Part shown: in pieces, positions 1 through 64,000 of the stretch
Numbering within the stretch: the stretch's first letter is position 1
How the letters are laid out: each line of letters starts with the position of its first letter
Assembly: GCF_921293095.1 (NCBI RefSeq)
Contig: NC_060258.1
Location: 7,144,607-7,208,606, forward strand
DNA: 64,000 nt
From: Ischnura elegans
Lineage: Eukaryota > Arthropoda > Insecta > Odonata > Coenagrionidae
Direction: 5' to 3'
Notes under the pieces: generated by a model
The model's database searches: none
Told to the model about the DNA's origin: nothing
Seen by the model: the letters and a program-made list of their open reading frames with translations, nothing else
Translations under genes and position numbers: made by a program

Positions 1-1162
1 CAAGGATAAGATTAAATGCATAGCCGTTTACCAAAAATAAAAAGGAAAAAAAAATCGCATTTACTGAAGACACTTCGCCATTTTTCCTCTTTTACCGCCT
101 CGAACACAGTGAGTAAGAGTACACATCGTGCCACAGTCAACTGCTGGACTAATGCTGCCCGTAAACACAAGAACCGAATTAAGTGATACATTGTGATCAT
201 TTTTGGTGGAGACAGCATGCTCTTCAATATTTTGGTCGGAATTTATGCATACTTTTTAGACCATTGCAGCAGTGCCCATATGGGCACGCTAGCCGTTCAA
301 GGGTTAAAAACACAAGACGTATTATTTTTTTAGCTATGCATCTGGTACACGGTTTTATTTTACAGAAATATTTTTGATGTAATTGATATTTTATTTTAAG
401 TTCAATTTTTTCTAACACTAAATCTGACCGTAAAACTAATCAGAACATGAAAAAGTAATCAGAACACTTCTATCCTCGTTACGTAAAAATATGAAGGGAA
501 AACTAATGAAAGAGCACAAGAAAAGGGCAAACGGTCAATTGACCGCTGGCGGTCATTATAGGCATGCGGCTTGCCCCGGTCATTCTAGTGTTAACACGTG
601 TGTTTTACTTGCAGCCAAACTGCCTCTAGTGTAGCAATCACGTCAAGTTGGGTGGTGCACCATTGTGAAATAGCAGAATGTCCCGACTAAGGACCGCTTC
701 CCACTTCCCTTGGGTGCAGCAGGTGTTCAAGTAACGAGTCTCCTGCCACTTCGGATTGGAGGGAAGGAAAGTCAACGGTGGGTTTTCCCAATAGTAGTGC
801 AAGCAGCCTGTCGTCTTTACATCAAAAGATTACCAAAACGCGATTGAATTCCTACAGTGGCGGAAAAAATTAACGCAAAGCTCGTTGGCGTCTGAGAGCG
901 GCCAGTTCAGGAACTACTTGTCTTCCAAAATGTTGCCCTCGTAATGCTCTCATACAACCGGGACTTTTAAAAGCAATATATCCCTTATACCGGGGAAATA
1001 ATCATGCCCGTCGCATTATGACAAGGTGCAAAAGATCCAGCTACGAATTCTTCTCCGAAGTATGCTTCGCCCACGACACACCTAGAATGGAGTTTACTCT
1101 CGTCGGGACATCAGTGGACACAGCCGACATATTGGGCATTGACACTGCCTTAGAACATAATC
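1..1162. other. Non-coding flank, no gene seen
   Basis: Both strands were read. The open frames here are short (up to about 71 codons), overlap each other and have no recognisable domain. The sequence is unique-looking and AT-rich up to about 500 and mixed afterwards. I see no RNA gene or clear repeat before the SINE-like segment. Confidence 0.6.
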
Positions 1163-1263
1163 GTTCCGGTGGTGTAGTGGGTAAAGTATGATGCTACGAA
1201 TCAGAGGTTCCTCGGATCAAGTCCCAGTGACGGATGACTTGATGCTGCACACACACACACACA
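1163..1263 (+). repeat. tRNA-derived SINE-like segment with CA tail
   Basis: The segment has a box A-like stretch (TGGTGTAGTGGG, about 1170-1181), a box B-like stretch (GGATCAAGTCC, about 1214-1224) about 40 bases later, and a (CA)n run at 1248-1263. This is the layout of a tRNA-derived SINE ending in a simple repeat. No target-site duplication was identified, so the exact ends are uncertain. The tRNA of origin cannot be named. Confidence 0.5.
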
Positions 1264-2686
1264 CTTTAAACATTTTTCTGATCTTAAAACTTCGAAATAC
1301 CTATCAAAAGGTCCATAGGATGTTGCATGGCAATTGAATTCTTACGCGCTTATTTATTTGTTGAGCTTCAACCACTATATTGCATAACCATTTGGGCAGT
1401 TGACTGTGGAGTGAATTTTGACTACCATTTCCGCGTCGTCCAACCCAGCGTCAAGGCCCCTAACCATTAGCTTGAGTTAAAGAAGTATTCTCTCCTCGGA
1501 TTTTAATCAGAATACTTTGAAAACGTTTGCAATATCCTAATAATTATTCAAGTAGGGTTTCAGTGCGATTAATTTTCAAGTTTCGAAAATATTTTATGAT
1601 TTTTGTTTACCATACACCAAGGAAACCCATTCAAAAAGAACCATCTTGAGTTAACGAAAGTATTTAGCGTCGGATTTGGGTCAGAATACTTTTAAAACGT
1701 TTGCAACATTACAAAAATTATTAAAGTAGAGTTTAAGTGTGATTTAGGTTCAAGTTTCGAAAATATTTCATGATTTGTGGTTGTCATACACCTAGGACAC
1801 ACATTCAAAAGGAACCATCTTGAGTTAAAGAAGTATTCTCTCCTCGGATTTAGATCAGATTACTTTTAAAACATTTGCAGTATCCTAATTATTATGTGAG
1901 AGGAGTTACAATGTGATTAGGTTTAAAGTTTCGAAAATATTTCATGATTTGTTTTTGCCATACACCCAGGACACACATTCAAAAATAACCATCTTGCGAA
2001 AAAAAGTTATTTCTCGTTGGATTTTGATCAGAATGCTTTCAAAACGAACGAAATATCCTAATAATTATTTAAGTAGAGTTTCATTGTGAATGAGTTTCAA
2101 GTTTCAAGAAAATATTTCATGATTTGTGGTTGTCATGCACCCAAGAAAGAATTCAAAATCAGCCAACCGGTGTTAAATATTATTTCTCATCGGATTTTGG
2201 TCAGATTACTTTTAAAACGTTTGAAATAACTCAGTAGAGTTTTATTATGACAGAATTTCAACTTCGGGAAATATCCTAGAATTTTTGGTTGCATTCCACC
2301 CAGGAAACACCTTTGAAAATCAGAAAGATTTTGTTCGTATGCGTGATTAAATGTTCTTTAAAAATTGAAAATAGTTATGTAGATTTTCTGTGCGACTGAT
2401 TTACAACTTTTAAAAATATTGTAGTAATTGTTGATGGCGTACACCTAGAAGAACTTTCAACGGGAACATTCTACCTTAGGAACTGTCTTATCAGGCGATT
2501 TCGACCAGAAAGTTTTGTAAAGAACGCGTCGAGAGTATATTCGAATAACCCTAACCACTTCTTTCTCGATAAATGATTGTTTTGCGTATTTAGTTCTTAT
2601 TATCATCACCTACAGTTATGGAAAGTCACCACAGGGGTTCCGCGTTTGAAAAGACCACATTAATTATCAGACGTTTTGAACGGGGG

Positions 2687-2757
2687 GGGGCGGTAGACTA
2701 GTGGTTAGCGTGTTGGATTCCCACGCGGGAGTCCTGGGTTCGATTCCCGGCCGCGGC
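2687..2757 (+). repeat. tRNA-Gly(CCC)-like sequence, satellite unit 1
   Basis: Box A-like TAGACTAGTGG and box B GGTTCGATTCC are correctly spaced. The T arm pairs over five positions around a TTCGATT loop, and the anticodon-loop region contains TTCCCAC as in tRNA-Gly(CCC). The acceptor stem pairs only about 5 of 7 positions, so this is more likely a tRNA-derived repeat head than a working tRNA gene. It sits at a fixed place in each satellite unit. Confidence 0.65.
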
Positions 2758-2854
2758 CGTCGGAAAAAATGCGAAAAATTAGGGCGTTAATATTGGGTTC
2801 GTTAGAGTCAGGTCGATTAGAACGTATGTCGGTTAGGTAGTCTCAGGTGCCTCC

Positions 2855-2944
2855 AGTGTTCAGTGGCCGGGTGCGAACCCGGGTCCCTGAGTTGACACCT
2901 TTTCCCCTCGGGGACCCGGGTTCGCATCCCGGCCACTGAACACT
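2855..2944. repeat. Large inverted repeat, ~33-bp arms, unit 1
   Basis: The left arm (2855-2886) and right arm (2912-2944) are reverse complements apart from one base, separated by a 25-base loop. Each arm contains CCCGGGTTCGCA on one strand, which itself resembles a tRNA box B, so two box-B-like sites face each other. The same structure recurs in other units. Confidence 0.8.
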
Positions 2945-3589
2945 AGAAGAGAGGAGGCTGGAGGCATTTTGTTGCATTTTTTTACGCAGGCTCTCGGTGG
3001 CAAAGAACGTACGTATCGATGAGCGACGATGTTGCCACCACACGGCATTACAAAGATCGCGGAAGTGACAAGTGACAGTGATTTTACGGAAATTTTCCAT
3101 TTCCTTTCCCTATGGCGCTTGATATTCGTAAGTCTCATTCATAGCGTGATCGTACTGGTACCGCAGTCCCACCCAGTTTTAGCATCCTCTTTTTTCGTGA
3201 TCCTTAATTCAGTCCTTGCAGGTCCGACTCTGGACTTTGATATTTACAATAAATACTTAATCAACCAGACTGAGTTAAAAAAGTATTTCTCGTCAGATTT
3301 TGGTCAAAATACTTTTAAACCGTTCGAATATCCTAATAATTATTAAAGTAGAGTTTCTGTGTGATTAAATTTCAAGTTTCGAAAATATTTCATGATTTTT
3401 GTTCGCAATACACCCAGGACACACATTGAAAAAGATCCATCTTAAGTAAAGTAAATATTTCTCGTCGGATTTTAATCAGAATACTTTGAAAACGTTTGCA
3501 ATATCCTAATAATTACTCAAGTAGGGTTTCAGTGCGATTAATTTTCAAGTTTCGAAAATATTTTATGATTTTTGTTTGCCATACACCCA

Positions 3590-4385
3590 GGACACCCATT
3601 CAAAAAGAACCACCTTGAGTTTAAAAAGTATTTATTGTCGGATGTTGGTCAAAATACTTTTAAAACGTTTGCAATATTACAATAATTATTAAAGTATAGT
3701 GTAAGTGTGATTAAGGTTCAAGTTTCGAAAATATTTCAAGATTTGTTATCATGTATAATTGTTGTTTCATGATTTCATGATACTTCATGATTTGTGGTTT
3801 CCATACACCCAGGACACACTTTCAATAGGAACCATTTTGAGTTAAAGAAGTATTCTCTCCTCGGATTTTGATCAGAATACTTTTAAAACATTTGCATTAT
3901 CCTAATAATTATTTAGGTAGGGTTTCAGTGCGATTTACTTTCAAGTTTCGAAAATATATTATGATTTGTGTTTGCCATACACCCAGGACACCCATTCAAA
4001 AAGAACCACCTTGAGTTTAAAAAGTATTTATTGTCGGATTTTGGTCAAAATACTTTTAAAACGTTTGAAATATTACAATAATTATTAAAGTATAGTGTAA
4101 GTGTGATTAAGGTTCAAGTTTCGAAAATATTTCAAGATTTGTTATCATGTATAATTGTTGTTTCATGATTTCATGATACTTCATGATTTGTGGTTTCCAT
4201 ACACCCAGGACACACTTTCAATAGGAACCATTTTGAGTTAAAGAAGTATTCTCTCCTCGGATTTTGATCAGAATACTTTTAAAACATTTGCATTATCCTA
4301 ATAATTATTTAGGTAGGGTTTCAGTGCGATTTACTTTCAAGTTTCGAAAATATATTATGATTTGTGTTTGCCATACACCCAGGAC
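3590..4385. repeat. Recent ~396-bp tandem duplication inside the satellite
   Basis: Two consecutive blocks of about 396 bp (about 3590-3985 and 3986-4385) are almost identical. Both contain the otherwise unusual insertion ATCATGTATAATTGTTG followed by repeated TTCATGAT. They are far closer to each other than neighbouring monomers are, so this is a later local duplication of two monomers plus the insertion. Confidence 0.8.
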
Positions 4386-5097
4386 ACACATTCAAAAAGA
4401 ACCATCTTGCGAAAAAAAGGTATTTCTCGTTGGATTTTGATATGAATGCTTTCAAAACGTACGAAATATTCAAATAATTATTTCAGTAGAGTTTCATTGT
4501 GAATAAGTTTCAAGTTTCAAGGAAATATTTAATGATTTGTGGTTGTCATGCACCCAAGAAAGAATTCAAATCAGCCAACCGGTGTTAAATAATATTTCTC
4601 ATCGGATTTTGGTCAGATTACTTTTAAAACATTTGAAATAACTCAGTAGAGTTTTATTATGACAGAATTTCAACTTCGGGAAATATCCTAGGATTTTTGG
4701 TTGCATTCCTCCCAGGAAACCCCTTTCAAAATCAGAAAGATTTTGTTCGTATGCGTGATTAAATGTTCTTTAAAAATTGAAAATAGTTATGTAGATTTTC
4801 TGTGCGACTGATTTACAACGTTTAAAAATATTGTAGTACTTGTTGATGGCGTACACCTAGAAGAACTTTCAACGGGAACATTCTACCTTAGGAACTGTCT
4901 TATCAGGCGATTTCGACCAGAAAGTTTTGTAAAGAACGCGTCGAGAGTATATTCGAATAACCCTAACCACTTATTTCTCGATAAATGATTTTTTTGCGTA
5001 TTTAGTTCTTATTATCATCACCTGCAGTTATGGAAAGTCACCACAGGGGTTCCGCGTTTGAAAAGACCACATTAATTATCTGACGTTTTGAACGGGG

Positions 5098-5168
5098 GGG
5101 GCGGTAGACTAGTGGTTAGCGTGTTGGATTCAAACGCGGGAGTCCTGGGTTCGATTCCCGGCCGCGGC
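5098..5168 (+). repeat. tRNA-Gly-like sequence, satellite unit 2/3 boundary
   Basis: Same element as at 2687, with box A and box B intact. The anticodon region reads TTCAAACGC instead of TTCCCACGC, so the Gly(CCC) anticodon is lost. The following inverted repeat is cut short: after its left arm (about 5270-5300) the sequence jumps directly to the spacer. Confidence 0.6.
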
Positions 5169-6699
5169 CGTCGGAAAAAATGCGAAAAATTAGGGCGTTA
5201 ATATTGGGTTCGTTAGAGTCAGGTCGATTAGAACGTATGTCGGATAGGTAGTCTCAGGTGCCTCCAGTGTTCAGTGGCCGGGTGCGAACCCGGGTCCGCA
5301 GAGTCACCCAGTTGTAGCATCGACTTTTTTCGCGATCCTAAATTCTGTCCTTGCAGATCCGACTCTGGACTTTGAAATTTACAATAAATACTTAATCAAC
5401 CATCTTGAGTTTAAAAAGTATTTCTCGTCGGATCTTGGTCAAAATACTTTTAAACCGTTCGGAATATCCTAATAATTATTAAAGTAGAGTTTCTGTGTGA
5501 TTAAATTTCAAGTTTCGAAATTATTTCATGATTTTTGTTCGCAATACACCCAGGACACACATTGAAAAAGATCCATCTTAAGTAAAGTAAATATTTCTCG
5601 TCGGATTTTAATCAGAATACTTTGAAAACGTTTGCAATATCCTAATAATTATTCAAGTAGGGTCTCAGTGCGATTAATTTTCAAGTTTCGAAAATATTTT
5701 ATGATTTTTGTTTGCCATACACCCAGGACACCCATTCAAAAAGAACCACCTTGAGTTTAAAAAGTATTTATCGTGGGATTTTGGTCAGAATACTTTTAAA
5801 ACGTTTGCAATATTACAATAATTATTTAAGTAGAGTTTAAGTGTGATTTAGGTTCAAGTTTCGAAAATATTTCATGATTTGTGGTTGCCATACACCCAGG
5901 ACACACATTCAAAAGGAACCATCTTCAGTTAAAGAAGTATTATCTCTTCGGATTTTGATCAGTATACTTTTAAAACATTTGCAGTATCCTAATTATTATG
6001 TAAGAGGAGTTTCAATGTGATTAAGTTTCAAGTTTCGAAAATATTTCATGATTTGTGTTTGCCATACACCCAGGACACACATTCAAAAAGAACCATCTTG
6101 CGAAAAAAAGGTATTTCTCCCTAAATTGTGATCATAATGCTTTCAAAACGTACGAAATATCCTAACAATTATTTAAGTAGAGTATCATTGGGAATGAGCC
6201 TCAAGTTTCAAGAAAATATTTCATGATTTGTGGTTGTCATGCACCCAAGAAAGAATTCAAAATCAGCCAACCGGTGTTAAATACTATTTCTCATCGGATT
6301 TTGGTCAGATTACTTTTAAAACGTTTGAAATAACTCAGTTGAGTGTTATTGTGACAGAATTTCAACTTCGGGAAATATCTTAGGAATTTTGGTTGCATTC
6401 CACCCAGGAAACACCTTTCAAAATCAGAAAGATTTTGTTCGTATGCGTGATTAAATGTTCTTTAAGAATTGAAAATAGTTATGTAGATTTTCTGTGCGAC
6501 TGATTTTCAACTTTTAAAAATATTGTAGTAATTGTTGATGGCGTACACCTAGAAGAACTTTCAACGGGAACATTCTACCTTAGGAACTGTCTTATCAGGC
6601 GATTTCGACCAGAAAGTTTTGTAAAGAACGCGTCGAGAGTGTATTCGAATAACCCTAACCACTTCTTTCTCGATAAATGATTGTTTTGCGTATTAAGTT

Positions 6700-7552
6700 T
6701 GTTGTGCTGCATTGGAACATGGGCAAAACCCACTTGAAACACGCGCCCTTGGTGAAGAACGCGTCACCACGTCACCCTCCCCAATCCACCGGAACGCTCT
6801 CCTCATCTCCTCACCTTCCCCACTCCAGCCGGCTGCCTTCCCGTCACACCACGTGATTTCCCCACTCCCGCGTCTTATCGCCCACCTGCTCTTACACCAC
6901 GCGATTCCCCCATTCCCGCGTCTAAACGCACACCTGCTCTCACACCACGAACCTTCCCATCCCACCTCTTCGAACGCGTCACCTCGTGACGCAGCGAAGC
7001 ACCCTCATTGGACGGAGGGAGGCCAGGGTTGGATATAAAAGACGCTGCCCGGACCATGGAAGGCACTAGGGGTTGAGGAGGCCGAAGCTAGGACTAAGAG
7101 CGAGCATATCCTCATAGTTCCTACCACAGGCCCTCAATCAGCCGGATGCCCCGTAAACTGCGGGTGGACCGGCGCTGCCGTGGCTCGCTCTATCCCCGAG
7201 AGGAGCGAGCACGCAGTCCCCTAGAGTCCTCTCCCCGGTCACCGCCGCCCGCCTGAGGTCATCACCCGCGGAAGCAGACGGAGCACGAGGACCACGAACC
7301 CGCCGTAGCGCCTGGAGCCGCCGCCAACGCCGGATCCCCCGCCAGAGCTGTCGCGGATCCACGGAGATCCCCAGAGAGGCAGTTCCGGACAGAGCCGGAC
7401 CCAGCCACGCGGATGCAGCAGCCGCGGACCTCGCCCGACCTTACCGGCACCACCTGTGACTTTCTAAACGCAATAAACACACCCCTTTGGATGTTTTAAC
7501 ATTCCCATCCCAGGTCTCCCTCGCAACCGAGAATGTCACTGGAGCCGCGACA
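6700..7552 (+). repeat. 5' LTR (853 bp)
   Basis: It begins TGTTGTGCTGC and ends GAGCCGCGACA. A TATAAAA box lies at 7034-7040 and an AATAAA signal at 7472-7477. It is 37 bases shorter than the 3' LTR because one segment near the 3' end is missing. Confidence 0.92.
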
Positions 7553-7554
7553 AT

Positions 7555-7572
7555 TGGCGCCCAACTTACGGG
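7555..7572 (+). promoter_or_regulatory. Primer binding site
   Basis: TGGCGCCCAAC starts two bases after the 5' LTR, the normal position for the tRNA primer binding site. TGG matches the complement of the tRNA CCA end. The specific tRNA was not determined. Confidence 0.75.
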
Positions 7573-7588
7573 GACATCGACCGGCAGC

Positions 7589-9949
7589 ATGGATAGCAGC
7601 CGGGACCCACAGGATCCCCCGACTGATAACGCCTGGCAAATCAACGCCTCCACCATGGATGTACAACCCATCGATGGAGCGCCCGTTACACCTACCATAG
7701 CTCTTCCGAGAGAGCTTCAACAAAACTCGGTGGCGCCCAACCCATCTCGCACCCGCACAAGGGATTTATGCGAGTCTTCATCATGCACTAGAGTAGGGGA
7801 GCACCTGATTTCCTGTGCCAGCTGCCAACGATGGTTTCACCACCTCTGCCTTGGCTGGAGGGACGAAGCCAGGGACATTGAAGGGTTGCAGTTTATATGC
7901 GGAATATGCAGTCAACGCCAACCGCAGAACAGCACACCTCGGACTGTGCCGGAGCCTGCCTACCGTCCCCCGTGGCCGGAGTTCTTCGGAGGAGAAGCAG
8001 AAGATCCAGAGATGTTCCTGCGAGGCATGGAGACAAGGTTCCACGAGGACCAGACACCTACATCGTGGTGGGTCTGCAGAGCGGAGCAACAACTCCAAGA
8101 GGAAGCAAGGAGGTGGTGGACACCGTACCGGGAATTCGCTTTCACATGGCCCGAATTCAAGCAAAGGTTGAAGGGAAGATTTGATACAGCAGCACGTAGG
8201 GCCGAGATACAGGCGAAATTATTTGGAAGTATGCAGACACCGAAGGAAAGCGCAGAGATTTTTATCCTTCGAAAGAGTCAGTTGTTTCGGAGGCTGTTCC
8301 CAGACGGAGATAAGGAAACTTTCTTACCCACCTTGACGGAACAACTCCTCCCAAGGATCAAGCAGATATTCCGAGCCTGCCCACCGCAGAGCACTGAAGA
8401 GCTCATACGGCTAGCCAGCGCCATTGAAGCCGACCAGGCCGAAGATGTCTACTACACACAACCTTCTAGACCTCCAAAATGCAAGCACTGTCCAGGATAC
8501 CACCTGCACCGAGACTGTCCCAGCAAACCAGGCGGAAATCCAGATTATCCCTTCCGGCCCACCCACCCGTCTATAGGGGCCACACAACCTGATGGAGCAG
8601 CTATAAACACCCCCAGAATCCAGGTGGAACTAGGCGGTGAATTACTCCACGCCCTCATCGATTCAGGAGCCGGAGTGAACCTAATAGCTGAACGTTGCCT
8701 GCCAGTGGCCTTCCAGAAAGAAGTCCAAGGAGAACCCACTACACTACGAACGGTAAAGGAAGATACGTTCCTAACCACGGGGAACCTGCAGACCAAAGTC
8801 ACCGTCCAAAAATTGCATCTACCAGTAACGTTGCACATCACACGGGACATGGAGGAGGATCTCATCCTGGGACACCCCTGGCTTCGAAGCGCCGACGCCG
8901 TCATAGACTACTCACAAGGGACAATCTCCTTCGGCACTACGGGCCGAGTCACTGCAGCCTGGACGCCCCAATCAAAAGACGCTCTGACTCCGGATATGGA
9001 CAGGATGGTCCCATCATCTATCCGTGTCGTGACACAGCACGCGGATTTATACGAAAGTGTCCAGCAAGCGCAACAAGAAGATCCAGAGGTCGCAGACATC
9101 AGGGAGAAGCTACTGAATGCCCAGCAGACACCGTCAAGGACAAAAACACAGAAACGGTTCCTTAAGAAATACAAGGACGACATCGATCACCTGTGGTCCC
9201 AGCCCGGCCAAAAAGGACCTTGGAGGCTATGGGTCCCGCTACCTTTACGAAAAGAAGTTCTCCAACGCTACCACGTTACGCCATTGGAAGGACAACCTGG
9301 AATCAAGGCGACCTACACGGCCCTAACTCAAGGGTATCATTGGCGAGCAGCACTCTCCGACGTCCGCAAACACGTACAGAGCTGCATGAATTGGGTCTGC
9401 AAGAAAGGAGGACAGCGAGCGAAGAGTAGCTCACTGCACGTCCACAACCCACAGAGCCCACCACATCCACACAGGAGGAAACCTTCCCCCGGCAGCGATG
9501 CCAAGTGCACAGTGCCAACCAAGGATATTCTATGGACCGACACCATACGGCCACAATGCCCCCACAGTGTTTCTTCTCGCGGGTTTTGCGCCATCAGGGG
9601 AGGGGTGGATTGTTGTGCTGCATTGGAACATGGGCAAAACCCACTTGAAACACGCGCCCTTGGTGAAGAACGCGTCACCACGTCACCCTCCCCAATCCAC
9701 CGGAACGCTCTCCTCATCTCCTCACCTTCCCCACTCCAGCCGGCTGCCTTCCCGTCACACCACGTGATTTCCCCACTCCCGCGTCTTATCGCCCACCTGC
9801 TCTTACACCACGCGATTCCCCCATTCCCGCGTCTAAACGCACACCTGCTCTCACACCACGAACCTTCCCATCCCACCTCTTCGAACGCGTCACCTCGTGA
9901 CGCAGCGAAGCACCCTCATTGGACGGAGGGAGGCCAGGGTTGGATATAA
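7589..9949 (+). CDS. Gag-protease-partial integrase polyprotein with PHD finger (deleted)
   Basis: The ATG at 7589 is the first in frame after the primer binding site; the frame is open upstream to 7487 inside the LTR, but that is unlikely to be used. Counting from this ATG, residues 61-107 form a Cys4-His-Cys3 PHD finger (C61, C66, C76, C79, H84, C87, C104, C107). Residues ~130-290 look like a retrotransposon Gag core. A CCHC-type knuckle spans C298-C310. An aspartic protease has DSG at 358-360 and ILGHPWL at 426-432. Residues ~560-605 resemble the integrase zinc-binding domain, but the second His is Gln569 and the Cys spacing is stretched. Reverse transcriptase, RNase H and the integrase core are missing, yet the frame stays open through the junction and into the 3' LTR (from residue ~675). 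The normal role is particle assembly and polyprotein cleavage. The PHD finger, a chromatin-reader fold, is unusual here. Confidence 0.88.
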   Translation: MDSSRDPQDPPTDNAWQINASTMDVQPIDGAPVTPTIALPRELQQNSVAPNPSRTRTRDLCESSSCTRVGEHLISCASCQRWFHHLCLGWRDEARDIEGLQFICGICSQRQPQNSTPRTVPEPAYRPPWPEFFGGEAEDPEMFLRGMETRFHEDQTPTSWWVCRAEQQLQEEARRWWTPYREFAFTWPEFKQRLKGRFDTAARRAEIQAKLFGSMQTPKESAEIFILRKSQLFRRLFPDGDKETFLPTLTEQLLPRIKQIFRACPPQSTEELIRLASAIEADQAEDVYYTQPSRPPKCKHCPGYHLHRDCPSKPGGNPDYPFRPTHPSIGATQPDGAAINTPRIQVELGGELLHALIDSGAGVNLIAERCLPVAFQKEVQGEPTTLRTVKEDTFLTTGNLQTKVTVQKLHLPVTLHITRDMEEDLILGHPWLRSADAVIDYSQGTISFGTTGRVTAAWTPQSKDALTPDMDRMVPSSIRVVTQHADLYESVQQAQQEDPEVADIREKLLNAQQTPSRTKTQKRFLKKYKDDIDHLWSQPGQKGPWRLWVPLPLRKEVLQRYHVTPLEGQPGIKATYTALTQGYHWRAALSDVRKHVQSCMNWVCKKGGQRAKSSSLHVHNPQSPPHPHRRKPSPGSDAKCTVPTKDILWTDTIRPQCPHSVSSRGFCAIRGGVDCCAALEHGQNPLETRALGEERVTTSPSPIHRNALLISSPSPLQPAAFPSHHVISPLPRLIAHLLLHHAIPPFPRLNAHLLSHHEPSHPTSSNASPRDAAKHPHWTEGGQGWI
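9597..9610 (+). promoter_or_regulatory. Polypurine tract
   Basis: A G-rich purine stretch (AGGGGAGGGGTGGA) directly precedes the 3' LTR, the usual primer site for plus-strand DNA synthesis. One T interrupts it. Confidence 0.6.
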
Positions 9950-10500
9950 AAGACGCTGCCCGGACCATGGAAGGCACTAGGGGTTGAGGAGGCCGAAGCT
10001 AGGACTAAGAGCGAGCATATCCTCATAGTTCCTACCACAGGCCCTCAATCAGCCGGATGCCCCGTAAACTGCGGGTGGACCGGCGCTGCCGTGGCTCGCT
10101 CTATCCCCGAGAGGAGCGAGCACGCAGTCCCCTAGAGTCCTCTCCCCGGACACCGCCGCCCGCCTGAGGTCATCACCCGCGGAAGCAGACGGAGCACGAG
10201 GCCCACGAACCCGCCGTAGCGCCTGGAGCCGCCGCCAACGCCGGAACCCCCGTTAGAGCTGTCGCGGATCCACGGAGATCCCCAGAGAGGCAGTTCCGGA
10301 CAGAGCCGGACCCAGCCACGCGGAAGCAGCAGCCGCGGACCTCGCCCGACCTTACCGGCACCCCCTGTGACTTTCTGAACGCAATAAACACACACCCCTG
10401 GTGTTTTAACATTCCCATCCTGGTCTTTCTTTTCCTCAGCGCCATGATTACCCGATTCCAGGTCTCCCTCGCAACCGAGAATGTCGCTGGAGCCGCGACA
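9611..10500 (+). repeat. 3' LTR (890 bp)
   Basis: Starts and ends like the 5' LTR. TATAAAA is at 9945-9951 and AATAAA at 10383-10388. It contains a segment near 10420-10456 that is absent from the 5' LTR and includes a splice-acceptor-like CTTTCTTTTCCTCAG. Other differences from the 5' LTR are scattered single bases. Confidence 0.92.
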
Positions 10501-10592
10501 AGTTCTTATTATCATCACCTACAGTTATGGAAAGTCACCACAGGGGTTCCGCGTTTGAAAAGACCACATTAATTATCAGACGTTTTGAACGG

Positions 10593-10663
10593 GGGGCGGT
10601 AGACTAGTGGTTAGCGTGTTGAATTCCCACGCGGGGGTCCCGGTTTCGACTCCCGGCCGCGGC
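10593..10663 (+). repeat. tRNA-Gly-like sequence, satellite unit 4
   Basis: Third copy of the tRNA-like block, just downstream of the 3' LTR of the inserted retrotransposon. TTCCCAC is kept in the anticodon loop, but box B has changed to GGTTTCGACTCC. Confidence 0.6.
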
Positions 10664-10759
10664 CGTCGGAAAAATGCGAAAAATTAGGGCGTTAATATTG
10701 GGTTCGTTAGAGTCAGGTCGATTAGAACGTATGTCGGTTAGGTAGTCTCAGGTGCCTCC

Positions 10760-10849
10760 AGTGTTCAGTGGCCGGGTGCGAACCCGGGTCCCTGAGTTGA
10801 CACCTTTTCCCGTCGGGGACCCGGGTTCTCATCCCGGCCACTGAAAACT
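10760..10849. repeat. Large inverted repeat, unit 4
   Basis: Second copy of the hairpin: left arm 10760-10791, right arm 10817-10849. The right arm carries extra mismatches (TTCTCATCCC in place of TTCGCATCCC, and GAAAACT). Confidence 0.75.
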
Positions 10850-12539
10850 GGAGGAGAGGATGCTGGAGGCATTTTGTTGCATTTTTTTACGCAGGCTCTC
10901 GGTGGCAAAGAACGTACGTATCAATGAGCGACGATGTTGCCACCACACGGCATTACAAAGATCGCGGAAGTGACAAGTGACAGTGATTTTACGGGAATTT
11001 TCCATTTCCTTTCCCTATGGCGCTTGATGTTCGTAGGTCTCACTCATAGCGTGATCGTACTGGTACCGCAGTCCCACCCAGTTGTAGCATCCTCTTTTTT
11101 CGCAATCCTAAATTCAGTCCTTCCAGGTCCCACTCTGGACTTTGAAATTTACAATAAATACTTAATCAACCATCTTGAGTTTAAAAAGTATTTCTCGTCG
11201 GATTTTGGTCAAAATAATTTTAAACCTTTCGAAATATCCTAATAATTATTAAAGTAGAGTTTCTGTGTGATTAAATTTCAAGTTTCTAAAATATTTCATG
11301 ATTTTTGTTCGCAATACACCCAGGACACACATTGAAAAAGATCCATCTTAAGTAAAGAAAATATTTCTCGTCGCATTTTAATCTGAATACTTTGAAAACG
11401 TTTGCAATATCCTAATAATTACTCAAGTAGGGTTTCAGTGCGATTTATTTTCAAGTTTCGAAAATATTTTATGATTTTTGTTTACCATAAACCAAGGACA
11501 CCCATTCAAAAAGAACCATCTTGAGTTTAAAAAGTATTTATCGTCGGATTTTGGTCAGAATACTTTTAAGACGTTTGCGATATTACGAAAATTATTTAAA
11601 TAAATTTTAAGTGTGATTTAGGTTCAAGTTTCGAAAATATTTCATGATTTGTGGTTGCCATACACCCAGGACAAACATTCAAAAGGAACCATCTTGAGTT
11701 AAAGAAGTATTCTCTCCTCGGGTTTTGAACAGAATACTTTAAAAAAATTTGCAGTATCCTAATTATTATGTAAGAGGAGTTTCAATGTGATTAAGTTTAA
11801 AGTTTCGAAAATATTTCATGATTTGTGTTTGCCATACACCCAGGACACACATTCAAAAAGAACCATCTTGGGGAAAAAAGGTATTTCTCGTTGGATTGTG
11901 ATCAGAATGCTTTCAAAACCTACGAAATATCCTAATAATTATTTAAGTAGAGTTTCATTGTGAATGAGCCTCAAGTTTCAAGAAAATATTTCATGATTTG
12001 TGGTTGTCATGCACCCAAGAAAGAATTCAAAATCGGCCAACCGGTGTTATATAATATTTCTCATCGGATTTTGGTCAGATTACTTTTAAAACGTTTGAAA
12101 TAACTCAGTTGTGTTACTGTGACAGAATTTCAACTTCGGGAAATATCCTAGGATTTTTGGTTGCATTCCACCCAGGAAACACCTTTCAAAATCAGAAAGA
12201 TTTTGTTGGTTCATTAAGAATTTAAAATAGTTATGTAGATTTTCTGTGCGACTGATTTACAACTTTTAAAAATATTGTAGTACTTGTTGATGGCGTACAC
12301 CTAGAAGAACTTTCAACGGGAACATTCTACCTTAGGAACTGTCTTATCAGGCGATTTCGACCAGAAAGTTTTGTAAAGAACGCGTCGAGAGTATATTCGA
12401 ATAACCCTAACCACTTCTTTCTCGATAAATGATTGTTTTGCGTATTAAGTTCTTATTATCATCACCTGCAGTTATGGAAAGTCACCACAGGGGTTCCGTG
12501 TTTGAAAAGACCACGTTAATTATCAGACGTTTTGAACGG

Positions 12540-12610
12540 GGGGCGGTAGAGTAGTGGTTAGCGTGTTGGATTCCCACGCGGGGATCCCGGGTTCGATTCC
12601 CGGCCGCGGC
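12540..12610 (+). repeat. tRNA-Gly-like sequence, satellite unit 5
   Basis: Fourth copy. Box B GGTTCGATTCC and TTCCCACGC are intact. Box A carries a change (TAGAGTAGTGG). Confidence 0.6.
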
Positions 12611-12707
12611 CGTCGGAAAAAATGCGAAAAATTAGGGCGTTAAGATTGGGTTCGTTAGAGTCAGGTCGATCAGAACGAATGTCGGTTAGGTAGTCTCAGG
12701 TGCCTCC

Positions 12708-12797
12708 AGTGTTCAGTGGCCGGGTGCGAACCCGGGTCCCTGAGTTGACACCTTTTCCCCTCGGGGACCCGGGTTCTCATCCCAGCCACTGAACACT
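12708..12797. repeat. Large inverted repeat, unit 5
   Basis: Third copy of the hairpin: left arm 12708-12739, right arm 12765-12797, with a few mismatches in the right arm. It is followed by the same spacer as in units 1 and 4. Confidence 0.75.
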
Positions 12798-14320
12798 GGA
12801 GGCACCTGGAGGAGGCTGGAGGCATTTTGTTGCATTTTTTTACGCAGGCTCTCGGTGGCAAAGAACGTACGTATCGATGAGCGACGACGTTGCCACCACA
12901 CGGCATTCGATGGAGTTACAAAGATCGCGGAAGTGACAAGTGAGAGTGATTTTACGGGAATTTTCCTTTTCCTTTCCCTACAGCGCTTGATATTCGTAGG
13001 TCTCATTCATAGCGTGATCGTATTGGTACCGCAGTCCCACCCATTTGTAGCATCCTCTTTTTTTGCGATCCTAAATTCAGTCCTTCCAGGTCAGAAACTG
13101 GACTTTGAAATTTACAATAAATACTTTATCAACCATCTTGAGTTTAAAAAGTATGTTGTCGGATTTTGGTCAAAATACTTTTAAACCGTTCGAAATATTT
13201 TAATTATTATTAAAGTAGAGTATTTGAGTGATTTAATTTCATGTTTCGAAAATATTTCATGATTTTTGTTCGCAATACACCCAGGACACACATTGAAAAA
13301 GATCCATCTTAAGTAATGTAAATATTTCTCGTCGGATTTTAATCAGAATACTTTGAAAACGTTTGCAATATCCTAATAAATATTCAAGTAGGGTTTGAGT
13401 GCGATTAATTTTCAATTTTCGAAAATATTTTATGATTTTTGTTTTCCATACACCCAGGACACCAATTCAAAAAGAACCATCTTGAGTTTAAAAAGTATTT
13501 GTCGTCGGATTTTTGTCAGAATTCTTTTAAAATGTTTGAAATATAACAATAAATATTTAAGTTGAGTTAAGGTGTGATTAAGGTTCAAGTTTCGAAAATA
13601 TTTAATGAATTGTGGTTGCCATACACCCAGGACACATTCAAAAGGAACCATCTTGAGATAAAGAAGTATTCTCTCCTCGGTTTTCGATCAGAATACTTTT
13701 AAAACATTTGCAGTATCCTAGTTATTATGTAAGAGGAGTTTCAATGTGATTAAGTTTCAAGTTTCGAAAATATTTTAATGATTTGTGTTTGCCATACACC
13801 CAGGACACACATTCAAAAAGAACCATCTTGCTAAAAAAAGGTATCTCTCGTTGGATTTTGATCAGAATGCTTTCAAAACGTACGAAATATCCTAATAATT
13901 ATTTAAGTAGAGTTTCATTGTGAATGAGCCTCAAGTTTCAAGAAAATATTTCATGATTTGTGGTTGTCATGCACCCAATAAAGAATTCAAAATCAGCCAA
14001 CCGGTGTTAAATATTATTTCTCATCGGATTTTGGTCAGATTACTTTTAAAACGTTTGAAATGACTCAGTAGAGTGTTATTGTGACAGAATTTCAACTTCG
14101 GGAGATATCGTAGGATTTTTGGTTGCATTCCACCCAGGAAACACCTTTCAAAATCAGAAAGATTTTGTTCGTATGCGTGATTAAATGTTCTTTAAGAATT
14201 GAAAATAGTTATGTAGATTTTCTGTGCATACAGTTTCTTCTCCTGACCTTCCTTATTATTACAACAATGTAGTGTTTTGATCTTGGAGTATAGGTCATGA
14301 TTTAAATTAAATACACATTT

Positions 14321-14357
14321 GGCCAACGTTTCTGAGATGTATTCTCCTTCCTCAGGG
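14321..14357 (-). ncRNA. Hammerhead-like tail motif, degenerate
   Basis: On the minus strand a CTGAGGA box is followed by a short insert and then CAGAAACGTTGG. This matches the CTGANGA...GAAACGT layout of the hammerhead-type motifs reported in Penelope-like element terminal repeats. The central stem is weak, so activity is doubtful. Confidence 0.4.
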
Positions 14358-14619
14358 CTCTTAATTATAATGAATGTTTACAAAGAAAATAAAGAAAATA
14401 AATAAATTAAGTGGTTACAAAAATTTTGAATACAATTGTGCAGTACAAATTCATTGGTAAATTAAAAATTGTGAACAGAATTAAACAACATACCTGTGAT
14501 AGAAAATTTTCGTTACTAGGCTAATCATGGTTACTAATAAATATTGATTCATTTTTTAACAAATGGTATCTAAATCATACTAAACAATTCTAATTTCGAT
14601 GAATTAAATAATAATAAAT

Positions 14620-15039
14620 TTAACTTAGGTGTTCGATGTCCGATCTTTTATTGCAACTGTTATTTGATTTTGATATGTAAAACATTTCTTTAAATAATCT
14701 TTTCTTAAAATTGGTTTCTATGTCTAAAATTTGGGTGTTCTCGAAATCAAAATGATGGCTATAGTCTAGACTGTGATTTGCAAGAGCAGAAAGAGTGATT
14801 TTATTTTTTATTGATGATTTGTGCTGGGATATTCGGTTTTTTAAATATTGAGAAGTTTGACCAATGTAACAACTATCACAATCGAGGCATGGTATGTGGT
14901 ATATTATGTTACTTTTTAGTTTTTTTGGGGTTTCTGATTTTATTTTTGTGTACAGAAGTCTGCTTTGCGTGTTAGAAATTTTGTGTGCAATTTTATAAAA
15001 TATTATTTTATTAAATTTATTTTTTATTTCAAAAAATTA
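14620..15039 (-). CDS. GIY-YIG endonuclease domain of a Penelope-like element (partial)
   Basis: Reading the minus strand from the truncation point gives about 139 codons without a stop, ending at TAA (14620-14622). The protein contains IIYHIPCLDCDSCYIGQTS, the Cys-containing GIY-YIG entry typical of Penelope-like elements. Downstream come the expected KNRISQHK (Arg/His) region and an ALANHSLDYSHHFDF block. It lacks a start codon and the whole reverse transcriptase because the copy is 5'-truncated. The absence of frameshifts suggests a young or constrained copy. In the full element this nuclease nicks DNA at the target. Confidence 0.82.
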
Positions 15040-15040
15040 G

Positions 15041-15052
15041 GCCAACGGCCAT
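15041..15052 (+). rRNA. 5S rRNA gene fragment, nt 1-12
   Basis: GCCAACGGCCAT matches the start of arthropod 5S rRNA. It is immediately followed by LINE element 1. The gene continues at 20442 and 30134, so this is the first of three pieces of one split gene. The upstream spacer has been replaced by the Penelope-like element. Confidence 0.82.
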
Positions 15053-15438
15053 CCCTCGAGAGCGGACGTGTTTTGGCTGCGCTCCCGGGAAGCCCGACCG
15101 CCTGAACTCTCCCGGCCGATAAGGCCGCTCCGACCGCCGATCTCGGTTCGCCGGCGATCGGCACTTGTTTTTTTCCGAACGTGTTTTGACGAACTCTTCA
15201 ACATGTGATTTTGGCGTTGTGTTTTTGTGTCGAGGTGCTGACGGACGTTTCGTGTGACTGTTTTTTTCCTTTTTTGTGCTATTTCCACAAGAAGTGTGTT
15301 TCTTTTTTCACGTGCTCGGTGAGTGGCAGAGGGTGCCACTCTTCCTGCCTGCGCGCAGTCTGCGCCGGGCAGGGCTACTGACCGCACCTGTGTTTTCTAC
15401 AAGTGTTTCTGCCCCCCCCCCAAAGTTCCATACGCACC

Positions 15439-16833
15439 ATGGAGGTGCAAAGAGTCAACACCCTTGTTATCGCTACCGATGACAAGAGTCGCTTTCCAAC
15501 GCCGCTAGAGGTCCACCTCTTCGTGAGGAGTACATTGGGCCTCGCGGCTGAGAAGTCGTCGGCGTACAAATCGCCTTTAATCGAAGGATTATTTACTTGA
15601 AGTTGAAGGATGACGCAACCCTCAAAAGAATTCTGGAGAAGAGAACCAGGACGCTGCCCTTCCCTACGAACGCGGCGCGCGTCATGGACGCCACAATTGA
15701 CTCGGCGGAGGAGGCACCGGTCCTAGTGAAGGTAATGTGCCTCCCGCTTGAAATGCCTATCTCGGCGGTTATCGAGGAATTAAAGAGATTTGGTGACGTA
15801 AAGGCCTGCTGGGAGGGAGTATGGCGGGGAAAGGATGTCCTTTCGGGCACAAAAACAGGCACATTTTTCGCTAAGGTCGCTGTAAAGACGAACATCCCGT
15901 CTTACTTAGGCATCCGTGGGAACCGGGCCCTCGTATTATAGGAAGGACAAAAGAAGACGTGCGCCCGGTGCCACGAAGAAGGTCATCTCCGGCGCAATTG
16001 CCCGCGAAATGACATCGGCCGCCGTTTTGCGGACGTCGCGGGAGCCGCAACTGCCGCCCCTGCCGAGGACGAGGAACTAGTTGCCGACATTGCCGGCCAG
16101 CTGGCCCTCATGGAGGATGACCCAGCTGTTTCCGGTGCCCTGCCCTCCAAACGACCCCCTTCCCCCTCTGCTATTGTCCCCGAGAGTGCCGCTGATTTTG
16201 CTAAGAAACAAAAGACGCACGACGGCACTGGCGACGGGACCTATTCGGCACCAGCCGGAAAGTTCCCCCCCCCCTCCCCCAACGCGTGAAGGCCCCGGCC
16301 AGGGAAGAAAGGCAGCACATTGTGGCTTCCGTGACCGTGGGCCCCCCCCCCCCGAAGAATCCGCCTCGGACGACGAGGCAGTGGAAATTTCCGCTGCCAC
16401 GGCCGTAGACGACACCGACTACGCCATCAAGGACAGCCCTTCTCAAATGGCAAGTGAACCAATTGAAATAAGCCTGGTTTCTTCCCCAACCTCGTCCGTG
16501 GCTTCCCTTTCCCCCCACCCCTCCCTCTCAGACCTCTCCCACATCAGCGAGAGTGCCCCCATCCCTTCCCCCACCCCCACCACCCAGGATGGGACGACGG
16601 TGGCCGACGAGACCGCCCCTTCCACTTCCAAGGCGGCCGACCCTCCCAGCGGGGGGGTAAGTGGCAGCGAGGCGGAGACGACGCCTGAACACAGCGGGAG
16701 TGACGAGCCGACAAGCGACGCAGCGGAGACTTCCTCACGCCGCAGCCGCTCGCGATCGGGGTCCGCAAAAAGAAGATCGCGGCGAAAGAAAATGACGATC
16801 GCGCTCCGCAGCATGCCTGTTGACAGTTCGTAA
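15439..16833 (+). pseudogene. Element 1a ORF1: RNA-binding protein with zinc knuckle, broken
   Basis: The start ATGGAGGTGCAA lies in ACC-ATG-G context. Comparison with the copy at 40317 shows a one-base deletion near 15550, a TAC-to-TAG nonsense change at 15939-15941, and a further frame change near the C-run at ~16262. Intact features are an RRM-like region with VKVMCLPLEMP, a CCHC zinc knuckle (CARCHEEGHLRRNC) and a low-complexity Ser/Pro-rich tail ending in an Arg/Ser-rich basic stretch near 16740-16790. In LINEs this protein binds the element RNA. Confidence 0.82.
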
Positions 16834-16858
16834 GTGTACTTGCCCACTGGCTTCCACA

Positions 16859-19800
16859 ATGATCTTTTTAACTCTAAATATTGCGGGGGTCCTTAACCCC
16901 CTTAAGATAAGCGTCATTATAAATTTTTTTAAATTTCATAATGTTGACGTTGCATGTTTACAGGAAACCATGGAGGGGGTGATCTGGCCTGACCCCCTCT
17001 ACCGGTCCTTCACCAATTGTGATGGGCCGGGCCGTGGCACAACTATTTTAGTTAAGACCGGCATTCCGGTTAGTAGTGTAAGATTCCACCCCTCAGGGAG
17101 AATTACTTCCCTGCGTGTTTTAGATGTCCATGTGGTAAACGTCTACGCTCCCGCACATGTTGAGCGGAGGGTGGACAGGGATATATTTTTAAATGAAACA
17201 CTGTTGCCATATTTGCATGTTTTTACAGGGAAAGCCATCCTCGCGGGGGATTTTAATTGTATTTATCGCGGGGAGGATCGCGAGTCTTCCCGGGGGAGGG
17301 TGGAGCCTCCGAGCCGGGCTTTTAAAGTTCTTATTGATTCCGTGTGTTAAACGGATACTTTTTTAGATTTTAATTCCGCCACCGTGCCTTTTACACGCAC
17401 GGGCCCAACCTCGAGATCGAGAATAGATTTTCTGTTTTTATCTAAAGCCCTGAAATCCCTTCCCAGAACCCCTAATTTATTGCCGGTGTCCATTTCGGAC
17501 CACTGTGCCCTTTCCCTTGACCTCTCCCTTCCCCTCCCCCCCCCTAACCCCGTCACCCCCACCTCCCGTTCTTGGTGCTTCGACACTCGTCTCCTGGAGG
17601 TGAGCGAGTGTCGCGAGGAAATCCGGGCGAAGGTCGCTCAGCTGGCTGACGCCTTCGACCCGGATAGTGATGTTGTGAAATGGTGGGAGGATGTTTTTAA
17701 GCCCAAAGTTATTTTAATGCTGCGCAACATCACGAGGCAGTGGCTAAAGGCCAAACAAAGGACGATTACTTTTTATCGTCAGGCACTCAAGGAGTTGATC
17801 CTTACTGACCAGAGGCCCAGTAATTTCTATGCTATGCTGCGTGAACTAAAGAAAATCATTCTAAATCACGAGCTTGAGCGCTACTCCCCTCGCTTGTGGC
17901 AGAGGGAGTTGGAGCGAGATGGGTGGGGCCCTCTCACTCTTTCTGAGTTGAAACGAGTCATTAAAATCAAAAACAGAGCCGCCACTGCCTCTATTAAGCG
18001 GCTTCTGCCTGAGGCAGAGAACCATTTTAAACGCACCTACGACCGCTACCCTGCCTGGAGTGAGGAGCTTTGCCCCCCACTCCCTGTCCTGCCCACCCTC
18101 ACAGAAAGAGACTCTCTCGAGCTCGAGAGCGCGATCCAAGGGGAGGAGGTGGAGCTGGTTCTTCGCTCCCTCCCCAAGGGTAAGTCACCCGGCTCGGACG
18201 GCTTGCCGTATGAGTTTTATTCTGCATGCTGGGATATTTTATCACCCGTGTTGACGCGGATTTTTAATGTTTTTTATCTGTCCGGCGGCGAGTTGGCTCC
18301 AAGTCAGCGGACCGCCGTGATTACTTTGTTGCCAAAGACTGATCGGCCTAAGTCGTGTAACGATCTGCGGCCGATCGCCCTCCTTAACTGTGATGTTAAA
18401 ATTTTTAATCGCATTTTAAAATCTAGATTCTCGGCCGTTGCCGATTTGATTTTACACAAATCCCAGTATGCGGTATCTAGTTTAAGAAGCATCCTGGATG
18501 CAACGGCTTTGTTACGAGATCTTTTAATCACGCCAACCCATGACCGTTTTTTTGCAGTTTTAGCTATTGATCTCAGCAAAGCCTTTGATTTTATTAGAAT
18601 CGAGTTTATTTTAACTGTCTTGAAACGGATGGCTTTTCCGGAGGTTTTTATTCAAACTATTAATTTATTGTACACTGACGCCACTGCCTGTCTTCGGGTT
18701 GGGGGAGGGTTTTCTGGGCCCTTTCCAATAAGGAATTCAGTCCGTCAGGGGTGCCCCCTGTCCATGGTCCTCTTCGCGGTGGCCATGGACCCTCTAATTA
18801 GAGGATTACAGCTGGCGGGGATTGGAGTTGAGCGCTTCGGCTCGACTTATACCGGGATTGTGTACGCCGATGACATTACTCTTTTCATCCACAGACACGA
18901 ACAGATGGAAACTGCTCGTGAAGTAATTGAGGCGTACACGGCGGGGGGAGTGGTTATTAACCACGCCAAGAGCAAGGTGATAGTCTTGCAGGGGACACCC
19001 CCGCCTAATCCCTGCTGGGAGGTGACGCAGGACCCAGTCAAGATCCTAGGTATATGGTGGGAGAAATCAGTTCCCGCCATGCTCGACCGTAATTGGGGAG
19101 AGGTCCTTAAGACCATAAGATTTAATGTGGGTAAATATACTTGTGTTTCCCTGCCCCTGACGGCGAGGGTTAGAATCATAAATACTTTGATTTATCCCAA
19201 GATTTGGTATGTGGCACACACTTTCCCATTGACACGAATACACCACGCACAACTGATTAAACACACAAACAATATGATATGGCATAAAATGCCGCGTAAA
19301 GTTAGACGGCAACAGTTGTATCTTACTCGGAGTAAGGGGGGGCTTGACCTAATTAATGCCGACTTAAAATCGCGGGTTATCTTTTGTAAGATAACTTTCA
19401 GGGTTCTGGGTGGGGACTCGCCGGAGAGGAGTGCGTTGTTGAAGGCCGCTTGGGCCGCCGGCAGCGCCGCCTCGCACGAGTTTAAAAGATCGCTCGCATC
19501 AGCGCGGGCGATCGCCGATCTTGTTCGCCCGGGCGAGGCATTCCAAGTCAAGCGTTTGTACGCGAGGGTTTTAGGGGAAGGGGAGGGAGGCCCTGCGCCC
19601 CCCTCCACCAACTCGTGGAGGAACTGGGCGGCATGTGGGGTGGAAGAGAGGGTGGCAAGCGCGATGTTCGGCGTGATTGCGGGCCTTCTGCCCACAAGGG
19701 TTAATCTATTTAATATGAAGGTTGCCACCTCGCCTCTCTGCCCTGCATGTAACCACATGGACGACCTGCCACACCATGTCCTCGGCTGTGGAGATAGTCC

Positions 19801-20095
19801 GAGGGCATGGAAGGCAATTAAATCGATTTTATTTTTTTTAGATTCCTTTGGAAGTTGTGCCCGGCTGGATGATTTTAATCTAATGACGCTTAATTTTAAA
19901 CTCTTTCCTTCCTTCAAAAACTATGTTCTTTCGGCCATAATAAGTAAATTCATCTTTCTTCTTCTTAATAAAAAGCCAGTGGGTAAAGGCCTTTTGGGCT
20001 TCGTCACTACGGCGTCGTTTGCGGGCGCTCCACCGCACTTCCGGAATTTCCTTAAGGAAATATTTCTGGAAGTTGTTGAGTTCGACCCCGGCTAG
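16859..20095 (+). pseudogene. Element 1a ORF2: APE endonuclease and reverse transcriptase, one nonsense codon
   Basis: The ATG at 16859 starts a frame of 1079 codons interrupted only by TAA at 17348-17350. The N-terminal APE-type endonuclease shows LTLNIAGVLNPLK, a CLQET block, AGDFNCIY and a C-terminal SDHCALS. The reverse transcriptase has SPGSDGLPYEFY, LRPIALLN, DLSKAFD, SVRQGCPLS and the catalytic YADD at 18863-18874. The C terminus has a CPAC...HHVLGC zinc motif (~19739-19790) and KILGIWW-type thumb features. The overall pattern fits the Tx1 clade, which includes elements specific for RNA genes. ORF2 follows ORF1 after 25 bases. Confidence 0.88.
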
Positions 20096-20441
20096 GCTGC
20101 CAACAAAAAAAAAAAAAAAAGTGTGTGAGTTTCTACCCCATTCCAGAAAAAAAAATAATAAACAAGTGAAATGACATTGACTTTTTCATCCTAGAAGATA
20201 TGGGCCTGATATGTTTTTTCACTTTTTGTCCTCACATTAAGCACCCCAATGCCGTTTGGGGTTCATAGCAAGTTTGCCCATTTATTTTTTATGTCCTTTC
20301 AAATAACTTTCTCAATTTCTTTGTATTTTCTTTGGCCAGAGATGCCTTTTTATTTTATTTTTTATTGCTTTTCTTTCATTTTCTAAAGTGTTTTGAAATT
20401 TGTTGTACTCTGTGAATTATGACTAATAAAACCTTGTGAAT

Positions 20442-20458
20442 CATACCACGTTGAATAC
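20442..20458 (+). rRNA. 5S rRNA gene fragment, nt ~10-26
   Basis: CATACCACGTTGAATAC continues 5S exactly from the site interrupted by element 1, with CAT duplicated. It is followed directly by element 2. Confidence 0.85.
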
Positions 20459-20736
20459 GCGAGGCGAGAGGACGTATAGAGAGAGAGCTCCCGATCGTGT
20501 TTTGTTTTTCGTGGATTTCGGCGACCGGTCTAAGCCCCGGCGATCGTACCCGCGATCGCCGGGAGCCGTGAACTCAGGCTCCCGTAAAAACTGGTTTCCC
20601 CAGGAGTGGGAGGCGACAGCCGAGTGGAGGGAGGGAAGGGGAGGGAGTGAGACGAGAATTGCGACTCGTGCGCGTTCTCAATTTTGTTTGAAATTTCATA
20701 TTTCTTCGAATTTAGTGACAAATTGGATTTAGTATA

Positions 20737-22187
20737 ATGGAATATCCAAAAGTGAACACCCTCGTGTTGGAATTCAACCGGAATGAAGACGCCCCTGGAC
20801 CCCTGGAGATCCACGCTTTTATAAAGACGGAGCTCGGGATCCAAAACAACGAAGCAGTAGGGGTAATAATAACGAATCAAAGAAGGACCATTTTTGTGAA
20901 AGTAAAAACGGAAGAAAAAATGGAGGAGGTGCTAAGAGGAGGTACTTGGAGGACCTGGAAAAACCATAAAGTGCTGGTCACTTCGGCCAGCAAAAAGACC
21001 ACAATTGTAAAAGTCCATTTGTTAAACCTGGAGGTGCCCAAAGAAGAGGTCGTAAAGGCTCTAGAGCCTTATGGCAAAATTATAGACTACCAAATGAATA
21101 GATGGGTGGGGCCGAACACCCTGGAGGGTACCTTCACAGGGGGCAGAAGTATTAAGATGGAGTTGGAGAAGGACATTCCATCGTACATCCAAGTAGCAAA
21201 GTACCGAGCGGCTATATTTTACACCGGTCAAAAACCAACATGCTCGCGATGCGGAGATACGGGACATATGAGGATAGCATGCCCCTTGCTACTCACCAGG
21301 GGCAGACAATCCTATGCCCGGACTCTACGAGGAGAGGAGATGATGGTAGAGGACACGAATGTCGGCAGAGAGCAGACCGAAATAGAAGAGGAGGTTACGA
21401 GGGGAGCGGAAAACGACTTAGAAAATCTGGGGGGGAGTGAAATTGCCAGCACCTCGACGGGTGAGACATCGCAGGCCCAGGGGGGAGAAAAAAAGGGGGA
21501 AGCGACGAAACCCAAGAGGTGAGGGACCAGAGCAGCCCGAAAGAAACGCAAGAAGAGAAAACAAAGGAACAACGAGGAGATGAGAATACCTCGGAGAATA
21601 CGGTTGGCAACAGTGCCGAGAGGATTTCCGTTTCGCCTCAGAAGAAAAGGGGAAGTCGAGGGGGACAAAAACATAGACGTAAATCTACAGGTGAGGGGGG
21701 CTCCTCAGAAGACAACACCGGAGGAGAAAAGAAAACGGAGTCTCCTCCCCCGGAGGCGAACCCGACCCAAACAAAGGACCTTAACACTGGTGACAACGAA
21801 TAAAAAATATCTCAGTGTCAATCGCCGACCAAAACTGACGACGAAGATGATCTGATGGTAATAGAAAACCCGGACACTGGAAGCATGTGCCTTGAACAGC
21901 CCGTGGGGTCACGCTCCCCGGATTGGATGTCCATGATAGAGATCAGACCAAGTTGTACCGGCAGTGGTAGTTTTGTTTTAGCCCCTGATCCCTTTACCCT
22001 GAAGACTACCCCTACACAAAGTGAGGAAAGTGATGTAGAAAGACCAGGGAGGTCGAGATCGACAGTAAGGAGCAAAAGTTCAAAGACACGTGAAAGATCC
22101 CTGCAGGACGGAAAAGCACAAATTGCAAAACGGAAAAAAGAACAACAATATAATGAGGGGAGGGCGAATTTATTCAAAGACACCTAA
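20737..22187 (+). pseudogene. Element 2 ORF1: zinc-knuckle RNA-binding protein, broken
   Basis: Starts at ATGGAATATCCA. The first frame runs 261 codons to 21522. An RRM-like region lies at residues ~85-145 and a CCHC knuckle at C169, C172, H177 and C182. The frame then shifts near 21510-21520 and continues in another frame to 22187 with one TAA at 21801-21803. The tail is highly charged (Glu/Lys/Arg), like element 1 ORF1. The domain order matches elements 1 and 3, but the sequence is clearly diverged. A further open stretch to 22617 might be a shifted C-terminal extension; I cannot decide. Confidence 0.8.
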
Positions 22188-22801
22188 GATAAACTTTTCT
22201 ATTTCAGATTGTAGCAGTATGTTCTGCAGAAACGAGCAACACGACATCGATTTCGGGAAGCAGCCAACAAGAAATCCAGTCTCAACACCCAAAGGTTGGC
22301 AGCCCGTGCTGCTGAGTACGGAGAGGCAGGCAGTAAGGGCTATTTTTAGCCCCAGCGCTCGAGTTTCACCGTTAGCTGACCTACTTACGGGCGACGGAAC
22401 CTGTTTCCCGGCCGCCAGCCGGCTGGAAGGCTCCCGCAGCATATACGCAGACATCGAGACGAACCAAAGGCAAGGCAAGGGAAAGAATCTGTTTTTTTAT
22501 AAGCTGCATAGATTCTCATATGTTAGAAATTTTTTTTGTTTTCATTTCACATATGTGCTTGAAAGGGAAACTGCATGGACATTTACAAGGAAAAAATTTG
22601 GTTTAAACCAAGCATGATATTTGGATTTCTGCTTAATTTTGATCAGGAGTGTTTATGTCATGATTTTTGCGCCATGATTTTTGCATTGCTGGTTTGGGGC
22701 AGCATTGTGTATTTATTAACTGTTTGATACAAATACGCAAAGGGCATGGGTATTGCTGGAGGCAAGCCACATAAACCAAAGATGCCATCGGAATGTCAAC
22801 T

Positions 22802-22882
22802 GAGAAAGTGGCTTAGTGGTAAAGAGCTTGGTTGCGGTGCGGACGGAGCCAAGCTGAGAGGGTCTTCGAACCCCGCGGCCGG
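22802..22882 (+). repeat. tRNA-like sequence 1 between ORF1 and ORF2 of element 2
   Basis: Box A-like TGGCTTAGTGG and a box B-like GGTCTTCGAACCCC are about 50 bases apart. A related copy is at 23083. No matching acceptor stem was found, so this is not a functional tRNA gene. Confidence 0.5.
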
Positions 22883-23082
22883 AAACTTGATTGAAACATT
22901 ATTATTTTATACTGCTCATGTTAATCAAGTGTATCTACATCATGAATTTTGCAATAATGTCTTTAAGAAATATTTGGTAATAGGGTATTGTTTGTTACAA
23001 GTACGCAAAAGAAAACACAAAAGACAGGGGTGTCTACTTAAAAGAGACTTTATAAATCTAAAATATACATCCCGATGTAAAC

Positions 23083-23164
23083 TGAGCAAGTGGCTCAATG
23101 GAAGAAAGCTCAACTGCGGTCCGGAAGGAGCTAGGCTCAGATGGGATTTGAAACCCACGGCCAG
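23083..23164 (+). repeat. tRNA-like sequence 2 between ORF1 and ORF2 of element 2
   Basis: Box A-like TGGCTCAATGG and box B-like GGGATTTGAAACCCA. The preceding bases (GATGTAAACTGAG) parallel the first copy (AATGTCAACTGAG), so the pair is a diverged tandem duplication of about 280 bp. Confidence 0.5.
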
Positions 23165-24378
23165 AATTTTTAAAGATGCGTTTTTTACGCGTACTTTCCT
23201 TCGTAATTTTTGTAATTTTAGTCTTTTTCCTTTGTTTCTCAATGGTTTGCAAATTTTAAAGATATATGGTATGCTGGTATAATGATATTCAAGTATTCTG
23301 GTTTTCTCCTGCGCATTTAATAATGAAAATAGCATCATTTAATACGGCGGGCATTTTAAGCCCTTTAAAAATACAAATTGTATGGGGAGTTCTAAGTGAA
23401 AAACAAATAGATGTAGTATTACTGCAAGAAGTTAACAAAAATGCAAATTGGGTAAACAGAAACTTCAATCAATATAGCAACTTCATAGAGCAACAGTTAG
23501 GTACTATGATTTGCGTAAGAAAAGGTCTCAAAACAAGTAACTGTAGACGACATGAGTCGGCCCGAATACTTGCTCTGCAAGTTGAGGGTATCAATGTAAT
23601 TAATGTATATGCCCCCTCGGGAGCGTTGTTAAGAAAGGAAAGGGACAAAATGTTATATGAAGATTTGTTACCCTATGTTAACTGTTTTCATACAAGAGCG
23701 GTAATGGGGGGAGATTTCAATGCAATCTATAGACCGCAGGACAGTAGTGCAAATGCACAAAGTATAAGGTACCAAACATCCAAAGCCTTCCGCCAATTAG
23801 TTGATAGCATTCACGCGACAGATACCGGTATAATGCATGGCCCAAACACACACCAGTTCACCAGATTCGGAACACAATCTAGAAATAGACTTGATTACCT
23901 CTTCGTCTCAACAGCTTTAAAAAAACCAAACCACCCAGTTTCAGAACATCCCAATCACGACCTCAGACCATCATGCAATAGCAATCAAAATAGACATAAA
24001 CGACTACACACAACAACATGAAAAACAAAAACTCTGGAAACTCGATACAGAAATACTTGAAGATGAAGAAGTAAAAGCAAAAATAGAAAATAAGATATTA
24101 GTACTCACAAACCATCCAGCAGTTGATGCCGACATTACCAAATGGTGGGAGGAGATTTTCAAACCCGGAATTAAAAAAGAAATAATAAAAGTATCCAAGC
24201 AAAGAAACTGGATACAAACATGCACAATAAACTACTACAGGGAGGTATTAAACGAAATTTTGCAGAAACCACAGAAAACAAAGCATGAAGAAGAGAAGAT
24301 AAAAAAACTAAACAAAACAATCAGGGAATTAGAAATGGCAAAATACGCCCCAAAAAAATGGCAGACAGCAATATTTAA

Positions 24379-27267
24379 CCCTCATATGGATTTACAAAAT
24401 TAGTTACGTCGTTGGATTTTCGGCGCCGCAGCGGCGCCGCGTCATTTTTTGCTATTATCTTTCAAAGTTAGCCAGAATTTACAAGTTTTCCGATTGATAA
24501 TGGTAAATACATCTATTATCTTTATTTCTTACCGTGTTTTGCTAGATTTAAACCCTTATTGTTGAAGTTATAACAAAAAATCTTGAACGCTGCATTCTTT
24601 TCCATTTCTTGCCGTAATTCTCTTTATTTCAGTTCCCTTTGTTTGTTATTTTTGAATGAAAGTTTTAATTTCATCTGTTATTGTTGTTTGAAATATTTTT
24701 CTGATATGCAGAGCTCGACAAACTCCGCTTTTTAATGTTTATATTGTTTATAATTTTATGTATCTAAATACTAAAAATGATGACCGAATAAAATTCGTTT
24801 ATGCCCATATTACATAATTTTGCTTCACTACGTCCACCCATTTGTTATATATTTGCAGTGTATATAGAAGGATAAGTTATTAAACGTTAATAATGGAACA
24901 GATGTAGGTTAAGTGAGAAGAGACGAGTGTTACTTTCGTGATTTTTACTAGATTCTGGCGATCAAGACAAATCTTACGAATATTCTGGGAGCTTATGTCC
25001 TGCATTAAAAAAATCAAGTCTTATGGGTTTTGAAATATAAATAATATGGGATGACAAGCGACGTGTCAAAGAACCCTACGCTTCTTTGGAGTTGAAGCTA
25101 GAAGAGTCGGTACTCTTTTCCTATCACGGAGCCCTATTCCCCCACTGGGGACGTGTAGCCCAAGGAAAAGGTTTCCTTAGATATGGACGGGTAAATGTTT
25201 TGCGTGGGAGTGCATCAGATTAGGTTTTACTCCTGGATTGGTGGGAAATCCAAAAAAATAAATTCTTAGAAGTATGTGTTATTGGTGGTAGGGGAGAAGG
25301 AGCAGCTGCCTTTTTTTCGTCCAGCTCTGCGTGAGAAACCGATGAAAGAATGCTCTGGGGTGACAAAAATACCCTCACTTTGGAAGGACTTCCCTTACAT
25401 TTTCTTTCCGTTTTCTTTCTTAGCGTTTCACTGACCCAAACATTGAGACTGTCCATACCTTCCCACTAAGCTCCCTTATTCGTCATTCACCACCTTCTTC
25501 CCCCCACCCACAGAACTTGATTGAACTTCTCTCCACCCTAATGACCCACCGAGCTAGACCTTCTCGGAATGAAGGGAGGGCCACCGCGGGGCGTTTTGAC
25601 AAGGCTTTTGTTCCCTGTCCCTCATGCAGCGATGGAAAGAAGAAGAAAAAGCATGCTTTTGTATCTAATTGCCTCCTTGCACTCCCAACCTTTTCCGCGA
25701 TAAGGATTTTCTACTACCTGTCCTAACGATCTGGGTATTCCCCGATCCTTGGCAGTCGACACACTACCACCACTTCACCTCAAAACAACCTCTTGGCATT
25801 CCTTCTCCTTTCTCCTCCTCACTCACCCCTTTACGTTAGTAACACCCCCAATGCATAAAACATCTGTGCATTTCAGTACACAAAGAAACGAGAAATATGT
25901 TCACAAATTTTCACCTCACGGTAAATTGTCTTTTCACCTATTCATAATGAAACGATTTTTACCATGTAAAGTCTAAACTCATCGTCAGGAAAGAGAAATT
26001 ATTTTCTATCACACAATTAGTTGGGTAGTTATCTGGATTTCACCCCAATGGTAAACTGTCACGTCATCAGTAACTGTATTAACGCTTGCAATTTTGTATA
26101 GACTATCTTAGACGCAAAGGGATTTTTTTTCGAATGAAAGGTACAAGACATATAACAATAACTGTGCGATGTGTTCTTCACGGTAGTCGGTGAAATTTCT
26201 GAATCTCCTGGCAAGTTACAGTTACTCATTCAGCGAGAAATATTCACACAACGGTGAGGAAGCATTATTCTACGAATTCGGATAATGCATTGTGTTAAAT
26301 TTTTCTTAGAATTGCGGCTTGGAGTAATTCTAAACAGAGTCACCCTAGGATGTACCCAAAGGTGACTATCACCACGGCAGGTACGTGGGCGCGGAGCGGA
26401 GAAGGTGCCCAAGCAAAACTAAGTCGGAAGCCACGGAAAAAACAAGGAAAACTTGGCTAGCCATGAGTTTCTATGAATAATTCTTGCGAAAAGATGAAGT
26501 TTTGTCAATGAACATTACAACGAAGCAAACATAATGATTCTTAGCTAAAAGAGGAAGCACAATTGGTATTGTAATATTTTCCTTTTGTTAAACAATTTCA
26601 CTTGGTTTATAAGTTAAAAAAATAAATAATAGGATTATAAATGTATTATTGCATTTCATATGAAACATAATTGCTTTGACATTAGCGTTGAGAGTGCAGA
26701 CCCTGACGAAGCGACGAGGAAATTCTCGGCCCAAGCAAAACTAAGTCGGAGGCCCATGAAAAAACAACTTTGACTAGCCATGAGTTTTTATGAATAATTC
26801 TCGTAAAAAGATGAAGTTTTGTCAATGAACATCATAACGAGGCAAATAGATTGATTCTTAGCTAAAATAGAAAGCAAAATTGGTATGGTAATATTTTCCT
26901 TTTGTTTAACAATTTTATTTTGTTTATAATGTTTAGAAATATAAATAATATGATTATAAATATATTATAGCATTTCATACGAAACATAATTGCTTTGACA
27001 TTAACATTGAGAGTGCAGTCAACGACGTAGCGACGAGGAAATACTGAGCGCCGCAGCGGCGCCGAAAATCCAACGACGTAACTTTTTCCATTAGAGGCCA
27101 ATAAAATGTAAACTATTGACACTACGCTAACAAAATTTTATATTTAGACGCACAAAGCAGAAAAAATAGACTACTGAAAATTTCAAAATGATTCATTGGA
27201 ATGGAAAATTTTTACACCACTTTTAAAACCACGAGCGCCGCTAAGGCGCAGCGAATCCATATGAGGG
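24379..27267. mobile_element. piggyBac-like non-autonomous DNA transposon
   Basis: The ends are perfect inverted repeats, CCCTCATATGGATT on the left and AATCCATATGAGGG on the right. Both sides are flanked by TTAA (24375-24378 and 27268-27271), the piggyBac-family target duplication. The 2889-bp interior has no transposase frame, so movement would need a partner. A second inverted pair lies inside: GTTACGTCGTTGGATTTTCG near 24405 and its reverse complement at about 27063-27082, each next to a GGCGCCGCAGCGGCGCC palindrome. Confidence 0.88.
26412..27046. repeat. ~315-bp tandem duplication within the piggyBac-like element
   Basis: Blocks 26412-26733 and 26734-27046 are clearly homologous. Each starts AAGCAAAACTAAGTCGGA and ends around GACGAAGCGACGAGGAAAT or a variant. 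They differ by scattered substitutions. Confidence 0.8.
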
Positions 27268-29675
27268 TTAATGACACCTGGGGCCCAATAAGCTTGGCGA
27301 CACTCAAAAAAACAATTTAATTAAAAAACATGACCAAAATAGAAACAAATGATAAAGATGGAAGGAAACACGACACAATGATAAAAACAGCAGAAGAACA
27401 CTACAAAAAAATATACAATAACTATGAGAGGTGGGAAGAGCACTCCTCTCCACCCCTCATCAACGTACCAAAACTGGACGAAAATATTAAAAAACGATAC
27501 AAGCACGAAATAAATGACTCAGACATAGACGCTATAAAAACTAAACTAAAGAAGGGAAAAGCTCCTGGAGCAGACGGTCTTCCATACGAATTTTACTTAA
27601 CATTCTGGGAAACATTAAAACCAACAATGAATAGACTATTTAACCACATGAACACGCACGGAATCACAAACCAAATGAAAATAGCCATCATCAAGCCCAT
27701 ACCAAAACACAGTCACGCAGCTACAATTGAACAATTCAGACCCATTTCATTACTAAACACAGATTATAAGTTATATACACATATAATTAAAAACAAGACA
27801 GAACAGATAATCACGCCTTTACTATACAGACATCAATACGCAGGGATACAGAACAGGAATGCAATAGACGCAATAACACTAATTAGGGACATAATAATAT
27901 CATCACCAGGACCTCAGGACACACACCCCCTGCTAATAGCTATGGACTTAGAAAAAGCATTCGATATGATCAGGATTGAATGGATCATAAAAATCCTGAG
28001 GCAAATGAACATCCCCGAAAGACTAATACACACGATAGAAAACATATACTACGGTACAAAAGGACAAGTGAAAATAAACAACAAATACTCCGATCTATTT
28101 GACATAAAAAACTCGGTCAGACAAGGTTGTCCATTATCGATGTTACTCTTTACTGTAGCCCTAGACCCACTGCTAAGGGAAGTGCAAAGCAGTGGAATTG
28201 GTACTTACAGAAGAGGGGAAAGATATTCGTCCATAGCCTATGCTGATGATGTGACATTCTTCACAAGGGACCAAATACAATTACAGACACTAAAAGAAAT
28301 AGTAGCCAAATATGAACAAGCAGGTATTAGGATAAATCAAGAAAAATCCAAGATTTTAAACCTACACAAAACAAAAGATATAGAAAAAAACACTCCTTGG
28401 AAAACAGCAAAGACATTGAAAATCCTTGGGTTGCTGTGGGAGAGGAGTGTTGTGAACATGATAAAAACAAACTGGGAGAAAGTGCTAGTATTAATCAGAC
28501 ACAATTGTTACGTTTTCGGGCAAACCAACATCCCGCTGATGGCCAGAGTCAATGTAATTAATTCGCACATCTATCCAATAATATGGTATGTCGCACATGT
28601 CTGGCCGATGCCAAAAAAGGTTAACGCAAATATAATAAGAGCTACCAACCACCTGATATGGAATGGTTTCCTGTACAAGTGTGAAAGAACGCAACTGTAC
28701 CTACACCATGACAGAGGGGGACTGCACCTAGAAGATGCGGGCACCAAGGCAGACATAATTTATATGAACAGCTTTGGTAAAATTTACTACTCCAAAGACA
28801 AAACGAGGATGGATGTGTGCGAAAATGCTTTGGAAAAAGGGAAAAAGATTGCATTTCTGAGAGACCTAAAAAAAAATTGTAACATTTAAGCAAAAAACAG
28901 ACAAACCTCAGTAAAAGTAATATACGAAAGGTATTTGGACGAAAAAGGAAGGTCTTTTGGGCACCCACCTCCCGGAGAAAAGGCGTGGAAGAATTTCAAA
29001 AATTTCAAAACAGACATAACGAGAAAAACATATATGTTTGAAGTGCTTCGAAAAATTCTGATCACAAACGAAATGAAGCACAAATGTAAACTAACAAACA
29101 CACCAAAATGCGACAACTGTGACGAAACAGATACGACAGAACATAAATTTATAAGTTGTCAAAAAAATATAGGTATTTGGAAAAAAATCAGATGTCTTCA
29201 TAAACTGTGGGACATATTTGGAGGTGGGGCGGTAAAAGACATTGACCTGCTAAATTTCAATTTTAACCTATTTCCATGTCATAAAAAACAAACTATATTA
29301 ACCATTATTGTAAATTATGTTTCCTTAGTGATGGAAAAAAAATTGACGGAAGATAATTTTATTAACCTATGTACCCAGATGAAGGTAGATGAAGAACAAA
29401 AAAATTTTTTAATACACTTCTTTAAGGACTAACTCAAATAAATAAATAAATAACGATGTTTTTTTAGTCATGTAAAAATAATTTCAACCGCATTGTAAAA
29501 CCCCGATGTTTGAACAAAAAATACTCCCCGCTAATTGCGGACTGTATGTTCTATTCTTTTTATGCATTTCTTGGTTATTTATGTATGTATGCTATACTTG
29601 TTATTCCTCGTCAAGGGACATAGAATATCTTTGTTAATATTTTAAATTAAATTTTAAGGTACCCAGCATGAAGTG

Positions 29676-29760
29676 ATCGGTTGCCTGGTGGATAGGCGCC
29701 CGACTCATGACCAGAAGGGCCAAGTGGGCCGGGTCGGGCGTTCGAGTCCCCAGGCCTCCA
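29676..29760 (+). repeat. tRNA-like domain in the 3' UTR of element 2
   Basis: A box A-like TGCCTGGTGGAT and box B GCGTTCGAGTCCC lie between complementary ends GCCTGG and CCAGGC. The middle contains GACTCATGACC, resembling an anticodon arm with CAT. It lies about 245 bases after the ORF2 stop and about 370 before the terminal A-run. Closely related copies occur in the tail of element 3 at 44301 and 44600. Confidence 0.65.
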
Positions 29761-30133
29761 GAAAATTTTTAGTGTTTTCAATTTGTAATATAGCAGAACC
29801 AATGATCCAAAATGTTTGTGTTAATTAAAAAAAATATACATATGTCGATTTTAAATAAAAAATTTGTAATAAATATTTTAAAAGATTAAAACGATATATT
29901 ATATAATTAAAATTGTATTTACAATGTACTTTTAAACTGAGAAAAATTATTGTGTGTGTGAAATGTGACTTTTCCAAATAATTGAGACTTTTGATTTATA
30001 TTAATTCAACAGCAAGAAAAATGAAGCAGTTTGTTTGTAAACTAATGTATATTAAAATCCAAACGATTATTAATTGTAAAACCATTGTACAAACTATGAC
30101 TTGGAAAAAATAAAAAATTATATTAAAAAAAAA

Positions 30134-30231
30134 ATACACCGGTTCTCGTCCGATCACCGAAGTTAAGCTACGTCGGGCCCGGATAGTACTTGGATGGGTG
30201 ACCGCCTGGGAACACCGGGTGCTGTTGGTAT
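30134..30231 (+). rRNA. 5S rRNA gene fragment, nt ~23-119
   Basis: The sequence from ATAC|ACCGGTTCTCG to GCTGTTGGT is the remainder of 5S rRNA, with the internal control region intact (AAGTTAAGC box A, TACTTGGATGGGTGACC region including box C). It ends in T-rich sequence (TTTTT at 30235). With nt 1-12 at 15041 and nt ~10-26 at 20442 it makes one complete ~119-nt 5S gene split by two elements. Confidence 0.93.
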
Positions 30232-30234
30232 CAC

Positions 30235-30247
30235 TTTTTATTTTTTT
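30235..30247 (+). terminator. T-run Pol III terminator of the 5S gene
   Basis: Runs of five and seven T residues follow within a few bases of the 5S 3' end, the usual termination signal for RNA polymerase III. Confidence 0.6.
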
Positions 30248-30689
30248 CCCCTATCCATATGAGAACTAATTACAAGTTATTCACCACATGCATGCGTTGA
30301 AGGATGTGCATTGCATTTTCTTTCACGTGAAATGGCAGTACTCCCACTTCCTTCATGTGAAACGATTGAAACACGCCACTTCAGTTTTCCCATTTAACTT
30401 TTCCTTATCGCGCAGAACGCTGCCTTTGTGCAGTCCATGCCATTTCTTAGGCCCATACCATTCCTTCCGTATTCTACACGTAAGTTACTTACATCGTACA
30501 TACTGAAAAAAATCATTTCGCTCGAGTAAATTCCGTAAGCAAAGTAAATTAGATCTCATGAACGAAACGTCGGTGATTACAGCGAAAATTATATTGTTCC
30601 ACGAACGATCGATATAACTTTTTTATTCACCACTCTTGGATAATATATTTCTGTTCCTAGGTTGATACATACGTTATGTCATTCGTAGA

Positions 30690-31060
30690 GAAACCGCGCT
30701 TAAAACAGTCAAGCCCGGAAAATTGAAATAAAGTAATGTATCGCCGAACAATGTATTTCTCGAAATTATTCCTTGAGAGAACTGCTTTTCCTGTCTGCAT
30801 TCCATAATGCTCCATTTCCAGCGAATCCATTTTTAAAATTAAATGCATACCCAAAATAATTTCGATCATGAAACAGTTGACACAACAACAGGCGACATTT
30901 ACTAAGCGATGGGAGCTGAAAGAAATCGCCATTACAGTAACAAGCACACCGTTGCTACAGACATTTTTCAGAAACACATTTTCAAATATCGAGTACATGA
31001 AATAACGGAATTGAGAGACACTAAAGCACATCCAACTACTGCGGGAAACTGGCAACTATT
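30690..31060 (+). repeat. ~350-bp repeat, copy 1
   Basis: Shares a series of blocks with 39480-39840 and 41487-41860: GTCAAGCCCGGAAAAT, CAACAACAGGCGACATTTAC, AATCGCCATTAC and ACAAGCACACCGTT. Here it lies about 460 bp downstream of the 5S 3' end. The other copies lie just upstream of 5S starts. Confidence 0.7.
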
Positions 31061-31450
31061 AAACTTAAAAAAATATTTTAACTCAGCTACCACGAGCTAT
31101 GCATTGCCAGAAAATGCCGAGAAAAATTCTTTAAAAAAAAAAAGACGAAGGTCAATTTGTGTAATGCTTTCAACGATTAGTATTCTCCTTTAAGATTTTC
31201 TGGAAACGAAAATTAATTGATATCGTAATAATTAAAACCCTGCTACGTGCGATTCCCTTCATTAACCGTATCGGCTATTGATCATTCATCATTCCTTTTC
31301 CTACACGTGTGTAGCGTCAAAAGGTGGAAGATACAAACGACGTAATGTCAGCTGTCACTGACAAACTTGCAACAATGTAATAATTAATCTCGTCATCCGC
31401 ATCCCGGGACAAGTATTGCATCGTGAGTGCTCAAAAAGTAACACGCGCTG

Positions 31451-31465
31451 CCGCTAGATGGTGCG
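31451..31465 (+). promoter_or_regulatory. CTCF-like motif 1
   Basis: CCGCTAGATGGTGCG closely fits the CTCF core consensus known from insects and vertebrates. This is the first of four same-orientation copies in this region. Confidence 0.45.
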
Positions 31466-33943
31466 AGGGAGGCCACTCCGCAGTCCGGTGCCTGCCTCGC
31501 CGGGCGCGTGCAAACACAAGTTTGAACGTTCGATCCCCCGAGGGAGAGCGCACCCGGGCTATTGTTTACGACCGAGGTCAACAATGCCAATGCATACGCT
31601 GTCGAGTCCTTGGATCTTGACTGTCTCGAACAATTACTATTAATGACAGCAATGGCACTTAGCCTTTTCGTCCGAAGACGCAAAGCTTGCGTCCGTTTCG
31701 CACGTAAAATCACTTATAAATTCAATCTATGAACACATCATTGTAAACCTGCACATTTCTCTCATTTCTCATCGTTGGTGAATGTTAATTTTGACTGAAG
31801 GAAATTAAATCCGGGCAATGCTATTAACTGCCGACCACCGAGCGTCGCTCGGCGTATCGCATTTTATTTTCGCGTTCAAAACTAGCGGACCACTTCCACT
31901 CCCATACGAATTGAGTTCCTGCAAGTCTCGACACGCACACTGACTAGGCAGCCGGTATCGGGGGTGTCGAGCCTGGAGAAAAGCAAAACAAAATGCTGTC
32001 GTCCGAACTTGCGTGTCATGCGATGGATAAAATTGTGCTCCCGGAACATGAAGGACGCAATTTCTTTCTTTCATTATGTCTCGTTTACGTTGTAATGGCA
32101 CGCTTGCAATCGGTTAAACGGACAAAGCTTGCAGATGCATTCGAGAAATATATTAATCGCTGAGTTGTTTCGTGAACGATTCATTACATCAATTCAATTA
32201 CAGATTTGTTGTAACAGTTACTCATCAAACGCACGACGTCCTACGAAGCACAATTTCGACGGCCTATCAAAGACAATGAAACGCAAACGTACGATACTTA
32301 CTATCGATACTTAATTCGCAACGATAAGAATTTTTCAATGCAAGCAATTAGTAGGGGAACACTTCCCACACGCAAATCGGTGCAACAACTTCAGCGTTCG
32401 TACTTGTTGAAACAATTGAAAACAACAGCAATGAAACCAGCAAACACCCGATTGCTAAGGATAATTAGCACGTCAACAATCACATTTCTCATTCCCTTTC
32501 CCGGGAAAGACCAGCGATTAAAAAGTTTGATGTAATGACATCGAGTAATTATCACCCATGGCGAAAGCTTTTGAAATTTCGAGCCCCTACGGTTACCTCG
32601 TAACAATCAGTATCGCATTGAAAGAGCAAAGTTTACATTTTTTCCCGAAAATCATAACACATGCGGTGTGCGAAATGAGTGTCGAGGACTTAAAATAGTC
32701 TTCGACGCTTTGCACAATGCGTTCCCACATTTCCGATAACCAACGATGAACATAATTTTGCAAAATCACAAATAAACTTGCGTATGAGTGCCGCTACTTA
32801 CAACATTTCACGGTTTCCATTCAATCATATGACAATGGCGTTTTGCTGGTCTCCAATTTCACGAGTCTGAGGAAACGTTTGTGATTTGACGTTTTACAAT
32901 TAATTCCTTTTCTATATCCGATAAAATTCTTTTGGCCTCCGTGATGCTAACACTACGCTTTTCAAGTCACATGTGAACTTAACACAGCATTACCATGGAA
33001 TGTTATCGTTGCCCTAATTAATTATGTAGTTCCGCTGCGAAGAAGTTATGAAATATCACACAAGGAATTATATTCGGACGAAAGGCACGTTAACAATAAT
33101 CAACGCCGGCTGACAGTGGAAATGCGGTGTGCACTATTCGACATCGCTGACTGCTTTCATAACAGCAGTCCAAATACATAGCATTACACTTATTATTAAT
33201 CCGGATCTGCCAATGTACATAACTTCACACATACAGAGTATACGACCACGATGTAACACCGTAAACACTTCCATTAAAATATTCCGTAATAAATTTTGTG
33301 AAACCAAACAATCCGTTGCTAAGGAATTCGCGAAAAATGTTCTTCCTTCAACTCCTTCGTCAACATTTCAAACAGTGCACAGTGCCTAAGATACAAAGTG
33401 CAAGGGAAAACCATCAACGTCTTAGCACATTCAAAGGCAAACACTTTTAAATTATGCCACGATTCACTCAACTTGTAACAATTAAGGACGCCACGACCAA
33501 TTTATGTTTTCTTACGATGCACAATTAAACGCTGGGATCAATCAACCGTCATCATCGTGAAACAGTGTATTAATCACATCACAGTTCACTTTTCTACACA
33601 AAAGAGAAAGCCAAGGAATAACACAGACAACGATTATGAATGTAAAAAGTGGAAAAATAAGTAACAGCGTACTTACTCGGCTCTTCGGCTGTAGATCACA
33701 ATCGCTGTTGTCAACACACTTCATTCCCGTACATTTCACTAACTTTTCCTATGCATCCAGCGACACAGACACTTTCAATCCTTTCCTCACGATTGCCAAG
33801 CGTCACAAAGAACACTACAGAACCGGCGTTATGTCAGTTACAGCTGATAAACATTATACAATTATCACTGATATTAGTTACTCGCGACGTCTTCTCACTA
33901 CAGCTGCCGCAGCAAGAGCGATCGAGTGGTAATACAGATTCGG

Positions 33944-33958
33944 CCGCTAGATGGTGCG
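33944..33958 (+). promoter_or_regulatory. CTCF-like motif 2
   Basis: CCGCTAGATGGTGCG, identical to motif 1, 2493 bp downstream and at the matching place in the repeat unit. Confidence 0.45.
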
Positions 33959-35538
33959 GGGGGAACCTCCAGCAGTCCACTGCGCGCATCGCTGTTGGGA
34001 ATTAGGAATCGCGCGTGGGAAAGCAATTGGGATAATTATTCGCAACGCAGCGGCAATATGCGAATCCTTGCCATACCTAATGAACCATCGATTGTCAATT
34101 GTCGTGAACTATTAATGTTCTCCACAACAATGGCACATCGAACGACCAAATCCCCGCCTTAAAGTCGCATATAATATAGTAAATTAAGCCAAGATTCAAG
34201 CGCAATGTGGTGAACATTTGCATAATTGGAATATAGAGTACTCTTGTACCTCAAAATATCCACCAAAACGTACCTCATGATGCAGAGTCTTACGTGGTTT
34301 TCGACGATTTCCAAGCGATTTTAAACCAATATATCAAGTACAGATGTCACTGTTAACATTCGTATGGCGAAGGAAATGATGTAGCAATCAGGAATTACTG
34401 AAAGAGGCAGTACAATCTGGGAAATGTTTGTGAGTTTGCCTTTGACGTTTGAAAAGTATTTCCTCTACTACGTCCGATAACATTCCTTGGGCTCCGTTAT
34501 GCTAACAGTTCGCTTTTAAAATCACATGTTAAGTTATCACAGCTTACCATAAAACTGCCCAAATAATTTACGTTATAATATCCCTGCCCTAATTATTTAC
34601 GTTATTCCGCTGCCAAGAAAAAATGAAATAGCACAAAAGGAATTACATTCCCACGGAAGGAACTTTAAGAATAACCAAAGACGCCTGACGGTAGGAATGG
34701 GACGTGTAATCGTCAACATCGTTAATTGTTCTTTCATTGCACTTACTAGACTTAGCATTGACACGTATTACTAATCAAGATCTGCGAATTAACATCACTT
34801 CACTCATGCAAATTTAAGGACGACGATATAACACGCTAAACACTTCCATTTAATTATTCCGTATTCACTAATGTGAAACCAGCAATCCGTTGCTAAGGAA
34901 AACATTAGCGAAAAATATTCTTCCTTCCACTCTTTCGTCAACATTTCAAACAGTGCACAGTGCCTAAGATACAAAGTGCAAGGGAAAACCATCAACGCCT
35001 TAGCACAGAAAAGGCAAACAATTTTAAATTAAGCCACGATTCACTCAACTTGTAACAATTAAGGACGCCACGAATAATGTCGGTTTTTTAATGGTACACA
35101 ATTACACGTTGGGACCAATCAACCGTCATCATCGTCAAACAGTGAATTAATCACTTCACAGTTTACTTTTCCACACAAAAGAGAAATGCAAGGAATAACA
35201 CAGTCGACGAATATGAGTGTGGAAAGTGTTAAAATAAGTAATAGCGTACTTACTCGGCTCGCTGGTTGTGGATCACAGTATTCACCTGCACGGCTATCAG
35301 AATCGCTGTTTTCAACACACTATTGATTCTCGTGCATTTCACTCACTTTTCGTATACATCCATCGACACAAACACTTTCACTCATTTCCTCGCGTTTGCT
35401 GAGCGTCACAAAGAACACTACAGAACCGGCGTTATGTGAGTAACCGCTGATAAACATGGAATAATTATAACTGATAATAATTATTCGCGTCATCTTCTCA
35501 CGACAGCTACCGCTGATCGAGTAGTAATTCAGATTCCG

Positions 35539-35553
35539 CCAATAGATGGCGCG
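35539..35553 (+). promoter_or_regulatory. CTCF-like motif 3
   Basis: CCAATAGATGGCGCG, a variant that still fits the core, 1595 bp after motif 2 and in the same orientation. Confidence 0.4.
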
Positions 35554-37142
35554 GGCGGCCTTTTCGCAGTCGCTCGCCGTGGACGTCCAGAGCGGAATTT
35601 GAAATATCGTCTCTCGGTGGGATTTCTATCCCGGATTGCGACTCGGCGCAAATATGTGAACGCTAGCCATGATGAATGATTTATCGACTCATCCGCGGTC
35701 AATGGTCGTGAAATGCGGAAAACAAATGTTGTCATTTACAACAATGAAACACCACACTGTATTCCAACGACGCGAAGCACGGAATATACGTAAATAATCC
35801 ATTCATCAAACACAGTGTCGTTTAAATGTACATGATCGGAACACGACCGCCTCGTAAATGATCATCTGCCAGTGAAGTGACGACTGTCAAGCGGTGTCTT
35901 TCCTCCGCCCGCGATTTGCATTTCATTTCGGCGTTCGAAGGGAGCGGACCGCTTCGACTCCAGGCAGGAATACACTTCGTGCGGCTGACGATTCTCGGCA
36001 TCGCGGGTGCAGGGCAGGGGGCCGCGAGGCAGAGAACATCTCGGACGTAGGTGCTCGTCGCGATAACACGGATAAGCGGGGAAAGGACTCGGCTCGGTTA
36101 TACCTTACGTTAGGTGATTAGAAGTGATTCATTGATTAGCCGTAAATACCGGACCATTCCATTAGCATATCGATTCCGCGACACATGCAGTGAGCGATTT
36201 AACTGTTTTTTACCGTTCCTTCATACTCTGAAAATGTTTCGTGCCCGAGTTGCTGACCGCAGTTGTCCACGATTCAATTTTACATATTCCCTAACGGTAC
36301 CGTAAGTTCTTACTACATTTTTGCATGCCACGGTTAATGACAATCGTTCTCCAGTCTCTTTGCCATCGGAGTGAAGCGGAAATTACATCCTTTCGCGAGC
36401 CATCGAAGAATTTCCTTATCCGAATAAATTATTTCTCGTGATTAGCCAGGTCTACTTTCCTTCCTCGATTGCACCCTACATAAGTCAAATATTCTTCCTC
36501 TCCTCAATAAGTAATATCGTTACTGTCTGCCATTGTCAACGACTTATCCTTAAACTGAACTCCCATAGTTGTACATATTCGCAGTACACGAGAAAAGTTC
36601 GCAGAGTTTCGGAGTATAGCCGTACATTTAGTCAGTAAAGGGAGGGAACCGATTAATTAATATCTTATGAATAGGCAATCCACATTTCTCTACATTCTAT
36701 TAAAACGCACGGAACGAGTTAATCCGTAGCAATAAATTTCCGTGCCGTCTGCCTTGGGAAATATGTTAATGAACACACTCGTCTCTTCCACAATGATTTT
36801 CAAAGCATAACTTAATTATTTGGAAAGCTTTTCGTGACATTGAGCAGTTTCGCTTGAGCGCTGAACGATATAGTTACCCTTAGTAACGAAGTAATTTGGT
36901 TTCCTGTTGGCTGTTTGCTACACATAAACATTTCAATGCAAGACGTAACGCGAGTACAGCAAATAATGGAAACTTTGCATCGCTAATTCTTTCAACGTTA
37001 CGTGCGACGTAACATAGCAACCAACGGTGGAAAATCATGGAATTCGCTTATCAAAAATGCCACTTCTTGCAACTACTGCTAATTTTTATTAATAGGGGAA
37101 TATAATCAACAGATTTAGGCGTTACTTGGTGGAACGATGAGA

Positions 37143-37346
37143 TATTCATGGTTAAATAAAAAACACAGTACTATTCCACAACCTTATATTTTTGCAGTCT
37201 ACTAGTTTCAACGTTACAACGTCATTATCAAGGCTAACATTAGTTAACAGTTAAGTCTTGATAATGACGTTGTAACGTTGAAACTAGTAGACTGCAAAAA
37301 TATAAGTTTGTGGAATAGTACTGTGTTTTTTATTTAACCATGAATA
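37143..37346. repeat. Foldback element: ~90-bp inverted arms
   Basis: Left arm 37143-37232 and right arm 37257-37346 are nearly perfect reverse complements around a 24-base spacer. The right arm reads TTGATAATGACG...GTTGAAACTAGTAG, similar to Penelope-like element tail sequence. The structure therefore looks like two such tails in opposite orientation. AATAGGGGAAT occurs at both 37091 and about 37346. Confidence 0.8.
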
Positions 37347-37794
37347 ATAGGGGAATGTTGTCTGCTTAATATAAATTGCCTCCCGAAGACATATAAGACA
37401 CGGGAAAAAAATTCTGTGGCCTGTAAGTTGACAAACAGCAATCCAATTTCATACACTTTATCCAAATCGTTTGCTGATTTCTACAGAATATTTTGATGTC
37501 CCTCGTGAACCGAAAACTTTGATAAATTTAGTCATAACTCCATAATTCTAACATAATTTTTTTTCGTGCACTGCATTGGAAACCATTCATGCCATTGTGT
37601 TACTTCAGTATGTTAATTAGGAATGGTTTGCAGGGGAAATGCAGAAAAAGCGAGAATGTTATTGATATTCTCCCCTTCTTCGGTTACTAGTGAATGACTG
37701 CGTCTCGTATTAATATACCATAAATTAACTAATAACTAGCTGGTCGCCTATTTCGCACTTGGCTGCGAACTGTCCGAGTATGGTTCCGCCGCCG

Positions 37795-37809
37795 CCGCTA
37801 GATGGTGCG
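37795..37809 (+). promoter_or_regulatory. CTCF-like motif 4
   Basis: CCGCTAGATGGTGCG, identical to motifs 1 and 2, although the surrounding sequence has diverged more. Confidence 0.45.
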
Positions 37810-39368
37810 GCGTGCTTCTCCCGGCGATTCACAGACTCTTTCTCTGCGCACATCGGCCGACGGAAAGGCTACTGAAATAAGAAACATTCCTTCGGGTAAC
37901 CGCGCGGGTGAGAAAATCCCAGAGCGCCTATTTTCCCCTTCATTAAATCACGGGAATGAAAGAAAATTCTAAAATATGATGCATCATTCCCAATGCAGTC
38001 CCCCGTGACTTTGAAATAAATTTTTAGCCGTGGTGGACACGGAATATCGCAAACACCTTTTCCATATACACGGGAGTCGCGTTAAATGCCGAAATCGTCT
38101 AAAATTGTGCTCCCTCGTCACGAGCATTTTCTTTCGTTGCAGTTGGAAAGTATTACTTGGCGAATCGGATTATTCAGCGTCCTTAGTGGAAGATGTATTT
38201 GTATCCCTCATTCTCTAATTCATTAATGAAGACTGTTTCAGAAAAAACCAGTGCGACGTAATCCATTTCGTGCAGTCAGTTATAAACATTTCCCTCCATA
38301 CGGTTTCAAAGTTTTATTCGTCCACAAATTTTTTGTAACGCACTGTCTCTTCGTGCGAGGTACCGCCACGTGGAAAGAATCCGGGGGTGGGGAAATTCTT
38401 GGGTCAACGAAGACAACTTTCCTGGGAACCCGTGTGTGGGGTAGTTCCCACGCTTGGATCCGGGTGGTGGGGGACGGGTTCCCCCACCACGAACCTAAAC
38501 GCAGCGAGTGGGGCAGGGGACGCCGGGAAGAAAAAAAGAAGTTCCAACGGGCGAATTTTTCAAAAGACGCAATGGCCTCCTTCGTTTGTTTCCCGTCGAC
38601 GTAAAAAGTGCGTAAGTGTTTTCTATTCATGGCATCATTCAATACCTGCCGTATCGAAAGACTTGCAGGCGAGGATAATCACTCCAATGACAGCAACACA
38701 TACTTTCATGGCATAGCACCATTAAAAATGTGGAAAGGTAATCGACTGCCATTAATGGAAGTAGGGTTTTGCAAGGCTTCGAGATAACGTGTAATACTTG
38801 AAAAAAAAAAAAAACGCTCAATGTATACCGTTCCTTCGTCAACAGTACACTTTCATTACTTTCACGCAATAGTCATGTCGAGGAATTTATCAATCAATGA
38901 TCGGTGTACACGTCCAATGAAGTATTTCCATAGCGCAAGTGAAATTTTAGGGTTGGAAATATTTCCGTCGGGCATACGTTTCACGAAAGCAAATGCCAGT
39001 CGCCCGCCTGTATGGGAACATGAAGGGGACTCTTGTTCCCACGGTCGGAAATGGTGGTGGGGGAAGGTACGTCTCCCCGACCGAGAAGCGGCAGCGTGTG
39101 ACGTAAGCAACTGTCGGTAGGGGAGAACTTTGAATCGAGGTCGGCTCCCTGCCAACGGACAGAGTTTTTGAAGGGGCGCACTATCGTTCGTCATTCCTCC
39201 ACGTAAATGTTACGAAATCGGTTCACATCACAGGGGCAGTAATGCCACCTCATAATCGCAATTGGGAAAAAGAGTGAAGCACGATAAGCGAGGAAGGATA
39301 ATAATTTCCTATTCCGTAATATAACTTGGAGTATAACCACGAATTCCTGTCTCCGTGGCAGTGTGTTG

Positions 39369-39922
39369 GCATTGGGAGATAGATAAATGACATAAAGAAA
39401 AATGTATGAATGTAGGGAAAAACATTTTGTTCCAAGAATGGTGAAAACGATTTTTTACACATTGCTTAACCAACAAAGAGCATAACACCGTCAAGTCCGG
39501 AAAATGTAGATGAAGAAATTGGAACGACAAGAATTATCTTTCTCAAATTAATTCCCTCGTTACGCATTACATAATCCTCTTTTGACAGAAAATTTCTTTG
39601 AAGAAGTAAATGCATCCCTTGCGTTACATCGATCATTAAACAGTCGAAACAACAACAGGCGACATTTACCAATGGATTAAAGCTGAAACGAATCGCCATT
39701 ACACCAACAAGCACACCGTTACGAAAGACATTTTTCATAAACACATTTTCAAAGATGGACCAAAAGATATAACGGAATTGAGAATTGCTTAAGCATCAAG
39801 GGACTGTTGTCTGGAAATGGTAACTATTCAACAGAAACAAAAGCAGATACAACCGCGAAGAAACCAGATCTTCCTTCGATTCTCAAGTCATGATAACTTT
39901 TTGAGGATTCGGTCATGTACTC
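39369..39922 (+). repeat. 5S-flanking spacer repeat, copy A
   Basis: This ~555-bp block recurs at 41381-41936. Both copies end with GATTCTCAAGTCATGATAACTT and a GGATTCGGT(C/A)ATGTACTC stretch directly before 5S nt 1. It is therefore the 5' spacer of a duplicated 5S unit and includes a ~350-bp repeat copy (39480-39840). Confidence 0.75.
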
Positions 39923-39934
39923 GCCAACGGCCAT
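39923..39934 (+). rRNA. 5S rRNA gene fragment, nt 1-12 (second gene)
   Basis: GCCAACGGCCAT again stands immediately before a copy of element 1. The rest of this 5S gene is not seen downstream. Confidence 0.75.
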
Positions 39935-41126
39935 CCCTCGAGAGCGGACGTGTTTTGGCTGCGCTCCCGGGAAGCCGGACCGCCTGAACTCTCCCGGCCG
40001 ATAAGGCCGCTCCGACCGCCGATCTCGGTTCGCCGGCGATCGGCACTTGTTTTTTTCCGAACGTGTTTTGACGAACTTTTCAACATGTGATTTTGGCGTT
40101 GTGTTTTTGTGTCGAGGTGCTGACGGACATTTCGTGTGACGGTTTTTTCCTTTTTTGTGCTATTTCCACAAGAAGTGTGTTTCTTTTTTCACGTGCTCGG
40201 TGAGTGGCAGAGGGTGCCACTCTTCCTGCCTGCGCGCAGTCCGCGCCGGGCAGGGCTACTGACGCACCTGTGTTTTCTACAAGTGTTTCTGCCCCCCCCA
40301 AAGTTCCATACGCACCATGGAGGTGCAAAGAGTCAACACCCTTGTCATCGCTACCGATGACAAGAGTCGCTTTCCAACGCCGCTAGAGGTCCACCTCTTC
40401 GTGAGGAGTACATTGGGCCTCGCGGCTGAAGAAGTCGTCGGCGTACAAATCGCCTTTAATCGAAGGATTATTTACTTGAAGTTGAAGGATGACGCAACCC
40501 TCAAAAGAATTCTGGAGAAGAGAACCAGGACGCTGCCCTTCCCTACGAACGCGGCGCGCGTCATGGACGCCACAATTGACTCGGCGGAGGAGGCACCGGT
40601 CCTAGTGAAGGTAATGTGCCTCCCGCTTGAAATGCCTATCTCGGCGGTTATCGAGGAATTAAAGAGATTTGGTGACGTAAAGGCCTGCTGGGAGGGAGTA
40701 TGGCGGGGAAAGGATGTCCTTTCGGGCACAAAAACAGGCACATTTTTCGCTAAGGTCGCTGTAAAGACGAACATCCCGTCTTACTTAGGCATCCGTGGGC
40801 ACCGGGCCCTCGTATTATACGAAGGACAAAAGAAGACGTGCGCCCGGTGCCACGAAGAAGGACATCTCCGGCGCAATTGCCCGCGAAATGACATCGGCCG
40901 CCGTTTTGCGGATGTCGCGGGAGCCGCAACTGCCGCCCCTGCCGAGGACGAGGAACTAGTTGCCGACATTGCCGGCCAGCTGGCCCTCATGGAGGATGAC
41001 CCGGCTGTTTCCGGTGCCCTGCCCTCCAAACGACCCCCTTCCCCCTCTGCTATTGTCCCCGAGAGTGCCGCTGATTTTGCTAAGAAACAAAAGACGCACG
41101 ACGGCACTGGCGACGGGATCTATTCG
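39935..41126 (+). mobile_element. Element 1b: 3'-truncated copy of element 1
   Basis: Nearly identical to 15053-16250 of element 1a, starting with the same CCCTCGAGAGCGG after 5S nt 12. Homology stops at about 41126 inside ORF1, where the sequence switches to the spacer repeat. The missing 3' part includes all of ORF2. Confidence 0.85.
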
Positions 41127-41159
41127 CCAAAGAACACCTTCCTCAAAATGATTCCCTGA
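40317..41159 (+). CDS. Element 1b ORF1, intact N-terminal part with zinc knuckle
   Basis: Opens at ATGGAGGTGCAA and stays in one frame for 280 codons. It lacks the one-base deletion and nonsense change found in copy 1a and so shows the ancestral frame. Residues ~95-155 form an RRM-like block. A CCHC zinc knuckle has C175, C178, H183 and C188. An acidic/Ala-rich linker follows. The last ~11 codons and the stop come from spacer sequence, not from the element. In the full element the protein continues with a Ser/Pro-rich tail. Confidence 0.8.
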   Translation: MEVQRVNTLVIATDDKSRFPTPLEVHLFVRSTLGLAAEEVVGVQIAFNRRIIYLKLKDDATLKRILEKRTRTLPFPTNAARVMDATIDSAEEAPVLVKVMCLPLEMPISAVIEELKRFGDVKACWEGVWRGKDVLSGTKTGTFFAKVAVKTNIPSYLGIRGHRALVLYEGQKKTCARCHEEGHLRRNCPRNDIGRRFADVAGAATAAPAEDEELVADIAGQLALMEDDPAVSGALPSKRPPSPSAIVPESAADFAKKQKTHDGTGDGIYSPKNTFLKMIP

Positions 41160-41380
41160 GGAGAATACTCCTTTTCCTATCCGCATTACATAATCTCCTA
41201 TTGCCGACTAATTTATCAATAAATGAATGCATAAGTTGTGTTATATCGATCATGAAACAGTCGAACAACAACAGGAGACATTTACCAAGCGATTTAAGCT
41301 GAAATACATCGCCATTATACCAACAAGCACAACGTTACTATAGACATTTTTCAGAAACTCTTTTTCAAAGATGGCATTGG
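41127..41380 (+). repeat. Partial spacer repeat after element 1b
   Basis: Matches part of the ~350-bp repeat (compare TTTTCCTATCCGCATTACATAATC at 41170 and 41579). The element-to-spacer junction looks like recombination between spacer copies that removed the element's 3' part and the remaining 5S sequence. Confidence 0.65.
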
Positions 41381-41936
41381 GAGAGAGATAAATTACATCA
41401 AGAAAAATGTATCAATATGCGGAAAAACATTTTGTTTCACGAACAATATAAACGATTTTTTACACACTGCTTAACCAACAAATAGCATAACACCGTCAAG
41501 CCCGGAAAATGTAGATGAAGAAATTGGAACGCCAAGAATTATCTTTCTAAAAATTATTCCCTTAGAAGAATAGTCCTTTTCCTATCCGCATTACATAATC
41601 CCCTATTGCCTACTAATTTCTTTCGATAAATGAATCGTCTGTTACATATATCATGAAACAGTCGAACAACAGCAGACATTTACCTAGCGATTAAAGCTGA
41701 AATAAATCGCCGTTATACCAACAAGCACACCGTTACTACAGACATTTTTCATAAACTCATTTTCAAAGATGGACTACAAGAAATAAAGGAATTGAGAATT
41801 GCTTAAGAATCATGGGACTTCTGCCTGAAACTGGTAACTATTCAACAGAATTTAATGCAAACACACTTGCTAAGAAACCAGATCTTCCGTCGATTCTCAA
41901 GTCATGATAACTTCTCAAGGATTCGGTAATGTACTC
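41381..41936 (+). repeat. 5S-flanking spacer repeat, copy B
   Basis: Homologous to 39369-39922 along its length, with the ~350-bp repeat at 41487-41860. It ends directly at 5S nt 1. Confidence 0.75.
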
Positions 41937-41948
41937 GCCAACGGCCAT
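41937..41948 (+). rRNA. 5S rRNA gene fragment, nt 1-12 (third gene)
   Basis: GCCAACGGCCAT between spacer copy B and element 3, the same interruption point as for elements 1a and 1b. Confidence 0.75.
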
Positions 41949-42334
41949 CCGAACAGTACGGACGTGTTTTTGAGTGCTCCGATAGACCGACCCGAGATAA
42001 GACTCTCGGCCGGGAGGCCTGCCTCGGCCGGCAGCACAAGGCAACGAACGCCCGTCCCGCCGATCGGCATTTGTTTTTTCCCGATCGCCGAACTCGAGAA
42101 GATCGCGAAATGTGACGGTTGCATTGCATTCAGTGGGCAAATTGCCGGTTTTAGGTAATAGTGAACAGTGCTTATAGTGTATTCCTTTGATTTATTGAAA
42201 GTTTGTTATTTAATTCGTTTTGTGTAAGGTGTGGGGCAGCGGGAGGTGCTCCCTCGTGGCACTGGGGGTCTTCTTGTGCTCCGCGTTAGTGCCCCTTTTG
42301 TGTTTCCCTGTTTTCGTGCGTCCGTGGCCCCAGT

Positions 42335-43934
42335 ATGGAGGTCCTACGTACGAATACCATTATTATTAATACGGAAGAAAGTTTTCGTTTCGCCTCGCCG
42401 TTTGAGGTCCATTTGTTCATCGGATTAACGTTGGGCCTCGCGGCAGAGGATGTGGAAGGAGTGCAGATTGGCTATAACCGTCGTCAAATATTCCTGAAAT
42501 TGAAATCCGTAGAATTAAAAAAGCAGATATAAGAAAAAATGTGACACCCCTTCCCTTCCCCACAAAGGAGGGAAAGATTATGACGGCTACACTTGATTCA
42601 GCAGAAGATGCCCCTAAATTAGTGAAAGTGATGTGTCTCTCATTTGAAATGCCAACAACAGCGGTCGTCGAGGAGCTGAGCCGCTTTGGAGACGTGCGAT
42701 CGTGCTGGGAGGCGGTATGGAGAGGGAGGACCTCCTCGCAGGTACGAAGACGGGAACCTTTCTGGCGAAAGTGGTAATTAAGAAAAATATCCCCTCGTAC
42801 ATGACCTTCAGGGGTCACCGGGACTTGATTCTGTACGAGGGCCAAAGGAAGACCTGTGCCCGCTGCGGCGAGGAGGGTCACCTCCGTCGAGATTGTCCTC
42901 GCAGTGACAATGGTAGGCGTTTCGCGGACGTGGCGGCTCGTTCCCTCTCCACGCCCGCGGAGGACGAGGACATCGCAGCAGAAATTGCCCAGTAGCTGTC
43001 AACCATCGAAGCAGATCTAGACACAGACATCGTCTCTACCTCAAAAAGACTCCCCTCCTCCACCGAATCCTCTTCCCCAAATAAACCAGAAAATTTAAAA
43101 AACAGAAGACGATCGCCACATCGGTCGAGGCAATGTCAACTGAGTCGGAGGAATCATTCCCCCCTCTCCTGATTTCTCCCCCTCAACAAGGTCCGGTCCC
43201 GGTTTGCAAGGGGGGAGGTGGGGAGGGCATTTCAACTAGTAAAAAAGAGAAATCGAGGAAAGTGGGAAGAAAAGAGAAAAATCGGAATTTCGTGGCCGGA
43301 CTCTGTCTCGATTATCCCAAAATCGACAGGGAGAGCGATTCGGACGACGGGTTTATACAAATGGTAAATACTTTTATTCATGGCGCAGACGATGAATAAC
43401 GGGGGACAAAAGCCAGAAACAGACCTCCCTTCACCGATACAGAAACCGACACGAATGATGTTCATAAGGATCGCTTCGAAAATCAAGTAATGAAAAAGTA
43501 CAGAAGAATGAAGAAAAGAAGAGAGGAAAACAAGAGAGAAGATAAAAGTGCAAGACTCCGATGACGAGGTGAGAACCATTAGCATTGGCTCTTCCTCCCC
43601 TCCCTCCTTTACTCAAGGCTCCCTTTCCTCTTAACCCCCTTCCCCCGACATTACCCGTACAAAAGAGAACGCTCCCGCCTATTCCCCTCCCCCGCCACCA
43701 GTGAAGCATGACGACAAACAGTCGCCGGCTTCCTCCCTCCACCGGTCGTCTCGGGCGGCCGACCATCGCGGCGGGGGGCTAGCTGGCGGCGCAGGTGAAG
43801 CGGAACACCAGCCGACTCGGAGCGGGAGTTCGGGCAGCGATCTCTCGCGGAGGAGCAGCCCCCGTTCCGGATCGGCCAAAAGAAGAGCGCGAGCCAAAAA
43901 TAGGACGACGGATAAATCTCAGAAAAGGACATAG
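42335..43934 (+). pseudogene. Element 3 ORF1: zinc-knuckle protein, several frameshifts
   Basis: Starts ATGGAGGTCCTACG. The frame breaks near 42532, again near 42715, at a TAG (42993-42995) and further downstream. It is clearly homologous to element 1 ORF1: a VKVMCLSFEMP block, RFGDVRSCWEAVWRG, and a CCHC knuckle (CARCGEEGHLRRDC) near 42855-42900. The C-terminal Arg/Ser-rich end (RSGSAKRRARAK) is at ~43862-43900. Much more decayed than element 1a. Confidence 0.78.
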
Positions 43935-44300
43935 TAAAAGGCTCTTAGTGTGTGTTGTTTGTCTGAGAGTGCAGGAAGTGAAGGATGCTAGGAATCTACT
44001 ACTACAGATTTACTCCGGATGAAGTGTAATATTTTGTGTTAAAATATTAGGAAAGGAATATTATGTTTTTTAAGTGTATTACTAATGTATTAAATTAAGT
44101 TTGGTCACTCATTTTTGGAAAAAAAAGAAAAAGATTTTCCTTATGTGAATATTGGTTTAATAAGTGCCGTGTATTCTCACCTTATAGTAGGATTATTTTG
44201 TATTTGTATTGGTGTGCATAAACTATGGTATAGAAAAATAAAATGGAATATAAGGTCCTTATACGCATTTAGTGGGGAAATTTCTTGTGCTTGGATAAGA

Positions 44301-44382
44301 GACCGTGGTGGCCTGGTGGATAGACGCCCGCACGGTAAACGGAAGAGGTGGTCGCGTCGGGTGTTCGAGTCCCCAGGCCTCG
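44301..44382 (+). repeat. tRNA-like domain 1 in element 3 tail
   Basis: GGCCTGG (44310-44316) can pair with CCAGGCC (44373-44379). Box A-like TGGCCTGGTGGAT and box B GTGTTCGAGTCCCC lie inside. Closely related to 29676-29760 in element 2. Confidence 0.65.
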
Positions 44383-44599
44383 TATAACATATTTTATTGT
44401 ATTTAAATTGACGGGAATAGGTTAAATTTCTATTGTAAACTTTGTAAAAATGTATTATTGTGGCAATTTGTGTATTTATAGTGTGACAAGCTAAAAAGTT
44501 ATTTCGGAAAAAGAGTAAAAAAAATTTTGTTTCATATGACCATATAGGACATAAATAAAAGCTCTTAGGGCGTGTTTTTGTCTGCCAATGCAGCAAGTG

Positions 44600-44682
44600 A
44601 CGGTGGCCTGGCGGATCGACGTTCGGCCAGTGAGGAGTGAAGTGTAGTGGTTAAGACCGGGCGTTCGAGTCCCCAGGCCTCC
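44600..44682 (+). repeat. tRNA-like domain 2 in element 3 tail
   Basis: Same 7-bp closing pair (44605-44611 with 44673-44679) and box B GCGTTCGAGTCCCC. The stretch before it (TAAAAGCTCTTAGGG...GCAGCAAGTGA) repeats 43934-43982, so part of the tail is duplicated. Confidence 0.65.
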
Positions 44683-44864
44683 ATTTCCATAAATATTGGA
44701 AGAAAGGAAAAAAAAGTAAAAGAGCTAAAAATGGTCAAAATCTGTTTGTAATATTTTTCTATTCTCTAATTTTTGTTCTGTAAAAATTTAAAAGGCATTG
44801 AACTGATAAATTGTATTATTTTTCTGGTTTATGTTTCTGACAGTAAAATTTTATATAAAAAAAT

Positions 44865-45405
44865 ACCGAACGGGCGTGTTCGTAGAGAGCTCTCGTATAC
44901 CGACCGGCAAAAGTTTCCCGGCCGGGAAGGCTGCCTCGGCCCGCTCGTTCGTGGCGACGATCGCCCGTCCAGGCGATCATCTTTTGTTTTGTTCTCGACG
45001 ATCGCGAACTTTATACGATCTGAAAATGTGACTTTACGCGTGCTCCGTTGGTTAAGTGCTGAATTTAGCCTTTGTAAGGTAGTGCTGAAAGTTTGTCTTT
45101 GTACATTTCATCCACAAGTTGTGTTTTCTTTAAATTCTCGGCGATTGGGGAGTAGCAGAGGGTGCTCACCCCTGCCTGCGCACAGTTTTGTGCCGGACAG
45201 GCTGTGACTAAGTGTGTTTTCCCCTTATTTTTGAGTTATCCCCCCTTGAGTTATGCTGGTGCTCCTGCCATGGAAGTACAACGCACCAACATGATTGCCA
45301 TTACAACTGAGGAATATTTCAGATTTGCATCGCCGCTCGAGATCCATCTGCTTGTTAAGAAATCTTTGGGCCTCAGCTTTGGCAGGCCTGTTGTTGGCGG
45401 ATGTG
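44865..45405 (+). mobile_element. Element 4: 5' end of another related element
   Basis: Starts CCGAACGGGCGTG, like the element 3 start, with the same type of 5' UTR (CCCGGCCGGGAAGGCTGCCTCGGCC, GATCG palindromes). ORF1 opens at ATGGAAGTACAACG (45270) and encodes an N terminus matching elements 1 and 3 for about 43 codons. The copy is cut off near 45405. It lies immediately after the element 3 tail, head to tail. Confidence 0.7.
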
Positions 45406-45514
45406 ATCCTAACTTAGTTTAATAGGGTATTCAGCAACCTGGAAAACAAAGAATTCTTAAGGAAGGTTTAAGTCCTGAGGAACTCAGGGAATATTTGCAT
45501 TTCTCTGAAAACAC

Positions 45515-45840
45515 TTGGAAATTGTTTGGCAACCAATTAATTCTGGGGCAGAAAACGCTCTTGTCATCTCGCTTGTCCCAGTGCAGCGCTATGCTCAACT
45601 CATCGTATGTAGTATCGTATGTATCTTTGCTATCGCAATTGATGATGTAGAGGAATGTATTAAAGAATCGGTACTGGGATCATTATTTGTGGATAATCTG
45701 GCGATATTTTGCCGATAGTCTAAAGTCGCCATTGCAGGAAGGCAATTGCAACTGACCATTAACAGGCTGTACTCATGGTCTCAGTGAAATGGATTCCGGT
45801 TCTCGGCCGAGGAAACTAAGTGCCTGCATTTCACCGTGTC
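45515..45840 (+). pseudogene. Jockey/CR1-like LINE reverse transcriptase fragment
   Basis: One frame reads FAIAIDDV...GSLFVDNLAIFC, then after a TAG (45716-45718) QLQLTINRLYSW and FSAEETKCLHF. This is the palm region of a Jockey/CR1-type RT. The catalytic FVDD is FVDN, so Asp is replaced by Asn, and stops are present. No other parts of the element were recognised. Confidence 0.6.
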
Positions 45841-45849
45841 CGAGGTAAT

Positions 45850-47250
45850 CATATACCTTGTGGCGTTGCGTCGTTAAATCTTGTAGATTGTGCACGTAAG
45901 CCCCATGCATAGGGAACTTCAATCGTCGGTCACAAGCTGGTTCAGTGGAAGACTCCACAAACAAGAAATCACCACTCAAGAAACAATTGTCAAAAAATTT
46001 ACGAGTTATTTTAAATCAATATCTATTAGAAGTAGAAATATTCAAAATGAGAATTATTACAGAAAACAACGATGATAACTAATGATCCCATAGGAAACAT
46101 TACCAAACTAGGTACAAGCTGTATAATTTTGCTAAAATCACCCATATCAGTCACACCATCCGTCCACCACAAGCGCCCGAGCAAAAGAGAGGGCTTGCGT
46201 ACTCCCGAGACGTGTCAGGATAGAGGGGAGAGATTTTGCCATGGAGTGGAGGGGTAATAGGGCGATGTTCAATCAGCTGCGAGTCTGCACTGGAGGCGCC
46301 CCTGTTGACTGGCACCACTGCAAAACGTCCGTCATCCCAGCCGGGGCAGGAGGGGGGAACCGCGTACAGGCCGGATTTTTCCCCTCAATCTTCTGGGTTG
46401 GAGACATCACCAAGTCGGGTGATGGCTGATAGAGGCAATTCGTTGGAATTCATGGAGGGGAGAGACATAGTGGGGTGGGGTGTTGGAGGGAGAGAGAAAG
46501 AGAGAATTGTGATAGGACCACGGCACTACTTCTCACTCCAAACTTGTGCCTCAGTAGCCATTTCCCCTTAATTGCCAAGGAGTAACTATTCCTCCGCCGT
46601 ACTACCTATGTCTTGATCTCCAGGTATGGCTGGTTTGGTTGACAGATTTGGTTGGCAGATTTCGGAGGGCTGAGTTTGCGAGACAAGAGTTCCGAGACTT
46701 AGTCTCCGAGCCTTTGAGTCGAAGGGCATTTGCGCGAAAAACCTTAGGACCGCTAGGGACTTTTTACGCAAATTTCTCCGGATAAGTTCGGAGGAATTTC
46801 TGGGGTGGTACCAGAAATTCGGGGGGGTACACTAAAAAATGACACACAGGTATGTATCCCAAGACCTGGATAGGGAAAACCACCAAGTTTGGATGCGATC
46901 ATGCAACCTCTAGGCTGGAAGGTGAAGACTTTACCCACTTCCGTTATGGCTAGCAAATGGAGTAGCATTACACAACAAGATGTGCCGAATAAACTGGTCG
47001 TGTCAGCCATTTTATAGTACTTGGTCAATGAAATCTTGTGCCAATATGCTTTTGGCTCTCACGTTCCCTGGTCCAGAGGAGGAGGGGGCCGGGTGGTGGC
47101 CTCATCTGGGCCAGGTAAAAGAAATAAATCAAATGTGAAAGAGAAAGTTTTATTGTAATTATTTATAAGCATTTGCATTATTATTATGTTTTATTATTAT
47201 TTGACCCTTTTTTGACTGGCACTCAGCATTATCTTCTAGTTTACTCTGAA
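45850..47250. other. No gene recognised
   Basis: Short overlapping frames only. A G-rich segment (46236-46570) has two overlapping frames up to 111 codons without recognisable domain. I see no RNA gene or clear repeat. Confidence 0.5.
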
Positions 47251-47258
47251 AGATTATA

Positions 47259-47360
47259 ATGAAGACCCTCTTGCGTGAAAGGAACTCTCCTGTGCTCTAC
47301 ACGTCAGATCCAGCCGGAAATTCAACTGATGTCTCAGACCCATTGGCAATGGATGACTTG
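47259..47360 (+). CDS. Candidate first coding exon, unknown protein
   Basis: An ATG opens 34 codons ending exactly at TTG|GTGAGT, a near-consensus splice donor in phase 0. The peptide is hydrophilic with no known motif. No partner exon could be fixed: the next candidate (49409) would give an immediate stop in this phase. Treat as a weak prediction. Confidence 0.25.
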
Positions 47361-47820
47361 GTGAGTGTACTTCTGCTTCGTTATGCTACGACACAAATTC
47401 AGTCCTCCATGGATTATTCCAATATCAGTAGAGCCTGAATCACACGATGATTTTTCGTTAATTGCGAGTGGTTACTTCAGCAATCACTCTGTTTGTCGAA
47501 TCAAGTGATGACTCTGTGGTGAGCATGGTGCGCAATTGTTTTTTGCGATCACTCCAGTGATGAGGATTCCCATCACCTTTTCCATCACTCGTTTGGTGCT
47601 TTTTCCGTTGTTGTAACCGTCACCGAAACCTCACATCAGCCAATCGGTATGCATGCCCATATGGAGCCATGGCAGTGCAATGTTTGACATCATGGAAACG
47701 ACATAGAGCTGCAACAATGGAGATGATGCGAAAAGTGACAGCAGGAGGGACTTTGTGATTCAGAAAAAAGATCACGCGAGCGAACACTTTTCTGGTCTGG
47801 AAAAGTGATCAATTCCCACG

Positions 47821-48245
47821 CAGCACACTCAAAATTTATACCGTATAAAAGTTGCATAAATGGATAGGCATAATATGCAAATAATATTCCGTTGATTATG
47901 CACATAATATGCGAATAATATGCACATTATATTTAAATATTATGCCGCCGTAACCTATTAATAATATTGACATAAGATGCATTTTATTACGCTGTTTGGA
48001 ACATTTCGTCGTTAATGATGATTCATATAAGAATCATAAATCAGCGGCCACCCAGCAAACTCAAAAATTCTATTTAGTATAAAAGTTGCATAAATGGATA
48101 CGCAAAAAGTGCAAATAACATTCCGTAGATTATGCTCATATTACGCACATTATATTTAATTATTATGCCGTCGTAAACTATTAATAATATTTACATATTA
48201 TATCATTACGTTGTTAAGAACATTTAATCGTTATTTATGATTCTT
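47821..48245. repeat. Two-copy AT-rich direct repeat, ~230 bp period
   Basis: 47821-48040 and 48051-48245 share TATAAAAGTTGCATAAATGGATA, TAATATTCCGT-type and ATTATGCCG(C/T)CGTAA blocks in order. Within each copy, shorter ATAATATGCA motifs recur. Confidence 0.75.
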
Positions 48246-48249
48246 AGCG

Positions 48250-49400
48250 TTTTTTAGTTGCGCCATGGCCTTGCATGTGGTCTCTTGCGCTCATCCGCCA
48301 CATTACTTGGCATCTTTGAAAGCCATCTGTTGGATAAAATCTGCACTTAGGAATTTGACGGTTCTATGTATTCCCTCACTTTGCCCATCTACGATGACTT
48401 CGTGTTCAACCTGGTGTTTGACTTGCCGTCTGATGCGTTACCTCGATTGCGTTTTTCGTGCTTTTCACAGACCTCAATGTGTTTTTCACGTCCATCATCA
48501 TTCACATATTTCTCGTTTCATCTTCAAATCATCTTCATTCATTTTTCATTACCGTCATTTCGTTAATTTCGCAAACTCGCCGCAACGTACTTATCGTACA
48601 TATCCGGTGCGTGTGCGTACCCAACGCTGAGAAGTGAGAAGCTAATCGGTGAGAATCCGTCGCTATCTCACCTCATTTGAAGAATATTTCTTCAATTATA
48701 ATCGCCGTTGAAGAGGATTCTCGAAGGTAACTTAATTTATACGTTATTAACTTTTTATGAAGTACTCACGTGATCATAACTGAGCACGCTTTGTGATAAA
48801 TATCGTGCTATTGTACTCTCCCTCACTACAGTTGCATTTCATTCACTGCTAAATTGTTTTGGTTTATATTGGTTTTGTTTATCTCTATATTATTTGGATT
48901 GTGCAGTTAAAATATGATGTCGGCATCGGTGCTTCATTTCAGCCGGAACGGCTTTCCGGCACCTCATGGCGGAAATTACTGTGTACCACAATTCGGCTCT
49001 GCGCCAGCGGTTACGAAAAGGTTTTCTTTAATGTGGTCAAACATGATTCCTCTTTGTAATTTTTATAACTACGTTAAAAAAATCGAAAGTTTTATAGGGG
49101 CTTACATTTGATGCTCACGAGTAAATTAAATGCGTGGGTATGCGTTCTGGTACCGTAATGGTTAGAAATTAAGCACTGGCCGGAATCGTGACTGTTGAGC
49201 CTTGTTTTCGTCAACATGGCCGAAGCATGCCCACATAGTTTAGTCTGGCCTTTCAGCAGTACAGCATTTAAACTGTGGGCACGGAAGTAAATACTATTTT
49301 ATTAGCTATATTATAGGGTGTGCAACATAGTTCACGGGAGAAGTTAGAATGATCATTGAGCCCGCCAACGTTTAATAATTGTTGCTTATTCTTTAAATCT
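48250..49400. other. No gene recognised
   Basis: AT-rich single-copy-looking DNA. The open frame at 48265-48630 (121 codons) is rich in Ser, His and Cys without domain pattern and is unlikely to be coding. Confidence 0.5.
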
Positions 49401-49408
49401 TCTTCTAG

Positions 49409-49452
49409 TAGTCGGCAAAAAAAGAGCAGCAAGTCACATCGATTCATTTGAG
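49409..49452 (+). other. Candidate short exon (splice sites only)
   Basis: A 44-base segment is bordered by a pyrimidine-rich acceptor (CTTCTTCTAG) and a consensus donor (GAG|GTAAGT). In phase 1 or 2 it is open. It may be a 5' exon of the transposase gene that follows, but no joined product is established. Confidence 0.3.
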
Positions 49453-50108
49453 GTAAGTAATCACATACTTAGTGGTGGAAATATTTGATGAACATGCAGT
49501 ATTTCATTGTTTTAAGGCCTGTTTACACGGTATTAATACGTACGGGTTAATGTCGAAATGTACGGGTTAACGTCCAATACCATGGGGGAAAATGTTTGAA
49601 AAAGAGGGTACACATTGCTGACCACTGGTCTGGGATAGATCCATATTTGTCAGATCTTTCTCAAATTTTGGCCCTGAAAGTAGATGTGTTGGCAAATACT
49701 TTTTAAATATTCACATTGATCAAATATATCTACTTATTATTCCTGTATTCGTGTTAAATTGCTTGTATACACATTTTCCAGCGATCATCGAGTCTTTTTT
49801 CAATGAGATACTTAATTTGCTCTCAAATCCATGCCAATTGATGCTATAGCTCTAATTTTCACACTTCGGGGTGGAAAGACCTGAGGGGATATTCTGATTT
49901 TTCCTTTATTGGTTTTATTATGAGTAACCGTGGAAATTAATTTGCTAGCTGTATGATGAGTTCGATATAATGAAGTAATCACATTTGCTAATATATTTCG
50001 TCTTAATTGCATTATTGCAGTGTTAATTCCTGTTGCACAAGAAGACAAACTTCAGCCTGAGTTAATTTATACTCCATTTTTTATATTTTTTGGTTCTTTT
50101 CCTAAAAT

Positions 50109-52165
50109 ATGTCTGAAAACTTAAGGGGTAGAAACCAATTGCTCCATGAAATGACTGCACGTCACAAACGTAGACTAAGAGCGAGGGAGAAGCATGCTAG
50201 CTCATCCAAAGTGAATCCTGCCAGTGTTGATATTATAGATGAAACAAGGAAAATGTCTCTAATCGTTGAGGGTGTTGAGGTGGACCCAATGGAGCAATGA
50301 GGCTTTTCTCGCATGAATGCTTGTGATGAGACAGAAGGAGCCACAACAGGCATCTCTGACGATTGCATCACAGAGGAAGATGAATTTGTAGTTTCTGATT
50401 TCGCATTGGGACTTGCAATCTGGGCTTCAGAAGACATAACTCACAGCAAGGTTAACTCACTGTTGAGGCTTCTACGCGAAATTCCAGCCCTTAGGTCACT
50501 AACACTTGATTGCAGGACTTTGCTAAAAACGCCTCGGTCAACTGTGGTGAAATTAATGGCTCATGGTCTCTATAGCCACTTGGGTATTGCTACCAATATC
50601 GAAAGGATTACTCAGGTTAATCCTGAGGTTATGGACAAGGATACCATTAGACTCAATTGCAATATTGATGGCCTTTCACTGTCCAAATCAACAAGTAGCC
50701 AAATTTGGCCCATAACGATGTCTTCGGTGGATTATCCACAGATATCACCTTTTGCTGTGGCCATTTATCATGGAAGCGAGAAGCCGCAGTCATGTAATGA
50801 GTATTTGTTTGAGTTTGTGGAGGAAGGAAACAGGCTTGTTTCTAAATTCGAAGCGCTTTGAAGTCGCCATTGATGCGTACAATTGTGATGATCCAGCAAA
50901 AAGTTTTATTCGTCAAATTGTTGGGCATACTGGATATGCATCTTGTACCAAATGTAACGTTTATGGAGACTATGTGAACAACAGTGTTTCATTTTTGGAT
51001 ATTGATTGTCCATTGAGGACTGATGAGAGCTTTGCAAAGTATGAAGATGCAAAGCACCACCATGGTTTGTCTCCACTTCTACAGATACCTGGCACAAAAC
51101 TGGTTAGTCATTTCCCTCTTGACAATTTGCACCTCATTTGCTTGGAGGTGATAAGGAAAATGGTTACAGCTTGCTCAAAAGGCAAGCTGACTGTGAGGTT
51201 GTTACCAGTCCAAATGGGACAAATAAACAGTAGATTGGAACTTGTGAAGAATTTTATTCCCTCAGATATTGCAAGGAAGACGAGACCACTGAGAGACCTT
51301 CCACGATTTAAAGCCACCGAACTTAGGCTTATTTTGGTCTATGTGGGCCCATACGCTTTCAAAAATGTGTTGAGTGGGATGTCTTCATGCATTTCTGCTG
51401 TTTTTCATGCTGCTGTGAGAGGTTTACTCTCAGCAAGGCTAATGGGGAAGTACCTGGACTTTGCCCATGACCTGATGAAGTATTTTGTTTCCTGCTTCTC
51501 TAAATTGTATGGGAGAGAGAGTGTCTCCCACAATTTCCATAAGCTCATCCACATTGTGGAGGATGCGAGACGATATGGCCCTCTGGATGACTTCAGTGCT
51601 TATAAATTAGAGAATTTCCTGCAAAGCATGAAGAAATTAGGAAAGTAAAGTGAAAGACCTTTGCAGCAGATAGTGAGAAGGTTGGCTGAAAGGAGTTATG
51701 CTTTGGGAATGAAAGAAAACTCCGATCAGACGATTCATGAGCCAACTCCAAGCAACCTTCCTACTCCGGATGGTTTCAGTGGCCATGGATTTAGGAAAGT
51801 GTGTGTAAGCAATTACGTGCTTTCTACATGCTCTCCAATTAACTGTGCTGTTCTGCATTGCGGATCAATTATGTCCATAGAATTTATAGGGGGAAAAAGA
51901 TTCCAAAATAGCTTTCAAAGGAAAAAGGCTAAAAAATCAAGAACTTCTACTCTGAGCCTGTATGTTCACAGAAAGTAGGAATTTTCTGGCTGAAGTTTTG
52001 TCTGAGGAAATCATTTGTTGTTCAAATGATATAAAGTGCAAGGCAATTCAACTGCCCATGGAGTCTGGGAATTTCTACGTGGCTGAAATACTTCACTGGT
52101 ATAGTGAAATGCTGCAGTGGGGTATGACTTCTAGCTATGGGCGAACAAGAAATCTCAACATTTGA
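50109..52165 (+). pseudogene. EnSpm/CACTA-like (Tnp2-type) transposase, decayed
   Basis: The ATG at 50109 starts a basic N terminus. A TGA at 50298-50300 lies in the same frame as the next block (to ~50850), which contains HSKVNSLLRLLREIPALRSL and TLLKTPRS. A frameshift follows, then 50853-51645 carries YASCTKC and FPLDNLHLICLEVIRKM. It also carries YVGPYAFKNVL, YGRESVSHNFHKLIHIVEDARRYGPLDDFSAY and LENFLQSMKKL. After TAA at 51646-51648 the same frame continues (SERPLQQIVRRLAERSY) to 51978, then breaks again. These blocks are typical of a transposase family widespread in invertebrates that I relate to EnSpm. At least two stops and two frameshifts show it is dead. Confidence 0.7.
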
Positions 52166-52274
52166 ATGACATGATTGAGTTTCACTCGCTTAAACAGTTG
52201 TGGTGGTGCATTAATAAATTTGTAGATTTATATATTAATAGCTGACAATTTTTTCCTGGACGTCCCTCACCAAG

Positions 52275-53048
52275 GATTTTGTGGTTGTGGAGATTTTGGA
52301 CGACAGCAGGACTGTTATTTCAGTGGTGCCAATGAATTTGATATGCCACGTTCAGGGCAAGAAAACCCTCCTCTGGCCACCTCAGGCCAGTGGAAATGAG
52401 CTTTCCCTAATAAAGTCTTTTGCGGAACCTGACCGGAGTACTTGGAGAGAGTACAATGTGCTGAAAGCCTCACAACCCATTGGTATGTAGCACTTTTTTA
52501 CTATATCAGTTATCCTTATGTATATATGTACATAAAAATATTGAGTTACTTTTGTTTGCTACTAGTTTGTATGTGGTGTAAGGGAGTATGATTTCATTGA
52601 TAATATCTTGAGGTATTTGAAATTTTAGGAATTTATACGGATACTGTAAGAATGAAAGAGTTGGCACTGAGAATGAAGAGTTTACAGAAGGCAAAGGAGG
52701 AGTGGGAGAAGTCGGCCGAAACTGGGAGGAGAATGCATGTGCCATGGTCATCTAGGTATGGTTCCGAGTCGACTTCAGAGGAAAGTGCCTTGGGAGAAGA
52801 CTGCACTGCTTCCGCTTCTTCTCCAATGCAGAAGGAAAGCAAGAAATTGTTGCATCCTCCACCAAAGTTTGTGCCGGATGCAAAGGTAGCAAAGAAGAGG
52901 TCTTTGGAGAATTGTATCTGTTATAGATATGCAGATAGATTTAGAGCCTTGAAATTTATATTTGTAACCAAGTTTGAACCCCTGAATTTGATTTGCAAAT
53001 TTTTTTTCAGATAATGAAAGGAGCTTGGGGAAAAGGAAGGTACCCAGG
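52275..53048 (+). CDS. Spliced exons of an uncharacterised gene (three exons)
   Basis: Exon 52275-52482 ends at ATTG|GTATGT. Exon 52629-52885 begins after TTTTAG and joins in phase 1. A 37-base exon at 53012-53048 lies between TTTTTTTCAG and CAG|GTAAAA. The first exon contains FVVVEILDD, VVPMNLI and LLWPP, a module I know from many arthropod proteins of unknown function. The second is a Lys/Glu-rich helix (possible coiled coil) followed by a Ser-rich linker. The phase at 53048 matches the exon at 58380, so this may be the N-terminal part of the Myb/SANT-like gene. The 52885 donor (AAG|GTAGCA) is the least certain junction, and the true 5' end was not found. Confidence 0.5.
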
Positions 53049-53049
53049 T

Positions 53050-53330
53050 AAAATATTTGGTCTGTAACTAATCTGGATCTAGTCTGAAAGGCAACATTTT
53101 GTTCTGTAACTGGTCTGTAACAGAACTGGACTGGTCTGGATTTCAGATAGGCAAAGGAAAATGGCCTGTAATTAGTCTGGAATTCTGGTCTGTAACTGAA
53201 CTGTAATTTTCGATGGTCTGCATCTAGTCTGGATCTATTCTGTAATTATGCTGAAATATTGTATGAGTTTCAACTGGTCTGTAACTATTCTGGAAAAATT
53301 CCAAGTGAGACAACAGGTCTGGATTCTGAT
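53050..53330. repeat. Cluster of GGTCTGTAACT-type short repeats
   Basis: The motif (G)GTCTGTAACT and variants TCTGGATCTAGTCTG and TCTGTAATT occur about 15 times in 280 bp, mainly in one orientation. Such dense short repeats are typical of the subterminal region of EnSpm/CACTA transposons and lie downstream of the transposase relic. Confidence 0.5.
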
Positions 53331-53616
53331 GTGACATGAGATCTGATATTTTATTTGGTCATCTGCAATTTTTCTTAAATATATTTGTAACAGTGAAATT
53401 ATTACAATGTATATTAGGCATTATACTCAATGGAATTAGGAATCGTGGGCTAAGGAATGGTCCAATCTTAATGTCCATTAATTTTTTTTCAAGAAGGGTT
53501 AAAATTTTATATTTGTTATTTCATAGATGAATTTCACATGAGTTCAAAGGTACCCACTGTCCACAATCATGGCTTGTTGAGAGTTGCGTTATTTGGATGG
53601 CATTAGAAAGGGCTGC

Positions 53617-53672
53617 ATCATAAATTGAGACTAATATCAGAAGTACTTCTGATTTCCTCTCAATTTATGATA
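53617..53672. repeat. Short hairpin, 14-bp arms
   Basis: ATCATAAATTGAGA (53617-53630) is the exact reverse complement of 53659-53672. Between them lies a second palindrome, CAGAAGTACTTCTG. It could be a small foldback repeat or an RNA hairpin. Confidence 0.65.
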
Positions 53673-54500
53673 CAAACTTTAAGCATTTAAGCAAGCTTGG
53701 TAAGATAGTAAAAAATGAATATGCGAGGCAAAAATAAATATTACTTCTAAATGATTGCATAAGCAATGAAAGTTGAAATATCAAATAGGGTTTTTCAAAG
53801 TAGTTAGCAGTCAATAAAATAATTTGCAATGGTTTATTCTAATTCCAATGTATTTACCAATTTCAGGCAAAACTTTTTGCCCGCAACTTCCACCCATGGC
53901 ACTACTTTTCCTTAGATCTCCTTCACTCACCAAACATCTACACTTTCATGTTACATACTATCATACCTACATCTTTAAAAAAATTGCATTGCATTCCTGA
54001 AGGGAAGGGGTGCAGTTAATGAGCTGATTTTAAGAAAAATTTAATATCTTCCAGCTAGTAGCGCTTACACACTTTATTTGTGCTATGGAAGCATAAAATA
54101 ATATACTTAAGTATCTATTTACCCCCTCAAATGCAAATGGATCTCAATTCAGAACACCGTGTATAAAATGGTAATAAGGTGAACGTAATGCATCATTTCA
54201 GGAACCCATTAAATTTAAAGCATTTTTTAAAGAGGAAAATATCTGAAAAGTCCCCCAGGTGCCTTCGTGAAGGTACACCTCGCACCTATAAGAAGCAGGT
54301 GCACCTGCTCCAGAGAAATTAGGTTCTGTAAAAGAATGTAGTAACTGCGGTAAATACATATTTTGCGAATTAAAAATTTGAGTTACAATTTTTTCCCATT
54401 ATATAACGTACTTATAACTTATTAAAAATCGTATTTTGAAACTTGCGCCAAAACAACTGGCGGCCATCTTCTACACCACGTGACCTAACAGCCAATGGGT
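53673..54500. other. No gene recognised
   Basis: AT-rich intergenic or intronic DNA. No frame of note and no obvious repeat. Confidence 0.5.
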
Positions 54501-54565
54501 GCATCCAGGGGGAGCTCCGCTCACTGAGCGGAAGGTGAGCGAACCACCGCTCTCCCCCTGGATGC
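54501..54565. repeat. Inverted repeat with GTGAGCGG motifs
   Basis: GCATCCAGGGGGAG (54501-54514) pairs perfectly with 54552-54565. GTGAGCG or its complement occurs about eight times between 54515 and 54655, on both strands. This GC-rich island borders the Penelope-like element in otherwise AT-rich DNA. Confidence 0.7.
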
Positions 54566-54714
54566 GACCGCTCACCACCCGATCACTAGTGAGCGGCCGC
54601 CATGTTTGTGAGCGTACTCTCGGGTATGATCAGCGCTCACCTAGTAGGTGAGCGGCGCGATTGCCAAATGGTGCCAGGAGAGGCATCGGGTCGGCCAGCC
54701 GTATTAGTCATACG

Positions 54715-57700
54715 CTACGGCAAGTTGCACCAAAAGAAATTCGACGCCAACACAGTGAAGCTCTTTCACCACGCGCTTACTTCGACTTACTTCACCTTCG
54801 ACAACTGTTACTATGAACAGAAGGACGGCGTGGCCATGGGATCTCCACTTTCTCCGGCCATTCGAGACTCAAATGACCGATGGCGGCGCTGCTGTCAGTG
54901 ACGTCAATTTCCAATATGGCCGCCAGAGTGATGGTAAAATCAAAACAATCATAAAGCTTTGGCATACGGAGAGAACATAAACCATAATATCAAGAGTTAA
55001 TAAGATAGAAATATTCTTTTAAAACCTTCGTACGGTGTATTTCTCGGCTTCTTTCGTCCGTAAGGAGATCTAGAACTGAAGAAAACTGCTTGAAGATGTA
55101 ACTAAAGGTGTTTATAATGTACCTAATCATTACGAGTCAGGTTTGATTCTCGACTCTATCCGACTCGTATCGCGTTACTTCCTAACCATTTCTATGGAAT
55201 ACACCACAAAAGAACTTAATAGTATTTCATACACAATCTGCCGCTTCAATAATTGGAACCATAATCCATTTCAGGCAGTTTTCGTGTTGTATTTGGATGC
55301 CACAGCCGTCTGCTTCAGTGATGTGGATTGCTGTGTTCACCTATATTATTATCATATTTCCGGATAAGAAATGAACTAAATAGTTATTAGATGTGATTTA
55401 CCATTGGGAAATGAAATTGTTTGGTATGATTTAGAAATTTAAGGACGACTTAAGGATCTTTACTGTCGATTCCCTGTTTTTGGTAAAATCATGAAGACGA
55501 TAAATCTTTATTCTTTATCCCCAAGTTGAAGTATGTACATACGAGTTACTGAACAGCAAGGTTTCAGATAAATTTTGTCTACTACTACTAATTTAGCTAT
55601 ATTTAATAATTTTTTAATAATTCCTCAGATGAAAATATACCAGTGGTTGTAATTAATAATTTGCAAAAGGCTCGTATGTATGTTAGGTTCTATAAGTCGT
55701 CTGCTTTGACTAACAAAAACACATTCATTTGCTCAAAGTATTGTATTCAGAACTAGTATGCCCTATTCTCGAATTTAACAGAGTTATATGGTATCCTTAT
55801 TATAAAGTGTAAATTATTACAACTGAAAGGTACAAAGCAAATTTTAAACTACTATGATGGATTCAATACTAAACATACCCCATACAGAAAAACAATCCAT
55901 ATTTTGGATATCCAACCGCTGATGGTTAGAAGGAAACTGAATTACCTGATATTTTTACATGAATTATGTCATAGTATGATATGTTGTACTTAACTTAATA
56001 ATATTAGTTTTAATCGTTCGGCTACCACAGAAAGGAATTGCAATATTATCTTTGTAATATTCTATAGAAACAATATTACTTATAGCAATCTTATTAACAC
56101 CAGTTTATGGTTATTCGACAGAGCATCACATGAAATTGGCTAGGTTTTGAATTTAAATTGGGTATCACAGTTAAATAATAATCCGTTGAATGAGTTATTG
56201 TAATTGTCTACGGGGAAAGGAATTTGGGGACTAAGTTTCTTTGCCCACTATTACATTTCAAAGTCGAAATGAAACTCGGCATTGCCTTGAATAGGTGAAA
56301 GTCGTCCATTTCTTGTCTGAAAGCAGTATGTTCTGTGACTATGTATGACTCTGGAATCGATCAAAATAAGCTAGCAATGTTTATTATAATGCATTTATTA
56401 CTAATTTACATCGTGAGACGCTGTTAAAAATCGTTCGTTCAATGGTACAGTAGATACATCCTCCTTGCAATTGAAACTTAACGTCAATCTTGAGTTACTA
56501 TACTCAGCAACTTTAGGTAAATTGTTCAATAGCACATCGCGCACAGAAGAAAAAAACACATTTATCAGACTAACACGGGCAAATACCATCCCGCTCATAA
56601 TAATGGCGATGTAAATATTGTGTGTTATATTGAAAATTTCGAAAACAGCGATCACGGATATCGGATACTTTGATGCATTGGATATATGCTATATTTCCTA
56701 CTTTTTTCTGCGTAACCTGACACATGAACGATTTTCAATTGAAATAACACTACATTAATAGCTATAACATGTAAAACCAACGTATCTCCATTAAAATCGT
56801 CCTAAGCAAGAGCTTTCTGCTCCTACCTACGTGCGGGAACAACAGCCGTCGCTTCGCTTTGAAACAATTCCACTTGTGCTGCAGTTATTACAGGGTCGCA
56901 GAATTACAGAATATTTAACCTCAAGTAACGGTAATAATTGCTTTGAAACCAAAAAGTAGGTATCACCTCCTAACTAGTCAATAAAACAGTGTAAAGGTCT
57001 CATATACACTATTCCTCATAGCACTACCGCGTCATGACCATCGTTCCTCTGTTTCGAGCGTTCTCCGCCAGGTGGTGTCTCCCTTGGCTGGAATCGCGAA
57101 TTGCCAATTTCTTCATGTAAGATTTTGAGGAGCATGCGCTCAACTCGGCTCCCCTCCGGCCAAAATACTTTTATCGCTACGTGGACGATACCTTTGCCAT
57201 CTGGCCACATGGGGTTGACACCCTGAAGCTTTTTTTGGAACACATGAACAGCCGACATCCGAGCATCCAATTCACCATGGAATCGGAGAAAGAAGGAAGA
57301 TTGCCATTCCTTGACATATTGGTGCAAAGGAAAGAAGATGGGAGTTTGAGCCATAAGGTTTATAGAAAGTCGACTCACACCGACTTATACTTAAACGCAA
57401 GAAGTCACCACCATCCAGCACAACGATCAGCGGTTCTTTCATCTTTATTACATAGAGCCAAAGTCATTTCCGACCAACAAAGCCTTCCGGCAGAACTCGG
57501 ACATCTGAAGAAGACATTCCGTGGAAGTGGTTATAGCTCGAAAGAAATCTCCATGGCCCAGAAAAGGGCCTTTGAAGGAAAAAGGATGACACATGAAGAA
57601 GAGCGGAAACCGGTGGCCAACGCATGCCTGCCGTACGTCTCTACGGTATCCGGCAAGATTTAGCGCATTCTTCATAAACACAACATACGGACAGTGCATC

Positions 57701-58122
57701 TGCCTCACAAAAAACTAAGACAAGTCTTAGTCCGTGCCAAAGACCCTGCAGGACTGAAATTGCCTGGTGTCTACAGCATACCATGCGAGTGTGGTGAGTG
57801 AGTGAGTATCGGTGAAACGGGAAGAACGATCGAGACCCGAATCAAAGAGCATAAGCGTCATCTCCGGCTGTGCCAACCATCGAAATCGGCGGTTGCGGAG
57901 CATGCCATCAATCTCGACCACGCGATTCGCTGGGAAAACACCAAAATGCTCTGCCACTCCAGCGGCTACTGGGATCGCCTCACCAAGGAGGCAATTGAAA
58001 TACGACTCTCCAAGAAAAACTTCAACAGAGACGAGGGTTTCAAAAGTAAGGCATGGAGCCCGATTTTGAAAGTGGCGGGAAAAGCGCACTCTTTCTCCGC
58101 CAATCAGAACGACCCAACATAA
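54715..58122 (+). pseudogene. Penelope-like RT and GIY-YIG ORF, split, with three stops
   Basis: The first piece (to 54862) encodes LTSTYFTFDNCYYEQKDG and VAMGSPLSPAI, the RT region before the active site. The second piece resumes with ANFFM, then TAA at 57118-57120, and continues through YRYVDDTFAIW (catalytic YVDD), LPFLDILVQRKEDGSLS and YLNARSHHHPAQ. TAG at 57661-57663 and TGA at 57799-57801 follow in the same frame. The GIY-YIG region (GVYSIPCECG, SIGETGRTIETRIKEH, AVAEHAIN) has Ser in place of the usual Tyr of YIG. The N-terminal part of the RT is missing. Confidence 0.85.
54863..57099. mobile_element. 2.24-kb insertion inside the Penelope-like element, type unknown
   Basis: The host element is interrupted after ATT (54860-54862) and resumes with ATT (57100-57102), giving a 3-base duplication. 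The insert has no coding frame and I found no convincing terminal inverted repeats. A 3-base duplication would suit a CACTA- or Harbinger-type DNA element, but this is not shown. Confidence 0.6.
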
Positions 58123-58170
58123 CGACCGAGGATATATAAACCTGGCACTTTCCTACTGGCATCATCGGCC

Positions 58171-58207
58171 CTGATGACGATAGAAAAGGATTCTATCGAA
58201 ACGTCGG
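58171..58207 (+). ncRNA. Hammerhead-like motif at the Penelope-like element tail
   Basis: CTGATGA (58171-58177) is followed by an 8-bp stem, CGATAGAA pairing with TTCTATCG around AAGGA, and then by AAACGTCGGC. This is the CUGAUGA-stem II-GAAA-GUC order of minimal hammerhead ribozymes described in Penelope-like elements. Stem II is well formed. Stem III would be very short, so activity may need a dimer or may be lost. Confidence 0.5.
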
Positions 58208-58379
58208 CAGCGAGGGAGATGGAGCTCACCCGGATGGAAACCCAACTAGAATTCACCGCCATCATACGCCTGGAAAAAGTGAAATCTTAAATAAAATTCA
58301 CTTTATTCTAGAAAGGTGGTCATTACGAACGTGACTCTTTCAGTCTATGTAATTAACTGTGTTCTACCACTTTCCCCAG

Positions 58380-59883
58380 ACCCTGAGCATGCGGCGAACA
58401 TTTTGAGCAACTACTTAGGGTCATTGGAGACGCATCCGGTGGAGGCAGAGGCGGACTTACAAGGTTTGTAAGCTACTGTGATTATAAAGGGTAAAAAATG
58501 ACATTAGAACAAAAAATTATATCTATATATAATTTTTCCATGTGTTTTCGGCCTTCGATACATCCCCACGCCACTCTGTGTCATCGTCTTGCGTTTATGT
58601 TTCTGTCTAACAATGTGCCTTCAATGACCTTGCCAAAAGTTGATATCAAATTAATTGCATCTGACTACCGTAAAGACTTTGGTGGATCAAAGGTCACCAG
58701 CTCCATTCATGATTACTACTTGTCTCCAGTATCTTTGCCCCTGGCTAAAAAGGGCTTGCTTAAGGCCTGGGTTTAGATTGAAAAACCCTTGACCATATGT
58801 AATAACTCCTTCATTTGGCTTGTAAAAGCCTAGTTAGCACTTGCTGCCCGTAAGAATGGTTTGAAACCACATTGCATTTTCAGTATGATTTTGAAGTTAT
58901 AAATCCTCTTAAGGTGTGGGTTGTGAGTCAGTAAGCGTGAGCTGAAGGCTTTAAAGTTTACTTACAAAATAAACTGTTTAATCTTGGCTAAAACTTTCAA
59001 ACACAATTCACGAATGCTAGAGGGCCTGCTAAAAATATTGTGATGATATCCTTGCAAAGGAGTAGCAGGCGGTATTGTTCATCCCCCTGCAATTGGCTTT
59101 CATGTGGTTATGTCTTTTCTGATTCATTATCCTTGACTTACAGATGCTGAGGAGTGGGATGGTCAAAAAATTCTAATGATGCTGGAGGAGTACCGGGAGA
59201 GGCTAGGTAGGTTCCGTGACCCCAAAGTCAAAAAGACAGATTTATGGAAGGAGATTGCCCTGGTGTTTAGCCGCTCCGGTATGACCACCATAACGCATGA
59301 CTTATTGGACCGGAAATTTAGAAACCTAAAGAGGACCTTTCTTAAGGTGAAACAGAAAAAGAATTCCACTGGCCGTAACACTGTTAACTGGCCATATTAT
59401 TACCTAATGACTGACATACTGACTAATGACGAGACGGTGAATATACCGGAGATGGTGGGCACCGGGGTTAGGGTGGAAGAAAGTGTGGCTGATGCCAGTA
59501 CATCGTCGGCGGTGTTGGGGGGTCACGGTCCCCTGCTCAGTACTCCTCTAGCCCTGCTCAGCAGGTGGAAGCGCCTGGCGGAACGGAGGAATGTGAATGA
59601 GTTGGAGAGGAAAAGGTACCTACTAATTATTACAGACACTGACCTCATTTATGTAATCACTTGTCTTCCTGTAATAAGTTATCATTCAAGGGCATAGAAT
59701 GTAGTCCATAAATGTAGCTGGTTGGTAAACACCTCAAGATAATGACCGAACTTTTTTCTGTTGTTTCCAAATAGATTGGAGGCGCTCAATGCAATTGCCG
59801 AGCAATTAAAGGAGAGCAACAAAATCCAGAAGGAAAGAAACGAGTTGCTCAGAGAGTACTTGGGTAGCGGAAGGCAGACGTAA
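58380..59883 (+). CDS. Myb/SANT-like DNA-binding protein, three C-terminal exons
   Basis: Exon 58380-58463 (after TTTCCCCAG) encodes PEHAANILSNYLGSLE and joins in phase 1 to exon 59144-59615 (after CTTACAG), which joins in phase 2 to exon 59775-59883 (after CAAATAG), ending TAA. The middle exon starts EEWDGQKILMMLEEYRERLGRF and runs through LWKEIALVF, KFRNLKRTFLKVK and WPYYYLMTDIL. This is the Trp-rich three-helix pattern of Myb/SANT-like domains found in insect nuclear proteins and Harbinger-associated proteins. The last exon is a Glu/Leu-rich helix (LEALNAIAEQLKESN...NELLREYLG), a probable dimerisation coiled coil. All junctions keep the frame and there are no stops, so it may be functional. 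The first donor (AAG|GTTTGT) is weak. Confidence 0.7.
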
Positions 59884-62390
59884 TTTTTGTGTACATATAA
59901 TGTTTACTTTAATGTATTTGATGTATGTTTGATTTTCTGATTTGTATTTGATGTATAATGTATGATTACTTTGAGGTATAATTTGATTTAATGTATATTT
60001 CTGTAAATATAAATTTTTAAAATTTCTCGTGAATGGATCTCTTTTCATTTAAATGAAAATGTTGGTTAAATGACTTACCAATGACCCTGTAATTGTTTCG
60101 GATAATTTTTTGATGGGAGCAAGGGCATACCCCGGATCATAAAAAGGAGGCAAGCCATTTTGTATGGGGGGGACAAAGTTGTGGCATTAGTTTGAGATTA
60201 TTTCCTCAAAAAAATAGTTAATTTTATGATCTTATCGTAATGCATATCATTTTAAGTGGGGTTAAAGAAAATTTGTTGAATGTTTTTGTTTCAATGCAGT
60301 TCTGATTTTGCTTAGACTTAAGCAATTTTTTCTTCTGGGGTAGGGGGCATCTGCTCCCTTACCCCTCGCTGGGTAGGCCTATGGATGGAAGGGTTTCAGT
60401 GTAACTTAATGCCTGCTTCATTGTAAAGTCTGTAGCAGTAATTAGATCAACCCATTTCTATTTTGGTGAACCCCAAGGATTTAATGTAAGTGCCTGCAGC
60501 GGGAAAAGATTTGTGGCAAAACAAATGCTATGCCTATTTCTCTCGGCCCCCTTTTGGCAAAATTTGTTCATACAAAATTATGATCTATATCGCTATGACA
60601 TTTTGTATAAGTACGTTCACGAGAGTAGAAGTCGCTATAATATAGTTTTAGCAAAGTTTTTCTATCCACGGTGGAACTGAGCTGCTTTAGTAAGTAATAT
60701 GAAGAACTGACTTTGCTGCTTATGTTTGTAACATGCTCATTCTAGAAAATTTTGTAATCCAGAGATATTCCTAAGGGAAGGGTTTTTATGGTAACGATAC
60801 GCACTTCGACAACTTGTACAGAAATAATGACTGGGTTTATTGCCACGTGTGCCACAGATGCACATCCATACGAGAGCATTTATAATCAACCACAGGAACC
60901 AACTGTAAAAGGATGCCTCAGAGAAAGGCATCGAGCTGGCCATCTCTTTGTTGCACCGTCGCCCTTTTAGTCGCCTTCTACGACAAGCAGGGATACTTGT
61001 TGGACTTTCTAGTCCCCCATTCCCAGGGAATGCTTCCCTAATGAGAATGGCCAAGAACTTGCCACAATCAGAACTCAGTCTATTGTGCTCTCATCATGTT
61101 TGCTTATTTGCAATCCAATGTCAAATTTTTTCACAAAGTGGGATACTGAATACCAAAATGTTTTGTCACAGGTTAGAGCAGTGTAAAAAACTGATGTTCC
61201 TATAGGAGGGTAGGAGAAGCAGTGTAAACCTAATAGCTATGTAATTAAAAATTCAACCATTACATGGTATATTCTGTTGTTGTGCCACTAAGCTGTAGTA
61301 GTAGATCAACAGTTGCTACAGCATCCACCACACAGCATAGAAGACCCATCTTCAAAGCACTGGATCCAATCATTTAACTCTTTTGTGTCACGCAATGCTT
61401 GCAAAGTGCCTTGGTAATGCATATTCCCTCCACAAAGTTCAACCACCATCAGCACTCCACTTGAACCAAGAATATTCACCTTCATCACTATAATATCTTA
61501 CTACTACCCACGAAGAATTCTGAATCAGTGATGGCATTGACAAGGCTTAAAAATGCTGCATTGCGAATGAACTGCACTGCAACAAAGACAGTGAAGTGTG
61601 GGACAGGAAAAGTGATTTTTCTCAGATCTAGGCGATAGCAACAAAAATTTAAAATAACTGTTACGATATAGATATTCATCTTTGATTCTTGGTTTTATTT
61701 CCTCGAGAGAGATGATATTTAATTTTATAATGTAAAAAATGCTATCACCTTGAGCTTTCCCATGTGATACCAAGATGTTCAGGTTCTGCAATTGCCCACA
61801 CCTTCAGCTCATAAAGCAGACCAACCTACTGCTATCAGGCACCTAGAAGGTACTAAGAGCAATCTGTTTTTATTTAACTTGCCGAAAGACTTCTGTAATT
61901 GAATAAAAATGGATTGAAATTGCAGACATTTCTTAACTTTTGTGGTTGGATATCAGGATGGCAATGTTGATGTGTAAGCCAATTAATTCATGCGAAAGAC
62001 ATACAGGAACACTCAACTTTAGCAAATAATTTTGACTAAAAGATTGTACATTCATGCCATGACAAAATGCAACATGTAGGGGTAAAATTTTAATTTTATT
62101 TCCTTCCTCATGAGCCAGCACAAAAAATGTGGCGTGCTTAGGAAATGTGAGGGCGTGGCTTACCCAAGTATATACTATCTATCTCTTCATATTGTAATTC
62201 AGTTCTACACTGCATGTGTTAGCAGTGAGTTGAATAGTTGACTGTTTTTTTTTGTATTTCCTGTTTTCTTGTCTATGATCCGTTTCAAATTTTCTTACTG
62301 TTAAAATTCAAAAGCAGACATTAAGATCTATGGATTATGATAAGTTCAGGAGCCATAGGCGACCTCTTTTTTAAAAGTTAGAATTGCTTA
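59884..62390. other. 3' flank, no gene recognised
   Basis: AT-rich DNA. The stretch just after the stop (59884-60030) is TGTATTTGATGTATAAT-rich with AATATAAATT, and may hold the 3' UTR. Frames on either strand are at most 105 codons and lack domains. Confidence 0.5.
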
Positions 62391-62690
62391 CTGTACCATG
62401 TATTTACATTTTGGCTGCTATTCTGGATGGAATAGCATTATGCTATTCTCCGTTATTGCAACCGATGTTGCTCTAATATAGCGTATTGCAACGCCTATGC
62501 TATTTGGTATTCAGAACGGTTGCAATTCGTGTTTTTACTACACCGGAAGACGTAATTCTCAGAATAGCATAGGCCCGTAGCAATTCACTATTCTGAACGG
62601 CGAATTGCAACCGGTAGGCTTGCTATAATATTACGCGGTCTTCGAGGCCGAGCTATTCGGTATTGCAACCCTGAAAACGTGCGCATTGCG
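62390..62690. repeat. Inverted-repeat-rich patch (GAATAGCATA / TTGCAACCG motifs)
   Basis: GCTATTCT and AGAATAGC, CCTATGCTATT and GAATAGCATAGGC, and GGTTGCAATTC and GAATTGCAACCGG alternate on both strands within 300 bp. The GC and CpG content is locally raised. This arrangement looks like a MITE with internal palindromes. The ends were not defined. Confidence 0.5.
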
Positions 62691-64000
62691 ATGTCGAATT
62701 GTTTTTCTGAGGCTAAAGTAACATAATCAAGTATTGAAAAATGGAATAATAGCCAAAAATAAAATGATATCGGCTTTATTTTAATCAAATAATAGTAGCA
62801 TAAGTGATGAATATTTAACTAATTAAGTGAATTGGTTAGAAATTAACATTCGAGCTTAATGTATGAAGCACAAGCTTGCTTCATCGACAGTACGAAAACA
62901 ATAACAATTAATGCAAAGAATTACTACGATTAGCCCAAATTTTCCGTGTTTTATTCATATTTACAACTCATAATTTTATTTCATCACTTGACTTGCTACT
63001 AAAAATATCCTCAATGTATATAGGCTATGAGGTCGATTCTTGAAAAATTTTAAGCTTGTGTTAACACACTAACTCGCCAAATATCATAATAGTTGTAGCT
63101 TTCAATGAAAACCATATATTACCATATACTTTGATCAGCCGTTCATTTCCTCAATTGGACAGTATATACAAATACATGCAACGAGTCGAAATTATTTTCC
63201 CCACTATTCGCTACCTACTACAATTAAAACTTAAAATTTACTAAATTATAACAGCTCTAGGTGCAGTCGACTTGAATTACTTGCTTGAAAACAAAGGATT
63301 TCTCCGAACACCAATAAAGTTTCCGAACAAATATGATTCGCCACAAACGTTTAATGGAATATCCATGTACATCATTAATGCAATATATATCATGTGGAAT
63401 TCAATACAAATTGTTTCCTCTATAGGCAAGTAAGTTATTCACACAATTAAGTTTCAGTATATCGGCACAGTTCAGGGTCTATCAAAAATTTCAGTGAGCA
63501 TATTAAAATCAGCTGATACGAAAACAATAATAAGTGACACAACAGCACTTTCCACACGATTCACTTTTTCACAGTTGTTCCATCCATCCTCAAATTCACC
63601 ATCACATCCCTCTGCTTTTTCCAAATCTGCAGCTGAAATATTGATACTATTCCATCATATTACATGAAAGCACAGCGGTGACGTTGCCACCTACTTCATT
63701 TCCTAAACAGAGAATGAATTGAAATTAGGGAGTCATATAATATAAAGCTAGTATTAGAAACGAAAGCTTCTAGTTCATACAGTAAAGCTATATCGTCACG
63801 ATCAAAGCAATAAAAGTTGGTACATATTTATTTTGACATGCAACGAACAGACAGACTTCGAAGCCTAAGACAATTACGAAGAAAATCAAACATATTTAGG
63901 TTTCAATGATTATTTCGCATAACATATATCTCACGATAAAGGACCGATCGGATATAGGTAAATGATTCAATATTTATGCCCGATAAATCATCATTATAAC
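62691..64000. other. No gene recognised
   Basis: AT-rich non-coding DNA to the window end. No RNA gene, repeat or coding frame identified. Confidence 0.5.

Follow-up and report, generated by a model that had tools for sequence, protein, structure and literature searches.

Organization of the split 5S rRNA gene

The window, i.e., the whole stretch of 64,000 nucleotides of Ischnura elegans DNA that was analysed, contains a 5S rRNA gene broken into three pieces by two LINEs, one (element A) inserted after nt 12 and the other (element B) after nt 26 (Table 1). When the overlaps are subtracted, the three pieces yield a 118-nt 5S sequence that shows two differences from the intact gene in locus L001, and one substitution together with small indels relative to that in L008. 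Moreover, cmscan reports RF00001 at 30110-30230 with 68.8 bits. The continuity of the three pieces, proposed in a preliminary description of this DNA, is thereby confirmed, with the end of the gene corrected from 30231 to 30229. The DNA 3' of 30229 matches the spacer that follows the intact 5S gene in L008 and, therefore, the 3' side is a real 5S repeat. Upstream of 15041, the spacer found before intact 5S genes is replaced by a Penelope-like fragment with a GIY-YIG motif recognized by eye. Chance matches as the source of the 5S pieces were rejected because the pieces recur at other loci.

Both elements possess an ORF2 with an APE-type endonuclease and a reverse transcriptase. The reverse transcriptases of A (frame 17351-20095, with a YADD motif) and B match PF00078, while the endonuclease of B matches PF03372 and that of A was recognized by alignment to B (16844-17473, 38% identity). 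A search with the B endonuclease returned three matches, all of them exonuclease III-type entries, and B ORF1 had no Pfam match. In the window, frameshifts affect ORF1 of A and the endonuclease-coding portion of its ORF2, and the transposon that splits B ORF2 measures 2.9 kb. Both gaps are filled by two-ORF APE/RT LINEs with YADD motifs, as first described, but these can no longer be called complete in view of the frameshifts, the stops, and the transposon in B. Their assignment to distinct families stands, since the ORF2 products share 34% identity over 729 residues and the base composition differs, with an A content in the RT-coding part of 22.7% in element A versus 41.9% in element B; the ORF1 products are 33-35% identical over longer stretches. 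Further downstream in the window, a second copy of A, a third family (D), and a C-like element are found, and families other than A and B also split 5S, at nt 12, 15, and 26.

Table 1. Features of the window (coordinates of the whole window).
Feature	Position	Strand	Remarks
Penelope-like fragment next to the 5S head of A	14620..15036	-	motif by eye
5S rRNA nt 1-12 (head), GCCAACGGCCAT	15041..15052	+	head also on A copies outside 5S
Element A, LINE of 5.39 kb, full-length	15053..20441	+
GGACGTG motif of A (DPE-like)	15064..15070	+	starts 24 nt from 5S nt 1, distance measured on L010
A ORF1	15439..16790	+	frameshift near 15540; 3' limit approximate; homologous to B ORF1
A ORF2, APE-type endonuclease and reverse transcriptase	16844..20095	+
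5S rRNA nt 10-26, CATACCACGTTGAATAC	20442..20458	+	between A and B
Element B, LINE after 5S nt 26	20459..30133	+
GGACGTA, form of the GGACGTG motif in this B copy	20470..20476	+	by reading; 38 nt from 5S nt 1, measured on L006 and L037
B ORF1	20737..21522	+	CCHC knuckle by eye
B ORF2, endonuclease part, PF03372	23323..24021	+
TTAA-flanked piggyBac-like non-autonomous DNA transposon splitting B ORF2	~24375..27272	+	type by eye
B ORF2, reverse transcriptase part, YADD	27273..29423	+	in-frame stops
5S rRNA nt 23-118, ATACACCGG...GTTGGT	30134..30229	+	genuine 5S spacer downstream
Second A copy, 5S head nt 1-12 and first 1.2 kb of A	39923..41126	+	then broken
Another 5S head, nt 1-12	41937..41948	+	after upstream sequence common to other interrupted 5S heads
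Element D, third family, after 5S nt 12	41949..44862	+	limits by eye
5S nt 11-15 (ATACC) between D and the C-like element	44863..44867	+	compare L021-L027
C-like element, 5' part	44868..45400	+	end approximate; from position after nt 15 and 5' UTR similarity

Junctions of the families across the genome

The near-full 5' matches of A carry 5S nt 1-12 in all ten cases, starting at nt 2 in L015 and with one changed base in L011, a constancy that excludes a chance match of the 12-nt first piece. The ten A 3' ends found lie without exception in 5S (four) or in tRNA-like sequences (six), the latter mostly at CATA or CAATA, with CATC in L058. Nine of these 3' ends could be paired by position with a 5' end, including five of the six outside 5S, and all five carry the head with other DNA before it. 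Since these five copies begin with 5S nt 1-12 or 2-12 outside 5S, the first 5S piece seems to travel in the RNA of A, and the head at 15041..15052 may be RNA-derived and not target DNA. In three of the four A copies located in 5S (L009, L014, and L016), nt 1 is immediately preceded by other DNA, so that either the exact 5' joining failed at these places or the DNA was rearranged there. In L014, 11 nt resembling 5S are present 340 bp upstream; a template jump was considered as their source and dropped, the stretch reading as coding by eye. All four A 3' ends in 5S precede a B-type element (L055, which is this window, L056, L061, and L064).

The eight B-type 3' ends are distributed between 5S (four) and other places (three), with one more broken; the three outside 5S (L070-L072) stand after poly-A, at sites where neither 5S nor an ATAC motif is present. 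At the 5' side, 21 B-type matches were examined: eight follow natural 5S upstream sequence, nine follow the actual or apparent 3' end of another element in the same 5S, and in four, other DNA is followed by no more of 5S than nt 11 or 13 to 26. Windows placed by guess at the 3' ends of these four partial-head copies contained the 3' end in no case, and the copies may lie behind an unrecognised element ending before ATACC. The 3' parts of 5S that lack their 5' side, 12 among the matches listed, restart at nt 10 (five) or nt 11 (seven).

Tabulation of the 5S position at the 5' junctions, which the preliminary description had proposed as a check, reveals a constant head in A, whose 3' ends lie in 5S in only four of ten cases. 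The specificity of A for 5S alone is not sustained, since six of its ten 3' ends are in tRNA-like sequences; the head is present even on these copies, close to an outcome that had been named beforehand as contradicting the preliminary description. That of B survives in part, as half of its 3' ends are in 5S, but others are elsewhere or broken. The claim that both families have 3' junctions inside 5S is upheld, together with the order of A followed by B at four places. A short piece of a target gene at the 5' end of a LINE is, therefore, no proof that the copy lies in that gene, and the 5S head kept on A copies outside 5S is a warning against reading such pieces as location.

Dispersed relatives of these elements, sampled at two to three copies per group, were also analysed. 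In all 12 of the 3' windows fetched, the element ends in tRNA-like sequence at box A, either in tRNA-derived SINEs or in tRNA genes, and 10 of the 11 5' windows fetched show a tRNA or SINE head. The targets include tRNA-Ala (L094 and L095) and tRNA-Met (L098), these names and the term tRNA-like being assigned by eye. ARAGORN recognized only tRNA-Ser-like copies, in L090 and L092, among the fetched loci, several tRNA-like copies lacking their 5' part because of the insertion; with bacterial settings, it detected no tRNA in the whole window.

Origin of the 5S head

A GGACGTG-like motif is present in most of the 5' ends read, 20-25 nt after the first base of the gene (38 in B). Counted from this base, it starts at 24 in A, D, and L028, at 20 in C (in L021, two motifs overlap and the GGACGTG one is at 20), at 38 in B, and, by reading, at 22-25 in the tRNA-type families. 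From the start of the head to the motif, the distance is 22-27 nt in A and 25 or 27 nt in the partial B heads. Imperfect forms occur, namely GGACGTA in the B copy of the window, AGACGTA in L049, GGTTGTA in L031, and GGTTGTG in L005. DPEs occur in insect LINEs, according to PMC4748587, and the position of the motif relative to the first base of the gene suggests a DPE-type promoter that would start the RNA inside the flanking gene, at a site deduced from the 5' ends of copies.

On this basis, a mechanism can be proposed for a L1/Tx1-like group of LINEs that would target the 5' portion of Pol III genes for insertion. Their endonuclease would nick just before an ATAC or TAGC-like motif, i.e., before ATACC at 5S nt 10/11 in the case of A, C, and D, before ATAC at 5S nt 22/23 in the case of B, and, for the relatives and for A itself, within or immediately ahead of the box A found in tRNA genes and tRNA-derived SINEs. 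As 5S contains two ATAC motifs, the families could use different positions and occupy one gene in succession. The 5' UTR of each element would hold a Pol II promoter with the DPE-like GGACGTG motif, placing the RNA start approximately 22-27 nt upstream in the flanking gene (under the same rule, 2-7 nt before the 5S gene for C), and the element RNA would thus have a short stretch of the Pol III gene at its head. Once target-primed reverse transcription has taken place, this stretch could pair with its counterpart upstream of the nick, generating exact full-length 5' junctions, while in a copy for which such pairing is impossible the head would persist as a trace of the donor site.

The interruption of the gene, the recurrence of this arrangement, the positions of the 3' junctions, and the presence of 5S nt 1-12 (or 2-12) on A copies situated outside 5S are direct observations, and insertion into Pol III genes combined with a head-carrying RNA that seals the 5' junction is considered their best explanation as a whole, with a probability of about 0.7. 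A broader proposal is more tentative and has slightly less than an even chance, namely that one insect LINE lineage is a specialist for the initial 10-30 bases of Pol III genes, with an ATAC/TAGC endonuclease that moves between 5S and box A, and with a DPE-fixed Pol II start that gives the RNA an address label sealing the 5' junction, recording the donor site, and allowing stacking.

The copies outside 5S with a 5S head, or those in 5S with a foreign 5' flank, could also have arisen by recombination or duplication of A copies instead of through RNA. The A copies are 97-99% alike and all situated on contigs C13 and C17, one C17 region resembles an inverted duplication, and L015 (tRNA-like 3' side) and L016 (5S 3' side) have a 1.1 kb upstream repeat in common with 97% identity, part of which is found in L009, so that the flanks are not all independent and leave room for recombination. 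However, this origin is unlikely, given that, among the copies outside 5S whose 5' flanks differ, none starts more than ~4 nt away from 5S nt 1, and that recombination within A should have brought the 5S upstream spacer along with the head. It is also improbable that A has permanently captured 5S nt 1-12 as the start of its own 5' UTR, as a SINE-like head for which the flank is no longer needed. Although the head is constant in the A copies whatever DNA precedes it, the B-type copies with non-5S upstream DNA and partial heads keep a similar motif distance, and the tRNA-targeting relatives have tRNA heads; the head therefore follows the site. Moreover, two of the A copies outside 5S (L012 and L013) show a possible 4 nt of 5S upstream sequence. 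Plain target-site insertion by two 5S-specific LINE families, with nt 1-12 being the host gene itself, would account for the 3' junctions in 5S and for the 5S upstream sequences that recur in front of some copies of A, B, C, and D, but appears quite improbable in the face of the five A copies with both junctions outside 5S that still open with a 5S head, and of the Penelope sequence directly before nt 1 in the window. Finally, an assembly artefact joining unrelated repeats is highly implausible because, even though 5S regions are frequently under-represented in assemblies (PMC11202950), the same junctions appear at many places, multi-megabase contigs included.

Clade and comparison with known systems

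Among solved structures, the best relative of the A and B reverse transcriptases is human L1 ORF2p (161 and 155 bits, versus 85 and 79 for R2), in a set of matches with no Tx1 or R1 reverse transcriptase; the score of L1 ORF2p, well above that of R2, fits the L1/Tx1 group. The target-specific insertion into multicopy sequences that characterizes the Tx1 clade is seen in A (10/10) and more loosely in B-type elements. A 5S-derived SINE (SINE3) was rejected, as the elements carry ORF1 and ORF2 and 5S is also present on the 3' side of many copies. The Tx1 clade includes Mutsu, for which Locati reportedly described in 2017 several subfamilies, each with its own target sequences.

Mutsu is a zebrafish two-ORF LINE of ~5.5 kb that inserts in 5S genes (PMC11202950 and PMC3706591), a trait shared by B, C, D, and part of A (4/10 3' ends). 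This likeness is based on its description; the elements analysed here differ in their insect host, in the presence of two families in one gene copy, and in that A is also found at tRNA-like sites with the 5S head off target. An insect host agrees with a hemocyanin/phenoloxidase exon of this genome, for which the best matches, at 117 bits, are an entry labelled 'TK receptor' and insect phenoloxidase subunit 2 (3hhs), followed by horseshoe crab hemocyanin (81 bits) and a shrimp prophenoloxidase b (3wky, 56 bits). Thus, of the apparent novelty claimed earlier for two families at different positions of one 5S, the two positions in a single gene remain, but 5S targeting as such has its precedent in Mutsu. 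Keno and Dewa, zebrafish target-specific non-LTR elements of U2 snRNA genes and of the spacer of tRNA-Leu, respectively, likewise aim at small RNA genes (PMC3706591). Keno has an APE-type endonuclease, and most target-specific APE elements belong to the Tx1 or R1 clade. Their target genes are different, whereas the relatives described here interrupt tRNA genes and tRNA-like SINEs at box A. In social amoebae, the L1-clade LINEs TRE5, TRE3, and NLTR-A are also aimed at Pol III genes, TRE5 including 5S (PMC5911963), but their insertion sites flank the gene at a distance of 2-6 up to 150 bp, with TRE5 acting via TFIIIB, whereas the junctions described here are inside it at fixed bases. LINEs of ~5 kb in the 5S arrays of another insect, Tribolium freemani, are described as Jockey-like in PMC11202950. 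Dada-5S and Dada-t have the same kind of targets, among them 5S and, in tRNA genes, the A box region (PMC8869645), although they are DNA transposons with unrelated machinery.

5S-specific LINEs are known from zebrafish; the elements described here bear on how the target of such LINEs is kept or changed. Several related families with different Pol III targets coexist in one genome, and the target head is kept on off-target copies; this makes two questions directly testable, namely how an APE endonuclease shifts between positions and genes, and whether homology between RNA and target guides the 5' end of LINE insertion. If true, the RNA label would record the donor site of each copy and let several families stack in one 5S.

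In a tree of ORF1 sequences with 67 rows, among which a single copy is in some cases represented by overlapping loci, B-type elements are separated from A, C, and D (0.999), while the other deep branches are weak. In the same tree, L046 carries a B-type head but is placed with element D, and L028, in which nt 1-9 or so make up the entire head, is placed with C-type elements.

Two LINEs in one 5S rRNA gene

Serial occupancy of 5S rRNA genes by LINEs is real, recurrent and informative in Ischnura elegans. The preliminary description joined three pieces of the window into one 5S gene, split after nt 12 by element A and after nt 26 by element B, and reading of the sequence confirms this arrangement. 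Joined without overlaps, the pieces give 118 nt with two differences from the intact 5S gene of locus L001; the last piece is matched by Rfam (68.8 bits), and the DNA 3' of the gene matches the spacer following the intact 5S gene of L008. Stacking occurs a second time in the window, where element D (41949), a third family, is followed by a C-like element (44868) after five 5S bases. C-type elements stand after 5S nt 15 and D after nt 12.

The claim that A and B are distinct families also stands, since their ORF2 products are 34% identical over 729 aligned residues and adenine makes up 22.7% of the RT-coding part in A and 41.9% in B; they are separate families within one group. The best solved-structure relative of both is L1 ORF2p (2.6e-46 for A and 2.6e-44 for B), with R2 next. 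The RT part of B carries YADD and in-frame stops, and the element is split by a TTAA-flanked transposon.

Coordinates of features in the window
Feature	Position	Strand	Remarks
Element A	15053-20441		ORF1 start MEVQRVNTLV, frameshift-broken; endonuclease part, also frameshifted
RT frame of A	17351-20095		open, with YADD
Element B	20459-30133		ORF1, endonuclease part, RT part
ORF1 of B	20737-21522		CCHC knuckle
TTAA-flanked transposon inside B	24375-27272		CCCTCATATGG ends
Second inverted-repeat unit within this transposon	24402-27087
LTR-element polyprotein	7460-9949	+	829-aa frame; PHD finger, aspartic protease, Integrase_H2C2, weak gag matches
tRNA-like stretch	22801-22880		box A and box B motifs (by eye)
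tRNA-like stretch	23070-23160		box A and box B motifs (by eye)
tRNA-like stretch	29680-29760		box A and box B motifs (by eye)
tRNA-like stretch	44302-44382		box A and box B motifs (by eye)
tRNA-like stretch	44603-44681		box A and box B motifs (by eye)

Insertion sites across the genome

A genome-wide search with the 5' end of A and its 5S piece gives 20 matches, ten near-full and ten weak. All ten near-full matches start with 5S nt 1-12 (from nt 2 in L015, with one base changed in L011); the weak ones lie in the 5' UTR of other families, likewise behind 5S heads (short pieces of the gene before the element). For the tenth A 5' end, L017 at window 39923, the element is cut short after 1.2 kb. 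Among ten genome-wide matches to the A 3' end, four run into 5S (CATACCACGTTGAATAC) and then straight into a B-type element, and six run into tRNA-like sequence; two types account for three and two of these, and the last resembles a tRNA gene. Nine of these 3' ends are paired with a 5' end by position, the intervening bases having been partly read (L018/L060 is a stretched copy of 8.3 kb); for L058 no 5' end was found among the A 5' matches. This pairing of 5' heads with tRNA-like 3' sides indicates that five copies with both ends outside 5S (L011, L012, L013, L015 and L018) still carry the 5S head. Of the 5S-located copies, L010 has upstream sequence common to other interrupted 5S heads, and L009 (the window's copy), L014 and L016 have other DNA flush against nt 1. 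L009, L015 and L016 share a repeat (97%) in their upstream DNA, which makes these flanks only partly independent.

A protein search with the RT frame of A (50 of 13219 candidates scored, 51 matches listed) places C-type 5S copies after A's own copies, at 74-78% identity, followed among the matches listed by others at ~67, 58, 50, 48 and 44-45%; many listed relatives have open frames >1000 aa. Ends were read in two to three copies from each of five groups. The junction in every one of the 12 3' windows falls in tRNA-like sequence, in or at box A. Two of these targets are tRNA-Ala genes and one is a tRNA-Met (L098); comparison of L098 with L097, which lies in a SINE, sets the boundary at TAGC. 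Before the element, 10 of 11 5' windows show 11-18 bases from the start of a tRNA or SINE, the other (L103) not reaching the element end. Since A is closer to the sampled tRNA-targeting families than to B (34%), these sequence comparisons suggest that 5S targeting may have arisen separately in A/C and in B.

As read, the 21 genome-wide matches to the B 5' end follow natural 5S upstream sequence (8), the A 3' end (4), another apparent poly-A 3' end and ATACCACGTTGAATAC (4), a poly-A end and ATACC only (L045), or other DNA and just nt 11 or 13 to 26 (L035, L044, L046 and L049). The B 3' search (40 of 153 candidates scored, 41 matches listed) includes, among the matches listed, eight B-type 3' ends: four in 5S (one of them, L068, diverged), three elsewhere after poly-A and one broken. 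L046 (C19:29255624) has a B-type head, yet its ORF1 groups with D, and L028 (C13:1779928) has an unusual short head (GCCAACGGCAT), yet its ORF1 falls among those of C-type elements; exchanged 5' UTRs or shifted positions are possible explanations.

State of the 5S genes

In a census with an intact gene as query, limited to the best 40 of 184 candidates by score and therefore biased toward intact genes, 21 matches are full with upstream sequence, 6 cover the gene with less of it, 12 lack everything before nt 10 or 11, and 1 ends at nt 28. A second count took the B 3' search, dropping 5 of its 41 rows that lacked a 5S part; 14 of 36 5S 3' parts are contiguous with exact nt 7-26 and 22 are not, a count biased toward interrupted genes because the query held B's end. 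Fifteen further small windows hold six intact genes and nine others: three with a C-type end, five with a poly-A family before nt 10/11, and one (L114) with poly-A before nt 23 or so.

On the small unplaced contigs C34 and C82, 5S genes or heads occur every ~25-40 kb, so the array unit seems unusually long. C17:868934-948451 is an apparent large inverted duplication, with 5S-linked LINEs in minus-strand orientation below 914 kb and in plus-strand orientation above 927 kb, and B-, A- and C-type on both sides. On C10, roughly the first 41 nt of 5S (starting at nt 7 in L003) are fused to the same unrelated sequence at L003:1501 and L004:1494, ~2 Mb apart; this fusion is a small repeat with a 5S head.

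Nicking, 5' heads and further features

The 3' junctions place the nick before ATACC (5S nt 10/11), before ATAC (nt 22/23), and, within box A, before TAGC or a base close to it. A single endonuclease preference that shifts slightly would account for two positions in one 5S gene and for the tRNA-like sites, and the 5' heads would require a second step beyond nicking. In A copies with other DNA upstream, the head runs from nt 1 in most and nt 2 in one, perhaps beginning 2-4 nt before nt 1 in L012, L013 and L018; partial B heads start at nt 11 or 13. By reading, the distance from head start to the start of a GGACGTG-like, DPE-like motif in the 5' UTR is 22-27 nt in A and 25 or 27 nt in partial B. 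PMC4748587 ascribes DPEs to the insect LINEs jockey, Doc, G, I, F, SART1 and TRAS1, with CGTG in the aligned set, and places them usually near +28 to +32. Given this spacing and these DPEs, the simplest reading is that the element would set a Pol II start inside the flanking gene. Pairing of the head could then yield exact full-length 5' joining. Upstream target sequence in the RNA aids 5' joining in R1 and R2.

Fish offer a precedent for LINEs in 5S genes. Searches of the open PMC literature, which cover studies of Mutsu, Keno, Dewa, Utopia, Dada and TRE, the key Mutsu papers apart, found no description of several insect LINEs within a single 5S gene, nor of 5S heads that travel in RNA; this is weak evidence that such reports do not exist. 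What appears new is the joint 5S/tRNA targeting and the travelling head; both have good support in A, while in the other families they are only suggested.

The tRNA-like stretches of the window lie in the 3' UTRs of B and D, with two copies in D, and in the interval that separates ORF1 from ORF2 in B; they are possibly SINEs or a functional tail. The PHD match in the LTR-element polyprotein is unusual.
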